From Methylotenera oryzisoli (GTDB lineage: Bacteria; Pseudomonadota; Gammaproteobacteria; Burkholderiales; Methylophilaceae): DNA of 64,000 nt. The position numbers were made by a program, and so were the translations under genes. The DNA is taken from the NCBI RefSeq assembly GCF_004661485.1, contig NZ_PQVH01000010.1:1-64000 (forward strand), given 5' to 3'. Every line of letters starts with the position of its first letter. Position 1 is the stretch's first letter. Below, one piece after another: positions 1-64,000 of this stretch. The notes under the pieces are model-generated. The model was not told where the DNA came from. It did not search any database and was given only the letters and a program-made list of their open reading frames with translations.

Positions 1-19
1 CAAATTTACCTTTTGCCAT
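1..19 (-). CDS. tuf: Elongation factor Tu, 5' end only (partial)
   Basis: Only the first codons lie in the window. They read M-A-K-G-K-F on the minus strand, the usual start of betaproteobacterial EF-Tu. An AAAGGA ribosome-binding site lies just upstream (about 25-31). The gene directly follows a Thr-Tyr-Gly-Thr tRNA cluster, the same order as thrU-tyrU-glyT-thrT-tufB in E. coli, and this context is the main support. EF-Tu delivers aminoacyl-tRNA to the ribosome. Too little sequence is present to tell which tuf copy it is. Confidence 0.8.
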
Positions 20-194
20 TGCTTCAGTCCTTTACAATATTTTATTAACCATAAGTTTTATTAGAATTAATAAAACTTGTTCAAATCAGAATATTTCAAT
101 CTTTCGCTAAACAGCTACTCGTTATCAAACATTCACTATTTAACTACCTCTAAGCCGCCACAGCAATTTGCCATCAACTTTGCACTCAAGCTTT

Positions 195-269
<75 letters not shown>

Positions 270-292
270 GCTTAATCCGCTCACTCAACTGG

Positions 293-368
293 TGGAGCGG
301 GCGACGAGGTTCGAACTCGCGACATCTTGCTTGGAAGGCAAGTGCTCTACCAACTGAGCTACACCCGC
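293..368 (-). tRNA. glyT: tRNA-Gly (anticodon UCC)
   Basis: Cloverleaf on the minus strand with acceptor GCGGGTG/CGCCCGC (one G-U pair), anticodon stem CTTGC/GCAAG and loop CTTCCAA, giving anticodon UCC for GGA. The encoded CCA is followed by a second CCA. It is the third tRNA of the tuf-linked cluster. Confidence 0.95.
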
Positions 369-428
369 GTACATACTACCAACGCCAACAAGCTCAAATT
401 ACCGCAACTTACTATATGTTTTACAAAC

Positions 429-513
429 TGGTGGAGGGGGAAGGATTCGAACCTTCGTACTCTGAGAGAACGGATTTACAGTCCGTCGCCTTTAACCACT
501 CGGCCACCCCTCC
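429..513 (-). tRNA. tyrU: tRNA-Tyr (anticodon GUA)
   Basis: 85-nt tRNA with a long variable arm, as expected for bacterial tRNA-Tyr. Acceptor GGAGGGG/CCCCTCC, anticodon loop CTGTAAA (GUA), encoded CCA. Lies between tRNA-Thr(UGU) and tRNA-Gly(UCC). Confidence 0.95.
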
Positions 514-584
514 TCACCGAACCCGCGATTATGCTGAATATTTGACTTGCTGTCAAATGTATAAAAGGGAATTTGCTAAGAAAC

Positions 585-660
585 TGGTGCCGGGTATCGG
601 AATCGAACTGATGACCTTCGCATTACAAGTGCGCTGCTCTACCAACTGAGCTAACCCGGC
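585..660 (-). tRNA. thrU: tRNA-Thr (anticodon UGU)
   Basis: First tRNA of the minus-strand cluster. Acceptor GCCGGGT/ACCCGGC, anticodon loop TTGTAAT (UGU), T-arm GTTCGATTC, encoded CCA. Anticodon UGU reads ACA and wobble codons. Confidence 0.95.
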
Positions 661-705
661 GTTTTCGTGAGATGCGTATTATACGCATCTTTTAATAAAA
701 GTAAA

Positions 706-1134
706 TTATTTTACGATTTTTAATACAGGTTTTTTACTTTTTATTAATTCTTCTTTACTTTCAACAGGTTCTGCATTTTCTTTCGCATTATCTGTTAAAA
801 ATGGTACCTCTTCTTGCTCTAGGTCTGCCTCAAAAAACATTCCTTGACCATTTTCTCGTGCAAAAATACCTCTTACTGCACTCATGGGCACATATATATT
901 TTGTGACACACCACCGAAGCGCGCAGAGAATACCACAGAATCATTATCTATGTGCAAATCTTTTGTCGCACTATAGTTAATATTTAAAACAATTTCACCA
1001 TCTTTAACATACGCCATCGGCACTCGCGTCTGGGCATTAACGGCAACTATCAAATGCGGGGTTAAATTATTGTCCACGCACCACTCATGCAGCGCACGTA
1101 ACATATAAGGTTTGGTTGGGATTAATTCAGACAT
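706..1134 (-). CDS. sspB: Stringent starvation protein B (ClpXP adaptor)
   Basis: 142-residue SspB family protein. SspB binds ssrA-tagged and other substrates and hands them to ClpXP. The N-terminal part (about 1-110) is the substrate-binding domain. A polar linker follows, and the tail ends in KPVLKIVK, which matches the C-terminal ClpX-binding (XB) tail of SspB. It lies about 100 bp downstream of sspA and probably belongs to the petABC-sspAB transcription unit, an order common in Betaproteobacteria. Confidence 0.93.
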   Translation of the reverse strand: MSELIPTKPYMLRALHEWCVDNNLTPHLIVAVNAQTRVPMAYVKDGEIVLNINYSATKDLHIDNDSVVFSARFGGVSQNIYVPMSAVRGIFARENGQGMFFEADLEQEEVPFLTDNAKENAEPVESKEELIKSKKPVLKIVK

Positions 1135-1236
1135 ATTTAACGAACCTACTTAAAGATAGCTTCAGTTACAGATTGGGCGAATAGTGGCGTTTAATTAAGG
1201 AAGCTCAATCAAACGCCAGCTAAACGATTTTACGAC

Positions 1237-1836
1237 TTACTTACGCATTGCCTTTTCTGAAGGAGTCATTGCATCTGCATACAATGGTCTTGAGAACAAA
1301 CGCTCCGCATATTTTAAAATAGGTGCAGCTTGATTAGGTAACTCAATACCGTAATGACCTAAACGCCAAAGCAATGGCGTTACTGCAACATCTAACATTG
1401 AGTAATCATCGCCTAGCAAATAGTTTTGCTTAGCAAAAATAGGTACGAGTTGCGTTAAGTTATCACGTATCGTAGCACGCGCTTTATCCGCTTTTTCTTG
1501 ATCGCCAGACTCAATATCAGCAATATGGCTGAACAAGTCTTTTTCAAAGCTATACAAGAACAATCTAGCACGCGCACGCATCACTGGATCTGGCGGCATC
1601 AACTGTGGATGTGGAAAACGCTCATCAATATATTCATTAATGATATTCGCCTCTGACAGCACCAAATCACGCTCCACTAATACCGGCACATGGTTGTACG
1701 GATTAATGACGGCTAAGTCTTCCGGCTTATTTGCCAAGTCGACATCAATCACCTGAAAATCCATGCCTTTTTCAAACAGCACAATACGGCAGCGGTGGCT
1801 ATAGGGATCTGTGGTCCCCGAATATAAAGTCATCAT
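1237..1836 (-). CDS. sspA: Stringent starvation protein A, GST-fold RNA polymerase-associated protein
   Basis: 199 residues with a thioredoxin-like N-terminal domain (about 1-80, beginning MTLYSGTTDPYSHRCR) and an all-helical GST C-terminal domain. SspA proteins have a GST fold but no glutathione transferase activity; they bind RNA polymerase and act in stress and acid tolerance. The gene begins 3 bp after the petC stop, so translation is probably coupled to the bc1 operon. The start reads ATG ATG, and either Met is possible. Confidence 0.93.
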   Translation of the reverse strand: MMTLYSGTTDPYSHRCRIVLFEKGMDFQVIDVDLANKPEDLAVINPYNHVPVLVERDLVLSEANIINEYIDERFPHPQLMPPDPVMRARARLFLYSFEKDLFSHIADIESGDQEKADKARATIRDNLTQLVPIFAKQNYLLGDDYSMLDVAVTPLLWRLGHYGIELPNQAAPILKYAERLFSRPLYADAMTPSEKAMRK

Positions 1837-1839
1837 AAT

Positions 1840-2547
1840 TTAGTGTATTTCCTTCCAGTAAGCTTTTTTAAGTTTGTATGTTAGAACTAACAACACACCT
1901 AAAAACAGCAAGACGAACCAACCAAGTTGGTTTCTTTGATGCTTTGCCGGCTCAGCCATGTAGGCCATAAAGTTTGTTAAATCGCCAACCAAAGCATCAT
2001 ATTCTTCAACAGACAGTTTGCCAGGCTTTACCAGTTTCAAGGCATGAGTTTCATGATTCAACTCCTGCTCACCTTGCAACTCGTAAAGCACATGCGGCAT
2101 ACCCACCTTATCAAACACCGTGTTATTCCAACCCGTTGTTCTGGTGCTGTCACGGTAGAAACTACGCATATAGGTGTAAACCCAATCCGCACCACGTGCG
2201 CGCACTTCTACAGACAAATCAGGTGGCGCAACGCCAAACCATTTTGCTGCATCTTTTTTATTGATTGCCACCTTCATCTGATCGCCAATCTTGTCACCAG
2301 CCAACAGCAAGTTGTCTTTGATCTGCTTTTCTGTCAAACCAATTTCTAACAATCTGTTGTAGCGCATGTAATTGGCGCTATGACAATTGAGGCAGTAATT
2401 AACGAAAGTACGCGCACCACGCTGCAAAGACTCATGATCAGCAGCATCAATCGGCGCTTTATCCAAACTCACACCTTCATTTGCACTGGCCAGCATTGGC
2501 GCAGCAAGGAAAGGCATCAACAACATCGCTAACAATAATTTTTTCAT
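1840..2547 (-). CDS. petC: Ubiquinol-cytochrome c reductase, cytochrome c1
   Basis: 235-residue cytochrome c1 of the bc1 complex. It passes electrons from the Rieske centre to a soluble cytochrome c in the periplasm. An N-terminal signal peptide (about 1-22) is followed by a CLNCH haem c motif (Cys52, Cys55, His56). The likely axial Met is in VGMPHVL. One C-terminal membrane anchor (about 206-228) ends in a basic tail. It follows petB by 5 bp and petA is first in the operon. Confidence 0.96.
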   Translation of the reverse strand: MKKLLLAMLLMPFLAAPMLASANEGVSLDKAPIDAADHESLQRGARTFVNYCLNCHSANYMRYNRLLEIGLTEKQIKDNLLLAGDKIGDQMKVAINKKDAAKWFGVAPPDLSVEVRARGADWVYTYMRSFYRDSTRTTGWNNTVFDKVGMPHVLYELQGEQELNHETHALKLVKPGKLSVEEYDALVGDLTNFMAYMAEPAKHQRNQLGWFVLLFLGVLLVLTYKLKKAYWKEIH

Positions 2548-2552
2548 GGTTA

Positions 2553-3851
2553 TTATCCTGTTACCCTTTCTGGCACTGGTTTAGTTTTATCTTTTTTCGT
2601 ATACCAAGGCATTAACGCAAAGAACAAGAAGTAAACCACTGTAAAGATACGCGCAACTACAGTAGCGCGATCAGCACCACCCATCCATGCACCGAACTGA
2701 CCCCAAACATTAGATGGTACAGTACCAAGATAGCCAAGCACCAAGAAGCTAATCACAAAGGCCACTAACCATTGTTTATACAGAGTGCCACGGTAGCGAA
2801 TAGACTTCACTGGGCTCTTATCCAACCAAGGCAGTAAAGCAAAAGCCACTACTGACAAGCCCATTGCTGCCACACCAGGGAATTGCGAGTTCAAGATTGG
2901 CGGAACCGCACGCAAGATTGAGTAGTATGGTGTGAAGTACCAAACAGGTGCAATGTGTGCTGGCGTTTTAAGCGGGTCAGCAGGCACAAAGTTGTTAGCT
3001 TCCAAGAAGTAACCACCCATCTCAGGCGCAAAGAAAATAATGGCTGAGAACACGATCAGGAACATAGACACACCAACCAAATCCTTCACTGTGTAGTAAG
3101 GATGGAACGGAATACCATCTAAAGGGAAACCTGTTTTCTTATCTCTCAGCTTTTTAATTTCCACGCCATCTGGGTTGTTCGAACCGACTTCATGCAAAGC
3201 AATCAGGTGAGCAACGACTAAACCAACCAACACAAATGGTAAGGCAATTACGTGGAACGCAAAGAAGCGATTCAAGGTTGCATCAGACACTAAGTAGTCA
3301 CCACGCAACCACTCCGAAACGTCTGGGCCGATAAATGGGATAGCTGAGAACAAGTTAACAATCACTTGTGCACCCCAATAAGACATTTGACCCCAAGGCA
3401 ACAGGTAACCAAAGAATGCCTCACCCATTAATACCAAGAAGATGGCAACACCGAACAACCAGATTAACTCACGTGGGTTTCTATATGAACCATAGATGAT
3501 GCCGCGGAACATATGCAGATAAACCACCACAAAGAACATAGAAGCACCTGTTGAGTGCATGTAGCGAATCAACCAACCCCATGGCACATCACGCATGATG
3601 TATTCAACAGAGCCGAATGCTAAGTCAGCATCTGGCTTGTAATGCATGGTGAGGAAAATACCGGTCAAAATTTGTAGCACTAAAACCAACAATGCCAAAG
3701 ACCCAAAGAAGTACCAAAAGTTAAAGTTTTTTGGTGCGTAATATTCGGTTAAATGTGCCTTAACGTTACTCGTTAGCGGGAAACGAGCATCAACCCAATT
3801 TAAACCATCATTTAAAGCGCTTGATAGCGCTGATTTATTTTTATCAGTCAT
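2553..3851 (-). CDS. petB: Ubiquinol-cytochrome c reductase, cytochrome b
   Basis: 432-residue membrane cytochrome b with about eight transmembrane helices. It carries the quinol oxidation and reduction sites and two b haems. Haem-ligand histidines are visible in helix B (RYMHSTGAS, VYLHMFRG) and helix D (FFAFHVI, VVAHLIALHEV). The usual PEWY motif of the Qo site is present as PVWY in APVWYFTPYY, a variant I believe is common in Betaproteobacteria. It starts 2 bp after petA. Confidence 0.96.
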   Translation of the reverse strand: MTDKNKSALSSALNDGLNWVDARFPLTSNVKAHLTEYYAPKNFNFWYFFGSLALLVLVLQILTGIFLTMHYKPDADLAFGSVEYIMRDVPWGWLIRYMHSTGASMFFVVVYLHMFRGIIYGSYRNPRELIWLFGVAIFLVLMGEAFFGYLLPWGQMSYWGAQVIVNLFSAIPFIGPDVSEWLRGDYLVSDATLNRFFAFHVIALPFVLVGLVVAHLIALHEVGSNNPDGVEIKKLRDKKTGFPLDGIPFHPYYTVKDLVGVSMFLIVFSAIIFFAPEMGGYFLEANNFVPADPLKTPAHIAPVWYFTPYYSILRAVPPILNSQFPGVAAMGLSVVAFALLPWLDKSPVKSIRYRGTLYKQWLVAFVISFLVLGYLGTVPSNVWGQFGAWMGGADRATVVARIFTVVYFLFFALMPWYTKKDKTKPVPERVTG

Positions 3852-3853
3852 GA

Positions 3854-4492
3854 TTATGCTTTCTCTTCAGTATCAACGCCAATCAGAAGTAGATTTTCAC
3901 TCAAATATTTATGCGGCGGCACTACTAAGTTGATAGGTGCTGGAGAACCCTTAAACACACGGCCAGCCAAATCAAATTTAGAGCCATGACATGGACAGAA
4001 GAAACCACCAGTCCAGCCATCACCCATATCACCACCTTTTTGCAGTTTGCCACTAGGTGAACAACCCAGATGCGTACAGATACCAACAATCACCGCTAGG
4101 TTAGGCTTAATAGAACGACCTTCATTTTTGCAGTAAGCAGGCTGTTGTGAAGTTACTTCAGATGCAGGATCCGATAGTTGGCCATCATGCTGAGCCAACT
4201 CAGCAGTCATTTCCTCAGTACGGTTGATAATCCATACTGGTTTACCACGCCACTCAGCCGTCATCATCGTGCCCGGCTCAATTTTGCTGATATCAACTTC
4301 TACAGGTGCACCTGCCGCTTTAGCACGCTCACTTGGCGTCATACTTTTTACAAAGGGCACGGCCACCGCAGCACAACCCAATGCACCCACTGCAGAAGTG
4401 GCGATTAAAAAGTTACGTTTTTCTTGGTCTACTTGAGAACACCCGCACGATTGCGAGTCAGCCTGCTGATTGTCATTTTGGTTGTCTGACAT
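3854..4492 (-). CDS. petA: Ubiquinol-cytochrome c reductase, Rieske iron-sulfur subunit
   Basis: 212 residues from the ATG at 4492. A GTG at 4534 would extend it by 14 residues, but AGAGG sits at good spacing before the ATG, so I prefer that. A single membrane helix (about 28-48) after the KRNFL sequence forms an uncleaved Tat-type anchor. The [2Fe-2S] motifs CTHLGC (Cys139, His141, Cys144) and CPCHGS (Cys166, Cys168, His169) are intact. First gene of the petABC-sspAB operon. The tatABC genes needed to export such proteins lie about 3 kb away. Confidence 0.95.
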   Translation of the reverse strand: MSDNQNDNQQADSQSCGCSQVDQEKRNFLIATSAVGALGCAAVAVPFVKSMTPSERAKAAGAPVEVDISKIEPGTMMTAEWRGKPVWIINRTEEMTAELAQHDGQLSDPASEVTSQQPAYCKNEGRSIKPNLAVIVGICTHLGCSPSGKLQKGGDMGDGWTGGFFCPCHGSKFDLAGRVFKGSPAPINLVVPPHKYLSENLLLIGVDTEEKA

Positions 4493-4747
4493 GTTTTCCT
4501 CTTGCTCGAAAGGATTGACTTGATTAGACGCCACGCCTTAGCCAGGCATGCAGCGTCACCTTTTACTAAAAATCTAAACACACATTACTGGGTAACTGAC
4601 TATCTTCAACTTAAGATATAACCTGCACTACTTATAACAGCCAAAGCAATTTAAAAGATAGACAAGGCTTCATGTTTAGGCGCCAGATTATACAATTTTT
4701 TACCCCTCAATTAAAGCTTTATTTATTAAGTTACTGAAATAAAACGA

Positions 4748-5506
4748 TTAAACTGGATTGTGTATATCAATAAATATGTGCTCCAAATCAAACTTTTCTG
4801 CCAAGTGTCTACCTAACGCCTGAACACCATAACGCTCTGTTGCATGATGACCTGCCGATATGTATGCCACACCAGACTCGAGCGATTGATGCACAGTCTG
4901 CTCGGAGATTTCGCCACTGATAAATAAATCTGCGCCCAATGCAATTGCCTGATCTATATAACCCTGCGCGGCGCCTGTGCACCAAGCTACTTTTTTAATG
5001 GATTGTGTTGCTTCACCAATAGTCAGCACAGGCCTACCCAAGCGCTGCTCAACCAGATTCGCAATCACTGACAACGGCAAGTCGGCAGCCAACTCAGCAC
5101 AAGCAATTAAATCATCGGCGCCGGTGTAGTTCTGCGCATCAAACCCCAGCAACTTGCCAAGCTGTACGTTATTACCAAACTCACCATGCGCATCTAAGGG
5201 CAAATGGTAGGCCATCAGATTAATATCATGCTCCAACAGGAACTTAATACGCTTACGTTTAATGCCAACCAGCTCTGGCGCCTCATTGCGCCAGAAATAG
5301 CCATGATGCACCAAGATTAAATCAGCGCCCGCCTGATGCGCCGCCTCCAGCAACGCCATACTTGCCGTTACCCCAGTCACAATCTTGTTGATTTCGGCCC
5401 GACCCTCTACTTGCAAACCATTTGGGCAGTAATCTTTGAAACGCGCTACTTGCATCAGTTGTTGGGTATAATGATTTAACTCATTGATTTTTACCATAAG
5501 CTTCAA
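4748..5506 (-). CDS. Nif3-like dinuclear metal-centre protein (DUF34/YbgI family)
   Basis: 252 residues, near the 247 of E. coli YbgI. Metal-binding histidines are visible in LVHHGYFW and near the C-terminus in SAGHHATERYG. The family forms toroidal hexamers with a dinuclear metal site. It has been annotated as GTP cyclohydrolase I type 2 homologue, but its true role is unsettled. Two starts are possible (MKLMVK or the Met at residue 4). It is divergent from the htrA-type protease gene across a 134-bp gap. Confidence 0.88.
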   Translation of the reverse strand: MKLMVKINELNHYTQQLMQVARFKDYCPNGLQVEGRAEINKIVTGVTASMALLEAAHQAGADLILVHHGYFWRNEAPELVGIKRKRIKFLLEHDINLMAYHLPLDAHGEFGNNVQLGKLLGFDAQNYTGADDLIACAELAADLPLSVIANLVEQRLGRPVLTIGEATQSIKKVAWCTGAAQGYIDQAIALGADLFISGEISEQTVHQSLESGVAYISAGHHATERYGVQALGRHLAEKFDLEHIFIDIHNPV

Positions 5507-5640
5507 ACCTTTAAATATTAGGCTATTGATTTTTTGATTGCTGACCTTATATCAAAGTTTGATACAAGGCCAAATATTAAGATGCTGATACAACCTTAGA
5601 TGAAATTTGATTAATTACCATACTTAAGAAGTAAATAAAG

Positions 5641-6813
5641 ATGAACAACTCTCTACATAAAAGATTATGGCTAATTTTTGCGCAAGCAGCCACCATCTGC
5701 ATGGCATTAATATTTGCCTTACGCATTTTCTATCCAAATTTTTTCAATTTTAGAGAACAAGCCTTGGTAGTTAAACAGGCAGAGTCAGGTAGCGTCACCA
5801 GCACAGTCTATTCATATAGCAATGCCGTAAAAAAGGCGATGCCGGCGGTCGTTAATATATTTACCAGTAAAAAGCCGCGCAGCAGTCCGCATCAAGACTT
5901 TTTAGAAGACCCAGCATTTCGCCACTTCTTTGGCGACCAACTGGATGAACCAGAGCCTCAAGCCCAACCAGAAAACAGCCTAGGCTCTGGCGTTATCGTC
6001 AGTAGTCAGGGGCTAATATTAACCAACAATCACGTGATTGCTACCGCCGACTCGATTGAAGTCGCTTTATCTGATGGCAGAAAAATGACTGCGACCGTAG
6101 TCGGTACCGACCCAGACACTGACTTAGCACTGATTAAAGTGGATGCCAATGATCTACCGGCAATCACTTTCGCCAGCTCAGACGCACTTAATGTAGGTGA
6201 TGTGGTATTAGCAATCGGCAACCCATTTGGCGTTGGACAAACCGTAACGCAAGGCATCGTCAGCGCACTGGGCCGTAGCCATTTGGGGATTAATATTTAT
6301 GAAAACTTTATACAAACCGACGCCTCCATCAACCCAGGCAACTCTGGCGGTGCTTTAATTAACACAGAGGGCAACCTTGTTGGTATTAACAGCGCCATAT
6401 ACTCACGCAGCGGCGGCTCTATGGGGATTGGGTTTGCAATTCCGACCACATTAGCACGACAAGTCATGGAGCAAATTGCGGCACAAGGCAACGTTACACG
6501 TGGCTGGATAGGCATTGAAGCGCAAGACATTACACCAGAGCTGGCAGAATCATTTAGGTTAAATAAAGCACAAGGCGCTTTAATTGCTGGCGTATTGAAA
6601 CACAGCCCAGCAGACAGAGCAGGTTTACGCTCCGGAGATATATTGGTTGCCATCGAAGGCAAACCAGTGACCGACAGCGGAAGCATGCTTAACTTGATTG
6701 CAGCATTACAACCTAATCAAAAAGCAACGCTGCAAATTGTACGCGATGGCAATATCGCTAACATCGCTATCATCATCGGCAAGCGCCCTAAACCAGTCGC
6801 AGCCCCTGAGTAA
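5641..6813 (+). CDS. Membrane-anchored HtrA-family serine protease (DegS/DegQ-like)
   Basis: 390 residues with an N-terminal membrane helix (about 9-30) and no obvious cleavage site, so it is probably tethered in the inner membrane facing the periplasm. The trypsin-like domain has His131 (TNNHVIA), Asp161 (DPDTDLALI) and Ser235 (GNSGGAL). A single PDZ domain (about 285-380) follows. One PDZ plus an anchor is DegS-like, the class that cleaves anti-sigma factors in the envelope stress response. Many betaproteobacterial homologues are simply called Do-like or AlgW/MucD-like. No sigma-E or rseA gene is nearby. Confidence 0.92.
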   Translation: MNNSLHKRLWLIFAQAATICMALIFALRIFYPNFFNFREQALVVKQAESGSVTSTVYSYSNAVKKAMPAVVNIFTSKKPRSSPHQDFLEDPAFRHFFGDQLDEPEPQAQPENSLGSGVIVSSQGLILTNNHVIATADSIEVALSDGRKMTATVVGTDPDTDLALIKVDANDLPAITFASSDALNVGDVVLAIGNPFGVGQTVTQGIVSALGRSHLGINIYENFIQTDASINPGNSGGALINTEGNLVGINSAIYSRSGGSMGIGFAIPTTLARQVMEQIAAQGNVTRGWIGIEAQDITPELAESFRLNKAQGALIAGVLKHSPADRAGLRSGDILVAIEGKPVTDSGSMLNLIAALQPNQKATLQIVRDGNIANIAIIIGKRPKPVAAPE

Positions 6814-6816
6814 GGG

Positions 6817-7563
6817 CTAAGCCGGTGGCAGAATCGTAGGTTCACTTTCACTTTCTTTAGTAGTGAACCTTGCCACCACAATGCCTAACTCATAAAGCAG
6901 CCACATAGGCATTGCCAGCATAAATTGTGAAATCACATCTGGCGGCGTTACAACCGCAGCAATCACAAACGCGCCAACCACCACATAACCTCTTGCTTCT
7001 TTAAGCGCATGTATTGATACCCAGCCAAAACGCGCTGCCATTACCACAGCAATCGGCACTTCAAATGCCAGACCAAATGCAAAGAACAATGTAATGATGA
7101 AATCTAAGTAATTACCTATATCCGTCATTACGGCAACGCCAACAGGTGCGGTACCCACGATAAAGCCAAAGATCACTGGAAACACTAAGAAATACGCAAA
7201 GGCCATGCCTGACAGAAACAAAAAACTGCTGGCAAGAATGATAGGAATCATGAATTTCTTTTCGTGCGCGTATAGACCTGGCGCGACAAATGACCAAACC
7301 TGATATAAGGTATGCGGCAATGAGAGCAAAAATGCTGCCATCATTGCGACTTTCATCGGCACAAAGAATGGCGTAGTCACCGCAGTGGCGATCATCTGGC
7401 CGCCTGCTGGTAGCTTGCTTAACAAAGGCGCAGCAAGCAAAGCGTATATTTCATTTGCAAATGGAAACAGTGCAATAAAAACAACAATAAAACCTACCAC
7501 GATGCGCAGTAAACGGTTTCTTAACTCAATTAAATGTGAGATGAAATTTTCTGTAGGAGTCAC
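6817..7563 (-). CDS. tatC: Twin-arginine translocase subunit TatC
   Basis: 248-residue polytopic protein with about six membrane helices. It begins with the family-typical N-terminus (FISHLIELRNRLL). TatC with TatB forms the receptor for twin-arginine signal peptides. It is the last gene of tatA-tatB-tatC on the minus strand, 8 bp after tatB, and converges with the HtrA-family gene with only 3 bp between the stop codons and no visible terminator. Confidence 0.96.
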   Translation of the reverse strand: MTPTENFISHLIELRNRLLRIVVGFIVVFIALFPFANEIYALLAAPLLSKLPAGGQMIATAVTTPFFVPMKVAMMAAFLLSLPHTLYQVWSFVAPGLYAHEKKFMIPIILASSFLFLSGMAFAYFLVFPVIFGFIVGTAPVGVAVMTDIGNYLDFIITLFFAFGLAFEVPIAVVMAARFGWVSIHALKEARGYVVVGAFVIAAVVTPPDVISQFMLAMPMWLLYELGIVVARFTTKESESEPTILPPA

Positions 7564-7571
7564 AGCGTTCG

Positions 7572-7928
7572 CTAATCTTTTACTGAAATAGAGGAAGGTT
7601 CGTGTGGTTTCGTAGCAGGGTCTGCGGCATCATCACTCTGCTGGGAATTTTGATTAAGCGGTTCGACCGCTTCTGCCAAGTAATCTACGCCACTCTTGAC
7701 ACCAGCCTGCGCGCTTTCTGTCGCCTGCTGGATTTCTTGTTGTAACTTCTGCAATTCGGCAAAGCGTGATTCACGATTCACCTCTTCTTTAATCTGCGCC
7801 ATATAACGCTGCATACGGCCGACCATCGTACCAATAGTGCGCGCCACTTTAGGCAGCTTTTCAGGGCCAATGACAATTAACGCAACTATCGCGATTACAA
7901 CTAATTCAGAGAATGCAATATCAAACAT
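7572..7928 (-). CDS. tatB: Sec-independent translocase subunit TatB
   Basis: 118 residues: a short N-terminal membrane helix (about 4-21) ending in IGPEKLPKVAR, then an amphipathic helix and a polar Gln/Glu-rich tail. The Glu in the hinge and the N-terminus MFDIAFSEL are typical of TatB rather than TatA. It lies between tatA and tatC. Confidence 0.94.
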   Translation of the reverse strand: MFDIAFSELVVIAIVALIVIGPEKLPKVARTIGTMVGRMQRYMAQIKEEVNRESRFAELQKLQQEIQQATESAQAGVKSGVDYLAEAVEPLNQNSQQSDDAADPATKPHEPSSISVKD

Positions 7929-7977
7929 GCTGCCTAGACCTTATCACCAGAGATGCTGCGCTTCAACATTGCAACTG

Positions 7978-8334
7978 CTATTTGGCAGCAGTCGTTGATT
8001 TAGCCTTTGCTGGCGCTTTTTTTGCTGTTGTAGATTTTGCTTTGGTAGCGGTAGTTTTGCTAGCGGTCGCTGTTTTTGCTGGCGCTCTTTTCTTAGCGGC
8101 TGGCTTTGCTGGTGCTACGGCAACCGCTTCCCCCTCAATTAACACAGAGTTATTAGCAATCTGCTCTTGTTGAGGTGCATCAGCAGCAGCGCTCTTCCCC
8201 TCATTCACAGCGTCTTTAAAGTTTTTGACCGCGCCGCCCACATCGCCACCAATATTACGAAGTTTCTTTGTGCCAAACACGAGCACTACAATGAGTAAAA
8301 CTACCAACCAATGCCACCAAGCCCCGATTCCCAT
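7978..8334 (-). CDS. tatA: Sec-independent translocase subunit TatA with Lys/Ala-rich tail
   Basis: 118 residues. The TatA core is clear: membrane helix (about 6-21), the FGTKKL hinge and an amphipathic helix (about 26-44). TatA oligomers form the translocation pore. Most TatA proteins are 70-90 residues; here residues about 78-118 are a low-complexity Lys/Ala/Thr tail ([17 protein letters not shown]) resembling a histone H1-like tail. First gene of the tat cluster. Confidence 0.92.
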
Positions 8335-8363
8335 TGCTACTCTCCTAATTAAATATGTTTAAA

Positions 8364-8702
8364 CTATGTTTTAGGTAGGGTGCTACCACCACCAAATACA
8401 TGCATGTGCATATGAAACACCTCTTGCCCGCCTTCACGCCCAGTATTAATCATGGTACGGAAACCAGCCAAGCCTTGCTCTTTAGCCAACTTAGGCGCAA
8501 GCAATAACATCTTACCCAATAATGCCTGATGTTGCGAGCCACAACTCGCCAAACTATCAACATGCTGTTTAGGCACTAAGAGAAAGTGCACTTTAGTAAT
8601 GGGGTGTATGTCATGAAAAGCGATGACATCTTCATCTTCATAGATTTTCTTTGAAGGAATATCACCTTGAACTATTTTACAAAAAATACAATCAGCACTC
8701 AT
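8364..8702 (-). CDS. hinT: HIT-family purine nucleoside phosphoramidase (HinT-like)
   Basis: 112 residues with the histidine triad HMHMHV near the C-terminus and an N-terminal CIFCK sequence, both typical of the HinT branch. HinT hydrolyses AMP-lysine and adenosine phosphoramidates. It sits between hisE and tatA in a minus-strand run, an arrangement (his-hit-tat) seen in many Betaproteobacteria. Confidence 0.93.
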   Translation of the reverse strand: MSADCIFCKIVQGDIPSKKIYEDEDVIAFHDIHPITKVHFLLVPKQHVDSLASCGSQHQALLGKMLLLAPKLAKEQGLAGFRTMINTGREGGQEVFHMHMHVFGGGSTLPKT

Positions 8703-8759
8703 TTTATATACCTTCTATTTACTGCACAGGTCGAGCCAAACAGAATTAATACGCTAGCC

Positions 8760-9089
8760 TTATTTGTCGCGATTCGCTTTTTCAACAATACCAGACAAAC
8801 CTTCGCGCCTTGCGAGTTCAGCGAGGACATCCTGCGGTTTCAAGTCAGCTTTTGCCAACATAATCATGGTGTGGAACCACAAGTCAGCGGTTTCGTAGAT
8901 GATTTCATCTTTATTGCCGCCTTTGGCCGCAATCACCGTTTCCGTCGCTTCCTCACCTATCTTTTTCAAGATGCTGTCCATGCCTTTGGCATACAGCTTT
9001 GCAACATAGGATGAGGCTGGGTCTGCAGACTTACGCTGCTCTAACAGCTCTGAAAGTCGCGCTAACACATCATTCATATCGTTACTCAT
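8760..9089 (-). CDS. hisE: Phosphoribosyl-ATP pyrophosphatase
   Basis: 109 residues from the ATG at 9089. A longer reading to 9146 would overlap hisI heavily and adds residues unlike HisE, so I reject it. The chosen start overlaps the hisI stop by 8 bp (ATGAGTAA). It is a MazG-like all-helical protein with the [11 protein letters not shown] and ETADLWFH motifs that bind metal. It hydrolyses PR-ATP to PR-AMP, the second step of histidine synthesis. Confidence 0.95.
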
Positions 9090-9468
9090 GCTTATAAATC
9101 TCATCAGGATTTTTGATGACGGGCTGATCCACCACCCAATTCTCATCTTTTAAGGTTTTAAAGAAACAGTTATGCCTGCCTGTGTGACAAGCAATACCGC
9201 CAACCTGTTCGACCTTGAGCAAAATTACATCCTCATCGCAGTCCAGACGAATCTCATGTATCTTCTGTACGTGACCAGACTCCTCGCCTTTACGCCACAA
9301 TTTATTTCGCGATCTTGACCAATAAACAGCTTGATTGGTTTCGCTGCTCAACTGCAAGGCTTCGCGATTCATCCAAGCAAACATCAACACTCGCCCAGTG
9401 TCATACTCCTGAGCGATGACGGGAACAAGACCATTGGCATCCCATGTGACTTCATCTAACCAATTCAT
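9082..9468 (-). CDS. hisI: Phosphoribosyl-AMP cyclohydrolase
   Basis: 128-residue monofunctional HisI. Metal-binding motifs are present: the Asp cluster [11 protein letters not shown] and the Cys-containing [14 protein letters not shown]. It opens the purine ring of PR-AMP (third step of histidine synthesis). HisI and HisE are separate genes here but overlap, so translation is likely coupled. Confidence 0.96.
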
Positions 9469-9531
9469 CTAACAACCTATTCATTGAAACATCTGTTGAA
9501 TCAAGCATTACAGAGCTGTAATAACAATTAA

Positions 9532-10299
9532 CTAGCGCCTAACCTCAATACCATACTGCGCCATGTAGTCTTTGGCCTGTTTAACCGTATATTCGCCATA
9601 GTGGAAAATACTCGCAGCTAGCACAGCATCAGCGCCACCCTCTTTAACGCCATCGACCAAATGCTGCAAATTACCCACACCACCTGAGGCGATGATCGGC
9701 ACTTCAACAGCGTTGCTAATCGCTTTATTAAGCGGGTTATTAAAACCAATTTTAGTGCCATCTCGATCCATGCTAGTGACTAACAACTCACCAGCACCAA
9801 GACTCACCATATACTCTGCCCACTTTACGGCATCCAGGCCAGTTGCCTTACGGCCGCCATGCGTAAATACCTCCCACTCAAAGGGCTGGTTTTCTACTTT
9901 TTTGGCATCAATCGCAACCACAATACACTGCGAGCCAAACTTAGCAGCGGCATCCTGTACGACTTTAGGGTTAAGCACCGCTGTAGTATTGATGCTGACT
10001 TTATCCGCACCTGCATTTAACAGGCGACGCACATCTTCCACCTCACGCACACCGCCACCGACAGTAAGCGGGATAAATACCTGACTAGCCACCTCTTCAA
10101 TGATATGCAGAATAAGGCCGCGGTTATCTGAGCTTGCGGTGATATCTAAAAAAGTAAGCTCATCTGCCCCTTGGTCATCATAACGCTTGGCAATCTCAAC
10201 TGGGTCACCAGCATCTCTGAGTTCGAGAAAGTTAACGCCCTTTACCACACGGCCATTAGTGACATCCAAGCAAGGAATAATACGTTTGGCTAATCCCAT
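9532..10299 (-). CDS. hisF: Imidazole glycerol phosphate synthase, cyclase subunit
   Basis: 255 residues from the ATG at 10299 with AGG about 8 nt upstream; a TTG one codon earlier is less likely. It is a beta/alpha barrel with the two catalytic aspartates of the family in IIPCLDV and TSMDRDG. With HisH it converts PRFAR and ammonia to IGP and AICAR. It lies downstream of hisA and hisH. Confidence 0.96.
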
Positions 10300-10309
10300 C
10301 AACTAAACC

Positions 10310-11050
10310 TTATGCACTTAACTCATCGGCAAGCTTCTGTGCTGCCGCAAAGTCTAAGGTGCCTTCATAAATTGCACGGCCGGTAATCGTACCAATAATA
10401 CCTTCATTGGCTACTGCACATAACTTTCTAACGTCGTCTAAATTTGTAACACCGCCAGAAGCTATCACAGGAATCGTTAACGCCTGTGCTAACGCGACTG
10501 TGGCCTCGATATTGACACCGGTCAACATGCCGTCACGGCCAATATCGGTGTAAACAATAGACTCCACACCGTAGTCTTCAAATTTCTTTGCCAAATCAAT
10601 CACATCATGACCTGTCAGCTTAGACCAGCCATCAATCGCCACTTTTCCATCTTTAGCATCTAGGCCAACCATGATTTGCCCAGGAAACGCATAACATGCT
10701 TCATGCAGAAAACCTGGAGTTTTCACCGCTGCAGTGCCAATAATGACATAATCAATACCGCTATCTAAGTAGCGCTCTATCGTGTCTAAATCACGGATGC
10801 CACCACCCAACTGAATCGGGATATCGCCACCGACAGCACTCACGATAGACTTAATTGCCCCTTCATTGACAGGCTTGCCCGCAAAGGCGCCATTCAAGTC
10901 CACTAGATGCAGGCGCTTACCGCCACGATCAACCCAATGCCTAGCCATTGCACCTGGATCTTCTGAGAACACGGTTGACTCTTCCATCAAACCTTGTTTA
11001 AGTCTGACGCAGTGTCCATCTTTTAAATCAATTGCTGGGATAATTAACAT
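10310..11050 (-). CDS. hisA: ProFAR isomerase
   Basis: 246-residue beta/alpha barrel, paralogue of HisF. N-terminus [11 protein letters not shown] carries the catalytic Asp and the second is in TDIGRDGM. It isomerises ProFAR to PRFAR. The ATG at 11050 lies 66 bp downstream of hisH, in the usual H-A-F order. Confidence 0.96.
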
Positions 11051-11116
11051 AATGAGAATTAATTTTATATACGAAAAAGTTAAAAAGAGAATAGCTGGTT
11101 ATATATTAGGGCCAAC

Positions 11117-11779
11117 TTAGTTAGGTGACCAAGTCACAAAATTGCTTAACAACTGCAAGCCGGCATTTGCACTTTTTTCTGGGTGAAACTGTACTGCGAA
11201 TAAATTATCTTTAGCAATTGCACAAGTAAAGCGCTTAGGGTAGTCACTATAACCTTCAACAATCGCATCATCTGCTGGCTGCACATAATAACTATGTACA
11301 TAATAAAATCTGGCACCATCCTCTATACCTTGCCAAAGTGCATGCGCTTTAGCATCTGCATGATGACGCTGATACACTTGATTCCACCCCATGTGCGGCA
11401 CTTTCAGCTTTTCACCTTGGCTGTCCACCATATCGGCCTGCGCAAACCGCTTCACATTGCCCTTAAATAAACCCAGGCCTGCAGCATCACCCTCTTCTGA
11501 TCGTTCAAATAGCATTTGCAAACCAATACAGATACCCAAGAACGGTTTATTCTGTGCGGCATCCAGTACAGCACTGCGCAAACCGCGTGCATCTAACTCG
11601 CGGATACAATCCGGCATGGCGCCTTGCCCGGGAAATACAACGCGTGATGCTTTTGCTACGTCATCAGGGTTACTCGTCACGACTACATTTTTTGTAGGTG
11701 CAACATGCTCCAAGGCTTTTGAGACCGAGCGTAAATTGCCCATGCCATAATCAATCACTGCAATATCAATTGTGCTCAT
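11117..11779 (-). CDS. hisH: Imidazole glycerol phosphate synthase, glutaminase subunit
   Basis: 220-residue class I glutamine amidotransferase. The nucleophile Cys is in FLGICIGLQML and the His-Glu pair is in VQFHPEKS. It supplies ammonia to HisF. It lies between hisB and hisA. Confidence 0.96.
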   Translation of the reverse strand: MSTIDIAVIDYGMGNLRSVSKALEHVAPTKNVVVTSNPDDVAKASRVVFPGQGAMPDCIRELDARGLRSAVLDAAQNKPFLGICIGLQMLFERSEEGDAAGLGLFKGNVKRFAQADMVDSQGEKLKVPHMGWNQVYQRHHADAKAHALWQGIEDGARFYYVHSYYVQPADDAIVEGYSDYPKRFTCAIAKDNLFAVQFHPEKSANAGLQLLSNFVTWSPN

Positions 11780-11828
11780 ATTTTAAATGCTGCCGAATGT
11801 CACTGTTCAAGGTTAGGTCTGGACAGAC

Positions 11829-12416
11829 TTATAAACTACCTTTTGTAGATGGCATAATTCCCGCCATACGAGCATCAAGCTCTACAGCCATGCGCAACGC
11901 ACGTCCAAACGCTTTGAATATAGTTTCAGCTTGATGGTGTGCATTATGACCTTTTAAATTATCAATATGCAAAGTGACGTTAGCATGGTTAACAAAGCCT
12001 TGGAAAAACTCATGCACTAAGTCCACATCAAAATTACCAATTGCAGCACGTGTGAAAGTGCAGCCGAATTCCAGACCAGGGCGTCCGGAAATATCCAGCA
12101 CCACTCTAGACAAGGCCTCATCCAATGGCACATAGGCATGACCGTAACGGCGAATACCCTTTTTATCACCCACAGCTTGCGCAAAGGCTTGGCCTAGCGT
12201 AATGCCAATATCCTCAACCGTATGATGTGCATCAATATGCAAGTCACCCTTAGCATTCACCTCTATGTCCATCATACCGTGACGCGCAATCTGGTCTAGC
12301 ATGTGGTCCAAGAAGCCTAAGCCTGTGTTAAATTGAGAAATACCAGTGCCATCCAAGTTGATACTCACTGTAATTTGGGTTTCTAGCGTGTTTCTAGTAA
12401 TTTTGGCGTTACGCAT
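11829..12416 (-). CDS. hisB: Imidazoleglycerol-phosphate dehydratase (monofunctional)
   Basis: 195 residues, the length of the monofunctional enzyme without the HolPase domain. Metal-binding His motifs DAHHTVED and NAHHQAE are present. It dehydrates IGP to imidazole acetol phosphate. It is the first gene of hisBHAFIE, separated from the upstream hps by a terminator, so this block probably has its own promoter between 12417 and 12500. Confidence 0.96.
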
Positions 12417-12502
12417 AAGTCTAATGTTTTATGTTATCAGCATGCATTTTAACCCATTACAAGGTTGTAACACATAGCTACATGATGAATTTAAAGTCTA
12501 AA

Positions 12503-12538
12503 ATAAAAAAACCCCAGTTTTAAGGCTGGGGTTTTTTA
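12503..12538 (-). terminator. Rho-independent terminator of hps
   Basis: Stem ACCCCAG/CTGGGGT flanked by A-rich and T-rich tracts, directly after the hps stop codon on the minus strand. The A/T tracts on both sides could let it work in both directions. It separates hps from hisB. Confidence 0.9.
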
Positions 12539-12554
12539 TTAAACTACTTAGTTA

Positions 12555-13232
12555 TTAGCTAAATAATTTTTTGATCCAGCCGAACAAACCACCTGTTGAA
12601 CCGCCATGAGCGATTGCAGTGATTTCTGCAGCAGCAGCAGCTGGGTCAGCAGCGCCGTAGATTGCAGCACCAGCAACAATGATAGTTGCGCCAGCGTCAC
12701 GTACTTGTGCAGTTGTAGCAGCTTTAACGCCACCAGCAACAGAAATTTCAAGACCTAAGTTCAAACCAGCAACCAAAGCCAAGTCACCAAATGGTGTTTG
12801 ACCAGCAGCTTGTTGGTCTAAACCAGTGTGCACGCCAATGATGTGCGCGCCTAATTTAGCAACTTCTTGTGTACGTGCTTTTTTGTCAGCAACGTTGATC
12901 AAGTCGATTTGTGCTTTTTTACCGTATTTGTTAGCAACGTCGATTACGCCTTTGATTGTACCGATGTCTGAAGTACCCAATACTGTACAAATGTCAGCAC
13001 CTGCTTTGTAGAATGGCTCAGCTTCGTAGAAACCAGCGTCCATTGTTTTCAAGTCAACTAAGATTTTGTTGTTTGGGAACTTAGCACGTAATGTTTGTAG
13101 CAATTTGATACCGTTATGCTTAATGCATGGTGTACCAATTTCTAAAATATCCACGTGTGGAGCAACCTTAGTTGCCAAAGCAACTGTTGCGTCGAAATCT
13201 AATGAGTCTAATGCCATTTGGGTTTGTGCCAC
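12555..13232 (-). CDS. hps: 3-Hexulose-6-phosphate synthase
   Basis: 225-residue member of the OMP decarboxylase superfamily. It condenses formaldehyde with ribulose 5-phosphate to hexulose 6-phosphate, the entry step of the RuMP cycle. Family signatures visible are DLKTMDAGFYE (metal-binding Asp residues) and VAGGVKA near the phosphate site. The GTG start gives M-A-Q-T-Q-M-A-L-D-S, close to other methylotroph enzymes, with GGAGG 7 nt upstream. The C-terminus has a Gly-rich, Lys-Phe-rich extension (GGSTGGLFGWIKKLF). It lies alone between hisC and hisB; the partner isomerase gene is not in the window. Confidence 0.95.
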   Translation of the reverse strand: MAQTQMALDSLDFDATVALATKVAPHVDILEIGTPCIKHNGIKLLQTLRAKFPNNKILVDLKTMDAGFYEAEPFYKAGADICTVLGTSDIGTIKGVIDVANKYGKKAQIDLINVADKKARTQEVAKLGAHIIGVHTGLDQQAAGQTPFGDLALVAGLNLGLEISVAGGVKAATTAQVRDAGATIIVAGAAIYGAADPAAAAAEITAIAHGGSTGGLFGWIKKLFS

Positions 13233-13297
13233 GATACATCCTCCAACTAATAATAAATCAAAATAATGACTTACCTAGGTTAAAAATACAGATTGAA

Positions 13298-13350
13298 AAT
13301 AATTATTATATTGTGCACAAAACGCACATTTCGCTATCATAACCGCACTT
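13298..13350 (-). promoter_or_regulatory. Probable hps promoter with a palindromic operator candidate
   Basis: On the minus strand a consensus -10 hexamer TATAAT lies at 13305-13310, about 70 nt before the hps start. Immediately upstream, in the spacer, is the perfect palindrome TTGTGCACAA (13311-13320). The -35 region is poor, which fits activator control or an extended core. The placement of the palindrome suggests an operator (inference). Confidence 0.55.
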
Positions 13351-13407
13351 CGTGTGAAAATTCAAACTTTTCATGCTTAATTTACATGTTTTATCTATAT
13401 AAAAAGT

Positions 13408-13429
13408 TTGAACACATTAAATAGTTCAA
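13408..13429. repeat. Inverted repeat upstream of hps
   Basis: TTGAAC and GTTCAA arms separated by 10 nt. They lie about 100 bp upstream of the -10 of hps and just after the hisC stop. The size is typical of a dimeric regulator site. It could also be incidental in AT-rich DNA. Confidence 0.4.
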
Positions 13430-13465
13430 TAAATGTTTGCTATAGCACAGGTTTTTAGCAATAGT

Positions 13466-13483
13466 TTTGGCATTTTTGCCAAA
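13466..13483. terminator. Hairpin just downstream of hisC
   Basis: Stem TTTGGCA/TGCCAAA with a TTTT loop, 6 bp after the hisC stop codon (minus strand). No T-run follows on the minus strand, so it may stabilise the 3' end rather than terminate efficiently. Confidence 0.4.
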
Positions 13484-13489
13484 CTTTGA

Positions 13490-14566
13490 CTAAGAAAAGC
13501 TTTTCTCGCTTAACACAACCTTCAATGCTTTAAGTAGCAACTCAGACTGCTCGTCCGTGCCAATTGTAATGCGTAGATAAGGCGCAATACGGCTAGGCGA
13601 CTTAAAATGCCGCACAATAATGCCGTGCTCACGTAACTTTGCACTTAACTCGGCACCATCACGTACTTTATGTTTGGCAAAAATAAAATTAGCGCCAGAT
13701 GGTAACACTTCAAAATCCAACGCTGACATGTTAGCGACCAAGGCATCGCGTGTCGTAATCACTTTTTGACAGGTCTCTTCAAAATAATCAATGTCCTGCA
13801 TCGCTGCTACAGCCCCAGCAGATGCAAAGCGATCAATCGGGTAAGAGTTAAAGCTATCCTTAACTCTTATCAGCGCCTCAATCAGGGCTGCTGAGCCTAA
13901 TGCATAGCCAACACGCAGACCAGCTAAAGAGCGCGCTTTAGATAAAGTATGTGTCACCAACAGGTTGGGATATTGATTAATCAAGCTGACTGCAGATTCA
14001 GTGCCAAAATCCACGTAGGCTTCATCAATCACAACCACGGATTCAGTATTATTTTGCAGTATCCATTCAATCTTTTCTAATGCAAGTGGCATACCGGTTG
14101 GTGCATTAGGGTTGGGGAAAATAATACCGCCGTTAGGCTTTATGTAATCTTCCACGCGGATGCTAAAATCTTCTGCCAATGGAATTGTTTCATAACGGAT
14201 GCCGTACAGCCCGCAGTACACAGGATAAAAGCTATAGGTAATATCAGGAAACAACAACGGCTGGGCGTGCTTCAACAGCGCCTGAAACACATGTGCCAAT
14301 ACCTCGTCAGAGCCGTTACCAACAAATACTTGGCAACTATCTAAATGATGCACTTTAGCAATGGCCGCTCTTAGAACATCAGAATTGGGGTCTGGATACA
14401 AACGTAAGGTTTCTGCAGCTTCCAACTTCAAAGCTTCAATCACCTTAGGGCTTGGGCCATAGGGATTTTCATTGGTATTGAGTTTTACCAAATTATTGAT
14501 TTTTGGCTGCTCACCCGGCACATAAGGGGTAAGCTTATGAACAACATCACTCCAGTATTTACTCAT
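13490..14566 (-). CDS. hisC: Histidinol-phosphate aminotransferase
   Basis: 358-residue fold-type I PLP enzyme. The PLP lysine is in [11 protein letters not shown]. Other anchors are FVGNGSDEV near the N-terminus and FPNPNAPTG. It transaminates imidazole acetol phosphate to histidinol phosphate. It lies 137 bp downstream of hisD and upstream of hps. Confidence 0.95.
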
Positions 14567-14703
14567 ACTAAACCCTCAGACATACGCTATATCATCCCAT
14601 GACCAGCGTGAAATAATGAATAGGCAATTAACCTGTAAAGGACATGCCACATGGGAGGTATTAAGCATCATGAAAAACCGAGCTTAATACGCTCCTTAGA
14701 ATT

Positions 14704-15999
14704 TTATTTAAGGCGGTACTCAGCAGAACGGGCATGCGCCTGCAAGCCCTCGCCATAGGCTAACGTTGCTGCAATCTTACCTAGCACTTGCGCGCCTTGA
14801 GAAGACACCATGATTAAACTTGAGCGCTTTTGGAAATCATAAACACCTAGTGGTGATGAAAACCTTGCTGTACGTGAAGTAGGCAGCACGTGATTTGGCC
14901 CTGCACAGTAATCACCTAAAGCTTCACAGGTGTCACGCCCCATAAAAATGGCACCGGCATGTTTAATTTTTTTACTAAAGGCCAACGGCTCCTCTACTGA
15001 CAATTCCAAATGCTCAGGAGCGATGTAATTGCTGATTTCAGCCGCTTCGTCTAGGTCGCGTACATGAATTAAAGCGCCGCGGTCAGTGAGTGAGGTGGTG
15101 ATGATATCCTTACGCGGCATCTCCTCTACCAACCTCTGAATACTAGCCGCCACTTGATCCAAAAACGCAGCGTCTGGGCTCAGTAATATAGATTGCGCAA
15201 GCTCATCATGCTCAGCTTGTGAGAATAAATCCATCGCAATCCAGTCCGGGTCTGTTTTACCGTCACAAATCACTAGAATTTCAGAAGGGCCTGCCACCAT
15301 ATCAATACCAACCACGCCAAACACACGGCGTTTGGCGGCCGCAACATAGGCGTTACCAGGACCTACAACTTTATCTACTTGCGGCACGGTTTCGGTACCA
15401 TAGGCCAACGCACCTACTGCTTGGGCGCCACCGATACAAAACACACGATCCACACCGCAAACCGCAGCAGCTGCTAACACCAGCTGATTTTTCTCTCCAT
15501 TAGGCGTAGGCACCACCATAATCAGCTCTTGCACACCAGCTACTTTCGCTGGAATCGCGTTCATCAATACTGAAGAGGGATAAGCCGCTTTGCCACCCGG
15601 TACATATAAGCCTACACGATCCAGTGACGTTACCTGCTGACCAAGTAACGTGCCATCAGCCTCAGTGTAGCTCCATGAGCTCATCAACTGTTTCTCATGA
15701 TAACTTTTTACGCGGTCTGCCGCAGCCTGTAACGCAGCACGCTGCTCAGCAGGCAGACCCTCCAAGGCAGCAACCAGCTCAGACTGGCTGATTTCAAGCT
15801 CGCCCAGCTGACTCGCATCGGTCTTATCAAAACGATTGGTATATTCGAGCACTGCCTCATCACCACGACGCTTCACATCTTTTAAAATGTTCGCAACGAC
15901 AACATCGATGTTATCGTCTTGCGCTGTTTCAAATGCAAGCAACTGCTTTAAGTTCGCCTGAAAATCGCTATCTAAAGTAGAAAAACGTCTAATTTTCAT
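14704..15999 (-). CDS. hisD: Histidinol dehydrogenase
   Basis: 431 residues, the usual length. Family motifs [12 protein letters not shown] and [10 protein letters not shown] (zinc and catalytic region) are intact. It oxidises histidinol to histidine using two NAD. It begins 21 bp after the hisG stop. Confidence 0.96.
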
Positions 16000-16020
16000 A
16001 TCACTAACCTATGTGCCTAA

Positions 16021-16665
16021 TTATTTATTTTTTGCAATTGCCGTTTGAAATGCATCCATGATTGGCTGCAACTTATCTCGATTGAGCTTGAGAGAAGCTT
16101 GATTGACCACTAGCCTAGAGCTAATGTCGCCCACTTCCTCTACGGCTTTAAGCTTGTTAGCTCGCAAGGTACCACCAGTACTGACCAAATCAACAATCAC
16201 ATCTGCCAAGCCTACCAATGGCCCCAACTCCATAGAACCATACAGCTTAATTAAATCCACATGCATGCCTTTTGCCGCAAAATGCTCACGTGCTGTTTTT
16301 ACATATTTGGTCACAACCTTAAGACGCGCACCACTACGAATTGACCCGAAATAATCAAAGTCATCACGCACTGCCACCATCATCTTGCATTTTGCAATCT
16401 GCAGATCTATCGGCTGATACAAACCATCACCGCCATGCTCATCCAACACATCTTTACCGGCAATACCCAAATCTGCTGCGCCGTACTGTACATAAGTTGG
16501 CACATCGGTCGCTCGCACGATAATTAAACGTACATCCGGGCGATTCGTTTCTATAATCAGCTTACGGGATGACTCAGGGTCTTCAGCTGCATGAATGCCG
16601 GCTGCGGCCAACAATGGTGCAGTCTCTTCAAAAATTCTGCCTTTTGAAAGTGCTATCGTAATCAT
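16021..16665 (-). CDS. hisG: ATP phosphoribosyltransferase, short form
   Basis: 214 residues from the ATG at 16665 ([10 protein letters not shown]), the canonical start. A TTG two codons upstream is less likely. It catalyses the first step, ATP + PRPP to PR-ATP. The length shows the short HisG form, which lacks the C-terminal regulatory domain and normally needs the HisRS-like subunit HisZ for activity and feedback. No hisZ lies in this window. It starts 12 bp after murA. Confidence 0.95.
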
Positions 16666-16677
16666 TTTCAATATTCT

Positions 16678-17943
<1,266 letters not shown>

Positions 17944-18255
17944 TTATTTGGTCGCATTCAATAATGTTTGAAGCTCACCACTTTCATACATGGCACGCAT
18001 AATATCTGAACCACCAATAAACTCACCGTTGATATATAACTGCGGGATGGTTGGCCAGTTTGCATAAGTTTTAATACCCTCACGGATATTTTGATCTGCC
18101 AACACATCAATCGCCACGTACTCTACGTTACATGCATTGAGAATCTGCGTTGCTAAGTTTGAAAAACCACATTGTGGAAACTTTGGGCTACCTTTCATGT
18201 ACAGCACTACTGGGTTACCTGTTACCTGACTTCTGATTAATTCCTGCGTATCCAT
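17944..18255 (-). CDS. grxD: Monothiol glutaredoxin (Grx4 family)
   Basis: 103 residues with the CGFS active site (FPQCGFSN) of monothiol glutaredoxins. These bind a glutathione-ligated [2Fe-2S] cluster, often together with BolA proteins, for Fe-S trafficking. The next gene upstream is an IbaG/BolA-family gene, which fits a Grx4-BolA partnership. Confidence 0.95.
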   Translation of the reverse strand: MDTQELIRSQVTGNPVVLYMKGSPKFPQCGFSNLATQILNACNVEYVAIDVLADQNIREGIKTYANWPTIPQLYINGEFIGGSDIMRAMYESGELQTLLNATK

Positions 18256-18323
18256 TATTTATCCTAATTACAAAACTTTATTACAAAACTTTTTACTGAC
18301 GTTTACTTAGACACACTTTAGCC

Positions 18324-18575
18324 TTAGTTGTTAGCTTGCAACTTCAACCACGCCTCTGGGGTTAAAGTCTGCATAGATAAGGCATGAATCTCTGCCCTCA
18401 TCCTGTCACCTAAGGCCGCGTACACCAACTGGTGCTGCTTAACCATAGTCTTGCCTACAAACTCTGGGCTGACAATCACCGCCTCAAAGTGCGTACCGTC
18501 ATCACCTAATACTTTTATATAATCACACGCTAAATTTTGCGTAATGTATGTTTCCAACTGCTGGGCACTTAACAC
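18324..18575 (-). CDS. ibaG: BolA-family protein IbaG (YrbA)
   Basis: 83-residue BolA-like protein. GTG start at 18575 with AGGTGA upstream. The [14 protein letters not shown] region carries the conserved His and the class II KH-like fold. E. coli has mlaFEDCB-ibaG-murA; the same order is kept here with grxD and an ABC exporter inserted. It probably forms a [2Fe-2S] complex with the adjacent GrxD (inference). Confidence 0.9.
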
Positions 18576-18607
18576 GCGTCACTCACCTTTAATTATTCAA
18601 CCTAGCA

Positions 18608-19411
18608 TTATGACCTAAGTTTATAGCCTGATTTTAACATTTTTAATGTGATCAGTGCTAATACAAGGAAGGACGCCGCCACTATGAGCAAACTGAGTGC
18701 TGGAGATACGTCACCCTTACCAAAGAAGCCATACCTAAACCCGTCTATCATGTAGAAAAACGGGTTTAAATGAGAAACTTTTTGCCAAAATGGGGGCAAT
18801 GAATGAATCGAATAAAATACGCCGGATAAAAACGATAAAGGCATAATAATAAAATTCTGAAACGCAGCCATCTGGTCAAACCTATCTGCCCATATGCCTG
18901 CGATAATGCCAAAAGTACCGAGCAATGCACTACCAAGCAAACCAAAAGCAACTAACATCCACGGACTTGCGATTGTTAAATCAACAAACCACATGGCTAC
19001 CAGATAAATACACAAGCCCACTACCAAGCCGCGAATAATCGCAGCAATCAGGAACGCCAGGAAAAATTGCAAATGCGTGAGCGGCGTTAGTAAAACAAAT
19101 ACAATATTGCCCATGACCTTAGACTGAATCAGGCTAGAAGAACTGTTCGCAAACGCATTTTGCAGCACAGACATCATAATCAAACCCGGTATTAAAAACT
19201 CAGTGTAGGCAACGCCATCATAAACCTGCACATGTTTATCCAGCACGTGTGAAAAAATCAGCAAATAAAGCAGCGCTGTAATCACAGGTGCCGCCACAGT
19301 TTGGAATGACACACGCCAGAAGCGCAGTAGCTCTTTCTTGAGTAAGGTCCATGGCCCTCTCCAACTAGAGACCTGATTACCAGCTGTAGATTGTTTTACA
19401 TCATTCATCAT
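18608..19411 (-). CDS. ABC-2 type transporter permease (YadH-like)
   Basis: 267 residues with about six membrane helices and the ABC-2 family pattern (YTEFLIPGLIMMSVLQNAF, then PLSFLSGVFYSI). It pairs with the ATPase encoded just upstream, whose stop it overlaps by 4 bp (ATGA). The pair resembles E. coli YadG/YadH. The substrate is unknown. Confidence 0.9.
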   Translation of the reverse strand: MMNDVKQSTAGNQVSSWRGPWTLLKKELLRFWRVSFQTVAAPVITALLYLLIFSHVLDKHVQVYDGVAYTEFLIPGLIMMSVLQNAFANSSSSLIQSKVMGNIVFVLLTPLTHLQFFLAFLIAAIIRGLVVGLCIYLVAMWFVDLTIASPWMLVAFGLLGSALLGTFGIIAGIWADRFDQMAAFQNFIIMPLSFLSGVFYSIHSLPPFWQKVSHLNPFFYMIDGFRYGFFGKGDVSPALSLLIVAASFLVLALITLKMLKSGYKLRS

Positions 19412-20343
19412 AATTGACTCGCTAATTTATGCTCAGCGGCAGTATTACCCACCAATGACAAAAATACGTCCTCTAAATCAGCTTCGTTTAATTGCATGTC
19501 TATCACCTTAATGCCGCCAGCGCGCAAAGACGAAAGCACATATTCAATCTGTATCATATCGGTTAAAGCAAAGGTATAAACCCCACGCTCCACATGGCGC
19601 ACCATGCTTTGCACCTCTTGCGGCAAATGCACATCGCCTAGCGTCAAACGTAGATGCTTGCCTGCAAACTTGTTGAGCAAATTAGCCGTACTATCAAGCG
19701 CAACAATTTCACCTTGCTTCATCATCCCTACGCGGCTACACAGTGTTTCGGCCTCTTCCAAATAATGTGTGGTCAAAATGATAGTGTGACCGTCGCGGTT
19801 TAGTTTTTTAATAAACTCCCACAGCATTTGACGCAACTCAACATCCACCCCTGCAGTAGGCTCATCCAGCACAATGACTGGCGGCTTATGCGCAAGTGCT
19901 TGCGCAATCAGAGCACGACGCTTCATCCCACCCGACAACTTGCGCATATTGGTATGCGCCTTATCCGCCAAGCCTAAACCTTCCAACACCTCATCTACCC
20001 ACGGGTCATTTTCACGGCCTAGCCCAAAATAGCCAGCCTGAAAGCGCAACATTTCACGCACATTAAAAAATGGATCAAACACCAACTCTTGCGGCACAAC
20101 GCCTAACAACTGACGCGCCTGCTGATACTGCTGCTGCACATCAAAACCCATGACAGCAATATTGCCAGCACTAGGCGCAATAAGACCCGCTAAAATATTA
20201 ATCAATGTGGACTTACCCGCGCCATTCGGCCCAAGCAAAGCGAAAAACTCACCTTGCTCGATGGTAAGATCAACCCCTCTTAAGGCATGCAGCGCACCAA
20301 AGTGCTTATGCACATCACGGATTTGAATAGCAGGATGGTTCAA
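19408..20343 (-). CDS. ABC transporter ATP-binding protein (YadG-like)
   Basis: 311 residues. Walker A GPNGAGKS, signature LSGGMKRR, Walker B VIVLDEPTAGVD and the H-loop TTHYLEEAE are intact. The C-terminal part (about 225-311) is the accessory domain common in ABC-2 exporters. The start is TTG at 20343 by reading frame. It lies downstream of mlaB, separated by a terminator-like hairpin. Exported substrate unknown. Confidence 0.9.
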   Translation of the reverse strand: MNHPAIQIRDVHKHFGALHALRGVDLTIEQGEFFALLGPNGAGKSTLINILAGLIAPSAGNIAVMGFDVQQQYQQARQLLGVVPQELVFDPFFNVREMLRFQAGYFGLGRENDPWVDEVLEGLGLADKAHTNMRKLSGGMKRRALIAQALAHKPPVIVLDEPTAGVDVELRQMLWEFIKKLNRDGHTIILTTHYLEEAETLCSRVGMMKQGEIVALDSTANLLNKFAGKHLRLTLGDVHLPQEVQSMVRHVERGVYTFALTDMIQIEYVLSSLRAGGIKVIDMQLNEADLEDVFLSLVGNTAAEHKLASQL

Positions 20344-20475
20344 AAGAAACTTTCGATTAACAGTTTAAATATATCGGCATGCAACAGCAGAAAAACTCAT
20401 CGCTCACAAGCAAGGCCAAACGAATGCCATAACACAAAGAAATTTATAGCTTTTAAATCCACTAAATCAAAGCGT

Positions 20476-20506
20476 CAAAACCCTTTCGGTATTCGAAAGG
20501 GTTTTG
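20476..20506 (-). terminator. Perfect 13-bp hairpin between mlaB and the ABC exporter
   Basis: Arms CAAAACCCTTTCG/CGAAAGGGTTTTG with a 5-nt loop. It lies just after the mlaB stop on the minus strand. The T-rich end is part of the stem. It probably ends the mla transcript at least partly. Confidence 0.75.
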
Positions 20507-20526
20507 AGTAGGAGCAAAATTAGCGA

Positions 20527-20817
20527 TCAAGCACTGAGCGGGATGAAATCAGAGACACCGTAAAGTGTAGCCAAACTTTCTAGTCCCTCTGGTAAATTTA
20601 CAAAGCTGATTTTATGCTTGGCGGCGATTGCTCTGCGCTGCCATTCCATCATCAAGCTGATTGCAGAGGTATCAGTATTCGTCACTGCAGAAAAATCTAT
20701 CTGTAATGCATCACTCATTGCTAAATCAGCACTCTCAACAAGCACCGCATTAGCATTATCAACTAGTATCTCACCAGAGAGCAGCCACGTATTTCCTTGT
20801 AAAGCTATGTTGCTCAT
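20527..20817 (-). CDS. mlaB: Phospholipid ABC transporter STAS subunit MlaB
   Basis: 96-residue STAS-domain protein. The conserved loop DTSAISLMMEWQRRA matches MlaB, the cytoplasmic regulatory partner of the MlaF ATPase. Its start overlaps the mlaC stop (ATGA), so expression is coupled. Confidence 0.88.
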   Translation of the reverse strand: MSNIALQGNTWLLSGEILVDNANAVLVESADLAMSDALQIDFSAVTNTDTSAISLMMEWQRRAIAAKHKISFVNLPEGLESLATLYGVSDFIPLSA

Positions 20818-21434
20818 ACGCCAGATGCTTTATTCTTATCCGCGAGTTTTTTATTCAAGCTATCAAGACCATTCTCGCGAATTTCGCTACTGAACTGACT
20901 GCGGTAATTAGTCACCAAGCTGACACTTTCAATCACGATATCATAGACTTTCCAGCCGTTATCAAGCTTTACTAAGCTGTAATCCACTGAAATCGGTTGA
21001 CCACCCGGCTGCAATATCTGTGTTTTTACGCTCACATTTTTTGCGGCTGCATCAGCACGCAACGGCTTATATTCAATCACTTGATTTTTATATTTACCTA
21101 AAGCTGTCGCGTAGGTACGCAACAACAAAGTACGGAACTCTTTTTGGAAAGCAGCTTGCTGCTCTGGTGTAGCAGAGCGCCAGTTCTTACCTAGCACCAT
21201 GCGGCAAACGCGCTCAAAATCGAAGTTAGGCAAGATTTTCTCTTCAGCCAAGGCATAGATCTTTTGCTGATTACCAGCTTGAATGTCTTTATCATTCTTT
21301 AGCGTGTTAAGCACATCTTCAGCGGTACGCTTCACCAACTCGTCAGCAGTAACCTCGGCCTGAGCCAAGCTAGCATTCACAAACATTGCGGTTACAAAAG
21401 TGACATTCATCACCAACTTCAAAAACATTTTCAT
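20814..21434 (-). CDS. mlaC: Phospholipid shuttle protein MlaC (Tol-Tol/Ttg2 family)
   Basis: 206 residues from the ATG at 21434, which has AAAGG 6 nt upstream and begins a signal peptide (MKMFLKLVMN...SLAQA). A longer TTG-initiated reading is rejected. MlaC carries phospholipid between the outer-membrane MlaA complex and MlaFEDB. Family features include the RRMVLGKNWR-like segment (here CRMVLGKNWRSA) and VDYSLVK. Confidence 0.92.
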   Translation of the reverse strand: MKMFLKLVMNVTFVTAMFVNASLAQAEVTADELVKRTAEDVLNTLKNDKDIQAGNQQKIYALAEEKILPNFDFERVCRMVLGKNWRSATPEQQAAFQKEFRTLLLRTYATALGKYKNQVIEYKPLRADAAAKNVSVKTQILQPGGQPISVDYSLVKLDNGWKVYDIVIESVSLVTNYRSQFSSEIRENGLDSLNKKLADKNKASGV

Positions 21435-21499
21435 TTGAGACCTTTTATATTTTCGCCAAAATGACAAATTAACATCAAAAAAACAATGACCAACCCTGA

Positions 21500-22036
21500 C
21501 TAGAACGGCGCATCACCCAATTCGGTTGACTTTTCTTTTGCAGGCTCGCTCGTTGCAGGCGCTGCTGACTTCTCTTTATCCGTTTCAGAAGCTTTATTAT
21601 ACAAAAATTGACTAATCATTTTTTCTAACACAATGGCATCTTGGGTCTGGCTAATTTTATCACCCGTTTTTAGCACATCATCTTCACCACCAGCTTCCAA
21701 GCCGATATATTGCTCGCCCAACAAACCTGCCGTGTAAATATTGGCAAATGTATCTTTGGGGAACTGATAACGCTTATCTATTTTAATCGTCACGACAGCT
21801 TCATAAGTTTTGGAATCGAAGCTAATATCAGCAACGCGACCAACCACCACACCTGCACTTTTAACAGGTGCATTTGGTTTTAAACCACCAATATTCTCAA
21901 ACGAAGCGCTGACAGAGTAAGTGTCGCCTATTTTACTCGAGGTTAAATTACCAACTTTCATCGCAAGGCCAAGCAATGCGGCTGCGCCTAAAGCTACAAA
22001 AACACCTACCCATAAATCTATTTTTGTTCTATCCAC
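21500..22036 (-). CDS. mlaD: MCE-domain phospholipid-binding protein MlaD
   Basis: 178 residues, GTG start. One N-terminal membrane helix (about 8-28) and one MCE domain (about 38-115) with the LLGEQYIGLEAGG motif. It forms a hexameric ring on MlaE in the periplasm. The C-terminal tail is polar and Lys/Glu-rich. Confidence 0.94.
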   Translation of the reverse strand: MDRTKIDLWVGVFVALGAAALLGLAMKVGNLTSSKIGDTYSVSASFENIGGLKPNAPVKSAGVVVGRVADISFDSKTYEAVVTIKIDKRYQFPKDTFANIYTAGLLGEQYIGLEAGGEDDVLKTGDKISQTQDAIVLEKMISQFLYNKASETDKEKSAAPATSEPAKEKSTELGDAPF

Positions 22037-22067
22037 TTCACTACCCTCTCAACTTTGTTTTTATGGG

Positions 22068-22871
22068 CTAAACAACCAGCATAAAAGACGTTAATACAAA
22101 ATCCAAACCTAATACTGTGAGCGATGAAATCACCACGGTTCTAGTAGTGGCGTGACTGACACCCTCTGCCGTAGGCGGTGCATCAAAACCCTCGAACAGC
22201 GCAATCATCGTACAGGCAACACCAAACACCACACTTTTAATCACGCCGTTAATAATATCTGCACGCACATCCACATTAGCCTGCATTTGCGACCAGAACG
22301 CACCGTCATCTACACCAATCAGCGGCACTGCCACCAAGTATCCACCGAGCACACCAACCATGGAAAACAGTGCTGCAAGGATAGGCATGGAAATCACACC
22401 AGCCCAAAATCTTGGCGCAACCACGCGTGCAATTGGATTAACTGCCATCATCTCCATTGCTGATAACTGCTCAGTTGTTTTCATTAGACCAATTTCTGCT
22501 GTAATTGCAGTACCGGCACGCCCAGCAAACAGTAAAGCTGTCACTACCGGCCCCAACTCTCGCACAAGAGCCAAGGCAACCAACACGCCTATCGCCTCTG
22601 ACGAACCATACTTTTGCAGAGTGTTATAGCCCTGCAATGCTAACACCATACCTACAAAGAATGCAGACACGATAATAATCAGTAAAGACATGACGCCCGT
22701 AAAATAGACTTCACGCAACGTTAAGTGAAAGCGCCTGAAACTTTCGCCTGAGTAAACAATGGCTAGCATAAAAAGCCTAGTGCCAGCGCCTAATCGCCAA
22801 ACGCGCGCAATCATGCGACTACCGATGCCGCGCAAAAGCCGAGAAACCATATTAACTATTATATTAATCAT
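22068..22871 (-). CDS. mlaE: Phospholipid ABC transporter permease MlaE
   Basis: 267-residue permease with five to six membrane helices. The MlaE signature is clear: VRELGPVVTALLFAGRAGTAITAEIG and MKTTEQLSAMEMM region. It is the membrane subunit of MlaFEDB, which maintains outer-membrane lipid asymmetry. An internal Met (residue 8) is an alternative start. Confidence 0.95.
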   Translation of the reverse strand: MINIIVNMVSRLLRGIGSRMIARVWRLGAGTRLFMLAIVYSGESFRRFHLTLREVYFTGVMSLLIIIVSAFFVGMVLALQGYNTLQKYGSSEAIGVLVALALVRELGPVVTALLFAGRAGTAITAEIGLMKTTEQLSAMEMMAVNPIARVVAPRFWAGVISMPILAALFSMVGVLGGYLVAVPLIGVDDGAFWSQMQANVDVRADIINGVIKSVVFGVACTMIALFEGFDAPPTAEGVSHATTRTVVISSLTVLGLDFVLTSFMLVV

Positions 22872-22911
22872 TAAACTAAATCCATTAAACTGCTATTTTG
22901 AAGCTGAACAC

Positions 22912-23706
22912 TCAACCCAACAGCTGAGCCCGGTAATCAGGCGCCGCATAATGGAAAGGCACTGGACCATCCTTTTCGCCATGCACAAACTGATGAACAA
23001 ATGGAAGGGTAGATTGCATTAAATCTTCCGGAGTACCTTCTGCGGCCACTTCGCCATTTGCGACAAAGTACACATAATCAGCAATCAAAAAGGTTTCTTT
23101 AACATCGTGTGAAACAATAATAGAGGTGGCACCCAGCGCATCATTCAGACTACGAATCAACCCACATATCACACCCATAGAGATTGGATCCAAGCCAGCA
23201 AATGGCTCATCATACATAATGATACTTGGGTCTAAAGCAACAGCCCTTGCCAGCGCAACACGGCGCGCCATACCGCCAGATAACTCTGTAGGCATAAATT
23301 TATATGCACCACGTAAACCCACTGCATTCAACTTAAGGAGCACCAAGTCACGAATCATAGACTCGGGCAAATCTGTTAGCTCGCGCATGGGGAACGCAAC
23401 ATTATCAAACACGCTTAAATCGGTAAATAAAGCACCGTGCTGAAACAACATACCCATACTGCGACGCAATTGATAGATGCCATCACGGCTTTGCTCATGC
23501 ACTACCTGCCCATTAACGCGCACTTCGCCTTTTGTTGGTTTAACTTGCCCGCCAATCAGGCGCAGCAACGTGGTCTTACCGCTACCGCTACCACCCATAA
23601 TGGCGACAACTTTCCCCTTAGGGAAAGCCATGTTAATACCCTTGTGCAATACGCGACCATTGTACCCAAAGGAAAGGTTATCGATTTCTACAATATTTGA
23701 TGTCAT
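22912..23706 (-). CDS. mlaF: Phospholipid ABC transporter ATPase MlaF
   Basis: 264 residues with Walker A GGSGSGKTT, signature LSGGMARRVALARA, Walker B IIMYDEPFAGLDP and H-loop VSHDV. First gene of mlaFEDCB. No mlaA (vacJ) lipoprotein gene follows in this operon, although many Betaproteobacteria place one nearby. Confidence 0.95.
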   Translation of the reverse strand: MTSNIVEIDNLSFGYNGRVLHKGINMAFPKGKVVAIMGGSGSGKTTLLRLIGGQVKPTKGEVRVNGQVVHEQSRDGIYQLRRSMGMLFQHGALFTDLSVFDNVAFPMRELTDLPESMIRDLVLLKLNAVGLRGAYKFMPTELSGGMARRVALARAVALDPSIIMYDEPFAGLDPISMGVICGLIRSLNDALGATSIIVSHDVKETFLIADYVYFVANGEVAAEGTPEDLMQSTLPFVHQFVHGEKDGPVPFHYAAPDYRAQLLG

Positions 23707-23834
23707 TTAAAGCACAGTTTTCAGTTAGGTTTCTTGCTTTTATCCAAGGTGCCATTTTAGAACAATTAAGATTCTACGCAAGCTTAAATGTCACGTATGA
23801 AGAGACTCAAAACAAAAGCCAGCAATTGCACCAA

Positions 23835-23866
23835 TAAAAAAGCCCGCCATAAGCGGGCTTTTTTTT
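23835..23866 (-). terminator. Rho-independent terminator after the pseudopilin gene
   Basis: Stem AGCCCGC/GCGGGCT with A-tract before and T-tract after, so it can act in both directions. It follows the stop of the pilin-like gene on the minus strand. Confidence 0.9.
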
Positions 23867-23879
23867 ACAAACAATTAGT

Positions 23880-24527
23880 TTAGAAACTCATACACACAGT
23901 GTATGGGCTACCCTCAACTATGGCAGTTGTAGCTACTGGAGCGGGAGTACCAGCAACAATTGCCATCAATGAGCCTGTAGCAGTATTTCCGTCATCCATA
24001 TTAATATCTATTTGCTTCACCAAACGACCTGCGATATTCTCGGAACAAACCACATATAAACCAGTCATACCGGTAATTGTTGTAAATCCAGTTCCCATAC
24101 TTTGCACGCCGATACGGCCATTATCAGAATTTCTAGGTAAGTAATTAGCATCAGAGGTAAGTGTAGGACCTGTAGCAAAGCCAGCTAGACGCACATGCTG
24201 CCAAAACAACGCAGACTCATCAGTAAGTGTACTTGAGTTCCACGCACCTTCAATACGCGCATTACCAACAGTGCCTCCAGTTGTTGCCAGAGTAGCGGCG
24301 CTCCCCACGTGGGCTACAACACTTGCGTCGTCGCCTGGCAACGCTTTAAATTTATCTTGATAACCATAGATAAAAATTTGTGCGTTTTTAAAATCACCTG
24401 CAATATTTTTTGCTTTTGCACTATTAATCAGCTCTTGCCCTTTAAGTACGCCTCCAAGCAATAGGCCAATAATTACCAGCACGATTGCCAACTCAATTAG
24501 CGTAAAGCCTGCCTGTGTTCTTTTCAT
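23880..24527 (-). CDS. Orphan type IV pilin-like protein (prepilin-type N-terminus)
   Basis: 215 residues. A short basic leader MKRTQAG precedes FTLIELAIVLVIIGLLLG: prepilin peptidase should cut after Gly7, the residue after cleavage is Phe, and the conserved Glu at +5 is present. The helix is followed by a globular domain. GGGG lies before the ATG. There are two cysteines far apart near the C-terminus (one in VVCSENIAG, one in YTVCMSF) that could form a terminal disulfide loop, as in type IV pilins. No pilus or type II secretion genes are adjacent; exact function is not recognisable. Confidence 0.8.
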   Translation of the reverse strand: MKRTQAGFTLIELAIVLVIIGLLLGGVLKGQELINSAKAKNIAGDFKNAQIFIYGYQDKFKALPGDDASVVAHVGSAATLATTGGTVGNARIEGAWNSSTLTDESALFWQHVRLAGFATGPTLTSDANYLPRNSDNGRIGVQSMGTGFTTITGMTGLYVVCSENIAGRLVKQIDINMDDGNTATGSLMAIVAGTPAPVATTAIVEGSPYTVCMSF

Positions 24528-24770
24528 TTAATTCCCCGAACTGTGCGCGATTAGTGCGCCAATTTAAACATGTAAGTTAAAACACCCTGTGAGTGTCAAT
24601 TTTTAACTAGCAAATAACATACCAGCTACAATTGACTACATCTACAACAGTTTTGCTTGTATTCTACAAGATATAACATCGATTACGCACGAATTATTGT
24701 CAAGTATTGGACACTTATGTTCAAATTCGGACAGTATGTTAACTTTACCAACTTGTGAACCAGCCAAAAT

Positions 24771-26468
24771 ATGCGCACGCTCTATCAATTTTACCAGCTA
24801 GCTCTTAACAACCATGATCGCTTGATGGCACTCATGATGCTGTCACTGCACGGACTTTTAGTCTGGGGCGAAAATGGTCATTTGCACACCGCATTACTGC
24901 TGTGCCATTACGGCTTCTTCTTGCTATGGCAACCAGTGATGCGCCAGAGCGACAAGCTATCTTGGAAAATGGTTGGGATTGTACTAACCGGCGCTTACCT
25001 CACCACATTCCTTACCAATTGGTGGGTCACTGCATTTTGGATTGCTGGGTTATTTTCCCTAATTGGTGGGCGCGTACTATCTAGCGAGGCTTCACACTCA
25101 AAAGTTCCCAACATTCTTGCTGCTTCATACTTGCTTGCTATTCTATTGCTTTGGGTTGTACCTAAGCTACTTAACGCAAACAATGATTTACTAGCGGCAG
25201 AGCTACTACTTATTTATGTATTACCCATACTACCACTCACCATTTTATTTTTGTCCGCAAAAAATAGTACTCCTGCCGAAACGCCCAATATTGACTTCTT
25301 TTACACGTTGCTTATCTTTTTACTGACAATAATTGTCATATTAAGCAGCTTTGCAATTGGGATTATCTGGCAAATTCATTATGTGAAACTACTGATATTC
25401 ACAGTTTTTGGCCTAGCCACCACATTAGTTGCAATCAGCTGGCTATGGAACCCTAGCGCAACTTTTTCAGGCTTAGAGCTGCTGATGTCGCGCTACTTAT
25501 TAAGTATCGGGCTACCATTTGAGCAGTGGATTAGAAAAATTGCAGCATTTGCCGAGAACGAAACTTCTGCCGAAGGTTTTTTACAAGCATCCATGCACGA
25601 ATTAGCGGCATTAAATTGGGTGAGCGGCGTATCGTGGCACTCTGACAGTACTCAACAAAAAATTGGCGAAACCACGCACTACATCTCCACCTTCAGTTTT
25701 CACCAACTGCATTTAACGCTTTACTCACGCTGGCAATTCACTCCTGCCATGTATCTGCACGTACAACTACTCACGCAAATTCTAGGCGAATTCTACGAAG
25801 CAAAGCGCCGCGAAGAAACTATCAGTCAAAATGCTTACATGCAAAGCTTATATGAAACCGGCTCTAGACTAACGCATGACATCAAGAACATTTTACAATC
25901 ACTAGGCACACTGTCTGCTGCAGCTGAACAGAGTAATCATGCAGAAGACGACGCCAGACTGGTTGACCTTATTAAGAAACAATTACCAAGATTAAGTCAG
26001 CGACTTGCGAGCACCCTGAATAAACTTGAGGAGCCAGGTGTAGAGAAAAAGAATCAAGCCAAGGTCAGCTCTTGGTGGAAGAGCTTCAAACAACTCAATA
26101 CGCACCAGCAAGTACAGTTTGAGGCACCAGCACATTTACCAAAAACTGACATAGACCCTGATGTTTTAGATAGCGTTGTAGATAATTTGATACAAAACGC
26201 GCTAGAGAAGGCCAGACTGGAAACTGGCATCAGCATCAATGTCGCCATCATGCCATCAAATCACTTTTGTATTGAAGTTACCGACACAGGCTCAGCCGTG
26301 CCTGATGAGGTAGCAGAGAAGCTGTTTAAATCCCATGTCAACTCAAAAAGCGGCTTGGGTGTTGGTTTATACCATGCTGCGCAACAAGCGGAACATGCAG
26401 GCTACTTATTAAGCCTGACTGACAATATTGATGGTGAAGTAAGATTTAGACTAGAAAAAGTAGATTAA
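24771..26468 (+). CDS. Orphan membrane sensor histidine kinase
   Basis: 565 residues. The first about 235 residues form about seven or eight membrane helices. A cytosolic region (about 255-350), possibly GAF-like, follows. The H-box GSRLTHDIKNILQ places the phospho-acceptor at about His369. The ATPase domain has the N-box DNLIQNALEKA, DTGSAVP (G1) and SGLGVGLY (G2). The layout recalls PrsK-type kinases of exopolysaccharide systems, but no response regulator or exosortase gene is adjacent. The signal sensed is unknown. Confidence 0.85.
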   Translation: MRTLYQFYQLALNNHDRLMALMMLSLHGLLVWGENGHLHTALLLCHYGFFLLWQPVMRQSDKLSWKMVGIVLTGAYLTTFLTNWWVTAFWIAGLFSLIGGRVLSSEASHSKVPNILAASYLLAILLLWVVPKLLNANNDLLAAELLLIYVLPILPLTILFLSAKNSTPAETPNIDFFYTLLIFLLTIIVILSSFAIGIIWQIHYVKLLIFTVFGLATTLVAISWLWNPSATFSGLELLMSRYLLSIGLPFEQWIRKIAAFAENETSAEGFLQASMHELAALNWVSGVSWHSDSTQQKIGETTHYISTFSFHQLHLTLYSRWQFTPAMYLHVQLLTQILGEFYEAKRREETISQNAYMQSLYETGSRLTHDIKNILQSLGTLSAAAEQSNHAEDDARLVDLIKKQLPRLSQRLASTLNKLEEPGVEKKNQAKVSSWWKSFKQLNTHQQVQFEAPAHLPKTDIDPDVLDSVVDNLIQNALEKARLETGISINVAIMPSNHFCIEVTDTGSAVPDEVAEKLFKSHVNSKSGLGVGLYHAAQQAEHAGYLLSLTDNIDGEVRFRLEKVD

Positions 26469-26496
26469 TATGCTTTAAATATCTGCGGCAAAAAAA

Positions 26497-26531
26497 TAAA
26501 GCATTGTGATCACGACAACCACAATGCTTTA
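26497..26531. terminator. Bidirectional terminator between the kinase and ccsB
   Basis: 12-bp stem TAAAGCATTGTG/CACAATGCTTTA with an 11-nt loop and A/T-rich flanks, located between the convergent kinase (plus) and ccsB (minus) genes. Confidence 0.85.
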
Positions 26532-26597
26532 TTAAAAACAGCGAATTTATTGTATTAAATATTAAGTCGCTGTATTAGTTCAACGTAGCAACGTTAG

Positions 26598-27740
26598 CTA
26601 TAACGTACCATACGAATGCAAGCCGCTCAGGAACATATTCACACCCAGGAAAGCAAAGGTGGTAATAATCAAACCGATCAATGCCCACCACGCCAGCAAT
26701 GGCCCACGCAAGCCTTTAACCATACGCAAATGTAGCCATGCTGCATAGTTGAGCCAAACAATCAGCGCCCAGGTTTCTTTCGGGTCCCAGCTCCAGTAAC
26801 CGCCCCAAGCCTCAGCTGCCCACATTGCACCTAATATGGTTGCAATTGTGAAGAAAGCAAAGCCCACAGCAATAGCTTTATACATTAAGTCATCTAGTAC
26901 ATCTAAGCTAGGCAAACGTGAAGTCAGCACACCTTTGCTAGCCAGCAGGTAGGATAATGCCACCATCGCCGCCAATGAGAATGAGCCATAACCCACAAAA
27001 TTAGCTGGCACGTGTATTTTCATCCAGTAACTTTGTAACGCAGGCACCAACGGCTGGATATTATGTGCTGCGCGATCAAAGGTATACCATAAGATAAAAC
27101 CAACCGCTGCATTAATCACCAACAGCACAAAGCCACCCAATTGCTTAGTGTTTAGCTTTTGCTCGTAGTGCAAATACAGCAAAGCGGTGATTAAGCAAAA
27201 CAATACAAAAACTTCATATAAATTGCTGACAGGAATATGCCCAACATCCGTTGCAATCAGATAAGACTCATACCAGCGTACCATTAGACCTACAAAGCCA
27301 AACAGCACCGCAGCCCATGTTAACGCTGAAGCCACCCTGCCCGTAAACGCGCTGCGTCTATATAACGCAAACCAATAGGTCACCATGGCCAGTACAAATA
27401 AAACATTCATCCACATAATGGCTGACTGACTGGCAATTAAAAATTTCAAGAAAAACACTTGAGTAGCGCGCGCTTGGTCGCCATGATACATAGCGATTGC
27501 AGCTAAACTAAGGACGCCAACACCTAGCACCAAGCGCCCAAGCGCCTTCCACTGCCAGCCCAGATAGCTGATTAAAGCGGCCGCACCAAATAAAAAGGTC
27601 ACTTCATACGCATCCATAAAGTGTGCATATTTAATAAAAGCGAATACCGACCCCGCAACGATGACTAAGGCATATAGCCAATCTTGCCAATTCAACTTTT
27701 GTAGCAACGTTTGTTGTTGATAACCTATTGTTTCATTCAT
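26598..27740 (-). CDS. ccsB: System II cytochrome c biogenesis protein CcsB/ResC (CcsA family)
   Basis: 380 residues from the ATG at 27740, preceded by AAGGGA at good spacing. A longer reading to 27803 overlaps resB and is not preferred. It is a polytopic protein with about eight helices and the tryptophan-rich haem-handling motif WGGYWSWDPKETW plus flanking conserved histidines. With ResB it forms the system II synthetase that exports haem and attaches it to CxxCH motifs. Its clients here include PetC and cytochrome c4. Confidence 0.93.
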   Translation of the reverse strand: MNETIGYQQQTLLQKLNWQDWLYALVIVAGSVFAFIKYAHFMDAYEVTFLFGAAALISYLGWQWKALGRLVLGVGVLSLAAIAMYHGDQARATQVFFLKFLIASQSAIMWMNVLFVLAMVTYWFALYRRSAFTGRVASALTWAAVLFGFVGLMVRWYESYLIATDVGHIPVSNLYEVFVLFCLITALLYLHYEQKLNTKQLGGFVLLVINAAVGFILWYTFDRAAHNIQPLVPALQSYWMKIHVPANFVGYGSFSLAAMVALSYLLASKGVLTSRLPSLDVLDDLMYKAIAVGFAFFTIATILGAMWAAEAWGGYWSWDPKETWALIVWLNYAAWLHLRMVKGLRGPLLAWWALIGLIITTFAFLGVNMFLSGLHSYGTL

Positions 27741-27750
27741 TTTCAATCCC

Positions 27751-29715
27751 TTAGCTAGCAATACCAGCAAGTTGTTCGCGATATAAATTAAATTCTTGTT
27801 CAAAATCTAAATTCTTACGGTTAGAAGCCATTGCAAAATGCACTTCTTTCGCATCTGGTTTTAGATACAACCAAATTCTTCTTTCGCGAATATACATCAT
27901 GGCAAAAATGCCCAACACTAAAATCACCGAGCCTAAATAAACCCATTTCTGCCCAGGTGACTTAGTCAATTGTAGACCACTTGCCTCTTTATGCTCAAAC
28001 TGATTCAACTGCAAATAATAAGGCGTACCGTAAAAGAACATATCACTGAAAGCGTTTAAACTATCGCGCAGCAAGCGCTCGGTCTCCGGGCTATTTTTCA
28101 ACAGCGGTTTTTTATTGAGCGCCAAACCCATGTTGTAAGCCTCATATGCTGCTACATTCACCATCTTAATATAGGTCGTTGCTGAAGCTTCACGCTCTTT
28201 TTCCGGCACATTTTTCTCAATCACTTTTGCCACTTCACTATACCCACCTTTTGCAAATACAGTGAGCAAACGTACCAAACTAAGTTCAAACTGCTTCTTC
28301 ATCTGCGGGTCGCCACGTACACCCAAAGATTTCTCAGCAATGCGCTTCGCTATTTCTGGGTACTTAGAAGCATCCAACATCATGGCTCTAAAGCCCATAA
28401 AACCATCGATACTCAAATTATCATCCGCCGGGATACGCAAATAACGGAAGTCCTCTTGCACTGTTTCACGCATGCCGGATAAGAAGTAAAACTGACCGTC
28501 AATTTGCAAAGGCTGCATATAGGTCACGTATTCGGTAGCCTGACCACGGCTATCACGTAACTTGTAGGTCACATTAGGCCCTACGTTATGCGGCTTACCT
28601 TTGCCATCCGGTGACATGTTAATAATATTAAACTTACGGAAGTCGTTATACTCCACACGCAACTGTGCATCACCCTCGTCTAACGCGCCTTCACCAAAGA
28701 TGTTGCCGGCTAATGCTTGCGGTTGATTATTAGGCGTAAAAAGATTCCACACGTTAAACTTCAAGCCAGTACCACCGTCTTGGAAGTCTGACTGATAAAT
28801 CGCGATACCTTTATAAGTTAGAGGATGATTCACACTAATGGTTTTGGTAATCGGCTCTTTTAACGCCGGGTCAAAGATCACCAAATCACTCTCAAATGAC
28901 TTAGGCTGACCTGTGGCGTAATGCTCTATACGAAAATCTTTTAAACCAATCGCGAACGGTAACTCTTGCACCAGATAGCCATCACGCACGCGTAAAAAAG
29001 CCACATTATGCGTCGCGCCCTCAGCCAAGGTCATGTTGCCGCGGAACGAAGGGTTGCTTACTGACATCCGGCTTTCTGCAGGCACCTTTGAAACCGGCAA
29101 ATCCGTGGTTTCTATACGCTTATAACCGAGCATCTCCTGCACTTTGAACGGTAGGTTACCATCCAGCAAACCGCCAAATAAAATCACTACCATGGCCACG
29201 TGCGTAAAAATATAACCCCAGCGCTGATGAGTGCCGGCTTTAGCCGCAATTAACTCACTACCATCTTCCTGCGCTCTGATTTTATATTTAAAGCCTTTTG
29301 CATCCAAAAACTGCAAAAGGTTTTGCTTAACCACGGCATAGTCCGCTGCTGGTTTAAATGTGGCTTGGTGACTAAAGGCACGCAATGACTTTTCTGTCGC
29401 ATGCTCTTTAAAAGTACGCCATTCTTTGAGCATTAAAGGCGTGTTGCGGTAAATACACAAACTGGTAGATACCACCAAAAACAACAGTATCACTAAAAAC
29501 CAAACGCTATGGTAAACATCATACAAACCCAAATGCTCAAACAGCGCGAACCAGAACTGCCCAAACTTTACAATGTAGTTCTCATACGGCTCATTCTGCT
29601 TAAGTACAGTACCGATTACTGAAGCAACGCCCAACACGCTCAGCAAACTCACGGCAAAGCGCATCGAGCTTAGCAAATCAAGAAAGTTTTTAGTGAATGA
29701 TAATTTAGGATTCAA
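27751..29715 (-). CDS. resB: System II cytochrome c biogenesis protein ResB
   Basis: 654 residues, within the range for proteobacterial ResB. It has membrane helices near the N-terminus (about 17-36, 75-95, 165-185), a large periplasmic domain (about 200-590) and a final helix (about 600-620). It works with CcsB in haem delivery and apocytochrome reduction. The start is TTG at 29715 by reading frame; the ATG at residue 18 is an alternative. The pair is 10 bp apart, so they are cotranscribed. Confidence 0.92.
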   Translation of the reverse strand: MNPKLSFTKNFLDLLSSMRFAVSLLSVLGVASVIGTVLKQNEPYENYIVKFGQFWFALFEHLGLYDVYHSVWFLVILLFLVVSTSLCIYRNTPLMLKEWRTFKEHATEKSLRAFSHQATFKPAADYAVVKQNLLQFLDAKGFKYKIRAQEDGSELIAAKAGTHQRWGYIFTHVAMVVILFGGLLDGNLPFKVQEMLGYKRIETTDLPVSKVPAESRMSVSNPSFRGNMTLAEGATHNVAFLRVRDGYLVQELPFAIGLKDFRIEHYATGQPKSFESDLVIFDPALKEPITKTISVNHPLTYKGIAIYQSDFQDGGTGLKFNVWNLFTPNNQPQALAGNIFGEGALDEGDAQLRVEYNDFRKFNIINMSPDGKGKPHNVGPNVTYKLRDSRGQATEYVTYMQPLQIDGQFYFLSGMRETVQEDFRYLRIPADDNLSIDGFMGFRAMMLDASKYPEIAKRIAEKSLGVRGDPQMKKQFELSLVRLLTVFAKGGYSEVAKVIEKNVPEKEREASATTYIKMVNVAAYEAYNMGLALNKKPLLKNSPETERLLRDSLNAFSDMFFYGTPYYLQLNQFEHKEASGLQLTKSPGQKWVYLGSVILVLGIFAMMYIRERRIWLYLKPDAKEVHFAMASNRKNLDFEQEFNLYREQLAGIAS

Positions 29716-29844
29716 AATACGGCACTCTGAGGGTGAATTTTAGGTTAAAGCTTGTGGATACTGCTGTTACGTATGACGCTGGCCGGGTAATGATAGTTGC
29801 TGAACTTAACAAATAAAGGAGATTTATTCAGGCATTTTAGCGTT

Positions 29845-29873
29845 AAAAAAGGGCAGCATTGCCACCCTTTTTT
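29845..29873 (-). terminator. Rho-independent terminator of the cytochrome c4 gene
   Basis: AAAAAAGGG/CCCTTTTTT outer stem with an inner GC pair and a T-run on each strand. Lies just after the cytochrome c4 stop (minus strand). Confidence 0.85.
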
Positions 29874-29888
29874 CACCGTCTCTCAATA

Positions 29889-30500
29889 CTAGCGTAAGCC
29901 TTGAATATAATCTGCCACAGCAGCCATTTCGGCATCGGACATCTTAGCTGCAATCGCCATCATCATTGGCGCATTAGCACGCTCGCCTGAACGGAAGGCT
30001 TTTAATTGCGCCAATGTGTAATCAGCATGTTGACCACTCAAACGCGGGAATTGTTTTGGTAAACCAGCACCGTTCGGACTATGGCAAGCTGCGCAAGCTG
30101 GCACGTTAGTGGCTGCATTACCTGCACGGTAGATTTTTTCACCGGCGGAACCTGCACCATTTGATTTTGCCTTACCGAGCGCAGTTTTTTTGCTTGAGAA
30201 ATAAATCGCCAACTCTTTCATTTCTGCTTCTGACAATGCACCTGCCATACCGGACATTACCGCATTAGCACGTTTACCAGACTTAAATTCTGTTAATTGC
30301 TTTTCTAGGTAGTCAGGATGTTGACCTGCTAGCTTAGGGTTAAGAGTAATCACACTATTGCCGTCCGGCGCATGACATGCAGCACAGACATTATTAACGG
30401 TTTGTTGTGCAGATTTTGCCGCAGCCTCTTCCGCTTGCGCATTAATAGAAATCCCCAACATTAAACCAGATATCAACCAAGCTAGATGACGAAATTGCAT
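29889..30500 (-). CDS. Dihaem cytochrome c4
   Basis: 203 residues from the ATG at 30500, which has AGGAG 6 nt upstream and starts a signal peptide (MQFRHLAWLI...NAQA). A nine-residue longer reading is rejected. Two CAACH haem motifs lie in tandem homologous halves, the cytochrome c4 pattern. Axial Met candidates are in the NAVMSG and NAPMMM segments. It is a periplasmic electron carrier, likely between bc1 and terminal oxidases. It is adjacent to the resB-ccsB maturation genes. Confidence 0.93.
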   Translation of the reverse strand: MQFRHLAWLISGLMLGISINAQAEEAAAKSAQQTVNNVCAACHAPDGNSVITLNPKLAGQHPDYLEKQLTEFKSGKRANAVMSGMAGALSEAEMKELAIYFSSKKTALGKAKSNGAGSAGEKIYRAGNAATNVPACAACHSPNGAGLPKQFPRLSGQHADYTLAQLKAFRSGERANAPMMMAIAAKMSDAEMAAVADYIQGLR

Positions 30501-30706
30501 TACCGCTCCTAAATCTAAATTATTCAACCAATTAACGCGCTATTTTAGCGAAAAACAACTATTCGTGATAGCATTTTTCACCATTACATCAATTCCTTTG
30601 ATAATTCAAAAAAACTACGACTCGCACTCGGCGTCAAATCATTATATTAATTGGTATGACTCGTTGAATTACCAAAGAAATTTGCTTTACCAAAATCAGG
30701 ATCCAT

Positions 30707-31348
30707 ATGCCGTTATTTCAAAATGCCGCTTTCTTTATATCAGCTCACCACCTGCGTGATTTACCGCCAGCCAGTGGCATTGAAGTTGCCTTTGCCGGAC
30801 GCTCCAATGCAGGAAAATCCAGCGCACTCAACACCCTAGCTAACCACAACCGCTTGGCATTTGTGAGTAAACAGCCTGGGCGTACTCAGTTGATTAACTT
30901 TTTCACATTAGGTAATGACAGACACCTCGTAGACTTACCAGGTTATGGCTACGCTAAAGTACCTGAAGCCATGCGTGCGCACTGGCAAAACGTGCTGGCA
31001 CGCTACCTGAGCGAGCGCAGCAGCTTAGGCGGCCTAGTATTAGTGATGGATAGCCGCCACCCACTTACCCCACTCGATCGCCAGATGCTGGACTGGTTTT
31101 GCCCCAGCGGGAAACCTGTGCACGTATTATTGACGAAATCAGATAAATTATCGCGCGGTGAGGCTTCGCTAACGCTCAACCGAGTGCGCAAGGAATTAAT
31201 AGAAACTTGGGGCAACCACTATAACAGCGAGTGCACCATACAGTTATTTTCAAGCCTAAAGAAACAAGGCGTAGAAGAAGCAGAAAAAGTAATTGGCAAA
31301 TGGCTGTTTGTTGAAGACGATGCCGCGACAGAGTCTGAACAAGGCTAG
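30707..31348 (+). CDS. engB: Ribosome biogenesis GTPase EngB (YihA/YsxC)
   Basis: 213 residues. GTPase motifs are intact: G1 [10 protein letters not shown]3 [11 protein letters not shown]4 LTKSDK. It acts in assembly of the large ribosomal subunit. AGGAT lies before the ATG. Divergent from cytochrome c4, an order seen in other Betaproteobacteria. Confidence 0.95.
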
Positions 31349-31380
31349 CTTTTGCCAGCCTTAGCACAAGACAGCAAATA

Positions 31381-32100
31381 CTACTTACGTGTAAACACCA
31401 TATCCCACACACCATGCCCAAGTTTTAAACCTCGGTTCTCAAACTTGGTCAGTGGGCGGTAACTTGGTTTTACTGCATAGTCTTTTGCACTGTTTTCCAG
31501 CTGAGCTTCTGCATTGAGCACCTCTAGTACCCATTCAGCATACTCTTGCCAATCTGTTGCCACGTGCAGATACCCACCAGCCTTGAGCTTAGTGCATAAC
31601 AACTGCACGAACTCCGCTTGAATCAAGCGACGTTTGTGATGACGCTTTTTATGCCAAGGGTCAGGGAAAAAGATATGTACGCCATCCAGGCTGGCATCTG
31701 CCACCATGTTATGCAGCACTTCAACCACATCATGCTGAATTACACGGATATTGTTCAGCGCATTTTCCTGAATCAATTTAAGCAACGCACCCACACCCGG
31801 CGTATGCACTTCGGCAGCTAAGAAATCACAATCTGGTAAGACTTGTGCGATTTTGGCGGTGGTTTCCCCCATACCAAAGCCAATTTCCAGAATCTTCTTA
31901 CTATCGGTGCGATTAAATAGCGTATTAAGATCCAACAACTCCGGCGCGTAATTAACACCAAATTGCGGAAAACCTGTTTCTAGCGCACGCGCCTGGCCTT
32001 TAGTTAAACGCCCCTGACGCAATACGAAACTGCGGATACGACGCTGGCTTAAGTCCTCAGCATCGTCTTGAACTTGTTCTGTTTGATTTAATGTATTCAT
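31381..32100 (-). CDS. trmB: tRNA (guanine-N7-)-methyltransferase
   Basis: 239-residue Rossmann methyltransferase. Motif [10 protein letters not shown] binds [18 protein letters not shown] is the TrmB hallmark. It makes m7G46 in tRNA. It converges with engB with 32 bp between stops. Confidence 0.96.
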
Positions 32101-32179
32101 AAGGGCGAATTATACTTCAGCTATCACAACTCGTCAGGCTCAACAAAGCAGCTTGACCACATCACCGACATCAATCTCA

Positions 32180-33343
32180 CTAGAGCGTATTGGACTTATC
32201 ACCAGCAGCAAAGCCGATCAAGGGCTGACCAAGCCGTTTACCTAGTGCAATTACTTTAAACAAATCGCCCATCTCGGCTGGAGATAATAATTTCTGCGCT
32301 GCGGCGGCAAGTGGCGCGTAGCGCGCCATATCATGCGGAGAGACTTGGCTCATGATCTCCAAAATGCCGCAGTTCATTAAAAACTGTGCTTGCGAGCAAA
32401 AGCCCATCAACGCTAGGCCGTTATGTTCACCTGCATTGGCAACACGGCTAAAATCCACATGCGCAGTAATATCCTGCAAGCCAACATACACCAAGGGTTC
32501 AACGTGTGCATAATGCTGATAATGGCACATCAGGGTCCCAAGATTACGCTGCGGATGGTAATACTCACGGGCAGAAAAACCATAATCCACTAAAATAATT
32601 GCGCCATGACCTAATGCGCTAGCCAAGCCAGCTACTAACCCAAGCGCAGCAGGGCTCACCTCAGTCAGATAATCATCAGGCAGTTCATAGGTGCGAACTA
32701 AATCCAAAAGCTTGCCTGCAGGCAATGGTTTGTCTTGCCAATAAAACTCACCGTTAAATGTAACACCACGCTCACACAGCGCCTGTGCGTCTGTAGAAGT
32801 CGGCTTGTAAATCAAATGCACAGGTACCGCATCAAGCACTTCATTACCGAGCATGACGCCAACAAAATTGTCAGGCAAGGCATCCAGCCAGATCACACGC
32901 TCAGCCAGATTTGCGGGCAAGCTCTTCTGGATTGACTCCCGCTGAACTTGACGCAAGTAAGTGCTAACTTCAAGAATAAAATAATGGGCAGGTAGCTGAT
33001 TAAGCGCTTGTAATGCCAGCAACAAATCTACTGCCAGCCTGCCTGAGCCCGCCCCCAACTCAAGCACATCACCTTGCGTTTCAACCAACACCTGTGCAAC
33101 TTGATTAGCCATCGCCTGTGCAAACAAAGGGGAAATTTCAGGTGCGGTGACAAAATCTCCACCCATACCGAACTTTTTAGCGCCGCCACTGTAATAACCT
33201 AAGCCCGGGGTATAAAGTGCCATGTGCATATAGTCTGCGAATGACAACCAACCGCCATTCTGACTAATTTTATCTTGGATTAACAATGCGAGCTGCTGAC
33301 TAAGTGCTTGTGCATCAGCGTTAGGAATAGGTAATGAACTCAT
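32180..33343 (-). CDS. SAM-dependent methyltransferase, MidA/NDUFAF7 (DUF185) family
   Basis: 387 residues. The SAM site LELGAGSGRLAVDLL and the family segments FGMGGDFVTAPEISPLF and GNEVLDAVPVH are clear. The mitochondrial relative NDUFAF7 methylates an arginine of complex I subunit NDUFS2; the bacterial substrate is not established. Divergent from the pteridine reductase gene with a 40-bp gap. Confidence 0.9.
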   Translation of the reverse strand: MSSLPIPNADAQALSQQLALLIQDKISQNGGWLSFADYMHMALYTPGLGYYSGGAKKFGMGGDFVTAPEISPLFAQAMANQVAQVLVETQGDVLELGAGSGRLAVDLLLALQALNQLPAHYFILEVSTYLRQVQRESIQKSLPANLAERVIWLDALPDNFVGVMLGNEVLDAVPVHLIYKPTSTDAQALCERGVTFNGEFYWQDKPLPAGKLLDLVRTYELPDDYLTEVSPAALGLVAGLASALGHGAIILVDYGFSAREYYHPQRNLGTLMCHYQHYAHVEPLVYVGLQDITAHVDFSRVANAGEHNGLALMGFCSQAQFLMNCGILEIMSQVSPHDMARYAPLAAAAQKLLSPAEMGDLFKVIALGKRLGQPLIGFAAGDKSNTL

Positions 33344-33383
33344 AAGCCATTATAATATTTTAGAAGAAAGAAATGAGTAAACT

Positions 33384-34133
33384 GTGGATACAAACAAAGA
33401 TAAAGTTATATTAATCACGGGTGGTGCCAAACGCGTAGGTGCAACCATGTGCCGAGAGCTGCATAAGCAAGGCGCTAGGCTCATGATTCACTACAACAAC
33501 AGCATGTCTGAAGCACGCGCGTTGCAGGCAGAGCTTAATTTGCTACGCCCAAACTCGGTTGCAATTATTCAGGGTGACTTACTTAACCTTAATGTTTTAC
33601 CAACCCTAGTGAGCGAAACTGTGCATCAGTTTGGCAAATTAGATGTGCTGATTAATAACGCCTCGACCTATTACCCAACCGATCTCGGTCAGATTAACGA
33701 AGAAAACTGGCAAGATTTAATCGGCAGCAACCTAAAAGCGCCGGTGTTTTTAGCACAAGCCGCGGCGACAGAGCTACGTAAAAATTCCGGCTGCATTATC
33801 AATATTACCGATATGCATATTGAACGCCCGAAAAAAGGCTACATTGTTTACAGTGTGGCAAAGGCGGGCTTAGTCACACTGACTAAATCACTCGCGCATG
33901 AGCTTAGCCCTGAGGTCAGAGTCAATGCGGTGGCACCGGGTCCTGTACAATGGCCAGAAAGCAACCCGCAATTTGACGAAGTGTATCGCCAGCGTGTGAT
34001 TAATCAAACCTTGCTTAAACGCGTGGGCGAAGCCGAAGATGTGGCTAAGGCCGTTAAGTTCCTGATTTACGATGCACCATTTATTACAGGCCATATACTC
34101 GCGGTAGACGGTGGCCGCTCTTTAAACTTATAG
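33384..34133 (+). CDS. Pteridine reductase (FolM-like short-chain dehydrogenase)
   Basis: 249 residues. NADPH motif TGGAKRVGATM (Arg after the glycines, as in PTR1/FolM), active-site YSVAKAG and the INNAS segment mark a short-chain dehydrogenase. It likely reduces dihydrofolate or dihydromonapterin. GTG start at 33384 by reading frame; an ATG 11 nt upstream is out of frame. Methylotrophs use several pterin cofactors, which may matter here (inference). Confidence 0.85.
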   Translation: MDTNKDKVILITGGAKRVGATMCRELHKQGARLMIHYNNSMSEARALQAELNLLRPNSVAIIQGDLLNLNVLPTLVSETVHQFGKLDVLINNASTYYPTDLGQINEENWQDLIGSNLKAPVFLAQAAATELRKNSGCIINITDMHIERPKKGYIVYSVAKAGLVTLTKSLAHELSPEVRVNAVAPGPVQWPESNPQFDEVYRQRVINQTLLKRVGEAEDVAKAVKFLIYDAPFITGHILAVDGGRSLNL

Positions 34134-34205
34134 GCGCAATAGCGCATGATGAATACATCATCCAAGCGGATGCCATTTTGTAACATATTCTAAGCTGCAA
34201 CTACT

Positions 34206-35111
34206 ATGATCAAACACTTACCTGACAACCACTCAAACAACTTTATCAAACTGCGTAATAGTTTGATTAGCGCCACCGGTAAAGCGATTGGCGACTACAA
34301 CATGATTGAAGATGGCGACACTGTACTCGTCTGCATGAGTGGCGGCAAAGACTCACATGCCATGCTGATGATATTGCTCGCATTGCAGGAGCGCGCGCCC
34401 ATCAACTTCAAACTGATTGCGATGAACCTTGATCAGAAACAGCCCGGGTTTCCAGCAGATATTTTGCCGGCCTATTTTGAAAAACTAGGCATTGATTACC
34501 GCATTGTAGAAGCTGACACCTACTCTATCGTTAAAGAAAAAATTCCAGAAGGCCGCACCACTTGCTCGCTATGTTCGCGTCTGCGTCGCGGTGTGATTTA
34601 CACCACGGCAAAAGAACTGGGCGCCAATAAGATTGCACTCGGCCACCACCGCGATGACATTGTGGAAACCTTATTCCTGAACTTATTCTTTGGCGCAAAA
34701 ATGAAAGCCATGCCGCCTAAACTGGCCACCAATGACAAACAGAATATCGTGATTCGCCCATTGGCTTATTGCAGCGAGAAGGACATCGCCAGCTACGCAC
34801 GCCAAATGGAGTTCCCAATTATTCCTTGTGATTTATGCGGTAGCCAAGAAAATCTGCAACGCCAAAAAGTGAAGGACATGCTGCAAAGCTGGGAGCGTGA
34901 GCAGCCAGGGCGGATTAATAATATTTTCCGCGCCATTACCAATGTAGAGCCATCACATTTGGCTGATACTGATCTATATGACTTCAAAAACTTAACCCAA
35001 GCCAAGGCAGACGATGAAGACCCTTTATTCGGAGATATTGCCAACGAAGGTGCTGCATTGAGTTTAGCCAACACCGAAGGTAGCAAAATTGAGTTTATTC
35101 GCAACAAATAG
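34206..35111 (+). CDS. ttcA: tRNA 2-thiocytidine biosynthesis protein TtcA
   Basis: 301 residues. PP-loop SGGKDS near residue 46 binds ATP; the Cys residues in [12 protein letters not shown] and the later CDLCGS are the Fe-S and sulfur-relay cysteines of TtcA. It thiolates C32 of some tRNAs. It lies 72 bp after the pteridine reductase gene. Confidence 0.95.
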
Positions 35112-35223
35112 TCTAACAAGCAAAAATTTTGCACCCTATATGGCTTAAGTTGTTGTATTTTAGGCAATGTCCTTGTTATCATCCAAAATGTTAGAAAAGC
35201 AAACTCCTTACTCTTAGGCATTC

Positions 35224-37827
35224 ATGTCCAAACTACTTATTGTTGAATCTCCATCCAAAGCAAAAACGCTCAAGAAATATCTTGGTAGCGATTTTGAAGT
35301 ACTTGCATCGTATGGACATGTCCGTGACTTAATTCCAAAAAATGGCGCAGTAGATACCGAAAATCAATTCGCCATGAAGTACGACATTATAGAGCGCAAT
35401 AGCAAGCATGTAGATGCCATCGCCAAAGCCGTTAAAAATGCAGACAGCATTTATCTGGCAACCGACCCGGACCGCGAAGGTGAGGCAATTTCCTGGCACA
35501 TTGCCGAGATTTTAAAATCTAAAAAACTACTCAAAAACAAACTCATGAAACGCGTTGTGTTTCATGAGATTACCAAAGGTGCTGTAGAGCACGCGATTGC
35601 CGAGCCACGCGACATCTCTATGCCTATGGTCAATGCGCAACAAGCCCGCCGCGCTCTGGACTACCTCGTTGGTTTCAATTTATCACCACTATTGTGGAAG
35701 AAAATCCGTCGCGGATTATCTGCAGGTCGCGTACAGAGCCCGGCATTACGTTTGATAGTAGAACGTGAACTAGAAATTGAGGCATTTAAATCACAAGAGT
35801 ATTGGTCTATTCATTTAGATGCGTTAAAACATCAGCATGGCTTTAAAGCCAAACTGGTGCAACTCAACAATCAAAAAGTTGAGCAATTCACGGTGATTAA
35901 CCATGACCAGCAGTCAGACATCGTTGGCAAATTACTATTAGCCAGCGCCGGCAAAACCACCGTATCGCGCGTGGAAAAGAAACAACGTAGCCGTAGCCCT
36001 GCTGCACCGTTTACCACATCCACGTTACAACAAGAGGCTGTGCGCAAGCTTGGCTTCACTACATCACGCGCTATGCGTGTGGCACAACAATTGTATGAAG
36101 GTGTTGATGTAGGAAGCGGCACCGTAGGTTTGATCACCTATATGCGTACTGACTCATTTAGCCTAGCCACTGAAGCGGTCATGCAAATTCGTGACTATGT
36201 TAAAAAGAATTTTGATGCCGATTACCTGCCAAAATCGCCTGTCATGTATAAAACCAAGTCTAAAAGCGCACAAGAAGCGCATGAGGCGATTCGCCCAACA
36301 GACATTTCACGTACGCCTACCAGTGTTCGCCAATATTTAAATGACGAACAGTTCAAACTGTATGAAATGATTTGGAAGCGGGCACTCGCTTGCCAAATGG
36401 CACCAGCCAAGTTTGATGCAGTGAGCGTAGATTTAAGTGTAGGCAGCGATGCGAACCTATTCCGCGCTACAGGCCAAACGCTAGTTTTCCCTGGTTTTAT
36501 TGCGGTATACATGGAAGGCTCGGACGACGAGGAAGAGGAAGCAGAAAGCAAGCTACCTAATCTGGAAACAGGTGAAGTACTGACCGTTGAAAAAATCTAC
36601 GGCGAACAGCACTTTACTGAACCGCCACCACGTTACTCTGAAGCTAGCTTAGTGAAAGTATTGGAAGAGTACGGCATCGGTCGTCCTTCCACCTACGCCA
36701 GTATTATCAGCACACTGCAAGACCGTGAATATGTGCTACTGGATAAAAAGCGCTTTACGCCTACCGATGTAGGTCGTGTTGTGAACAAGTTCTTAACCGA
36801 ACACTTCACCAAATACGTAGACTACGACTTCACAGCAAACTTGGAAAACGCGCTGGATAGCGTAGCTGAGGGTGAGCGTGAGTGGATTCCGCTCATGGAT
36901 GAGTTCTGGCAAGATTTTAACCAGCAAATTCACAACAAGGCAGATGTCGAACGCCCAGGCAATGAGCTTATTGATGAAGCATGCCCAAAATGCGGCAAGC
37001 CACTACAAAAACAACTAAGCCGCTTTGGCAGCTTTATTGGCTGTACTGGTTATAACGACACCCCAAAATGTGATTACAAGCGCAGTATAGACGGCACTGC
37101 AAACGCAGGCACAGACCCGGTCACTATCGGAGTAGATGCCGCGACCAGCAAGGAAATCTATTTAATGAATGGTCCTTATGGACCATACCTGCAAATTGGC
37201 CTTGCGATAGAGGGTGAGAAAAAGAAACCTAAACGCGTCAGCATTCCTAAAGAGATTCCATTGGCGGATGTCAATTTAGAAACAGCGAATATGTTGCTGT
37301 CGTTGCCACGAGATTTAGGCCTACATCCAGAAACCAATAAAAAGATTATTGCCAATATTGGTCGTTTTGGCCCATATATTAACCATGATGCAAAATTTAA
37401 ATCTATCCCTAAAAACCTAAGCGTGTTTAGCATTGATTTAGAAGGCGCTGTTGCATTGCTGGCGCAAGCCCACACTGGACCAGCCCCCCTCTGTTCGCTG
37501 GGTAGCCATCCAACAGAAGATGGACAGATTGAAGTATTTGCTGGGCGTTATGGGCCTTATGTGCAACATGGTAAGTTGCGTGCAACGCTACCAAAAAGTA
37601 TAGAGCCAGAATCGCTCACCATGGATGAAGCCTTAGAGTTACTGAGTGCAAAAGCAGCCAAAGACGCGCCTGCCAAAAAAGTACCGGTGAAGAAAACGGT
37701 AGCAAAGAAAACATCTGCAGCAAGCGAAGACAAACCCGCAGCAAAAAAGGCAGCACCAAAAAAAGCCGCTACCAAGAAAGCAGCCCCAAAGAAAGCAACA
37801 GTTAAAAAGGCAAGTAAAGAAACATAG
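35224..37827 (+). CDS. topA: DNA topoisomerase I with C-terminal Lys/Ala-rich tail
   Basis: 867 residues. The Toprim domain starts LLIVESPSKAKTLKK with DPDREGEAISWH; the active-site Tyr306 is in LITYMRTDS. The zinc ribbon CPKCGK ... CTGYNDTPKC (about 583-620) is followed by three GPYGPYLQIG-like repeats. Relaxes negative supercoils. The last 50 residues are a Lys/Ala tail (PKKAATKKAAPKKA) that should bind DNA electrostatically. Confidence 0.96.
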   Translation: MSKLLIVESPSKAKTLKKYLGSDFEVLASYGHVRDLIPKNGAVDTENQFAMKYDIIERNSKHVDAIAKAVKNADSIYLATDPDREGEAISWHIAEILKSKKLLKNKLMKRVVFHEITKGAVEHAIAEPRDISMPMVNAQQARRALDYLVGFNLSPLLWKKIRRGLSAGRVQSPALRLIVERELEIEAFKSQEYWSIHLDALKHQHGFKAKLVQLNNQKVEQFTVINHDQQSDIVGKLLLASAGKTTVSRVEKKQRSRSPAAPFTTSTLQQEAVRKLGFTTSRAMRVAQQLYEGVDVGSGTVGLITYMRTDSFSLATEAVMQIRDYVKKNFDADYLPKSPVMYKTKSKSAQEAHEAIRPTDISRTPTSVRQYLNDEQFKLYEMIWKRALACQMAPAKFDAVSVDLSVGSDANLFRATGQTLVFPGFIAVYMEGSDDEEEEAESKLPNLETGEVLTVEKIYGEQHFTEPPPRYSEASLVKVLEEYGIGRPSTYASIISTLQDREYVLLDKKRFTPTDVGRVVNKFLTEHFTKYVDYDFTANLENALDSVAEGEREWIPLMDEFWQDFNQQIHNKADVERPGNELIDEACPKCGKPLQKQLSRFGSFIGCTGYNDTPKCDYKRSIDGTANAGTDPVTIGVDAATSKEIYLMNGPYGPYLQIGLAIEGEKKKPKRVSIPKEIPLADVNLETANMLLSLPRDLGLHPETNKKIIANIGRFGPYINHDAKFKSIPKNLSVFSIDLEGAVALLAQAHTGPAPLCSLGSHPTEDGQIEVFAGRYGPYVQHGKLRATLPKSIEPESLTMDEALELLSAKAAKDAPAKKVPVKKTVAKKTSAASEDKPAAKKAAPKKAATKKAAPKKATVKKASKET

Positions 37828-37910
37828 TCAGCCGGCTTGAATAGCCAAGGCTAATCTAAGGTTTGGGTAAGCAAGGCTTAAATGCTAAGCTTAAACTAAA
37901 TTGACTAAAT

Positions 37911-37936
37911 AAAAAGCGGCTTAAAAGCCGCTTTTT
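37911..37936 (+). terminator. Rho-independent terminator of topA
   Basis: 10-bp stem AAAAAGCGGC/GCCGCTTTTT with loop TTAAAA, between convergent topA and phoU. The T-run suits both strands. Confidence 0.9.
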
Positions 37937-38012
37937 ATTTACTGATATTTAAGTTATTCATAGCAAGGACACCATCAAGATCGTAGCAGCCTCACTAAAA
38001 ATCAAGCGCCAA

Positions 38013-38720
38013 CTAAGGCTCTAAGGTTTCTCTTTCCATTTCCTGTACAGAGATATGGCGCACATCTTTACCTTTAACCATGTACACCACATATTCCGCG
38101 ATGTTTTTAGCGTGGTCACCAATACGCTCAATTGCTTTTGCTACAAACAAAACCTCTAATGACATAGAAATCGTGCGCGGATCTTCTAGCATGAAGGTAA
38201 TCAGTTGACGCATAGCTGAGCGGAAATGCTCATCCACCAACTCATCCTGCCTAGCAACTTCTACCGTTTTGCTCACATCTAAACGCGCAAAACCATCGAG
38301 TGCAGTGCGCAACATCTCGCGCACTAATGCCACCATCGATTTAATCTCATTAAAACGTGGTTTGTACATACGGTCTTCATCAAAAATCTTTTGCGCAGTA
38401 CGGGCGATTTTAGTTGCTTCATCACCGATACGCTCAAGATCCGTAATGGTTTTCACCATCATCATGACCATACGCAAATCACCGGCAGCTGGCTGACGAC
38501 GCGCAATAATCTGGCTACATCCCTCGTCAATTTGCACCTCAAGTGCATTAACAAGCTGATCATTCACCATGACTTCTTTAGCTAGATTAGAGTCTAGCTT
38601 TACTAAGGCTTCAAGCGCTTGTACGATTTGCTGCTCAACCAAGCCACCCATCTCAAGCACTTTACCCCGTAAAGCTTCCAACTCTGCGTCATATTGCTTA
38701 AAGGTATGTTCAGAATGCAT
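38013..38720 (-). CDS. phoU: Phosphate transport system regulator PhoU
   Basis: 235 residues, two repeated three-helix PhoU domains. Metal-binding Glu/Asp clusters TITDLERIGDEA and AKAIERIGDHAKNI mark each half. PhoU links the Pst transporter to PhoR to repress the Pho regulon. No pst or phoBR genes are adjacent, so it is isolated here. Confidence 0.94.
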   Translation of the reverse strand: MHSEHTFKQYDAELEALRGKVLEMGGLVEQQIVQALEALVKLDSNLAKEVMVNDQLVNALEVQIDEGCSQIIARRQPAAGDLRMVMMMVKTITDLERIGDEATKIARTAQKIFDEDRMYKPRFNEIKSMVALVREMLRTALDGFARLDVSKTVEVARQDELVDEHFRSAMRQLITFMLEDPRTISMSLEVLFVAKAIERIGDHAKNIAEYVVYMVKGKDVRHISVQEMERETLEP

Positions 38721-38801
38721 TTTTTAATTTCCAATATCTGCTAATCAACACAGTCTAACCAGTCAATATGACAAAATTATTACAGTTCAATGATTAACGT
38801 T

Positions 38802-39461
38802 TTATTTCTGATAGGTTTTTACACCGTCAGCCGTTGCAAGTAGTAATACATTAGCTGGGCGCGCGGCAAATAGGCCGTTAGTTACTACACCAACGATTTG
38901 ATTGATTTTTGCTTCCATCGCCACTGGATCAGTAATTGTTAGGCCATGCACATCAAGAATCAAGTTACCGTTGTCAGTAGTGAAGTCACGCAATTGCGGC
39001 TGGCCACCTAACTTTACCAACTCACGTGCTACATGGCTTTTTGCCATTGGCAACACTTCTACTGGCAATGGGAATTTACCTAATACTGGCACGTATTTAG
39101 TTGCATCACAAATACAAATAAACTTTTTAGCAACCGCAGCAACAATCTTCTCACGGGTTAATGCACCACCGCCGCCTTTTAGCATGTGCATATGCTCTGT
39201 AATTTCGTCAGCACCATCCACATAGATTTCAAGGTCATCGACTGAGTTTAGATCAAATACTTCGATACCATGGCCGCGCAAACGTTGTGCAGTTGCTTCA
39301 GAGCTCGCTACTGCGCCGTCAATCTTGTGTTTTACTTTCGCTAACTCTTCAATAAAGAAGTTAGCGGTAGAACCGGTACCCACACCGATGATGCCGCTTT
39401 TTACATATTCCACTGCTGCTTTTGCAACCTGTTGCTTTAATTCGTCTTGTGTAAACGCCAT
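38802..39461 (-). CDS. rpiA: Ribose-5-phosphate isomerase A
   Basis: 219 residues, the usual length. Motifs [22 protein letters not shown] and [12 protein letters not shown] are intact. Interconverts ribose 5-P and ribulose 5-P, the acceptor used by hexulose phosphate synthase, so it serves the RuMP cycle as well as nucleotide and histidine synthesis. Divergent from ilvA with an 80-bp gap. Confidence 0.96.
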
Positions 39462-39541
39462 TTACTTAAATCCTTATAAATTCTTTATAATGTCAATCAA
39501 ACCATAACTATACACCGCTACTTACTAATACAAAATAACGC

Positions 39542-41053
39542 ATGTCTACTAACTATCTAGAAAAAATCAGAAACTCTCGTGTATATGACGTGGCCAGAAA
39601 CACGCCATTAGACTTCCAGCCCAACTTATCGGCACGCATTCATAACCGTGTGTTCCTGAAACGCGAGGACATGCAGCCGGTATTCTCATTTAAATTGCGC
39701 GGCGCCTACAATAAAATGGCTAACCTGCCCAAAGCCGCGCTAGATTCAGGCGTGATTGCGGCCAGTGCTGGCAACCATGCACAGGGCGTCGCCCTATCCG
39801 CACAAAAGCTGGGCTGTCGCGCTGTTATCGTAATGCCAACCACAACTCCACTGATTAAAATCAATGCAGTTAAAAGCCGCGGCGCAGAAGTGGTATTGTT
39901 TGGCGACAGCTACTCTGATGCCTACGTACATGCCTTGGAATTAGAAAAGTCTGAAAACCTCACCTTTGTGCACCCTTACGATGACCCTGATGTGATTGCA
40001 GGCCAAGGCACGATCGCGATGGAAATTTTAGAGGCGCACCCGGAACCAATTGAAGCAATCTTTTGCTGCGTTGGCGGCGGTGGTTTATTAGCGGGTATTG
40101 CCGCCTATGTAAAAGCGATTAGACCGGAAATTAAAGTCATCGGCGTTGAAGCGCGCGATGCTGAGGCAATGACTGAGTCATTACAGCAAGGTCAGCGCGT
40201 GATGCTTGAGCAAGTAGGATTGTTTGCCGATGGCGCAGCAGTCAAACAAGTGGGTGAACATACTTTTGCACTTTGCCAGCAATACGTTGATGAAATGATT
40301 GTGGTTGATAACGACGCCATTTGTGCCGCCATCAAAGATGTATTTGAAGATACACGCAGCATTTTAGAGCCAGCCGGCGCACTTGCCACTGCCGGCCTAA
40401 AAGCCTATGCCTCACGGGAAAAGCTAGAAGGTAAAACACTGATTAGCATTGCCTCTGGTGCCAATATGAATTTTGATCGCTTGCGTTTTATTGCTGAGCG
40501 CGCAGAGCTGGGTGAAAAACGTGAGGCTGTATTGGCGGTCACGATTCCAGAAAAGCCAGGTGCGTTCAAAGCCTTCTGTCACCTACTGGGCAACCGCAAT
40601 ATTACCGAGTTTAATTACCGCTACTCTGACCCTACAGAAGCGCATATTTTTGTAGGGGTGGCCGTTAACGACCCAACGGAGTCTGCGCAACTGGTGAAAG
40701 ATTTAGCCGCTGAAGGTTTGCCTGCGCTGGATTTATCAGAAAACGAAGTAGCTAAGCTGCATTTGCGGCACTTGGTAGGCGGCCACGCGCCGCAGGCCGA
40801 GAACGAAGTGGTGTTTAGATTTGAGTTCCCTGAGAAACCAGGTGCACTCATGAAGTTTTTAGACACCATGGGCCATGATTGGAACATTAGCCTATTTCAT
40901 TACCGCAATCACGGCGCAGACTTTGGCCGCGTATTAGCCGGCATGCAAGTGCCACCTAATGAACTAAGTGAGTTTTCTGATTTCTTAAATAACTTAGGAT
41001 ACCCGCACTGGGAAGAAACTAATAATCCAGCGTATAAATTATTTTTAGGTTAA
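39542..41053 (+). CDS. ilvA: Threonine ammonia-lyase, biosynthetic
   Basis: 503 residues. PLP lysine Lys51 in SFKLRGAYNKM; SAGNHAQGVA and the phosphate-binding VGGGGLLAG follow. Two C-terminal ACT-like regulatory domains (about 325-500) show the isoleucine-regulated biosynthetic form. It makes 2-oxobutanoate for isoleucine synthesis. Confidence 0.96.
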   Translation: MSTNYLEKIRNSRVYDVARNTPLDFQPNLSARIHNRVFLKREDMQPVFSFKLRGAYNKMANLPKAALDSGVIAASAGNHAQGVALSAQKLGCRAVIVMPTTTPLIKINAVKSRGAEVVLFGDSYSDAYVHALELEKSENLTFVHPYDDPDVIAGQGTIAMEILEAHPEPIEAIFCCVGGGGLLAGIAAYVKAIRPEIKVIGVEARDAEAMTESLQQGQRVMLEQVGLFADGAAVKQVGEHTFALCQQYVDEMIVVDNDAICAAIKDVFEDTRSILEPAGALATAGLKAYASREKLEGKTLISIASGANMNFDRLRFIAERAELGEKREAVLAVTIPEKPGAFKAFCHLLGNRNITEFNYRYSDPTEAHIFVGVAVNDPTESAQLVKDLAAEGLPALDLSENEVAKLHLRHLVGGHAPQAENEVVFRFEFPEKPGALMKFLDTMGHDWNISLFHYRNHGADFGRVLAGMQVPPNELSEFSDFLNNLGYPHWEETNNPAYKLFLG

Positions 41054-41095
41054 TGACACAGTAAACTACGGCTACTCAGGTTAATCACATGAACA

Positions 41096-41136
41096 TTGGT
41101 TAGTATCAACCACGCCAATTGGCTGATACTAACCAA
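41096..41136. repeat. Perfect 13-bp inverted repeat downstream of ilvA
   Basis: Arms TTGGTTAGTATCA and TGATACTAACCAA around 15 nt that themselves contain the palindrome GCCAATTGGC (41114-41123). It lies 42 bp after the ilvA stop. No T-run follows, so it may be a 3'-end stabilising stem, a Rho-related structure or a regulator site for the next gene. Confidence 0.7.
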
Positions 41137-41272
41137 CCCAACACCTCTTAGCATGTAAGCTTTTGTTTTTAATCAGTTCTTCTTTTAGTACAGTTCTTGC
41201 TTATATTGCAAGGTGAATCCCTAAATAACAATACCAGCATCGCATCATCAGAAATCAATTTGGAGAGAGTGT

Positions 41273-42385
41273 ATGAAATTTACCCCAGCATTTAGTAAAA
41301 CACGTATTAGTTTAATTTTACTAGCGCTCGTAGCAGGCATTAGCGGTTGCAGCAAAGAGCCTGCCAATCAAACCCAAGCGGCAGATAAAGCCAATGCCAC
41401 TGGCTTTGCATATGTAACGCGCCAAGATGCAGGTGTAAGCGTAATTGACCTCGCCACCATGCAAGTAATTAAAGAGTTTGACGTTAAGGCAGCATCGCCA
41501 CGCGGCTTAGGCATTACCGATGACGGTAAAAAACTGATTGTCGCCACTCGTGAGAACGCAAGCATTTCAATCATTGATACCGCGACAGGCGCAGTGTTAC
41601 AACAAATCCCGGTAGGTAAAAACCCAGAGTTTGTGCGCATTAGCGGCAATTACGCGTTTATTTCATCTGAGCCAAGTGCAGTGGGCGGCCCACCACCTAA
41701 GCCAGGGCAAAAACCGGCAGAGGAAGAAGATGACGATGATGAAGAGAAAATCCCCGCTAAAATCGCTGTTGTCGATTTAACTAAAGGTGAAAAAGTACGT
41801 GAAATCACTGGTGGCCCAGAAACTGAAGGCATTGAGTTCTCTGCTGATGGTAAAAACCTAGTGATCACCAATGAAGCTGACAACACAGTGACCGTACACA
41901 ATATTTCAGACGGCAGCCTAGTTAAAACTATTCATACCCATGAATATGGTGATCGTCCACGCGGCATTAAAGTATCACCGGACGGTAATACCTATTTGGC
42001 AACATTGGAATACGGCAACAAAATCATGGTGCTGGATAAAAACTTTAACTTTGTGCGTACCGTAGATACAGGCGAAACTCCTTACGGCATTTCGTATGAC
42101 AAAAAAGGTGAACACATTTTTGTAGCAACCAACAAGCAAAAAGCACTGCAAGTGTTTGATGCTAAAACCTACGAGAAAATAAAAGACATCCCGACCGGCA
42201 ACCGTTGCTGGCACTTCACATTCACCCCGGATGACAAACAGGTGCTACTGGCTTGCGGCAAATCAGATGCGGTATTCGTGATTGATGCGGAAAAACTGGA
42301 AGTAACGAAGCAAATCGAGGTGAAAGACATGCCATGGGGCATCGTGACCTATCCAAAATCTATGGGTAGTCTAGACACCAAGTAA
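41273..42385 (+). CDS. YVTN-type beta-propeller lipoprotein
   Basis: 370 residues. The signal peptide ends in a lipobox GISGC (lipid on Cys26). The rest is a run of about seven YVTN/WD40-like beta-propeller blades with the ISPDG/VIDLAT-type repeat (VSVIDLAT, ISIIDTAT, VFVIDAEK). An acidic stretch at about 149-158 (EEEDDDDEEK) sits in a loop between blades. It resembles propellers found beside PQQ-dependent alcohol dehydrogenases, but none is here. Upstream GGAGAG gives the start. Binding partner unknown. Confidence 0.8.
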   Translation: MKFTPAFSKTRISLILLALVAGISGCSKEPANQTQAADKANATGFAYVTRQDAGVSVIDLATMQVIKEFDVKAASPRGLGITDDGKKLIVATRENASISIIDTATGAVLQQIPVGKNPEFVRISGNYAFISSEPSAVGGPPPKPGQKPAEEEDDDDEEKIPAKIAVVDLTKGEKVREITGGPETEGIEFSADGKNLVITNEADNTVTVHNISDGSLVKTIHTHEYGDRPRGIKVSPDGNTYLATLEYGNKIMVLDKNFNFVRTVDTGETPYGISYDKKGEHIFVATNKQKALQVFDAKTYEKIKDIPTGNRCWHFTFTPDDKQVLLACGKSDAVFVIDAEKLEVTKQIEVKDMPWGIVTYPKSMGSLDTK

Positions 42386-42397
42386 TCAGCAATCCCA

Positions 42398-42457
42398 AAC
42401 GGGCCACCCGGTCAGGTGGCCCGTTCTTAATGAAGCGCCTATCCGTGATAGGCGCTT
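42398..42457 (+). terminator. Tandem hairpins ending the beta-propeller transcript
   Basis: First hairpin AACGGGCCACC/GGTGGCCCGTT (42398-42425), second AAGCGCCTATC/GATAGGCGCTT (42433-42457) followed by a T-run on the plus strand. The second is a standard rho-independent terminator. Both stems are perfect 11 bp. Confidence 0.9.
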
Positions 42458-42459
42458 TT

Positions 42460-42918
42460 TTATTTCAGCTGTTCAAGTATAAAAGCCCAATCCCTTGGGT
42501 CAACCGGTGTAATCGATAATCGGTTACCACGCTGCAAAATACGCAGACTTTCCAGCGCTGGCGTGTCACGCATTTCTTTTAAGCTCAACAGGCGTGTTTT
42601 ACGCACCAGCTTTACATCTACATTAAACCAACGCGGGTTCTCGGGCGTCGCTTTAGGGTCGTAATACTTATGTCCTTCAATGAACTGCAAACGATCAGGA
42701 TAAGCCAGTGTGGCTACCTCAGCAATACCAGCGATACCAGGCTCATCGCAATTTGAGTGATAAAACAGCACGCCATCACCAACCTGCATCTGGTCACGCA
42801 TAAAATTACGTGCTTGATAGTTACGCACACCATACCAATCAACTGTTTGATTCTCAAAGCCTGCTAGGTCATCAATTGAAACATCGGATGGCTCCGACTT
42901 CATTAACCAATATCGCAT
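42460..42918 (-). CDS. EVE-domain protein
   Basis: 152 residues spanning one EVE (PUA-like) domain. N-terminus YWLMKSEPSDVSIDDL, then VDWYGVRNYQARNFMRDQM and FYHSNCDEPGIAGIAEV are the family signatures. EVE domains bind modified bases in DNA or RNA; stand-alone forms are widespread in Proteobacteria and the cellular role is not settled. Divergent from the DUF2237 gene. Confidence 0.9.
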   Translation of the reverse strand: MRYWLMKSEPSDVSIDDLAGFENQTVDWYGVRNYQARNFMRDQMQVGDGVLFYHSNCDEPGIAGIAEVATLAYPDRLQFIEGHKYYDPKATPENPRWFNVDVKLVRKTRLLSLKEMRDTPALESLRILQRGNRLSITPVDPRDWAFILEQLK

Positions 42919-42985
42919 TACGTTTTCCTGTCAAAAATGAGCGTCTATGATAATCTATATCCAATCAAATTGAACAAACTCCAAC

Positions 42986-43357
42986 ATGACAAAACCACAA
43001 CAAAAAAACGTACTTGGCACTGCACTGCAAACTTGTAGTTTAGACCCCGTCACCGGATTCACCCGTTCAGGCTGCTGCGAAACTGGCACAGAAGACCACG
43101 GCAGCCACACAGTTTGCGCACAAATGACTGAAGAGTTCTTGGCATTCTCCATCTCAAGAGGCAACGACTTAAGCACTGCACGCCCCGAATATGGCTTTGA
43201 AGGATTAAGTGCTGGCGACCGTTGGTGTTTATGTGCAAGTCGCTGGCTGGAGGCATCTGAAGCAGGTTTTGCACCGCCAGTGATACTAGAAAGCTGCCAT
43301 GAAAAGTGCTTGGAAATTGTGAGTTTGGCGGATCTGAAATACCACGCATTAAGATAA
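42986..43357 (+). CDS. DUF2237 family protein
   Basis: 123 residues filling one DUF2237 domain (NVLGTALQTCSLDPVTGFTR, GDRWCLCASRW). It has several cysteines (in GCCETG, WCLCAS, ESCHEKC). I know no experimentally established function for the family. Its stop overlaps the terminator of the 6S RNA on the opposite strand. Confidence 0.88.
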   Translation: MTKPQQKNVLGTALQTCSLDPVTGFTRSGCCETGTEDHGSHTVCAQMTEEFLAFSISRGNDLSTARPEYGFEGLSAGDRWCLCASRWLEASEAGFAPPVILESCHEKCLEIVSLADLKYHALR

Positions 43358-43383
43358 AAACAGACAATAGAAATACTGCCTGT
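43355..43383 (-). terminator. Rho-independent terminator of the 6S RNA candidate
   Basis: On the minus strand: ACAGGCA stem, 10-nt loop, TGTCTGT, then TTTTT. It ends just beyond the predicted 3' end of the 6S RNA. Confidence 0.75.
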
Positions 43384-43387
43384 AATC

Positions 43388-43602
43388 GATTGAGGAGTTC
43401 TCCACGGACGTAGCCTAAGCCAGCATCCTGAACCAAAAAGGCTCAAGTGGTAACAGCCTAGAGCGCATTAGGGTCACTCGCCAAGGGGTTCTTAAAGAAC
43501 TCACCATGAGAGCGCTCACACAACAACTCGAATGACTAAAACCGATGCTATAAACTAGTTCAAGGAATTATTAGCCTAAACCACGCCGCAGAGAACAAAC
43601 TG
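43388..43602 (-). ncRNA. ssrS: Candidate 6S RNA
   Basis: This 363-bp gap after zapA holds no gene but a long-stem RNA on the minus strand. The ends pair: GTTCTC (43591-43596) with GAGAAC (43397-43402), extending through TGCGG/CCGTG and CGTG/TACG to about 15 bp with one bulge, like the 6S closing stem. An inner hairpin CTTGAGCC/GGTTCAGG and the nearby CACTTGAGCC...GGTTCAGG pattern resemble the 3' side of the E. coli 6S central bubble. zapA-ssrS adjacency is conserved in Proteobacteria. 6S RNA binds sigma70 RNA polymerase. Exact ends are estimates. Confidence 0.75.
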
Positions 43603-43720
43603 TATAACCTGACGTTCTATTCTTAATGATAAAACGATTGAATTGATTTTACTCTACTTACAAGAAAACACCATCAAGAAAACGCGATTACCTGTTTATA
43701 TATTTTGCTGATATGAACGT

Positions 43721-44014
43721 TTATTTAGACTCACAAGCCTGATCTATCTGATCTTGCATCATAGAGATTCTGCGCTTGATATCGCCTATATTCACGTCAC
43801 CACTTTTACTATTGAGCAGTTCATATGACAGGTTAAGCGCAGTCATAATCGCGATACGCTCCACGCCGATTACTTTGCCACTGTCACGAATATCGCGCAT
43901 TTTTTTGTCTAAAAAATTGACGGCATTAAGCAAACCTGGACGCTCTTCATCTGTGCATGACACGGTAAAGTCACGCCCCATGATATTGACATCAACGCCT
44001 TTAATTTCACTCAT
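43721..44014 (-). CDS. zapA: Cell division protein ZapA
   Basis: 97 residues with the ZapA N-terminal domain (VNIMGRDFTVSC, then EERPGLLNAVNFLDKKM) and a C-terminal coiled coil. Promotes FtsZ bundling. It follows the zapB-like gene by 35 bp and precedes the 6S RNA. Confidence 0.93.
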   Translation of the reverse strand: MSEIKGVDVNIMGRDFTVSCTDEERPGLLNAVNFLDKKMRDIRDSGKVIGVERIAIMTALNLSYELLNSKSGDVNIGDIKRRISMMQDQIDQACESK

Positions 44015-44048
44015 TAGCTTTTACTCAAAAATAATAATTTATTGAAAA

Positions 44049-44237
44049 TTAAGGCAGGCTTTGCATTAACGCTTCGATACGCTCACTGGCTTTGGCCATA
44101 TTGGCTTTTAACAATGCGGTATCAGATTCCATCGCGCCCAGATCTCCACGTAGACGCGCGTTCTCGTCGCGCAGCTCGTTATACCGTGCAATTAATTGCA
44201 ACAGTTTTTGTTCTAGTGCTGTTAAGTCTGCGTCCAT
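44049..44237 (-). CDS. ZapB-like coiled-coil protein (TIGR02449-type)
   Basis: 62 residues from the ATG at 44237 (MDADLTALEQ); a 12-residue longer reading is unlikely. Nearly all is one coiled coil with the LRDENARLRGDL core. Small coiled-coil proteins of this kind sit upstream of zapA in many Proteobacteria and are thought to act in Z-ring organisation. Confidence 0.8.
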   Translation of the reverse strand: MDADLTALEQKLLQLIARYNELRDENARLRGDLGAMESDTALLKANMAKASERIEALMQSLP

Positions 44238-44358
44238 ACAATCACTATAATTGAAAAAAATGATTGTAGTCAATAGCTAACAGCGATTTTTAAAAGTATT
44301 ACAATACATTACAAAGAAATTTATCCCAGATAGTTCGCCTCATTGAATCTTTAAACGT

Positions 44359-44364
44359 TATAAT
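44359..44364 (+). promoter_or_regulatory. Possible -10 element ahead of riboswitch 1
   Basis: TATAAT lies about 10 nt before the first riboswitch helix. No good -35 hexamer is seen at standard distance. Between the zapB-like gene and this point (44238-44358) I see nothing else. Confidence 0.45.
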
Positions 44365-44374
44365 TGTTGCTGTT

Positions 44375-44600
44375 GAAAGGTGCCATGTTTGTTCTTAATA
44401 AACAAGGTGAAACTGGGAAATAGGTGCGTTAATCCGCTATTCTGAGCGTAATACAATCCCTATGCTGCCCCCGCAACGGTAAGTGAGTATGATTTCCAAT
44501 CATACTGTTTTGCAATAAACCACTGAGCCACGCTATTTTAATAGCTCATGCTTGGGAAGGTGCAAACATAACATTCACAAGCCCGGAGACCGGCCTCGCA
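44375..44600 (+). promoter_or_regulatory. Cobalamin riboswitch 1 (btuB operon leader)
   Basis: Conserved elements in order: AAGGTGCCA near the 5' end, GGTGAAACTGGGAA, the core GCTGCCCCCGCAACGGTAA, TGGGAAGG, and the B12 box-like AGCCCGGAGACCGGCC at the 3' end. This is the standard AdoCbl-type (cobalamin family) aptamer. It should shut off the downstream btuB-btuM-cob operon when cobalamin is plentiful. Confidence 0.97.
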
Positions 44601-44724
44601 ACAATTAGTTGGAAATACCGCGGGGTGACGGTTTATCAAAACGTAACGCACAAGTGCATACTTGTGTTGTGTATTCTTTTCGTTTCGATGTTTTAGCTCC
44701 TCTGTATTTCCTTAGTTATCAGTC

Positions 44725-44752
44725 ACATGCGGGGACGCATGTCACCAAAGGA
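44725..44752 (+). promoter_or_regulatory. Hairpin next to the btuB ribosome-binding site
   Basis: A perfect ACATGCG/CGCATGT stem with a GGGA loop lies 4 nt before AAAGGA, the btuB ribosome-binding site. The 125 nt between aptamer and btuB could form the expression platform, most likely controlling translation, since no T-run terminator is seen. Inference. Confidence 0.5.
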
Positions 44753-44759
44753 AATTCAA

Positions 44760-46634
44760 ATGAACAAGAGTATCATCGCTGGCTTGGTCGGCTTGGCGTT
44801 TCACCCTGCTGTGCACGCTATAGAAGACACCATTAAATTAAATGACGTTGTAGTTACCGCCACACGCACGCCTCAATTACTCGAAAACATTGTTGGCGAT
44901 GTAACGGTCATTGACCGAGAACAAATTGAGCGCATTGGCGCAGGCTCATTTACTGACCTATTACGTTTGCAACCAGGGGTACAAATTAACACAAGTGGCG
45001 GCGCAGGTACTGCAAGTAGCATTTTTCTACGCGGCACAAACGACCAACACATCGTAGTGCTGGTTGATGGCTTACGCATCAACTCAGCTACACAAGGCAC
45101 TACCGCCTATGAAAAGATTCCATTGAGTCAAATTGAACGAGTAGAGATTTTACGTGGCCCCGCCTCAAGTTTATATGGCGCAGATGCCATTGGCGGCGTG
45201 ATTCAAATATTTACCCGCAAAAGCTTATCTGAAAAGCCATTGATTAACGCTGCGGTTGGCTTAGGCTCTTACAATACAAAAACTGCAGAATTTGGTATTA
45301 ATGGCGGTGTCAACGCACTTAAGTATGGCGTGAATGTCAGCAGCTTAGACACTGACAGCTTCTCAGCCAGACGCATCCGCCGAGGGAAAGATGCTGATGA
45401 TGATAGCTACCGCAATTTAAGCACGTCTGCTTTTGCTGAGCTTGAACTCGCTCAAGGTCACACCTGGGGCCTGCAGTTCTTTGAAAGCAAAGGTCACAAC
45501 GAATACGATGGCTCTAATTACGAGAACTTTAGCGACCAATTACTACAAAGCTACGCATTTACTAGCAAAAACCAGTTTACTGACACTTGGCACAGCACGT
45601 TCAAATTAGGGATGGGTATCGATGATTTAGATAGCCACGCAAAACCCAACACAAACAGTGCGCCATCAAACAAAAATTACAACCCTAGTGGCATTACAAA
45701 CTACCGGACAGAGCAAAAACAACTCACGTGGCAAAATGACGTTAAATTGCCATTAGGGATGTTAACTCTACTTTATGATCGCTTGGAACAGGATGTAGAC
45801 AGCAACCCGGGGCCTAGAATAAAGTTTAAAAAAGAGCGTAATAACGATGGCTTCATGGCTAGCTATGTACTTGATTACGAAAAACATTCATTCCAAGCAT
45901 CACTACGCGAAGACCATAACACGCAATTTGGCAACTACACTACAGGCGGTGCCGGTTACGGCTACCGCATCTCTCCAGAGTGGCGCGTCACAGCAAGCTA
46001 TGGTAAAGCATTTAAGGCACCAACATTTAACCAACTCTATTATCCGAAAATCACTGGCTACTCGGGAAATCCAAACTTAGCGCCCGAGCAATCGCGCAAT
46101 CGTGAGGTATCCATTCGCTACGAGGTTCGTCAATTTTCAACTGGCATAACAGCCTTTTATAATGAGATTGAAAACTTAATCGTCAATGGTGACCCTGTAA
46201 GAAACGTCGATCAGGCAACCATACAAGGCGCAACTTTTGAGGGCAACTGGAACATTACTGACGATTTACTATTAAGTGGAAATCTGACGGTACAATCTCC
46301 TCGTGATGACGATACGAACCAGTTACTAGTGCGCAGAGGCAATCGCTACGGCACAGTTAATTTACAACACACATGGGGTAATTTACAGTGGGGCGCAGAA
46401 GTCAATGGCGCATCTACTCGCTACAATGACGCAAGCAATAAAATACCGATGAGCGGTTATATGCTCGTTAATATGACGGCGAACTACAAGCTATCACCAG
46501 AATGGAAGTTGGAGGCACGAGCAAATAACTTGCTGGATAAGAACTATATTCTATCTTATGCAACTTCCACAGTGCCTTACAACACTGCTGGCAGCAACTT
46601 GTTCGTAGGCTTACGTTACAACATGAAACCTTAA
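44760..46634 (+). CDS. btuB: TonB-dependent cobalamin receptor BtuB
   Basis: 624 residues from the ATG at 44760, which follows AAAGGA; an 11-residue longer reading is rejected. Signal peptide about 1-20. TonB box region and plug start IKLNDVVVTATRTPQ; plug motifs FTDLLRLQPGVQI, VEILRGPASSLYGADAIGGVI. The C-terminal barrel ends in the aromatic strand LFVGLRYNMKP. Size and the riboswitch make BtuB the best call. It brings corrinoids across the outer membrane using TonB energy. Confidence 0.93.
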   Translation: MNKSIIAGLVGLAFHPAVHAIEDTIKLNDVVVTATRTPQLLENIVGDVTVIDREQIERIGAGSFTDLLRLQPGVQINTSGGAGTASSIFLRGTNDQHIVVLVDGLRINSATQGTTAYEKIPLSQIERVEILRGPASSLYGADAIGGVIQIFTRKSLSEKPLINAAVGLGSYNTKTAEFGINGGVNALKYGVNVSSLDTDSFSARRIRRGKDADDDSYRNLSTSAFAELELAQGHTWGLQFFESKGHNEYDGSNYENFSDQLLQSYAFTSKNQFTDTWHSTFKLGMGIDDLDSHAKPNTNSAPSNKNYNPSGITNYRTEQKQLTWQNDVKLPLGMLTLLYDRLEQDVDSNPGPRIKFKKERNNDGFMASYVLDYEKHSFQASLREDHNTQFGNYTTGGAGYGYRISPEWRVTASYGKAFKAPTFNQLYYPKITGYSGNPNLAPEQSRNREVSIRYEVRQFSTGITAFYNEIENLIVNGDPVRNVDQATIQGATFEGNWNITDDLLLSGNLTVQSPRDDDTNQLLVRRGNRYGTVNLQHTWGNLQWGAEVNGASTRYNDASNKIPMSGYMLVNMTANYKLSPEWKLEARANNLLDKNYILSYATSTVPYNTAGSNLFVGLRYNMKP

Positions 46635-46646
46635 CGTTGGTTAACC

Positions 46647-46674
46647 GCTAGGGCGAGCGAAAACTCGCCCTAGC
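46647..46674 (+). terminator. Perfect 11-bp hairpin between btuB and btuM
   Basis: GCTAGGGCGAG/CTCGCCCTAGC, loop CGAAAA, 12 bp after the btuB stop. No T-run follows, so transcription may continue into btuM at reduced level, or the stem may protect the btuB mRNA end. Confidence 0.6.
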
Positions 46675-46750
46675 AAAACACATTTACGATAAAATCATGT
46701 TTTATTTAACTATTATCATTTAAGCGAAACAATCGGAGGCTGCACCTACT

Positions 46751-47320
46751 ATGCTTACACTTTCTAAAACACAACAAATCCTTATAGGTGTTGCGCTTGC
46801 TGCACTCATCATTGTGACGCGCGGCCATCACTTTGCTTCAATCAACAGCCTGCCTAGCGCATCTCTTGCTGTATTTTTTCTAGCAGGTTTATATCTGCGC
46901 CCAGCACTTACGTTCCCGGCACTACTGGCTTTATGTACAGGTTTAGATCTTTACTCTGTTTACTTCCAAGGCGTGAGTAACTTCTGCGTGACCCCTGCTT
47001 ACGGCTTTTTACTGCCGGCATACGGCACAATGTGGCTAGCTGGCCGCTGGTTTGCTAAACACTATAGCTTCAGCTCTAAAGCGATTTTACCTCTAGTTGG
47101 TAGTGCTACCGTAGCTGGCGCATTAAGCGAACTATTTTCTAGCGGTGGCTTTTATTTCTTTGGTGGTCGCTACCCTGACCCAACTATTGCAGAGTTTGGT
47201 GCACGTTTACTTAAATACGCGCCACGCCAATTTGAAAATATTGGCTTCTGGTTAGCGGTTGCTGCTGTAGTGCACATTACATTTGCATTAGCAAACGGCT
47301 TGAGCCGCGCTAAAGCTTAA
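46751..47320 (+). CDS. btuM: BtuM-type ECF S-component for cobalamin
   Basis: 189 residues with about six membrane helices and no ATPase partner nearby. The segment GVSNFCVTPAYGFLLPAYG places a cysteine at residue 79. This matches the BtuM family, in which a Cys near position 80 ligates cobalt and promotes decyanation of cyanocobalamin (Thiobacillus denitrificans BtuM). It lies directly after btuB and before cobO, which adenosylates the imported corrinoid. GGAGG lies 12 nt before the ATG, rather far. Confidence 0.82.
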   Translation: MLTLSKTQQILIGVALAALIIVTRGHHFASINSLPSASLAVFFLAGLYLRPALTFPALLALCTGLDLYSVYFQGVSNFCVTPAYGFLLPAYGTMWLAGRWFAKHYSFSSKAILPLVGSATVAGALSELFSSGGFYFFGGRYPDPTIAEFGARLLKYAPRQFENIGFWLAVAAVVHITFALANGLSRAKA

Positions 47321-47325
47321 GCTAG

Positions 47326-47931
47326 ATGACCTCTGATGACAAAAGCACGCGCCATACAGCACGTATGGTGCGTAAAAAGGCAGTGATAGATGCTGCGATT
47401 GAACAAGCAAACCAAGAAAAAGGCTTGCTACTGGTACTGACTGGTAACGGCAAAGGTAAAAGTTCTTCTGCTTTCGGCATGATGGCACGCGCTTTAGGCT
47501 ACGGCATGAAGGTGGGCGTTGCGCAATTTATCAAAGGGCGCAGCGACACCGGCGAAGAGGCCTTTTTTCGCGGCCAAGCCAATGTAGAGTGGCACGTTCT
47601 GGGCGAAGGCTTTACCTGGAACACTCAAGACCGAGAACGCGACACCAAAACTGCACAAGCCGGATGGGCTATTGCACAACGTATGTTGCGCGACCCCAGC
47701 ATTCAACTGGTGATTCTAGACGAGCTCACCTACACCATCAAATACGGCTACCTAGACCTCACGCAAATACTGGCTGACATTGCCGCCAGACCCGCCATGC
47801 AGCACGTAGTGGTGACTGGTCGCGGCGCCCCAGTTGCACTCACCGAGTTGGCAGACACCGTGAGTGAAATTATGGATATTAAACATGCATGGCGCGCTGG
47901 CATTAAGGCACAGCCAGGCATTGACCTGTAA
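47326..47931 (+). CDS. cobO: Cob(I)yrinic acid a,c-diamide adenosyltransferase
   Basis: 201-residue CobO/BtuR family protein. The P-loop TGNGKGKSSSAFG binds ATP, and VILDELTYTIKYGYL is the family segment. It transfers the 5'-deoxyadenosyl group to Co(I) corrinoids, both in de novo synthesis and in salvage. It lies 5 bp after btuM and 9 bp before cobB. Confidence 0.96.
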   Translation: MTSDDKSTRHTARMVRKKAVIDAAIEQANQEKGLLLVLTGNGKGKSSSAFGMMARALGYGMKVGVAQFIKGRSDTGEEAFFRGQANVEWHVLGEGFTWNTQDRERDTKTAQAGWAIAQRMLRDPSIQLVILDELTYTIKYGYLDLTQILADIAARPAMQHVVVTGRGAPVALTELADTVSEIMDIKHAWRAGIKAQPGIDL

Positions 47932-47940
47932 CCAAACGCT

Positions 47941-49203
47941 ATGACCACTTGCCACGCCCTACTTATTTCCGCCCCAGCGTCTGGGCAGGGAAAAACCTTT
48001 ATCACCGCTGCCCTGGCGCGCGCATGGCGCAACCAAGGGTTGCGTGTTCAAGCATTTAAGTGTGGCCCTGACTTCTTAGATCCCATGATTTTAGAAGTGG
48101 CAACTGGGCGTCCTGTATACAACCTAGATTTTACGATGTGCGGCGAAAGTGATGCCGAAGCGCAACTATATCGCGCAGCACAGGATACTGATTTGATTAT
48201 CGTTGAAGGCGTGATGGGTCTGTATGATGGCACACCATCAAGCGCAGACATTGCCATACGCTTTAATTTACCAGTACTGCTTACCATTGACGCAGGCGGC
48301 ATGGCACAAACCTTTGGTGCGTTAGCAAATGGCTTGCTATCACATAAGCCTGACCTGATACCGGCTGGCGTACTCGCCAATAAAACAGGAAGTGCTGGAC
48401 ATGGAAAATTACTACACGACTCATTACCGCCACATCTCAATTGGTTTGGCGCATTACAAAAGAACGCAGCACTAAGCTTACCAGAGCGACATCTCGGCTT
48501 ATTCCGTGCAGGCGAAATCAGTGATTTGGAGCAAAAAATTGAAGACGCTGCCAAGGCACTGACGCAAGACTTACCTCGCCCGCCCACCGTCACCTTTAGT
48601 GCGCCAGCCACACAGCTGCCACCTAAACTCCTTGCTGGCAAGGTAATTGCCATTGCAAGGGATGATGCATTCTGTTTTATTTATCAGGCGAACTTAGACT
48701 GCTTGCAAGACATGGGCGCATCGCTGCGGTTTTTCTCGCCATTAGATGACCACACATTGCCAGAAGCCGACGCTTATTGGCTGCCCGGCGGTTACCCAGA
48801 GCTGCACCTGAATAAAATCAGCAGCAATTTAGCCATGAAAAATGCCCTACAGGCAGCCTTTGATGCGAACAAACCGATACTGGCAGAATGCGGTGGCATG
48901 ATGGCCTTATCTACCTGCTTAAATGATGAACCTTGCTTTGACTTACTATCCGGCGTGAGCAAAATAGAAGACCGCTTACAGGGGCTAGGCTCATTAAAAG
49001 TAACGTTACTCAATGATGAGTTAGGCGCACACACTTTCCACTACGGCAGTTTTACAACAGAGCTGCCGCCTATCGCCACCGCTAAGACGCGCTTTGGTAA
49101 AGTGGAAAACATTTACCAGCATGGTTCGATTATTGCGAGCTTTTTGCACTTTTACTTTGCCTCCAACCCAAACCTAGCCGCACAGCTTTTCACAGCAAGG
49201 TAA
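47941..49203 (+). CDS. cobB: Cobyrinic acid a,c-diamide synthase
   Basis: 420 residues. N-terminal ATP-binding domain with P-loop SGQGKTFITAALARA and the DQDTD-type segment; C-terminal class I glutaminase domain with the Cys in AECGGMMAL and a late HFHY-type His region (HFHYGSF). It amidates the a and c side chains. Its presence without ring-synthesis genes in this window implies that they lie elsewhere or that cobyrinate-level precursors are scavenged. Confidence 0.93.
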   Translation: MTTCHALLISAPASGQGKTFITAALARAWRNQGLRVQAFKCGPDFLDPMILEVATGRPVYNLDFTMCGESDAEAQLYRAAQDTDLIIVEGVMGLYDGTPSSADIAIRFNLPVLLTIDAGGMAQTFGALANGLLSHKPDLIPAGVLANKTGSAGHGKLLHDSLPPHLNWFGALQKNAALSLPERHLGLFRAGEISDLEQKIEDAAKALTQDLPRPPTVTFSAPATQLPPKLLAGKVIAIARDDAFCFIYQANLDCLQDMGASLRFFSPLDDHTLPEADAYWLPGGYPELHLNKISSNLAMKNALQAAFDANKPILAECGGMMALSTCLNDEPCFDLLSGVSKIEDRLQGLGSLKVTLLNDELGAHTFHYGSFTTELPPIATAKTRFGKVENIYQHGSIIASFLHFYFASNPNLAAQLFTAR

Positions 49204-49208
49204 GCCAA

Positions 49209-52200
49209 GTGTCTTTAATCAAACCTAGATTAATCAATATCAGTATTTTGCTATTGAGCCTACTGACAGGCACAGCACACAGCGCAACATTACTCGGCAT
49301 TGTATCCGACAGAACTGCGCCCGCCACCGCTGAAGCTGCAAAGAACACGCTGGCCCAACGCCCGGGTGACAAGATTACATTACGCTCGCAATCACAATTG
49401 ATGGCGGCAGACAGCCGTACATTAAAACGCTGGTTACAAGAAGCAGATGCCGTGTTTGCCGTAGCGCAATACGCAGAATCATCGGCACAACTACAGCGAG
49501 CACTTGATGCGCTAAAATCCGACCCGGCCAAAATGCAGCCGGCTACTTTTATCGCATTTAATGGCGATAGCGCACTATCACTCAGAAGCCGCTTCAACAA
49601 AAGTGAGGTCAGTGACTTTTCTGAAGCAAAAGCACTAACACAAACACAGGAAAAAACGCCAGATGCACTGTTGGCGTCCGCACAAAAACACGCTGCTGCG
49701 GCAAAGTGGTTGGCACTAAGCGACGTTTGGCAAGCGGGCGGTCAGGAAAACTTGGCCGCATTTATGACTTACCTGCTCAACTCACAATCTGCTAAAAATA
49801 ATGCGATTTTGCCTACAGCCAAACCCATGCCGCCGATTCGCTTACGCGTGAACGGTAAAGAGCTAGCAACCGATCAAGTAACTTTCCCATCGCAACCCAA
49901 GCAAAACAGCAAGACTACATTAGCGGTGCTGGATTTAAGCACCAGTGACCCTCAGGTTGCAGATGCGATTTGTGCACAAACCCAACAACAAGGCATCAAT
50001 TGCGTTACGGTAATGGCCAAGTGGGGTGATGCGTCCAAGCAAGCTATAGAAAAACTACCAGCCATGCTGGCCCCAACGAAATTAACTGGCTTAGTAGTAT
50101 TACAAGACTTTGTGGTGGGTGCCGCAGAAGGGCGAGAGTCTGTCACCACGCTAATCAAAAAGTTAGACGTGCCTGTGTTTAAGGCGATCAGACTCACTGA
50201 TCGTAGCGCGACTGCCTGGCAGCTATCTGAAGATGGCTTACCTACTAACTCTATTCAATACCGCGTCGCCATGCCTGAAGTGCAAGGCAGCAGCCAGCCC
50301 ATGGTGGTTGCCGCAACGGGCGCGCCAAGTATTGATAAGCTCACGGGTGTAGAGCTACGCCTGCCGGAGCTGTTAACCACAGAAATCAAATCGTTGGTAA
50401 GCCGAGTGATGAACTGGCAAACCTTGCAACACAAAGCGAATGCAGAAAAGCGCGTCGCGATTATTTACTATAACCATCCACCCGGGCGCCACAACATTGG
50501 CGCGGACAATTTGGATGTGCCGCAATCGTTATTTGATATTTTGCACAGCATGAAAGCGGCTGGCTATCAAACTGGCGAACTACCTGCCACACACGAGGCA
50601 TTGCTGGATTTAATGCAGGATAAAGGCGTGAACCTGCCTGAAAACAACGAAGAACTGACCACGATGTTGCCTAAGGTAGCCAGTATGGACAACGCTAGTT
50701 ATACGCAGTGGTTTAACACGTTGCCAGCCGTAGTAAAAGGTGAAATGGTGCAAGGGCCGTTAGGTCGCCTGCACGCTGAGCTTGTGGCGGCACAATCAGC
50801 TGGCGAACTAGCAATTGCAAATAGCCGCTTGGCGAAGTCTATGCGCGAGCTGCGCCATTTGGTGGAAGGTGTTGACCACCCGCAGCGCACTGAAGCCATT
50901 AAATTACTGACTGAACTCAATGACGGTTACGAGGTTTGCTTAAGCCAGCATAGCTCCTGTGAGGTCATGGATGCATTAAAAACACGCATTGCCAATTTAA
51001 ATATTGAAGGCTTGCGCGGCTGGGGACCAACGCCAGGCAAGGTCATGGTCGTTAACAAAAAAATGATGTTCCCGGGCATACAGTTTGGCAATGTGTTTGT
51101 CGGGCCGCAGCCGCCGCGTGGCTGGGAAGTGGATGAAGAATTGTTGCATGCCAACACCACCATCCCGCCACCGCACCAATACTTAGGTTTTTACCACTGG
51201 CTTAAAGATAATTTCAAAGCGGATGTACTCGTGCATTTGGGCCGACACTCAACTTACGAGTTTTTACCGGGCAAAGCTGTGGGCTTATCGGCAGAGGATT
51301 ACTCTCGTATTATCGCTGGCGACCTGCCCGGGCTCTACCCGTACATCGTGGATGGCGTAGGGGAAGGTACGCAGGCCAAACGGCGCGCACTTGCGGTGAT
51401 GATCGACCATTTAACACCGCCACTAACCGCCACACCACTGTATGACCGCCTGCTCACGCTACGCCAAGTGGTTGAGAGTTACGAGTCTTCAAGCTCGGAC
51501 ACCATGCGCATTGCCTCTGCCAAAGAAATGCGTCGATTGGTAGAAATACTGGAGTTGCGCGCAGAGTTGGAGTCCAGCATGGCGGATGTACTAAAAGTGC
51601 GCGGCATTAATTTTGAGCAAGCAGATGACGATTTATTAGCGCATGAAGTCGGTCACTACCTGACCAAACTGCAAGAAAAATTCATGCCGCACGGCCTACA
51701 TGTATTTGGCCGTTCGTGGTCCGATGCCTCATTGCAACTGATGTTAGATTCTATGGCGCAAAATAAGCCTGACAATATTAGCGCTCAGATACGCGATAAT
51801 TTAATTGCCTCTCCTAAACTGGAAATGCAAGCACTGCTCAATGGTTTAGGCGGTGGTTTTATTGAGCCGGGCAAAGGTAATGACCCACTACGCTCGCCAG
51901 AATCGCTACCGACAGGGCGTAACTTTCATGCGCTTGATGGCGATGTGTTACCTACCCCACTAGGCTTTCAGCTAGGCTATAACATGGCGGCTAACGTGCG
52001 TAACCGTGACGACATTACCAAAAGTGAAGGCGTCATTTTATGGGCATCGGATGCCGTGCGTGATGAAGGCGTGATGGTGAGTTTTATTTTATCGCTGATG
52101 GGCATTACGCCAGAATGGAACTCGCGTGGCATTGTGCAAAAAATGCAGCTAGTACAGGCTCCCGATTCAGCCACCAAACGCTACGACGTTATCGTCACCA

Positions 52201-53597
52201 CTTCCGGCCTGTTCCGTGACCTGTACCCTAACCTGATGCAATGGATTGATATCGGCGGCAGAATGGCGCTGGCCGCATCGGCAAAGAGCATTCTACAAAG
52301 CAACCCAGATTTAGCTACCGCTCTGGACTCAGCCTTAAAACCGCTTGCGCACCTTAGCCGTGGCAATGAACCTATGGCGACCAACGGCGTGGCCATGCAT
52401 TGGGTCAAACGCACGCAAGCATTGTTAGCGCAAGGTATGCCAGCCGAGCAAGCCGGACGCGAAGCGGCATGGCGTATCTTCGGGGATGCACCTGGTGCAT
52501 ATGGCGCAGGCGTAAACACCTTAGCTGAGCGCTCTGGCGCTTGGCAAACCCGTAACGAAATCGGCCGCGCTTATTTGCAGCGCATGGGCCATGCCTACGG
52601 TGTAGATGCACAGGGCGAACCAGCGCACGAGGCGTTTGATACCTCATTACACAATATTGGAACCACCTACCACGGCCGCGCTTCTAATTTATACGGCTTG
52701 ATGGATAACAACGACGCTTTTGATTACTTAGGCGGTCTGTCACTCGCCATCGAAACCATTACTGGCAACAAACCACAAGCGCGTATTCTGAACCATGCAG
52801 ACCATAAAGGCTTCACGGATGAACCGCTTGAGTCTGCATTACTCATGGAACTGCGCGGGCGTTATTTGAACCCTTCATGGATCAAGCCACTGATGAGCCA
52901 CGGCTATGCCGGCGCGCGCACTATGAACCAAGCTTTTATGGAAAACCTATGGGGCTGGCAAGTGACACGCCCGGATATTATTAAAGACTGGGCATGGAAC
53001 GAAGTGAAACGTGTTTATATTGATGACGACTTAAAACTGGGTCTGAATCAATTTTTAGAGCAAGGTCACAACGCCCAAGTCAAAGCGAGCATGGTCGCAC
53101 TCATGCTGGTAGCGGCACAAAAAGGTTTCTGGAAGCCAGATACGGCTAGCGCACAGCAGCTATCTCAAACGCTGACTAGACTGGTCATCAAAAACGGCTT
53201 GCCTGGCAGCGGCCATACCGCGCCTAACCACCCCATGTGGAAATGGATAGCGCAACATTTGAATGCAGAGGATAAAGCAGGCCTTGCCCGTGCGCTTGCC
53301 AAGGCGCGTGGCTACGACAAGCCGCAATCCATTACTGAAGCTTCACCAAATTCCACACAAGTCACGCCGCGCGATGATGTACCAAAAGTAGTGCAAAACA
53401 AAGCAAGCAGCAAAGCCAATGCGCCACAACCTCAAGGCAACGAGGCCAAAACCAAACCAGAAACACCTATCAACAAAGTAGCGCGCGCTTATGAACTCAC
53501 TGTCGAGACAGTTAAAGACAATCTCGCATGGATACTGTTACTCCTGCCTATTTTTGCGCTAGGGCTCTGGTTCGGCACACGTAAACCTACTGCATAA
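49209..53597 (+). CDS. CobN-like chelatase subunit, secreted and membrane-anchored
   Basis: 1462 residues, longer than typical CobN (about 1,250-1,300). It has an N-terminal signal peptide (about 1-25, ending AHSA) and a C-terminal membrane helix (about 1437-1456) with a short basic end, so the body should be periplasmic. CobN/ChlH/BchH-family motifs: NHPPGRHNIGADNLDVP (about 420-437), WGPTPGKVMV, HLGRHSTYEFLPGKAVGLS. The usual HGTLEW is HSTYEF here. Residues about 1385-1425 form a polar linker before the anchor. It has no CobS/CobT partners nearby and is followed by ExbB-like and DUF2149 genes, like HmuS of Bacteroidetes haem loci. GTG start at 49209. True cobaltochelatase activity is doubtful. 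Confidence 0.88.
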   Translation: MSLIKPRLINISILLLSLLTGTAHSATLLGIVSDRTAPATAEAAKNTLAQRPGDKITLRSQSQLMAADSRTLKRWLQEADAVFAVAQYAESSAQLQRALDALKSDPAKMQPATFIAFNGDSALSLRSRFNKSEVSDFSEAKALTQTQEKTPDALLASAQKHAAAAKWLALSDVWQAGGQENLAAFMTYLLNSQSAKNNAILPTAKPMPPIRLRVNGKELATDQVTFPSQPKQNSKTTLAVLDLSTSDPQVADAICAQTQQQGINCVTVMAKWGDASKQAIEKLPAMLAPTKLTGLVVLQDFVVGAAEGRESVTTLIKKLDVPVFKAIRLTDRSATAWQLSEDGLPTNSIQYRVAMPEVQGSSQPMVVAATGAPSIDKLTGVELRLPELLTTEIKSLVSRVMNWQTLQHKANAEKRVAIIYYNHPPGRHNIGADNLDVPQSLFDILHSMKAAGYQTGELPATHEALLDLMQDKGVNLPENNEELTTMLPKVASMDNASYTQWFNTLPAVVKGEMVQGPLGRLHAELVAAQSAGELAIANSRLAKSMRELRHLVEGVDHPQRTEAIKLLTELNDGYEVCLSQHSSCEVMDALKTRIANLNIEGLRGWGPTPGKVMVVNKKMMFPGIQFGNVFVGPQPPRGWEVDEELLHANTTIPPPHQYLGFYHWLKDNFKADVLVHLGRHSTYEFLPGKAVGLSAEDYSRIIAGDLPGLYPYIVDGVGEGTQAKRRALAVMIDHLTPPLTATPLYDRLLTLRQVVESYESSSSDTMRIASAKEMRRLVEILELRAELESSMADVLKVRGINFEQADDDLLAHEVGHYLTKLQEKFMPHGLHVFGRSWSDASLQLMLDSMAQNKPDNISAQIRDNLIASPKLEMQALLNGLGGGFIEPGKGNDPLRSPESLPTGRNFHALDGDVLPTPLGFQLGYNMAANVRNRDDITKSEGVILWASDAVRDEGVMVSFILSLMGITPEWNSRGIVQKMQLVQAPDSATKRYDVIVTTSGLFRDLYPNLMQWIDIGGRMALAASAKSILQSNPDLATALDSALKPLAHLSRGNEPMATNGVAMHWVKRTQALLAQGMPAEQAGREAAWRIFGDAPGAYGAGVNTLAERSGAWQTRNEIGRAYLQRMGHAYGVDAQGEPAHEAFDTSLHNIGTTYHGRASNLYGLMDNNDAFDYLGGLSLAIETITGNKPQARILNHADHKGFTDEPLESALLMELRGRYLNPSWIKPLMSHGYAGARTMNQAFMENLWGWQVTRPDIIKDWAWNEVKRVYIDDDLKLGLNQFLEQGHNAQVKASMVALMLVAAQKGFWKPDTASAQQLSQTLTRLVIKNGLPGSGHTAPNHPMWKWIAQHLNAEDKAGLARALAKARGYDKPQSITEASPNSTQVTPRDDVPKVVQNKASSKANAPQPQGNEAKTKPETPINKVARAYELTVETVKDNLAWILLLLPIFALGLWFGTRKPTA

Positions 53598-53630
53598 AAA
53601 CCGTCAAGATTACTATGGAAAATCAATCAT

Positions 53631-54068
53631 ATGTCTATTAACTTAAATGCGTTACATAGCGCCATTACCTGGCTGTTAGAGCCGGTGATTATCGTCTTAG
53701 TTGCAGCTGTGGTGATTGCCGTACTAGAAGCCGGCTTAGCGATTGGCGAGCGTTTATTTGGGCTAAAGCAACTACGTAACGCTGGCGAGCAAGCAGTGCT
53801 AAGAGTGGCACGCAAACGCTTGGAGCGCGCAGACTTTTTAGCGCGCATACCTCCGATGCTTGGCTTAATGGCGACCATTATCCCGTTAGGGCCAGGGCTA
53901 GCGGCATTAGGTCAAGGCAACCCGTCTTTACTTGCGCAAGCGGTCACCACGGCATTTGATGCCACGGTATTGGGTTTGCTGGCTGGCATTATTGGTTTAG
54001 TGATAGGTAAGTGCCGCCGCCGCTGGTATGAGGATGTATTAGTGTCACTTGAAACAGAATCACAATAA
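53631..54068 (+). CDS. MotA/TolQ/ExbB-family proton channel protein (HmuT-like)
   Basis: 145 residues, much shorter than ExbB or TolQ. Three membrane helices: about 12-34, 76-95 and 112-133. The family core ARIPPMLGLMATIIPLGPGL and the AVTTAFDATVLGLLAGIIG segment match the ExbB/TolQ helices lining the proton path. It lies between the CobN-like gene and the DUF2149 gene, with 33 and 32 bp gaps. It probably forms the stator ring of a small ion-driven complex with the DUF2149 protein (inference). Confidence 0.87.
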   Translation: MSINLNALHSAITWLLEPVIIVLVAAVVIAVLEAGLAIGERLFGLKQLRNAGEQAVLRVARKRLERADFLARIPPMLGLMATIIPLGPGLAALGQGNPSLLAQAVTTAFDATVLGLLAGIIGLVIGKCRRRWYEDVLVSLETESQ

Positions 54069-54100
54069 GCTACTCAGACGATTTCAGCCCCAACAAAATC

Positions 54101-54433
54101 ATGCAAAAAAAGCGTAGCTTAGAGAGTCGTTTAAACGGTCGTTTTAATCACGAAGACGAAGATCCACGTGCCAGCCTAGTTAACTTAGTGGACGTGATGC
54201 TGGTATTCGCCTGTGGCTTACTGGCAGCACTCAGTGCCGGCCAGCAATCCAGCCTCACCCGCCCGCAGGAAGTCAATAAAGGGCGTGAAATTGAAGCGCC
54301 AGCCACCGGCGAGCAAAGTGCCGGCAATGGCTATGATGCCATCGGACAAGTATATCGCGACCCGAAAACGGGCAAGTTGTTTTTGATTGAATCCACAGCT
54401 GAGGCTGGTAAAGGATTAAAAGGTAAGCCCTGA
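54101..54433 (+). CDS. DUF2149 protein, ExbD-like single-helix partner
   Basis: 110 residues with a single membrane helix (about 28-46). Its core NLVDVMLVFACGLL resembles the ExbD/TolR sequence around the essential proton-binding Asp; the equivalent is Asp31. A periplasmic tail of about 60 residues follows, containing GQVYRDPKTGKLFLIE. The family occurs next to CobN-like and ExbB-like genes, including HmuU of haem loci. Its stop overlaps the bluB start (TGATG). Confidence 0.85.
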   Translation: MQKKRSLESRLNGRFNHEDEDPRASLVNLVDVMLVFACGLLAALSAGQQSSLTRPQEVNKGREIEAPATGEQSAGNGYDAIGQVYRDPKTGKLFLIESTAEAGKGLKGKP

Positions 54434-55098
54434 TGCAAGATTTTAGTTACCCAGACCATGAGAAAGAGGCGATTTATCGCGTCATCGCAGAGCGCCGCGA
54501 TATGCGCCACTTTCTACCGACACCAGTTGCCCCAGAAGTACTCGCCAAAATTCTGCATGCAGCACACCATGCACCCAGCGTAGGCTTAATGCAGCCGTGG
54601 CGTTTTATTCGGATTACGGATATCAATACACGCCGTCAAATTCACCAATTGGTCGATAAAGAACGGGTTCAGACTGCGCAAGCGATTGGTGAGCATGAAA
54701 ACTCGGCACGTATGGCGGAGTTTCTACGTTTGAAGGTAGAGGGAATATTAGAGTGCGGCGAGCTTATCGTGGTGACGCTATGCGACAAACGTGAGGAACA
54801 TATCTTTGGCCGTAGAACCTTGCCGGAGATGGATATTGCCTCCGTCAGCTGTGCGATACAGAACATGTGGCTAGCCTCGCGTGCTGAGGGTTTGGGCATG
54901 GGCTGGGTTTCTATTTTCGACCCTGTAGAGTTAGGTACATTACTCAATATGCCAACGGGGGCTAAGCCAGTGGCCATTTTATGCCTAGGCCATGTCAATT
55001 CTTTTTACAAAGAACCGATGCTGATAGAAACCGGCTGGAAACAGGCCAAGCCACTTGCGGATATGGTGATGGAAAATCAGTGGAAAAGTACAGAATGA
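54433..55098 (+). CDS. bluB: 5,6-Dimethylbenzimidazole synthase BluB
   Basis: 221-residue nitroreductase-fold flavoprotein. It carries the BluB N-terminus (AERRDMRHFLPTPV), HHAPSVGLMQPWRF and the GMGWVSIFDP segment. It cuts FMNH2 with oxygen to yield DMB, the lower ligand of cobalamin, so the cell can make true cobalamin aerobically. Starts on the overlap with DUF2149. Confidence 0.95.
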   Translation: MQDFSYPDHEKEAIYRVIAERRDMRHFLPTPVAPEVLAKILHAAHHAPSVGLMQPWRFIRITDINTRRQIHQLVDKERVQTAQAIGEHENSARMAEFLRLKVEGILECGELIVVTLCDKREEHIFGRRTLPEMDIASVSCAIQNMWLASRAEGLGMGWVSIFDPVELGTLLNMPTGAKPVAILCLGHVNSFYKEPMLIETGWKQAKPLADMVMENQWKSTE

Positions 55099-55901
55099 AA
55101 TATCCGCAACGGATTGTATGCCTCACCACCGAGCCTACTGAAGTACTGTACCTGCTGGGTGAACAGGCGCGTATTGTTGGCATCTCCGGCTTTACCACCC
55201 GCCCCGCCATTGCACGTAAAGAAAAGCCAAAAATCGCTGCATTTACCAGCGCTAAGATTGATAAAATATTGGCGCTCAAGCCGGACTTAGTGATTGGCTT
55301 CTCCAACCTGCAGGCCGATATTGCAGCATCTCTGATTCGCGCTGGGGTAGAAGTGCATATCTTTAACCAGCGCTCGATTGCACAAATGCTGAACATGATT
55401 GCCACTGTAGGCAGCTTGGTTGGCGCCTCGGAGAAAGCGTTTAAACTAATTGCTGAGCTTGAAAATACCATACAGCTGGCAAAGGATACAGCCTCTCAAT
55501 TACCAGCAAAACCAGTGGTCTATTTTGAAGAGTGGAACGACCCCATGATTTGCAGTATCAAATGGGCTGCTGAGCTGATTGAAATCGCAGGCGGTAAGGA
55601 TTGCTTTCCGGAGCTATCGCAGTTTCACAGTGCAAAAGACAGAACCGTGCAAGCCAGCCAAGTGATAGAGCGCCAGCCTGACATCATCATCGGCTCATGG
55701 TGCGGCAAAAAGTTTCAGCCTGAACAGGTCATCGCTAGAGAAGGATGGGATACCATTCCTGCCGTTAAAAATGGCTTGGTCTTTGAAATTAAATCGGCGG
55801 ATATTTTGCAGCCGGGGCCATCACTGATTACCCACGGCTTGCAACAAGTACAGGCCATTATCCAGCAATGGGCTTTGGCACACAGCAACAATAGGAACTA
55901 A
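55095..55901 (+). CDS. BtuF-like cobalamin-binding protein without signal peptide
   Basis: 268 residues from the ATG at 55095, which overlaps the bluB stop (ATGA). The fold is a BtuF/FhuD type periplasmic-binding protein (IVCLTTEPTEVLYLLG, DLVIGFSNLQADIAASL, VYFEEWNDPM). The protein begins right at the first beta strand, so no export signal is present. Reading further upstream in this frame gives no signal peptide either. No BtuC or BtuD genes are nearby. It may act in the cytoplasm or be exported another way. Confidence 0.82.
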   Translation: MKYPQRIVCLTTEPTEVLYLLGEQARIVGISGFTTRPAIARKEKPKIAAFTSAKIDKILALKPDLVIGFSNLQADIAASLIRAGVEVHIFNQRSIAQMLNMIATVGSLVGASEKAFKLIAELENTIQLAKDTASQLPAKPVVYFEEWNDPMICSIKWAAELIEIAGGKDCFPELSQFHSAKDRTVQASQVIERQPDIIIGSWCGKKFQPEQVIAREGWDTIPAVKNGLVFEIKSADILQPGPSLITHGLQQVQAIIQQWALAHSNNRN

Positions 55902-55902
55902 C

Positions 55903-56430
55903 ATGGCTACACACCTTATTTTAGGCGGCGCACGCTCCGGCAAAAGCGCCTTTGCAGAAAAACTGGCTTTGGCATCTGGTCAGCCGGTCACTTATATTGC
56001 CACGGCACAAGTGTACGATACCGAATTTGGCGCACGCGTTGACCAACACAAAACACGTCGTCCTGCGCATTGGACAACGGTAGAGCAGTCTTTTAACCTA
56101 GCTGAAGCGCTGCAAACCCATGCCAAAGCAGACAGCTGTATTATTGTAGATTGCCTCACGCTATGGCTGGCGCAATGCATATGCCCAGACTGTGACCGCC
56201 CAGAAAATTTAGAATGGCAGCATGAGCGCAGCCGCTTATTAGAAGTTTTACCCAAACTGGAAGGCACAATATTGCTGGTTAGCAATGAGGTGGGCATGGG
56301 CATTGTGCCCTTAGGTGAAATTAACCGTCAGTTTCAGGATGAACAAGGCCGCCTCAACCAAGCAGTGGCCCAGTGTGTTAATAAGGTGAGCTTTATTGCA
56401 GCAGGCTTGCCTCTTACTCTTAAAGGGTAA
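55903..56430 (+). CDS. cobU: Adenosylcobinamide kinase / adenosylcobinamide-phosphate guanylyltransferase
   Basis: 175 residues. P-loop GGARSGKSAFAEKLA, then HKTRRPAHWTTVE with the GMP-accepting His region, DCLTLWL and SNEVGMGIVP are all typical. Activates adenosylcobinamide to the GDP form for nucleotide-loop assembly. A cysteine cluster CICPDC follows DCLTLWLAQ, where most family members have other residues. Confidence 0.95.
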   Translation: MATHLILGGARSGKSAFAEKLALASGQPVTYIATAQVYDTEFGARVDQHKTRRPAHWTTVEQSFNLAEALQTHAKADSCIIVDCLTLWLAQCICPDCDRPENLEWQHERSRLLEVLPKLEGTILLVSNEVGMGIVPLGEINRQFQDEQGRLNQAVAQCVNKVSFIAAGLPLTLKG

Positions 56431-56447
56431 CTATTTAAAGGATAAAT

Positions 56448-56660
56448 ATGGAAACAACGACTTTTGAACTACAAGGTGAATTTATCGAACTTTGTAACCT
56501 ATTAAAACTTGCAGGCATTGCCAATAGCGGCGGCCAAGGCAAAGTGATGGTGAGTGATGGCATCGTACAAGTGGATGGCAATATTGAAACCAGACGCACT
56601 GCAAAAATACGCTCAGGCCAAGTGGTAGAGTGCTTAGGGCAAACGGTAAAAGTGCTGTAA
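56448..56660 (+). CDS. S4-domain RNA-binding protein (YbcJ family)
   Basis: 70 residues comprising one S4 domain (ELCNLLKLAGIANSGGQGK, VQVDGNIETRR). AAAGGA precedes the ATG. YbcJ-type proteins bind RNA; their role is unclear. Last gene of the riboswitch-1 run, 17 bp after cobU; its place here may be incidental. Confidence 0.88.
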   Translation: METTTFELQGEFIELCNLLKLAGIANSGGQGKVMVSDGIVQVDGNIETRRTAKIRSGQVVECLGQTVKVL

Positions 56661-56679
56661 GCGCTATTTGAAATAGCGC
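56661..56679. terminator. Short hairpin at the end of the cob operon
   Basis: GCGCTATT/AATAGCGC with a 3-nt loop directly after the S4 gene stop. No T-run, so weak as a rho-independent terminator. It lies between convergent genes. Confidence 0.4.
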
Positions 56680-56738
56680 GAACTATAAGTAGAGCGTTAT
56701 AAGGTCACTTACTATTTACTGCCTATTATCAGCGTGAG

Positions 56739-58235
56739 CTATGACCACTTTCTGCGCACTCTGCGCCAGCCTAGCACGATACCGGCCACGGTGAGTAGCA
56801 CGCCACCTGCCGACAGGATGAAAATGGTGATTCTACGCGCCAGCAATCTGTCACCCAATGGCGGAATGTCCATCCGATGCAAGCCATTAAATAGCCAGCG
56901 ATACACGCGGCTATTACTATCTTGTGATGCCAGTATTTTAGTAGTACGTGCATCAACGTAATAAGTGGTGTTTAAGGCATCTGCAAACGCAATACGTAAC
57001 ACCTTAGGTGTTATTTGTGCATCCTGATTAAAATATAAATCACCGTTGCTAAGCCAGTGTGCAGAAGCCACCGCCCCATAGGCGCCAAGTTTACTCGCCT
57101 GCGCTTGCAATACGGCAGCGGAGAATGATGTAACGGGTACACCTGACTGGGGATCAATCAGCGACTCCTGCTGTTCATTTCTGGTCAATAGATAAGAGTG
57201 GCCGGCAAATCTCAGCCATTCAATTTCCTTAATACCAGTAAGTGAACGATTGGCTGTGGATGAAACTAATGGCAGCTTCATGTCCTGCACGGTCAGTTTG
57301 GCACCTGCCCAGCGCGCGGACTCTTCAGCACTCAATGACCGATCTGAAAACCAGCCGAATGGTGTTAAAGAAAGCCAACCGCTCAATAGCCATGTCATAC
57401 AGAAAACACCCGCATTTAAGCCGACAATATGATGCCAGCGCGCCCAGCCACGGTAGGGCGTAACCCGGTCATGGCTATAGCGTCGATTAAAACGTATACG
57501 CTGTATGCCCAGCCATAACCCCAAGCTTGTCAGTACTACCCCGGCAAAGGCTAACCACAACACAATCTGCCGCCAAATCTCTCGCTCCATGCGTAAGGGA
57601 GTAAAGTAAATCCAGTGAATCACTGAACCTAGCCAACTCCACGCTCGCTCAGTGCCCTTTGTATCCAGCACCACCTCACCGGTATGGCTAGCAACATAAA
57701 GCTCACTCGCCTCAGCATCATCCAGCGCAACACGGTATAAGGGTCGGTGCTCATTCAAGCTAGAAGAAATAGACCATTGGTCATGATTAATCAATGTAAC
57801 TGCCATTGCTTTTGCATTGCCTTGGAATTGCTCTGCAATTCTCGTAGCCTCTGCTTTTGCAGTTTCATTGGATTTATCTTTAATAGGTTTGTCTTGAACA
57901 GACTTAACCTGTATGTGCTCATTTGGACTAGCATCCGCCCACACCGAGAGCCACAGCCCATTTTGCAAGAAATAGTAAGCAGGCCTATGCTCCCGCATGG
58001 CTAACCTGACGCGTTCCGGCTCACCTTGCTTGCCCGTTAACGCCCATGCCTGCGCCACATCAAGCTTTACCTGTTGCAGTGCTAAATCATCCAAATGGCT
58101 TAACCGCTCGGCCGAGGTAAGCTGCGGATAAGCTACAAACAACATCACGAGGCCAGATAAGAACCAAAGCAATATAAACAGCCCCAGCCCAATACCTAGC
58201 CAACGATGCGTCAGATGTAAGTAACGCAGCTTCAC
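56739..58235 (-). CDS. PepSY-associated transmembrane protein
   Basis: 498 residues. Membrane helices at about 13-35, 220-242, 268-290 and 462-484, with two periplasmic regions containing PepSY-like repeats. N-terminus RYLHLTHRWLGIGLGL and the later RWHHIVGLNAGVF are the PepSY-TM signature with conserved histidines that could bind haem. Family members often pair with TonB receptors; some act as siderophore reductases (FoxB type). GTG start; 37 bp after the receptor stop, so it is cotranscribed and under riboswitch 2. Confidence 0.85.
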   Translation of the reverse strand: MKLRYLHLTHRWLGIGLGLFILLWFLSGLVMLFVAYPQLTSAERLSHLDDLALQQVKLDVAQAWALTGKQGEPERVRLAMREHRPAYYFLQNGLWLSVWADASPNEHIQVKSVQDKPIKDKSNETAKAEATRIAEQFQGNAKAMAVTLINHDQWSISSSLNEHRPLYRVALDDAEASELYVASHTGEVVLDTKGTERAWSWLGSVIHWIYFTPLRMEREIWRQIVLWLAFAGVVLTSLGLWLGIQRIRFNRRYSHDRVTPYRGWARWHHIVGLNAGVFCMTWLLSGWLSLTPFGWFSDRSLSAEESARWAGAKLTVQDMKLPLVSSTANRSLTGIKEIEWLRFAGHSYLLTRNEQQESLIDPQSGVPVTSFSAAVLQAQASKLGAYGAVASAHWLSNGDLYFNQDAQITPKVLRIAFADALNTTYYVDARTTKILASQDSNSRVYRWLFNGLHRMDIPPLGDRLLARRITIFILSAGGVLLTVAGIVLGWRRVRRKWS

Positions 58236-58272
58236 ATCACAACTTTATGGTTAATCATCATAAACCTAGTAC

Positions 58273-60393
58273 TTAAAAAGCCAACTCAGCAGTAAGCTCA
58301 ATACGTCTAGATTCGCCTAAAATAAATTGCTGCGTATCGTATGAGACCGGCGCATAGAGTTTATTTGTCAGGTTACGTAAATTGCCTCTCAGCGTAGCCT
58401 TTGGGTGAACGCGCCATGCAATACTCGCATCATAGACCGTATAGCCTTGCATGGTAGAAGTGTTGGCATTATTTGCATAACGTTTACCCACCATGCGTGC
58501 ACCTACACCAGCCTCCCAGCTTGCTTGTTGGTAATAAACCCAGGCGTTGGCTATTTTTTCAGGCACGTCGGTTGGTGTTTTACCCGCACGAGAAACACTA
58601 ACAGCAGGGTCACCCACAGATTCAACCAGCTCATCGTAACGCGCATCAAGCAAAGCCATATTCAAATCAGTACGCCAATGATTCACTGGGAACAAGGTTG
58701 CAGACAGCTCAACCCCGCGTGATGACTGCTTGCCGCCCTGCACTCTGAGCGTTGGGTTACTTGGGTCACGCGTGATAATGTCATCTTTTGCAATATGGTA
58801 AACCGCAAAAGTCAGTTCACCCTTACCCTCAGGTAGCGCGTGTTTAACACCAAACTCAGTTTGCTGTGCTGACGTTAGTTTAAATGCGCTGTTTCTTGGC
58901 CTTAACGTCACAATAGACGATACCGGGTCAGAACCCTGACTATACTGGCCATAGAATGCGGTGTTTGGCGTAGTTTGGTAAACCGCACCTAACCTGTAAG
59001 AAAACGGTGAGTAATCTTTATCTGTACTCGCCGTAGTCAGGCGGCTCTCATGGTCTACATTAATCCAATCCTGACGCAAACCAGCACTTAATTTGAGCTG
59101 ATTGGTAACATCAAAGGCATCCTCTACAAATAAAGACTGCTGTACGGTTTTAGACACAAAGTCCAGCGCAGTAGGGTCTATGGTCTGGAAGTAACCAGGG
59201 GTAAAGTTCTTGATGGCAACGTTACTGCTAGGGTCGTTGTCATGATAGAAATTGTCAAAATATTTAAAATCTACACGCGCGACTTCATAGCCTGCAGACC
59301 AACGGTTTTTATGGCCAAAAGCATCTGCAATTGAAGTCAACGCAAAGCGGTTACCAATTTGTTTCTGCTGATGCTTAATCTCAGTGTAGCCAGAGCGGTC
59401 AACCGTATTGCTGGCGTTATCAATTGAGAAGTACTCAACATTGCGCCAATGGCGATGCGCATTAAACCAGTAGCTCACATTACTTAATTTAAGCGCGTCA
59501 GATAATTCCCACTCAACTTTTGCACGTAAACGGTCTTCAGTGAAGCTTTGTTTATCATCGCTAATGTTGTAGTTTTCCTTACGTAATGATGAGTCTATGC
59601 GCCCATTACGTAATGGAATACCGGTATAGCGGGTCGGTGATTCATCTGAGTGATCAAAGGTAACGTTAATGCGCAGCTTATCTGTGGGGCTAAGTAGCAA
59701 GTTGGTCATGATTTTCTGACTATCATGTTCACCACGGTCTACATAGCCATTGCCTCCGGTAATCGAGGCATCTGCCCTAAATGCACCAATTTCACCCACA
59801 GCCCCGGTGCCACCCACTGCGGCCCTATATTCACCGCGTGAGCCAGTGCCAACCAGTGCCTGCAGTGAGCTGTCGCGACTAGGCGCTTTACGTATGCTGT
59901 TAACAATACCTCCCACCGTGCCATCGCCAAACATAACAGAAGCCGGCCCGCGTAGTACTTCAACACGTTGGTAGCCCCAAGTATCAGATGGGTAAGTAAG
60001 GGTGCCTGCAGCGGTAAGCAAACGGATACCATCTTCAGCCTGCCCTACAGAATCGTTACCAGTAAAGCCACGTGCAGAGTAAGCCACGCCAGAGCCAAGG
60101 TTGCTGATATCAGAAATACCTGTGGTACGAGAAACCGCCTCATGGATATTAATATCTCCACGCATGCGGATGGTTTCTATCTCTAGTGTTTCCACGCTGG
60201 CTGGCACTTCAATCGCTTTCAGGCCTAACCTGCTCGCCGTGCTATTGGGCTGTTTAAGGTTAAGTGCATTTCCACGATCCAAAGTAGACTCAACGCTCAC
60301 CTCCATGAGCTCTACTGCCGCTTCATCAGCCAGAGCCAGATGCGGCAACGCAGCCATAACAGCCGCAGTGATTAATTGATTGCTTTTAAGCAT
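58273..60393 (-). CDS. TonB-dependent receptor of siderophore-receptor type
   Basis: 706 residues. Signal peptide about 1-22. The plug has the siderophore-receptor pattern (AIEVPASVETLE, AVSRTTGISDIS, YSARGFTGND, VEVLRGPASVMFGDGTVGGIVN). The barrel ends in ESRRIELTAELAF. By sequence type it looks like FhuE/FpvA receptors, yet its leader holds a cobalamin riboswitch, so a corrinoid, cobalt chelate or metallophore substrate is more likely than plain iron. GGGAG lies 10 nt before the ATG. Confidence 0.88.
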   Translation of the reverse strand: MLKSNQLITAAVMAALPHLALADEAAVELMEVSVESTLDRGNALNLKQPNSTASRLGLKAIEVPASVETLEIETIRMRGDINIHEAVSRTTGISDISNLGSGVAYSARGFTGNDSVGQAEDGIRLLTAAGTLTYPSDTWGYQRVEVLRGPASVMFGDGTVGGIVNSIRKAPSRDSSLQALVGTGSRGEYRAAVGGTGAVGEIGAFRADASITGGNGYVDRGEHDSQKIMTNLLLSPTDKLRINVTFDHSDESPTRYTGIPLRNGRIDSSLRKENYNISDDKQSFTEDRLRAKVEWELSDALKLSNVSYWFNAHRHWRNVEYFSIDNASNTVDRSGYTEIKHQQKQIGNRFALTSIADAFGHKNRWSAGYEVARVDFKYFDNFYHDNDPSSNVAIKNFTPGYFQTIDPTALDFVSKTVQQSLFVEDAFDVTNQLKLSAGLRQDWINVDHESRLTTASTDKDYSPFSYRLGAVYQTTPNTAFYGQYSQGSDPVSSIVTLRPRNSAFKLTSAQQTEFGVKHALPEGKGELTFAVYHIAKDDIITRDPSNPTLRVQGGKQSSRGVELSATLFPVNHWRTDLNMALLDARYDELVESVGDPAVSVSRAGKTPTDVPEKIANAWVYYQQASWEAGVGARMVGKRYANNANTSTMQGYTVYDASIAWRVHPKATLRGNLRNLTNKLYAPVSYDTQQFILGESRRIELTAELAF

Positions 60394-60696
60394 TATTTTT
60401 ATACTCCCTGATACGCATTCAAATCAACATGACCAACCGTCATGTACGTTTTGCAGTAGTATTTGAATAGGAGCAGGACAGTAACTATAGACAGACTAAG
60501 CGATATCTAAGCCGACGATCATATGCACATGCATGCTGATTCATGCATAAGCGCATAGCCACATTTGCTGGTGAGGCAAATCAACCAAGGACTCTTTGAT
60601 AACCACTGGGATACTCTGTGAATATATTAATGTGTAAGCGAAATAATTATTTCGCCATTTTACTCAGGACGCCCCGCCCTAATTCAAACATTACGA
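60394..60696 (-). other. Long leader between riboswitch 2 and the receptor gene
   Basis: About 300 nt with no ORF. It contains an alternating purine-pyrimidine run (CATATGCACATGCATGC at about 60520) and small inverted repeats, and a run of short hairpins that may form the expression platform. No clear terminator T-run is seen on the minus strand. Confidence 0.4.
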
Positions 60697-60912
60697 CTAC
60701 ATCAAGGCAGGTCTCCTGACTCTCGGGTTGCGGCCTGATTCGCTGCCTTCCCAAATCTAACGACTCAGTGGCTAAGGGTGCGAACAAACTATCCGATTAC
60801 AGTTGCGGGGGCAGTACTGGAATAAGCACAAAGACTTTCACGTCAAATGCGCCGCACCAGATTCCCTATTAATCAACCAGAGTGAAACTCTAGCTAAACC
60901 TTAATCGCCGCA
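60697..60912 (-). promoter_or_regulatory. Cobalamin riboswitch 2 (TonB receptor/PepSY leader)
   Basis: Read on the minus strand: AATAGGGAATCTGGTGCG, GACGTGAAAGTC, ACTGCCCCCGCAACTGTAA, TTTGGGAAGGCAG, and the B12 box AGTCAGGAGACCTGCC. This is a full cobalamin-family aptamer. The gene it faces is the siderophore-type receptor 300 nt downstream. Confidence 0.97.
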
Positions 60913-61020
60913 GTTTAGATTTTTAGGGGGTTAAAGTCAAGTTTTGATAAAAATATCAATAAGATGCAAGTTGCCTGATGCCATCTGTTTGCAGAGATAG
61001 CGGAGATATTAAGATAAGCG

Positions 61021-61048
61021 ACAAAAAAAGTACTCAGTAAGTACTTTC
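61021..61048 (-). terminator. Rho-independent terminator of cobQ
   Basis: AAAGTACT/AGTACTTT stem with a 5-nt loop, followed on the minus strand by a run of seven T. It ends the cobQ message before riboswitch 2, so riboswitch 2 has its own promoter. Between it and the riboswitch (60913-61020) I see no gene. Confidence 0.8.
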
Positions 61049-61105
61049 TCTATAGCCACATTCTGCTTACAGTCACAAAGGCCGTTGTAAAGCCTCACAA
61101 TGACA

Positions 61106-62587
61106 TTAAAAGGCTAAGCTGGCAGGCTTGGAAATTGTTAATCCTATCGCATTCCAATCCAAATGCTGCTCTACACAATCAGCTAAGCGATTCAGCTCGT
61201 CGTTTTTAAATTGCTCATAATCAAAGTGCAGGTCTGCATGCAGGCCTGCCCATGCCAGCCAAGCTGCGCATGCTTCTTTGTGGTCAAATAAGCCGTGCAA
61301 ATAGGTACCGGCAATTTGCTGGTCAGGCGACATTGCTCCCTCTGGACGGTTTTCAAGATAAAGTGCTGGCGTGTTAAGTGCTGCGCCAGTTGTCACGCCC
61401 ATATGAATTTCGTAGCCAGCGACCTGCGCATCCGTAAACGCCAAATGTCCGGATATTTGTTTTAATTGCTTGGTTCGCTCCAAAGTAGTTTCCATGTCTA
61501 GCCAGCCCAAGCCAAGGCTAGAACCAGCATTTCCTTCTATGGCATAAGGGTCATGGATATCTCTTCCCAGCATCTGGAAACCGCCACAAATGCCTAAGAC
61601 CTTGCCGCCATAGCGCAAATGGCGAGTGAGCGCTTGCTCCCAACCGTTGGCACGTAAAAACTCAAGGTCTCCTCGTACGTTCTTGCTACCGGGCAATATC
61701 ATCAGGTCAGCAGATGGAATCTCTTCGTTAATTTTAACAAACTGGAAATCTACCTGAGGGTGCAAACGCAGTGCATCAAAATCGGTGTGATTACTGATGT
61801 GGGGAATCACTGGCACCACTACTTTGAGGCGTCCACGCTTAGCTCCTGCCGTTACCTGCTGGCTAACAGGCACAGAATCTTCTGCCTCGATATGCAAGCC
61901 ATGCAAATACGGCAATACGCCTAATACCGGTTTACCAGTTTCCTGAGTCAGCCAATCCAGCCCAGGTTGCAATAAGGCAATATCGCCACGAAAGCGGTTA
62001 ATTACAAAGCCAATCACACGTGCCCGCTCGCTATTTGACAGCAAAGCCATAGTACCTACAATGTGGGCAAATACACCACCGCGGTCAATATCTGCAATTA
62101 AAATCACAGGACAATCGACTGCCTCAGCAAAGCCCATGTTGGCAATATCACGGTCTCGCAGATTAATCTCAGCCGGACTACCTGCGCCCTCTACCACCAC
62201 ACACTCGTATTGCGACTTTAATCGCTCCCAAGATTCCAGCACGGCACGCATGGCCGTTGGCTTATAAGCGTGGTAGCTCATGGCCTCCAAGTTGCACGCG
62301 ACCTTGCCATGCACGATCACCTGACAGCCAGTATCCGAGTTGGGCTTAAGCAGTACCGGGTTCATATCGGTATGCGGTGCTAACCCACAAGCTTGCGCCT
62401 GCACGGCCTGCGCACGCCCTATCTCGCCACCATCCACCGTCACCGCTGAGTTTAACGCCATATTTTGCGGCTTGAATGGGGCTACTTTAACGCCTCTGCG
62501 ATACAATACACGGCATATCGCTGCAACCAGCGTACTTTTGCCGGCATCTGATGTCGTTCCCTGAACCATAAGTGATTTAAATGTCAT
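61106..62587 (-). CDS. cobQ: Adenosylcobyric acid synthase
   Basis: 493 residues. P-loop [14 protein letters not shown], the [14 protein letters not shown] segment, glutaminase Cys in [10 protein letters not shown] and the YEIHMG and YLHGLFDH tail are intact. Amidates side chains b, d, e and g of adenosylcobyrinate diamide. Its ATG and that of cbiB overlap head to head by 7 bp. Confidence 0.95.
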
Positions 62588-63549
62588 TTGATTATTATCC
62601 CATTATCAGCATCTATAGCACAGCCCTAGCGGTGATTACTGCGGTTTTGTTAGATGCGCTACTAGGCGAGCCTAAGCGCTGGCACCCGCTCGTCGGTTTT
62701 GGCTGGATGGCAAACAAAATAGAACATGCGCTCAATCGCAACATGTGGCCATGCCTTGCCCGTTTGGCAGGGCTGAGCGCATGGCTTTTATTATTACTGC
62801 CGTTTACCGCGGTCAGCTACCTTGCTCAACATACCCCGTTTGCATGGCTGGCCGATGTTACTTTGCTTTATTTGGCCATCGGTGCACAAAGCCTCAGCCA
62901 GCATGCACTACAAGTACACGCCCCGCTGTCAGAGGGCGACCTGCCGCAGGCTAGGCATGCCATTAGCATGATTGTGAGCCGTGACACTTCGCAATTAAAC
63001 GAAACTGAAATTGCCACCGCCACGGTAGAATCAGTACTGGAAAATGGTAATGACGCCATATTTGGCGCGATTCTCTGGTTTGTATTATTTGGCGGCGCGG
63101 GCGCTGTGCTGTTCAGGTTAGCCAACACATTAGACGCCATGTGGGGCTACAGAACCCCGCGTTTTTTATATTTTGGCTGGGCTGCCGCGCGTTTAGATGA
63201 TATTTTAAACTTAATCCCAGCGCGCCTCACCGCGCTAAGTTACGCCTTATGCGGCCATACCCAAAGTGCATTAAAATGCTGGATGGCACAATCCAGCACT
63301 TGGTACAGCCCCAATGCAGGGCCGGTCATGTCGGCAGGCGCAGGCGCGCTACAGGTGCAGCTCGGTGGTAATGCCGTGTATCATGGCACAACCAAGCAGC
63401 GGCCTACGCTAGGCATGGGCGCATCAGCCAATACGCAACATATTTTAAGCGCGACCAAGCTAGTCAAACGCAGTATCGCGCTATGGTGTTTAGTGATTAT
63501 TGCGGTATCTATCTTGATGCATATTAAAGGAAGCCTGACCCTTGCTTGA
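62581..63549 (+). CDS. cbiB: Adenosylcobinamide-phosphate synthase
   Basis: 322 residues, membrane protein with about five helices. [45 protein letters not shown] and [12 protein letters not shown] match CbiB/CobD. Joins aminopropanol (phosphate) to cobyric acid. The ATG at 62581 lies inside the cobQ start region; a later GTG at about 62632 is possible, since homology begins around [13 protein letters not shown]. Confidence 0.93.
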
Positions 63550-64000
63550 ACATGGTGGCAACTTAAGCGCCGCTGTGGCGCAGTATAAAATCCCGCTGGA
63601 GAACTGGCTGGATTTATCAACAGGCATCAACCCCTGCCATTATCCTATCCCCGAGATTCCAGCACATTTATGGCACAACCTGCCGAATGATGACGATGGG
63701 TTGATTTTAGCCGCTGTGCAATATTATGGTTGCCAAGCGCTGCTCCCGACCAGCGGCTCTCAAGCAGCACTGCAAACCTTGCCAAAACTGAGGTCTGCTT
63801 GCAAAGTTGCCATGCTTAACCCCATGTACCAAGAGCACGCACACGCTTGGCAGCGCTATGGTCATCAAGTAGTACGCTTCAGTGATTTAAATGATGCAGA
63901 TGTAATCAATAGCGCCGACGTAGTATTGGTTTGCAACCCCAACAATCCCACGGGGAAACAATTTGCACCACAAAACTTACTGCAGCTACATGCAACACTA
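63542..64000 (+). CDS. cobC: L-threonine-O-3-phosphate decarboxylase, 5' part (CobC/CobD family)
   Basis: Partial gene of 153 codons running off the window. TTG at 63542 gives M-L-E-H-G-G-N, the usual family N-terminus, overlapping the cbiB stop by 8 bp. Aminotransferase-like landmarks are WLDLSTGINP, LPTSGSQAAL and VCNPNNPTGK. Supplies (R)-1-amino-2-propanol phosphate to CbiB. The PLP lysine lies beyond the window. The name follows the Pseudomonas scheme; Salmonella calls it CobD. Confidence 0.9.
   Translation, partial: MLEHGGNLSAAVAQYKIPLENWLDLSTGINPCHYPIPEIPAHLWHNLPNDDDGLILAAVQYYGCQALLPTSGSQAALQTLPKLRSACKVAMLNPMYQEHAHAWQRYGHQVVRFSDLNDADVINSADVVLVCNPNNPTGKQFAPQNLLQLHATL

Follow-up and report, generated by a model that had tools for sequence, protein, structure and literature searches.

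The window analysed here, a 64,000-nucleotide stretch of the Methylotenera oryzisoli genome, raises the question of what a chelatase-fold protein could do outside the cytoplasm of a bacterium that appears not to synthesize B12. Downstream of a cobalamin riboswitch (RF00174, positions 44361–44612, 88.2 bits against a cut-off of 31.5), the genes follow in the order btuB-btuM-cobO-cbiA-cobN'-exbB-DUF2149-bluB-btuF-cobU; all of these features lie on the forward strand. The riboswitch and the btuB-btuM pair had already been recognized in a first-pass annotation, and both were recovered by our searches. The btuB-like TonB-dependent receptor (44727–46634) matches PF00593 and PF07715, and its top NCBIfam model, TonB-B12, scores 425 bits, below the cut-off of 599.7. 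The product of btuM (46751–47320), a predicted inner-membrane cobalamin transporter, found no match in Pfam or NCBIfam profile searches and was identified through PDB entry 8c7p (‘Cobalamin ABC transporter’, E 4e-42), which we take to be BtuM. These genes are followed by the corrinoid adenosyltransferase gene cobO/btuR (47326–47931, TIGR00708 above cut-off) and the a,c-diamide synthase gene cbiA/cobB (47941–49203, NF002204, 393 bits, cut-off 254).

Three tightly spaced genes form the centre of the operon. The first, cobN', starts 5 bp after cbiA and encodes a CobN-like chelatase-fold protein of the BtuS type (49209–53597, 1462 aa; PF02514, 824 bits, E 2e-247, cut-off 24.5). As the first-pass annotation had proposed, an ExbB/TolQ/MotA-family proton-channel protein (53631–54068; PF01618, 33.9 bits, E 3e-8, cut-off 22.9) and a short ExbD-like DUF2149 protein (54101–54433; PF09919, E 1.5e-8, above the Pfam cut-off) follow closely, with gaps of 33 and 32 bp. 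The DUF2149 reading frame shares 1 bp with bluB, the dimethylbenzimidazole synthase gene (54433–55098, TIGR02476 above cut-off). Next come a btuF-like periplasmic binding protein (54981–55901, the real start probably lying further in; PF01497, E 5e-47) and the kinase/guanylyltransferase gene cobU (55903–56430, NF004469 above cut-off). Two further salvage genes lie nearby, cobQ for cobyric acid synthase (61106–62587, reverse strand; NF001989, 693 bits, cut-off 273) and cbiB (62581–63549, forward strand; TIGR00380 above cut-off).

The CobN-like protein comprises an export segment at about residues 5–25, a chelatase body, a polar linker and a C-terminal membrane helix (53520–53577, from hydropathy). 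An origin as an ORF-calling artefact was rejected, given the conservation of the protein in 51 relatives and a mean column identity of 68% for its body over the 26 that were aligned. Using hydropathy, with thresholds set for this analysis rather than SignalP, we found the export segment in 51/51 relatives versus 1 of 31 cytosolic CobN proteins, and the C-terminal helix in 49/51 versus 0/31. This pattern bears out the export segment and anchor suggested at first pass and strongly implies that the protein is exported and tethered at the inner membrane by its C-terminal helix, behind a polar linker that is probably flexible. A PDB sequence search returned HmuS, CobN and ChlH as relatives. The structure model of the body has a mean pLDDT of 69.8, with the confident regions lying chiefly in the C-terminal half. 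In the tree, the 51 full-length B12-type proteins form one clade; the tree and the residue counts omit eight of the 59 B12-type loci, which are truncated or frameshifted (L028, L040, L056, L059, L062, L063, L068) or contain no ORF longer than 800 aa (L070), together with the duplicate L149. The BtuS type, as defined at second hand from PMC6460266, is recognized by an export segment, a membrane anchor, ExbB and DUF2149 neighbours and a tree position separate from CobN and ChlH, all of which were found here.

We then considered the two small partner proteins. Thr82 and Thr112 of the ExbB-family protein, which found no NCBIfam match, are kept in 57/57 sequences and represent the conserved membrane threonines, which have a role in E. 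coli ExbB. Asp31 of the DUF2149 protein is likewise kept in 57/57, and a low-confidence model (pTM 0.29) places it on a single membrane helix followed by a hairpin. This protein gave no match to PF02472 (ExbD/TolR), and a full ExbD periplasmic domain was not found; in a rough comparison with ExbD, for which some reading frames were mis-picked, only the Asp31 helix aligns (24 columns, probability 30%). The two members of the family that lack the C-terminal helix (L113 and L153) also lack neighbouring motor genes, a coincidence that ties the motor to the CobN-like protein. The same two loci speak against the machine as proposed, in that they retain the CobN-like protein with no motor beside it, although PF09919 missed a copy in another genome (G252/L112) that our own profile detects, so that its absence from the L113 genome carries little weight. 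Overall, the sequences strongly imply an ExbB/ExbD-type motor whose partner is the CobN-like protein rather than an outer-membrane receptor.

The association of the three genes extends well beyond this operon. HMM searches on all ORFs placed exbB and DUF2149 beside exported CobN-like genes in each of the 56 loci of the initial set (53 B12-type, three of a sister type). PF09919 matched 13 times among 299 Pseudomonadota genomes, a lower bound given the missed G252/L112 copy, and each of the 13 adjoins a CobN-like gene. The B12-type family is linked to a riboswitch in 49/53 loci. Thus the features on which the first-pass annotation had staked its reading, export of the relatives (51/51) and their link to ExbB/DUF2149 (56/56) and to B12 riboswitches (49/53), held up. 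At the genome level RF00174 is present in 62/62 genomes and also in 8 of 14 controls, so its presence there is not special by itself. Azotobacter vinelandii has a stand-alone copy (L065).

To characterize the hosts, we looked for CobJ, which is needed for the corrin ring, in 46 of the 62 genomes, leaving out six duplicates of named loci and ten metagenome-assembled genomes; in three of the 46, the exported protein is of the other type. CobJ scored above cut-off in 1 of the 43 carriers, compared with 29 of 30 genomes with a high-scoring cytosolic CobN and 117 of the 299 genomes (p 1.6e-7 for the latter, a statistic that ignores kinship); in an unbiased sample it was found in 0/6 carriers (p 0.085, not significant alone). 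The genome of the window has three TP-methylase genes only, with no CobJ above cut-off and no corrin-ring enzymes seen. Judged by gene content, the B12-type family is one of B12 non-producers. CbiA takes the step adjacent to that of CobN in aerobic synthesis. Of 120 family genomes, 44 have CbiA, 32 of them without and 12 with a B12-type protein, so that it provides no argument for cobalt insertion. Among 20 of these 32 genomes that we compared, the same operon occurs without cobN', exbB and DUF2149, which marks the three genes as an accessory cassette that is not needed for ordinary salvage. Two of the 20 (G078, G011) have the other exported type elsewhere. PepSY lies near 4 of 13 cassette-bearing Methylophilaceae loci versus 0 of 20 without the cassette, with flanks of differing length.

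Given these features, we consider it likely that the cassette encodes a periplasmic corrinoid-salvage machine coupled to the proton-motive force (pmf); that this machine also acts on the corrin metal centre is a serious possibility, which we place somewhat short of even. Being under a B12 riboswitch, the unit would be expected to be expressed under B12 shortage. Corrinoids imported by BtuB would enter the chelatase cleft, with His680 and Asp1169 facing the corrin centre, and proton flow through ExbB/DUF2149, relayed by the C-terminal helix, would open and close the CobN-like protein. The pmf would thereby stand in for the AAA+ ATPases of the cytosolic cobaltochelatase, because the periplasm contains no ATP. 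The work on the metal centre is the least certain step; it would most probably consist of inserting cobalt into corrins that lack a metal or contain the wrong one, which could then be used by BtuM or BtuF-BtuCD and afterwards by CobO. A metal-handling step of B12 chemistry may thus have moved outside the cytoplasm, serving the salvage of scavenged B12-like molecules. In its fullest form, as a pmf-driven extracytoplasmic cobaltochelatase, the proposal is speculative and fairly improbable: auxotrophs would import metal-free or wrongly metallated corrins from other bacteria, insert cobalt into them in the periplasm with no need for ATP or for cobalt import, and complete B12 through their late-pathway enzymes, ExbB/DUF2149 taking the place that the AAA+ motor has in class I chelatases.

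The metal-site residues bear on whether any metal chemistry takes place. As a somewhat less likely alternative without metal chemistry, the chelatase fold may be only a pmf-driven corrinoid clamp that uses His680 as an axial ligand and hands its cargo from BtuB to BtuM or BtuF-BtuCD. Non-producers that import complete corrinoids need no chelatase, and in 29 of the 49 riboswitch-linked loci the riboswitch lies directly 5' of cobN' with no receptor gene between. Moreover, all 51 B12-type proteins have Ala at the loop-I position where His506 stands in 31/31 cytosolic CobN and in 12 of 13 other exported CobN-like proteins, so that the chemistry may differ from that of a chelatase. Against such a clamp, His680 (51246–51248), the His of the PF02514 superfamily HxGxH motif, Glu719 and Asp1169 (52713–52715) are each invariant in 51/51 members of the clade, seemingly beyond the needs of simple binding, and sister operons without the cassette already have btuF and btuM.

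His680 is also the counterpart of His538, which the relative HmuS needs for taking iron out of haem (PMC12583661). HmuS has the same pair of partner genes, and the retention of His680 throughout the clade would suit a corrinoid dechelatase that takes cobalt or another metal out of the macrocycle. We consider this improbable: the partner residue in HmuS, His1209, is replaced by Asp in 51/51, destroying corrinoids would not benefit a B12-starved auxotroph, and the ligand of the riboswitch is B12 rather than cobalt. The Asp itself is not special to corrin enzymes, since this position is Asp in 29/31 cytosolic CobN and also in 9/13 other exported CobN-like proteins, compared with His in 2/2 HmuS rows. 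Slightly less probable still is a dechelatase for metallophores or cobalt complexes serving metal supply, as may apply to PA1922-PA1925 or a Runella unit. In P. aeruginosa the trio accompanies a TonB receptor and is controlled by Zur (available parts of PMC9431628 and PMC4542158), and in Runella it lies within a plasmid-borne hyp cluster, but free cobalt is of little use to non-producers, B12 is the regulating signal, and corrinoid genes account for many of the neighbours.

An HmuS-like haem-iron system that sits in a B12 operon by chance is largely refuted and very improbable. HmuS does come first in the PDB sequence search (E 2e-105), closely followed by CobN (6e-105), but the mechanistic closeness to HmuS supposed at first pass was not supported, and haem dechelation was rejected because the defining residues are missing. 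The Met79 position is most often Val (35), Leu (9) or Gln (3) among the 51, Gln in the window; the His254 position is Asp in 50/51; and in place of the HmuS motif LSLDHxxEFMGG, which contains His1209, the window has LMDNNDAFDYLGG. The Met-rich domain IV insertion was not found in the clade (medians of a 100-residue span and 5 Met, n=51), in a rough comparison with only two HmuS rows (200 residues with 9 Met and 308 with 32), one of them not strikingly Met-rich. The clade is also separate in the tree, and 49/53 loci have the riboswitch. Columns common to the clade and CobN but not HmuS number 41, the reverse 22, a tally that mostly reflects HmuS divergence, so that we used only the metal-site columns. 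Finally, a conventional CobNST cobaltochelatase acting in de novo synthesis, already doubted at first pass, is refuted unless the protein proves cytoplasmic: despite the PF02514 match, the CobN-like metal-site Asp and a CobT family (PF06213) above cut-off in 2 of 26 carriers (G153, G134), though in 0/8 cytosolic-CobN positive controls and not in the window's genome, the protein is predicted to be exported, and the genome, with its three TP-methylase genes and no CobJ above cut-off, is that of a non-producer, as are nearly all those of the carriers (CobJ in 1/43).

These observations make a loosely annotated family, labelled cobaltochelatase or magnesium chelatase in annotated plasmid records, testable. 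One gene trio recurs in haem, zinc, hydrogenase and B12 contexts, and the corrinoid branch can be separated by residues, regulation and host lifestyle. We argue that the component powered by ExbB/DUF2149 is the chelatase-fold protein. For the haem locus, by contrast, PMC10100974 and the legend to a figure in PMC12583661 attribute the motor to the outer-membrane receptor; purified HmuS is active in vitro without its motor (PMC12583661). If metal insertion is true, the pmf can drive cobalt chelation, and B12 salvage can start from metal-free corrins.

Among known systems, the hmu operons of Bacteroidota (HmuS, PDB 9d26) resemble the cassette in their exported, membrane-tethered CobN homologue, in its ExbB and DUF2149/ExbD-like partners and in the catalytic His538. 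The first-pass annotation had named the haem set HmuS-HmuT-HmuU; the accessible text of PMC13227078 and PMC10100974 corrects this to HmuS, HmuU (ExbB) and HmuV (ExbD-like), HmuT being a different membrane protein. The operon in the window differs in having a B12 riboswitch in place of HmuY/HmuR and no gene, HmuT included, between cobN' and exbB; the clade itself is set apart by the missing Met79, His254, His1209 and Met-rich insertion. BtuS is likewise a predicted exported CobN-like protein linked to tetrapyrrole salvage, and the B12-type clade probably belongs under that name, although BtuS1 and BtuS2 were examined for haem iron in B. fragilis. In B. fragilis NCTC 9343, hmu-like genes lie behind a cobalamin riboswitch, and the authors suggest a cobalamin role (PMC10100974); this operon belongs to Bacteroidota and is mentioned, in the parts available, without analysis of the clade, the motor link or the non-producer link. 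PA1922-PA1925 of Pseudomonas aeruginosa combines a TonB receptor with CobN-like, ExbB/ExbD-type and DUF2149 proteins in one unit (PMC9431628, in part), but is Zur-regulated and tied to zinc starvation; on the Runella plasmid the trio lies within the hyp cluster beside hydrogenase genes. CobN of CobNST (PDB 7c6o, 9fpc, 9uk9) is cytoplasmic, ATP-driven, found in B12 producers and retains the His506 that the B12-type clade has lost, yet it shares with that clade the chelatase body, the metal-site His and Asp, and a basic residue preceding the His, Lys in CobN and Arg in the B12-type proteins.

The CobN-like gene (49209–53597) and the exbB and DUF2149 (PF09919) genes behind it form a cassette (49209–54433) within an operon at 44361–56430, in which a cobalamin riboswitch is followed by btuB, btuM, cobO, cbiA, the cassette, bluB, btuF and cobU. 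Downstream lie cobQ and cbiB (61106–63549) and, running to the window end, the 5' part of a cobD, identified by similarity to the fetched locus L030. The nearest named relative, at 89% identity, is a contig of Methylotenera. The genome, 2.66 Mb in size and 100% complete, encodes a single protein of the CobN/ChlH/HmuS superfamily (PF02514) and only three TP-methylase genes; it therefore lacks a corrin-ring methyltransferase set and, judged by gene content, reads as that of a B12 salvager. A minus-strand unit (56739–60918) comprises a second cobalamin riboswitch (RF00174, 104 bits) and, behind it, genes for a TonB receptor and a PepSY_TM membrane protein. Proteins of the PepSY type may act as reductases on periplasmic corrinoids, and one is encoded close to 4 of the 13 Methylophilaceae operons that bear the cassette versus 0 of 20 cassette-less ones. 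A third cobalamin riboswitch, on contig C19 of the same genome (52308–52532; L206), precedes two large genes whose translations, inspected by eye, resemble the subunits of a class I ribonucleotide reductase; such a placement would suit an isozyme that does not depend on B12.

In a midpoint-rooted tree of 117 homologues, the window protein falls into one clade of 51 full-length proteins (support 0.97; hereafter B12-type), which joins other exported CobN-like proteins with ExbB/DUF2149 at support 1.0, apart from cytosolic CobN and BchH-like proteins. Hydropathy, with thresholds that we set ourselves rather than SignalP, places a hydrophobic segment immediately N-terminal to the chelatase domain in 51/51 of these proteins and a C-terminal membrane helix, preceded by a polar linker, in 49/51. 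Both features are present in all 13 other exported proteins; cytosolic CobN scored 1/31 and 0/31, respectively, and BchH-like proteins 0/12 for each.

Loci were chosen through CobN-like similarity alone, regardless of exbB or DUF2149, and both genes adjoin the CobN-like gene in all 56 loci first examined (53 of the close family, three of the sister type). Conversely, PF09919 matched in 13 of 299 evenly drawn Pseudomonadota genomes, a lower bound since it missed a DUF2149 copy (G252, L112) that our own profile found; in 13/13 matches a PF02514 gene with the same orientation lies no more than about 1 kb away, upstream or downstream. Around 31 cytosolic CobN genes and 12 BchH-like genes, no DUF2149 gene was found in flanks of about 1.5 to 6 kb. 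Two clade members have neither exbB nor DUF2149 beside the CobN-like gene: L113 (genome G325; about 1.5 kb inspected on either side) and L153, an annotated Marinobacter sp. M3C plasmid. G325 has no PF09919 match genome-wide, a weak negative given the copy missed in G252. These two proteins, which offer a natural test of motor–helix coupling, are exactly the two without a C-terminal helix. Because helix and motor genes are missing together, we infer that the ExbB/DUF2149 motor works on the CobN-like protein through this helix. For haem loci, PMC10100974 and a figure legend of PMC12583661 link the ExbB/ExbD pair with the outer-membrane receptor instead; for the B12-type branch, the occurrence of stand-alone units argues against such a link. 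At four loci (L028, L059, L063 and L068) the CobN-like gene is in pieces or several frames, through sequence errors or decay, and the exbB and DUF2149 frames are present.

Two membrane threonines of ExbB are kept in 57/57 loci (15/15 and 4/15 in other ExbB proteins), as is the membrane aspartate of DUF2149 (14/15 in others). This aspartate aligns with that of ExbD in a short profile match (24 columns, probability 30%), and the window protein does not match PF02472 (ExbD/TolR); DUF2149 is thus best termed ExbD-like, not ExbD, by sequence. In ExbB/ExbD, these positions make up the proton path.

A profile search placed a cobalamin riboswitch upstream in 49/53 close-family loci, several Pseudomonas-type matches coming from our own profile alone. 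It stands immediately 5' of the CobN-like gene in 29 loci and 5' of an upstream TonB receptor in 20. Three of the four exceptions (L042, L056 and L070) start at a contig edge inside or just before the unit, leaving L054 as the one true absence. An Rfam recheck confirmed 5/6 loci, including Pseudomonas and Azotobacter units without any searched-for B12 gene alongside. Genome-wide, RF00174 occurred in 62/62 searched genomes, yet also in 8/14 controls.

CobJ/CbiH exceeded the cut-off in only one of 46 genomes searched (43 with the B12-type protein, three with the other exported type), namely Azotobacter chroococcum, against a phylum background of 117/299; within the evenly drawn sample alone, it occurred in 0/6 carriers (p 0.085). 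The CobJ-positive genomes include 29 of the 30 whose best-scoring cytosolic CobN gave loci. By these counts, cytosolic CobN goes with B12 makers and B12-type exported CobN with takers. Two cassette carriers, G153 (L058) and G134 (L039), have CobT-family (PF06213) matches over the cut-off, away from the cassette.

Among 120 Methylophilaceae genomes, 12 encode the B12-type protein (≥ 66% identity), all within the 44 that encode CbiA. We fetched 20 of the 32 CbiA genomes without it: bluB lies directly 3' of cbiA in 20/20, and the order is mostly otherwise unchanged (riboswitch-btuB-btuM-cobO-cbiA-bluB-cobU), with L172 rearranged. The riboswitch is present in 19/20; the remaining locus, L158, starts within the operon. 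The CbiA gene tree requires at least three cassette gains or losses, with cassette-less L158 and L164 nested, with good support, in a cassette-bearing group. Since the same operon exists without the cassette and gain or loss recurred, the cassette is an add-on to corrinoid salvage. In three family genomes (G078, G011 and G055; L077–L079), an exported CobN-like protein of another type is encoded together with a TonB receptor, ExbB and DUF2149, possibly as a zinc-type unit; our own profile found no B12 riboswitch nearby.

Several of these lines together make it quite probable that the trio is a proton-motive-force-coupled periplasmic machine for corrinoid salvage. The periplasm contains no ATP. 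Its action on the corrinoid is inferred: the CobN-like protein may insert metal into metal-free or wrongly metallated corrins, which would fit its CobN-like metal site, the auxotroph setting, the ATP-free compartment and the natural occurrence of metal-free corrins, such as the hydrogenobalamin reported from Chromatium (PMC7693184). The altered loop I, where His506 of cytosolic CobN is Ala in this clade, and the dispensability of the cassette argue against insertion, and a machine that hands over the corrinoid without chemistry is nearly as likely as metal insertion.

Another exported-type branch in P. aeruginosa is under Zur (PMC9431628, PMC4542158), and on Runella slithyformis plasmid pRUNSL01 (L155, 3506–11540) a TonB receptor, a urease-accessory-type protein, ExbB, DUF2149 and a CobN-like gene within a NiFe-hydrogenase hyp cluster suggest a nickel branch. 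HmuS is described as a dechelatase (PMC12583661), with the P. gingivalis protein treated in PMC13227078; two Bacteroidota proteins, which we named HmuS on account of HmuY neighbours, were placed unsurely in our tree (support 0.19). Described hmu operons include a B12-riboswitch hmu-like operon of B. fragilis (PMC10100974). BtuM is linked to decyanation (PMC6072759), and a review describes, in Novosphingobium, genes for a NiCoT permease and a cobaltochelatase behind a TonB receptor gene that has a B12 riboswitch (PMC7689651). Judged by titles, abstract openings and selected passages, literature searches turned up no treatment of the proteobacterial B12-riboswitch CobN-ExbB-DUF2149 trio. BtuS proteins, predicted to be exported and CobN-like, are described in PMC6460266, according to which Rodionov et al. 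2003 proposed them as a third type of CobN; the B12 link may therefore have been noted there first.
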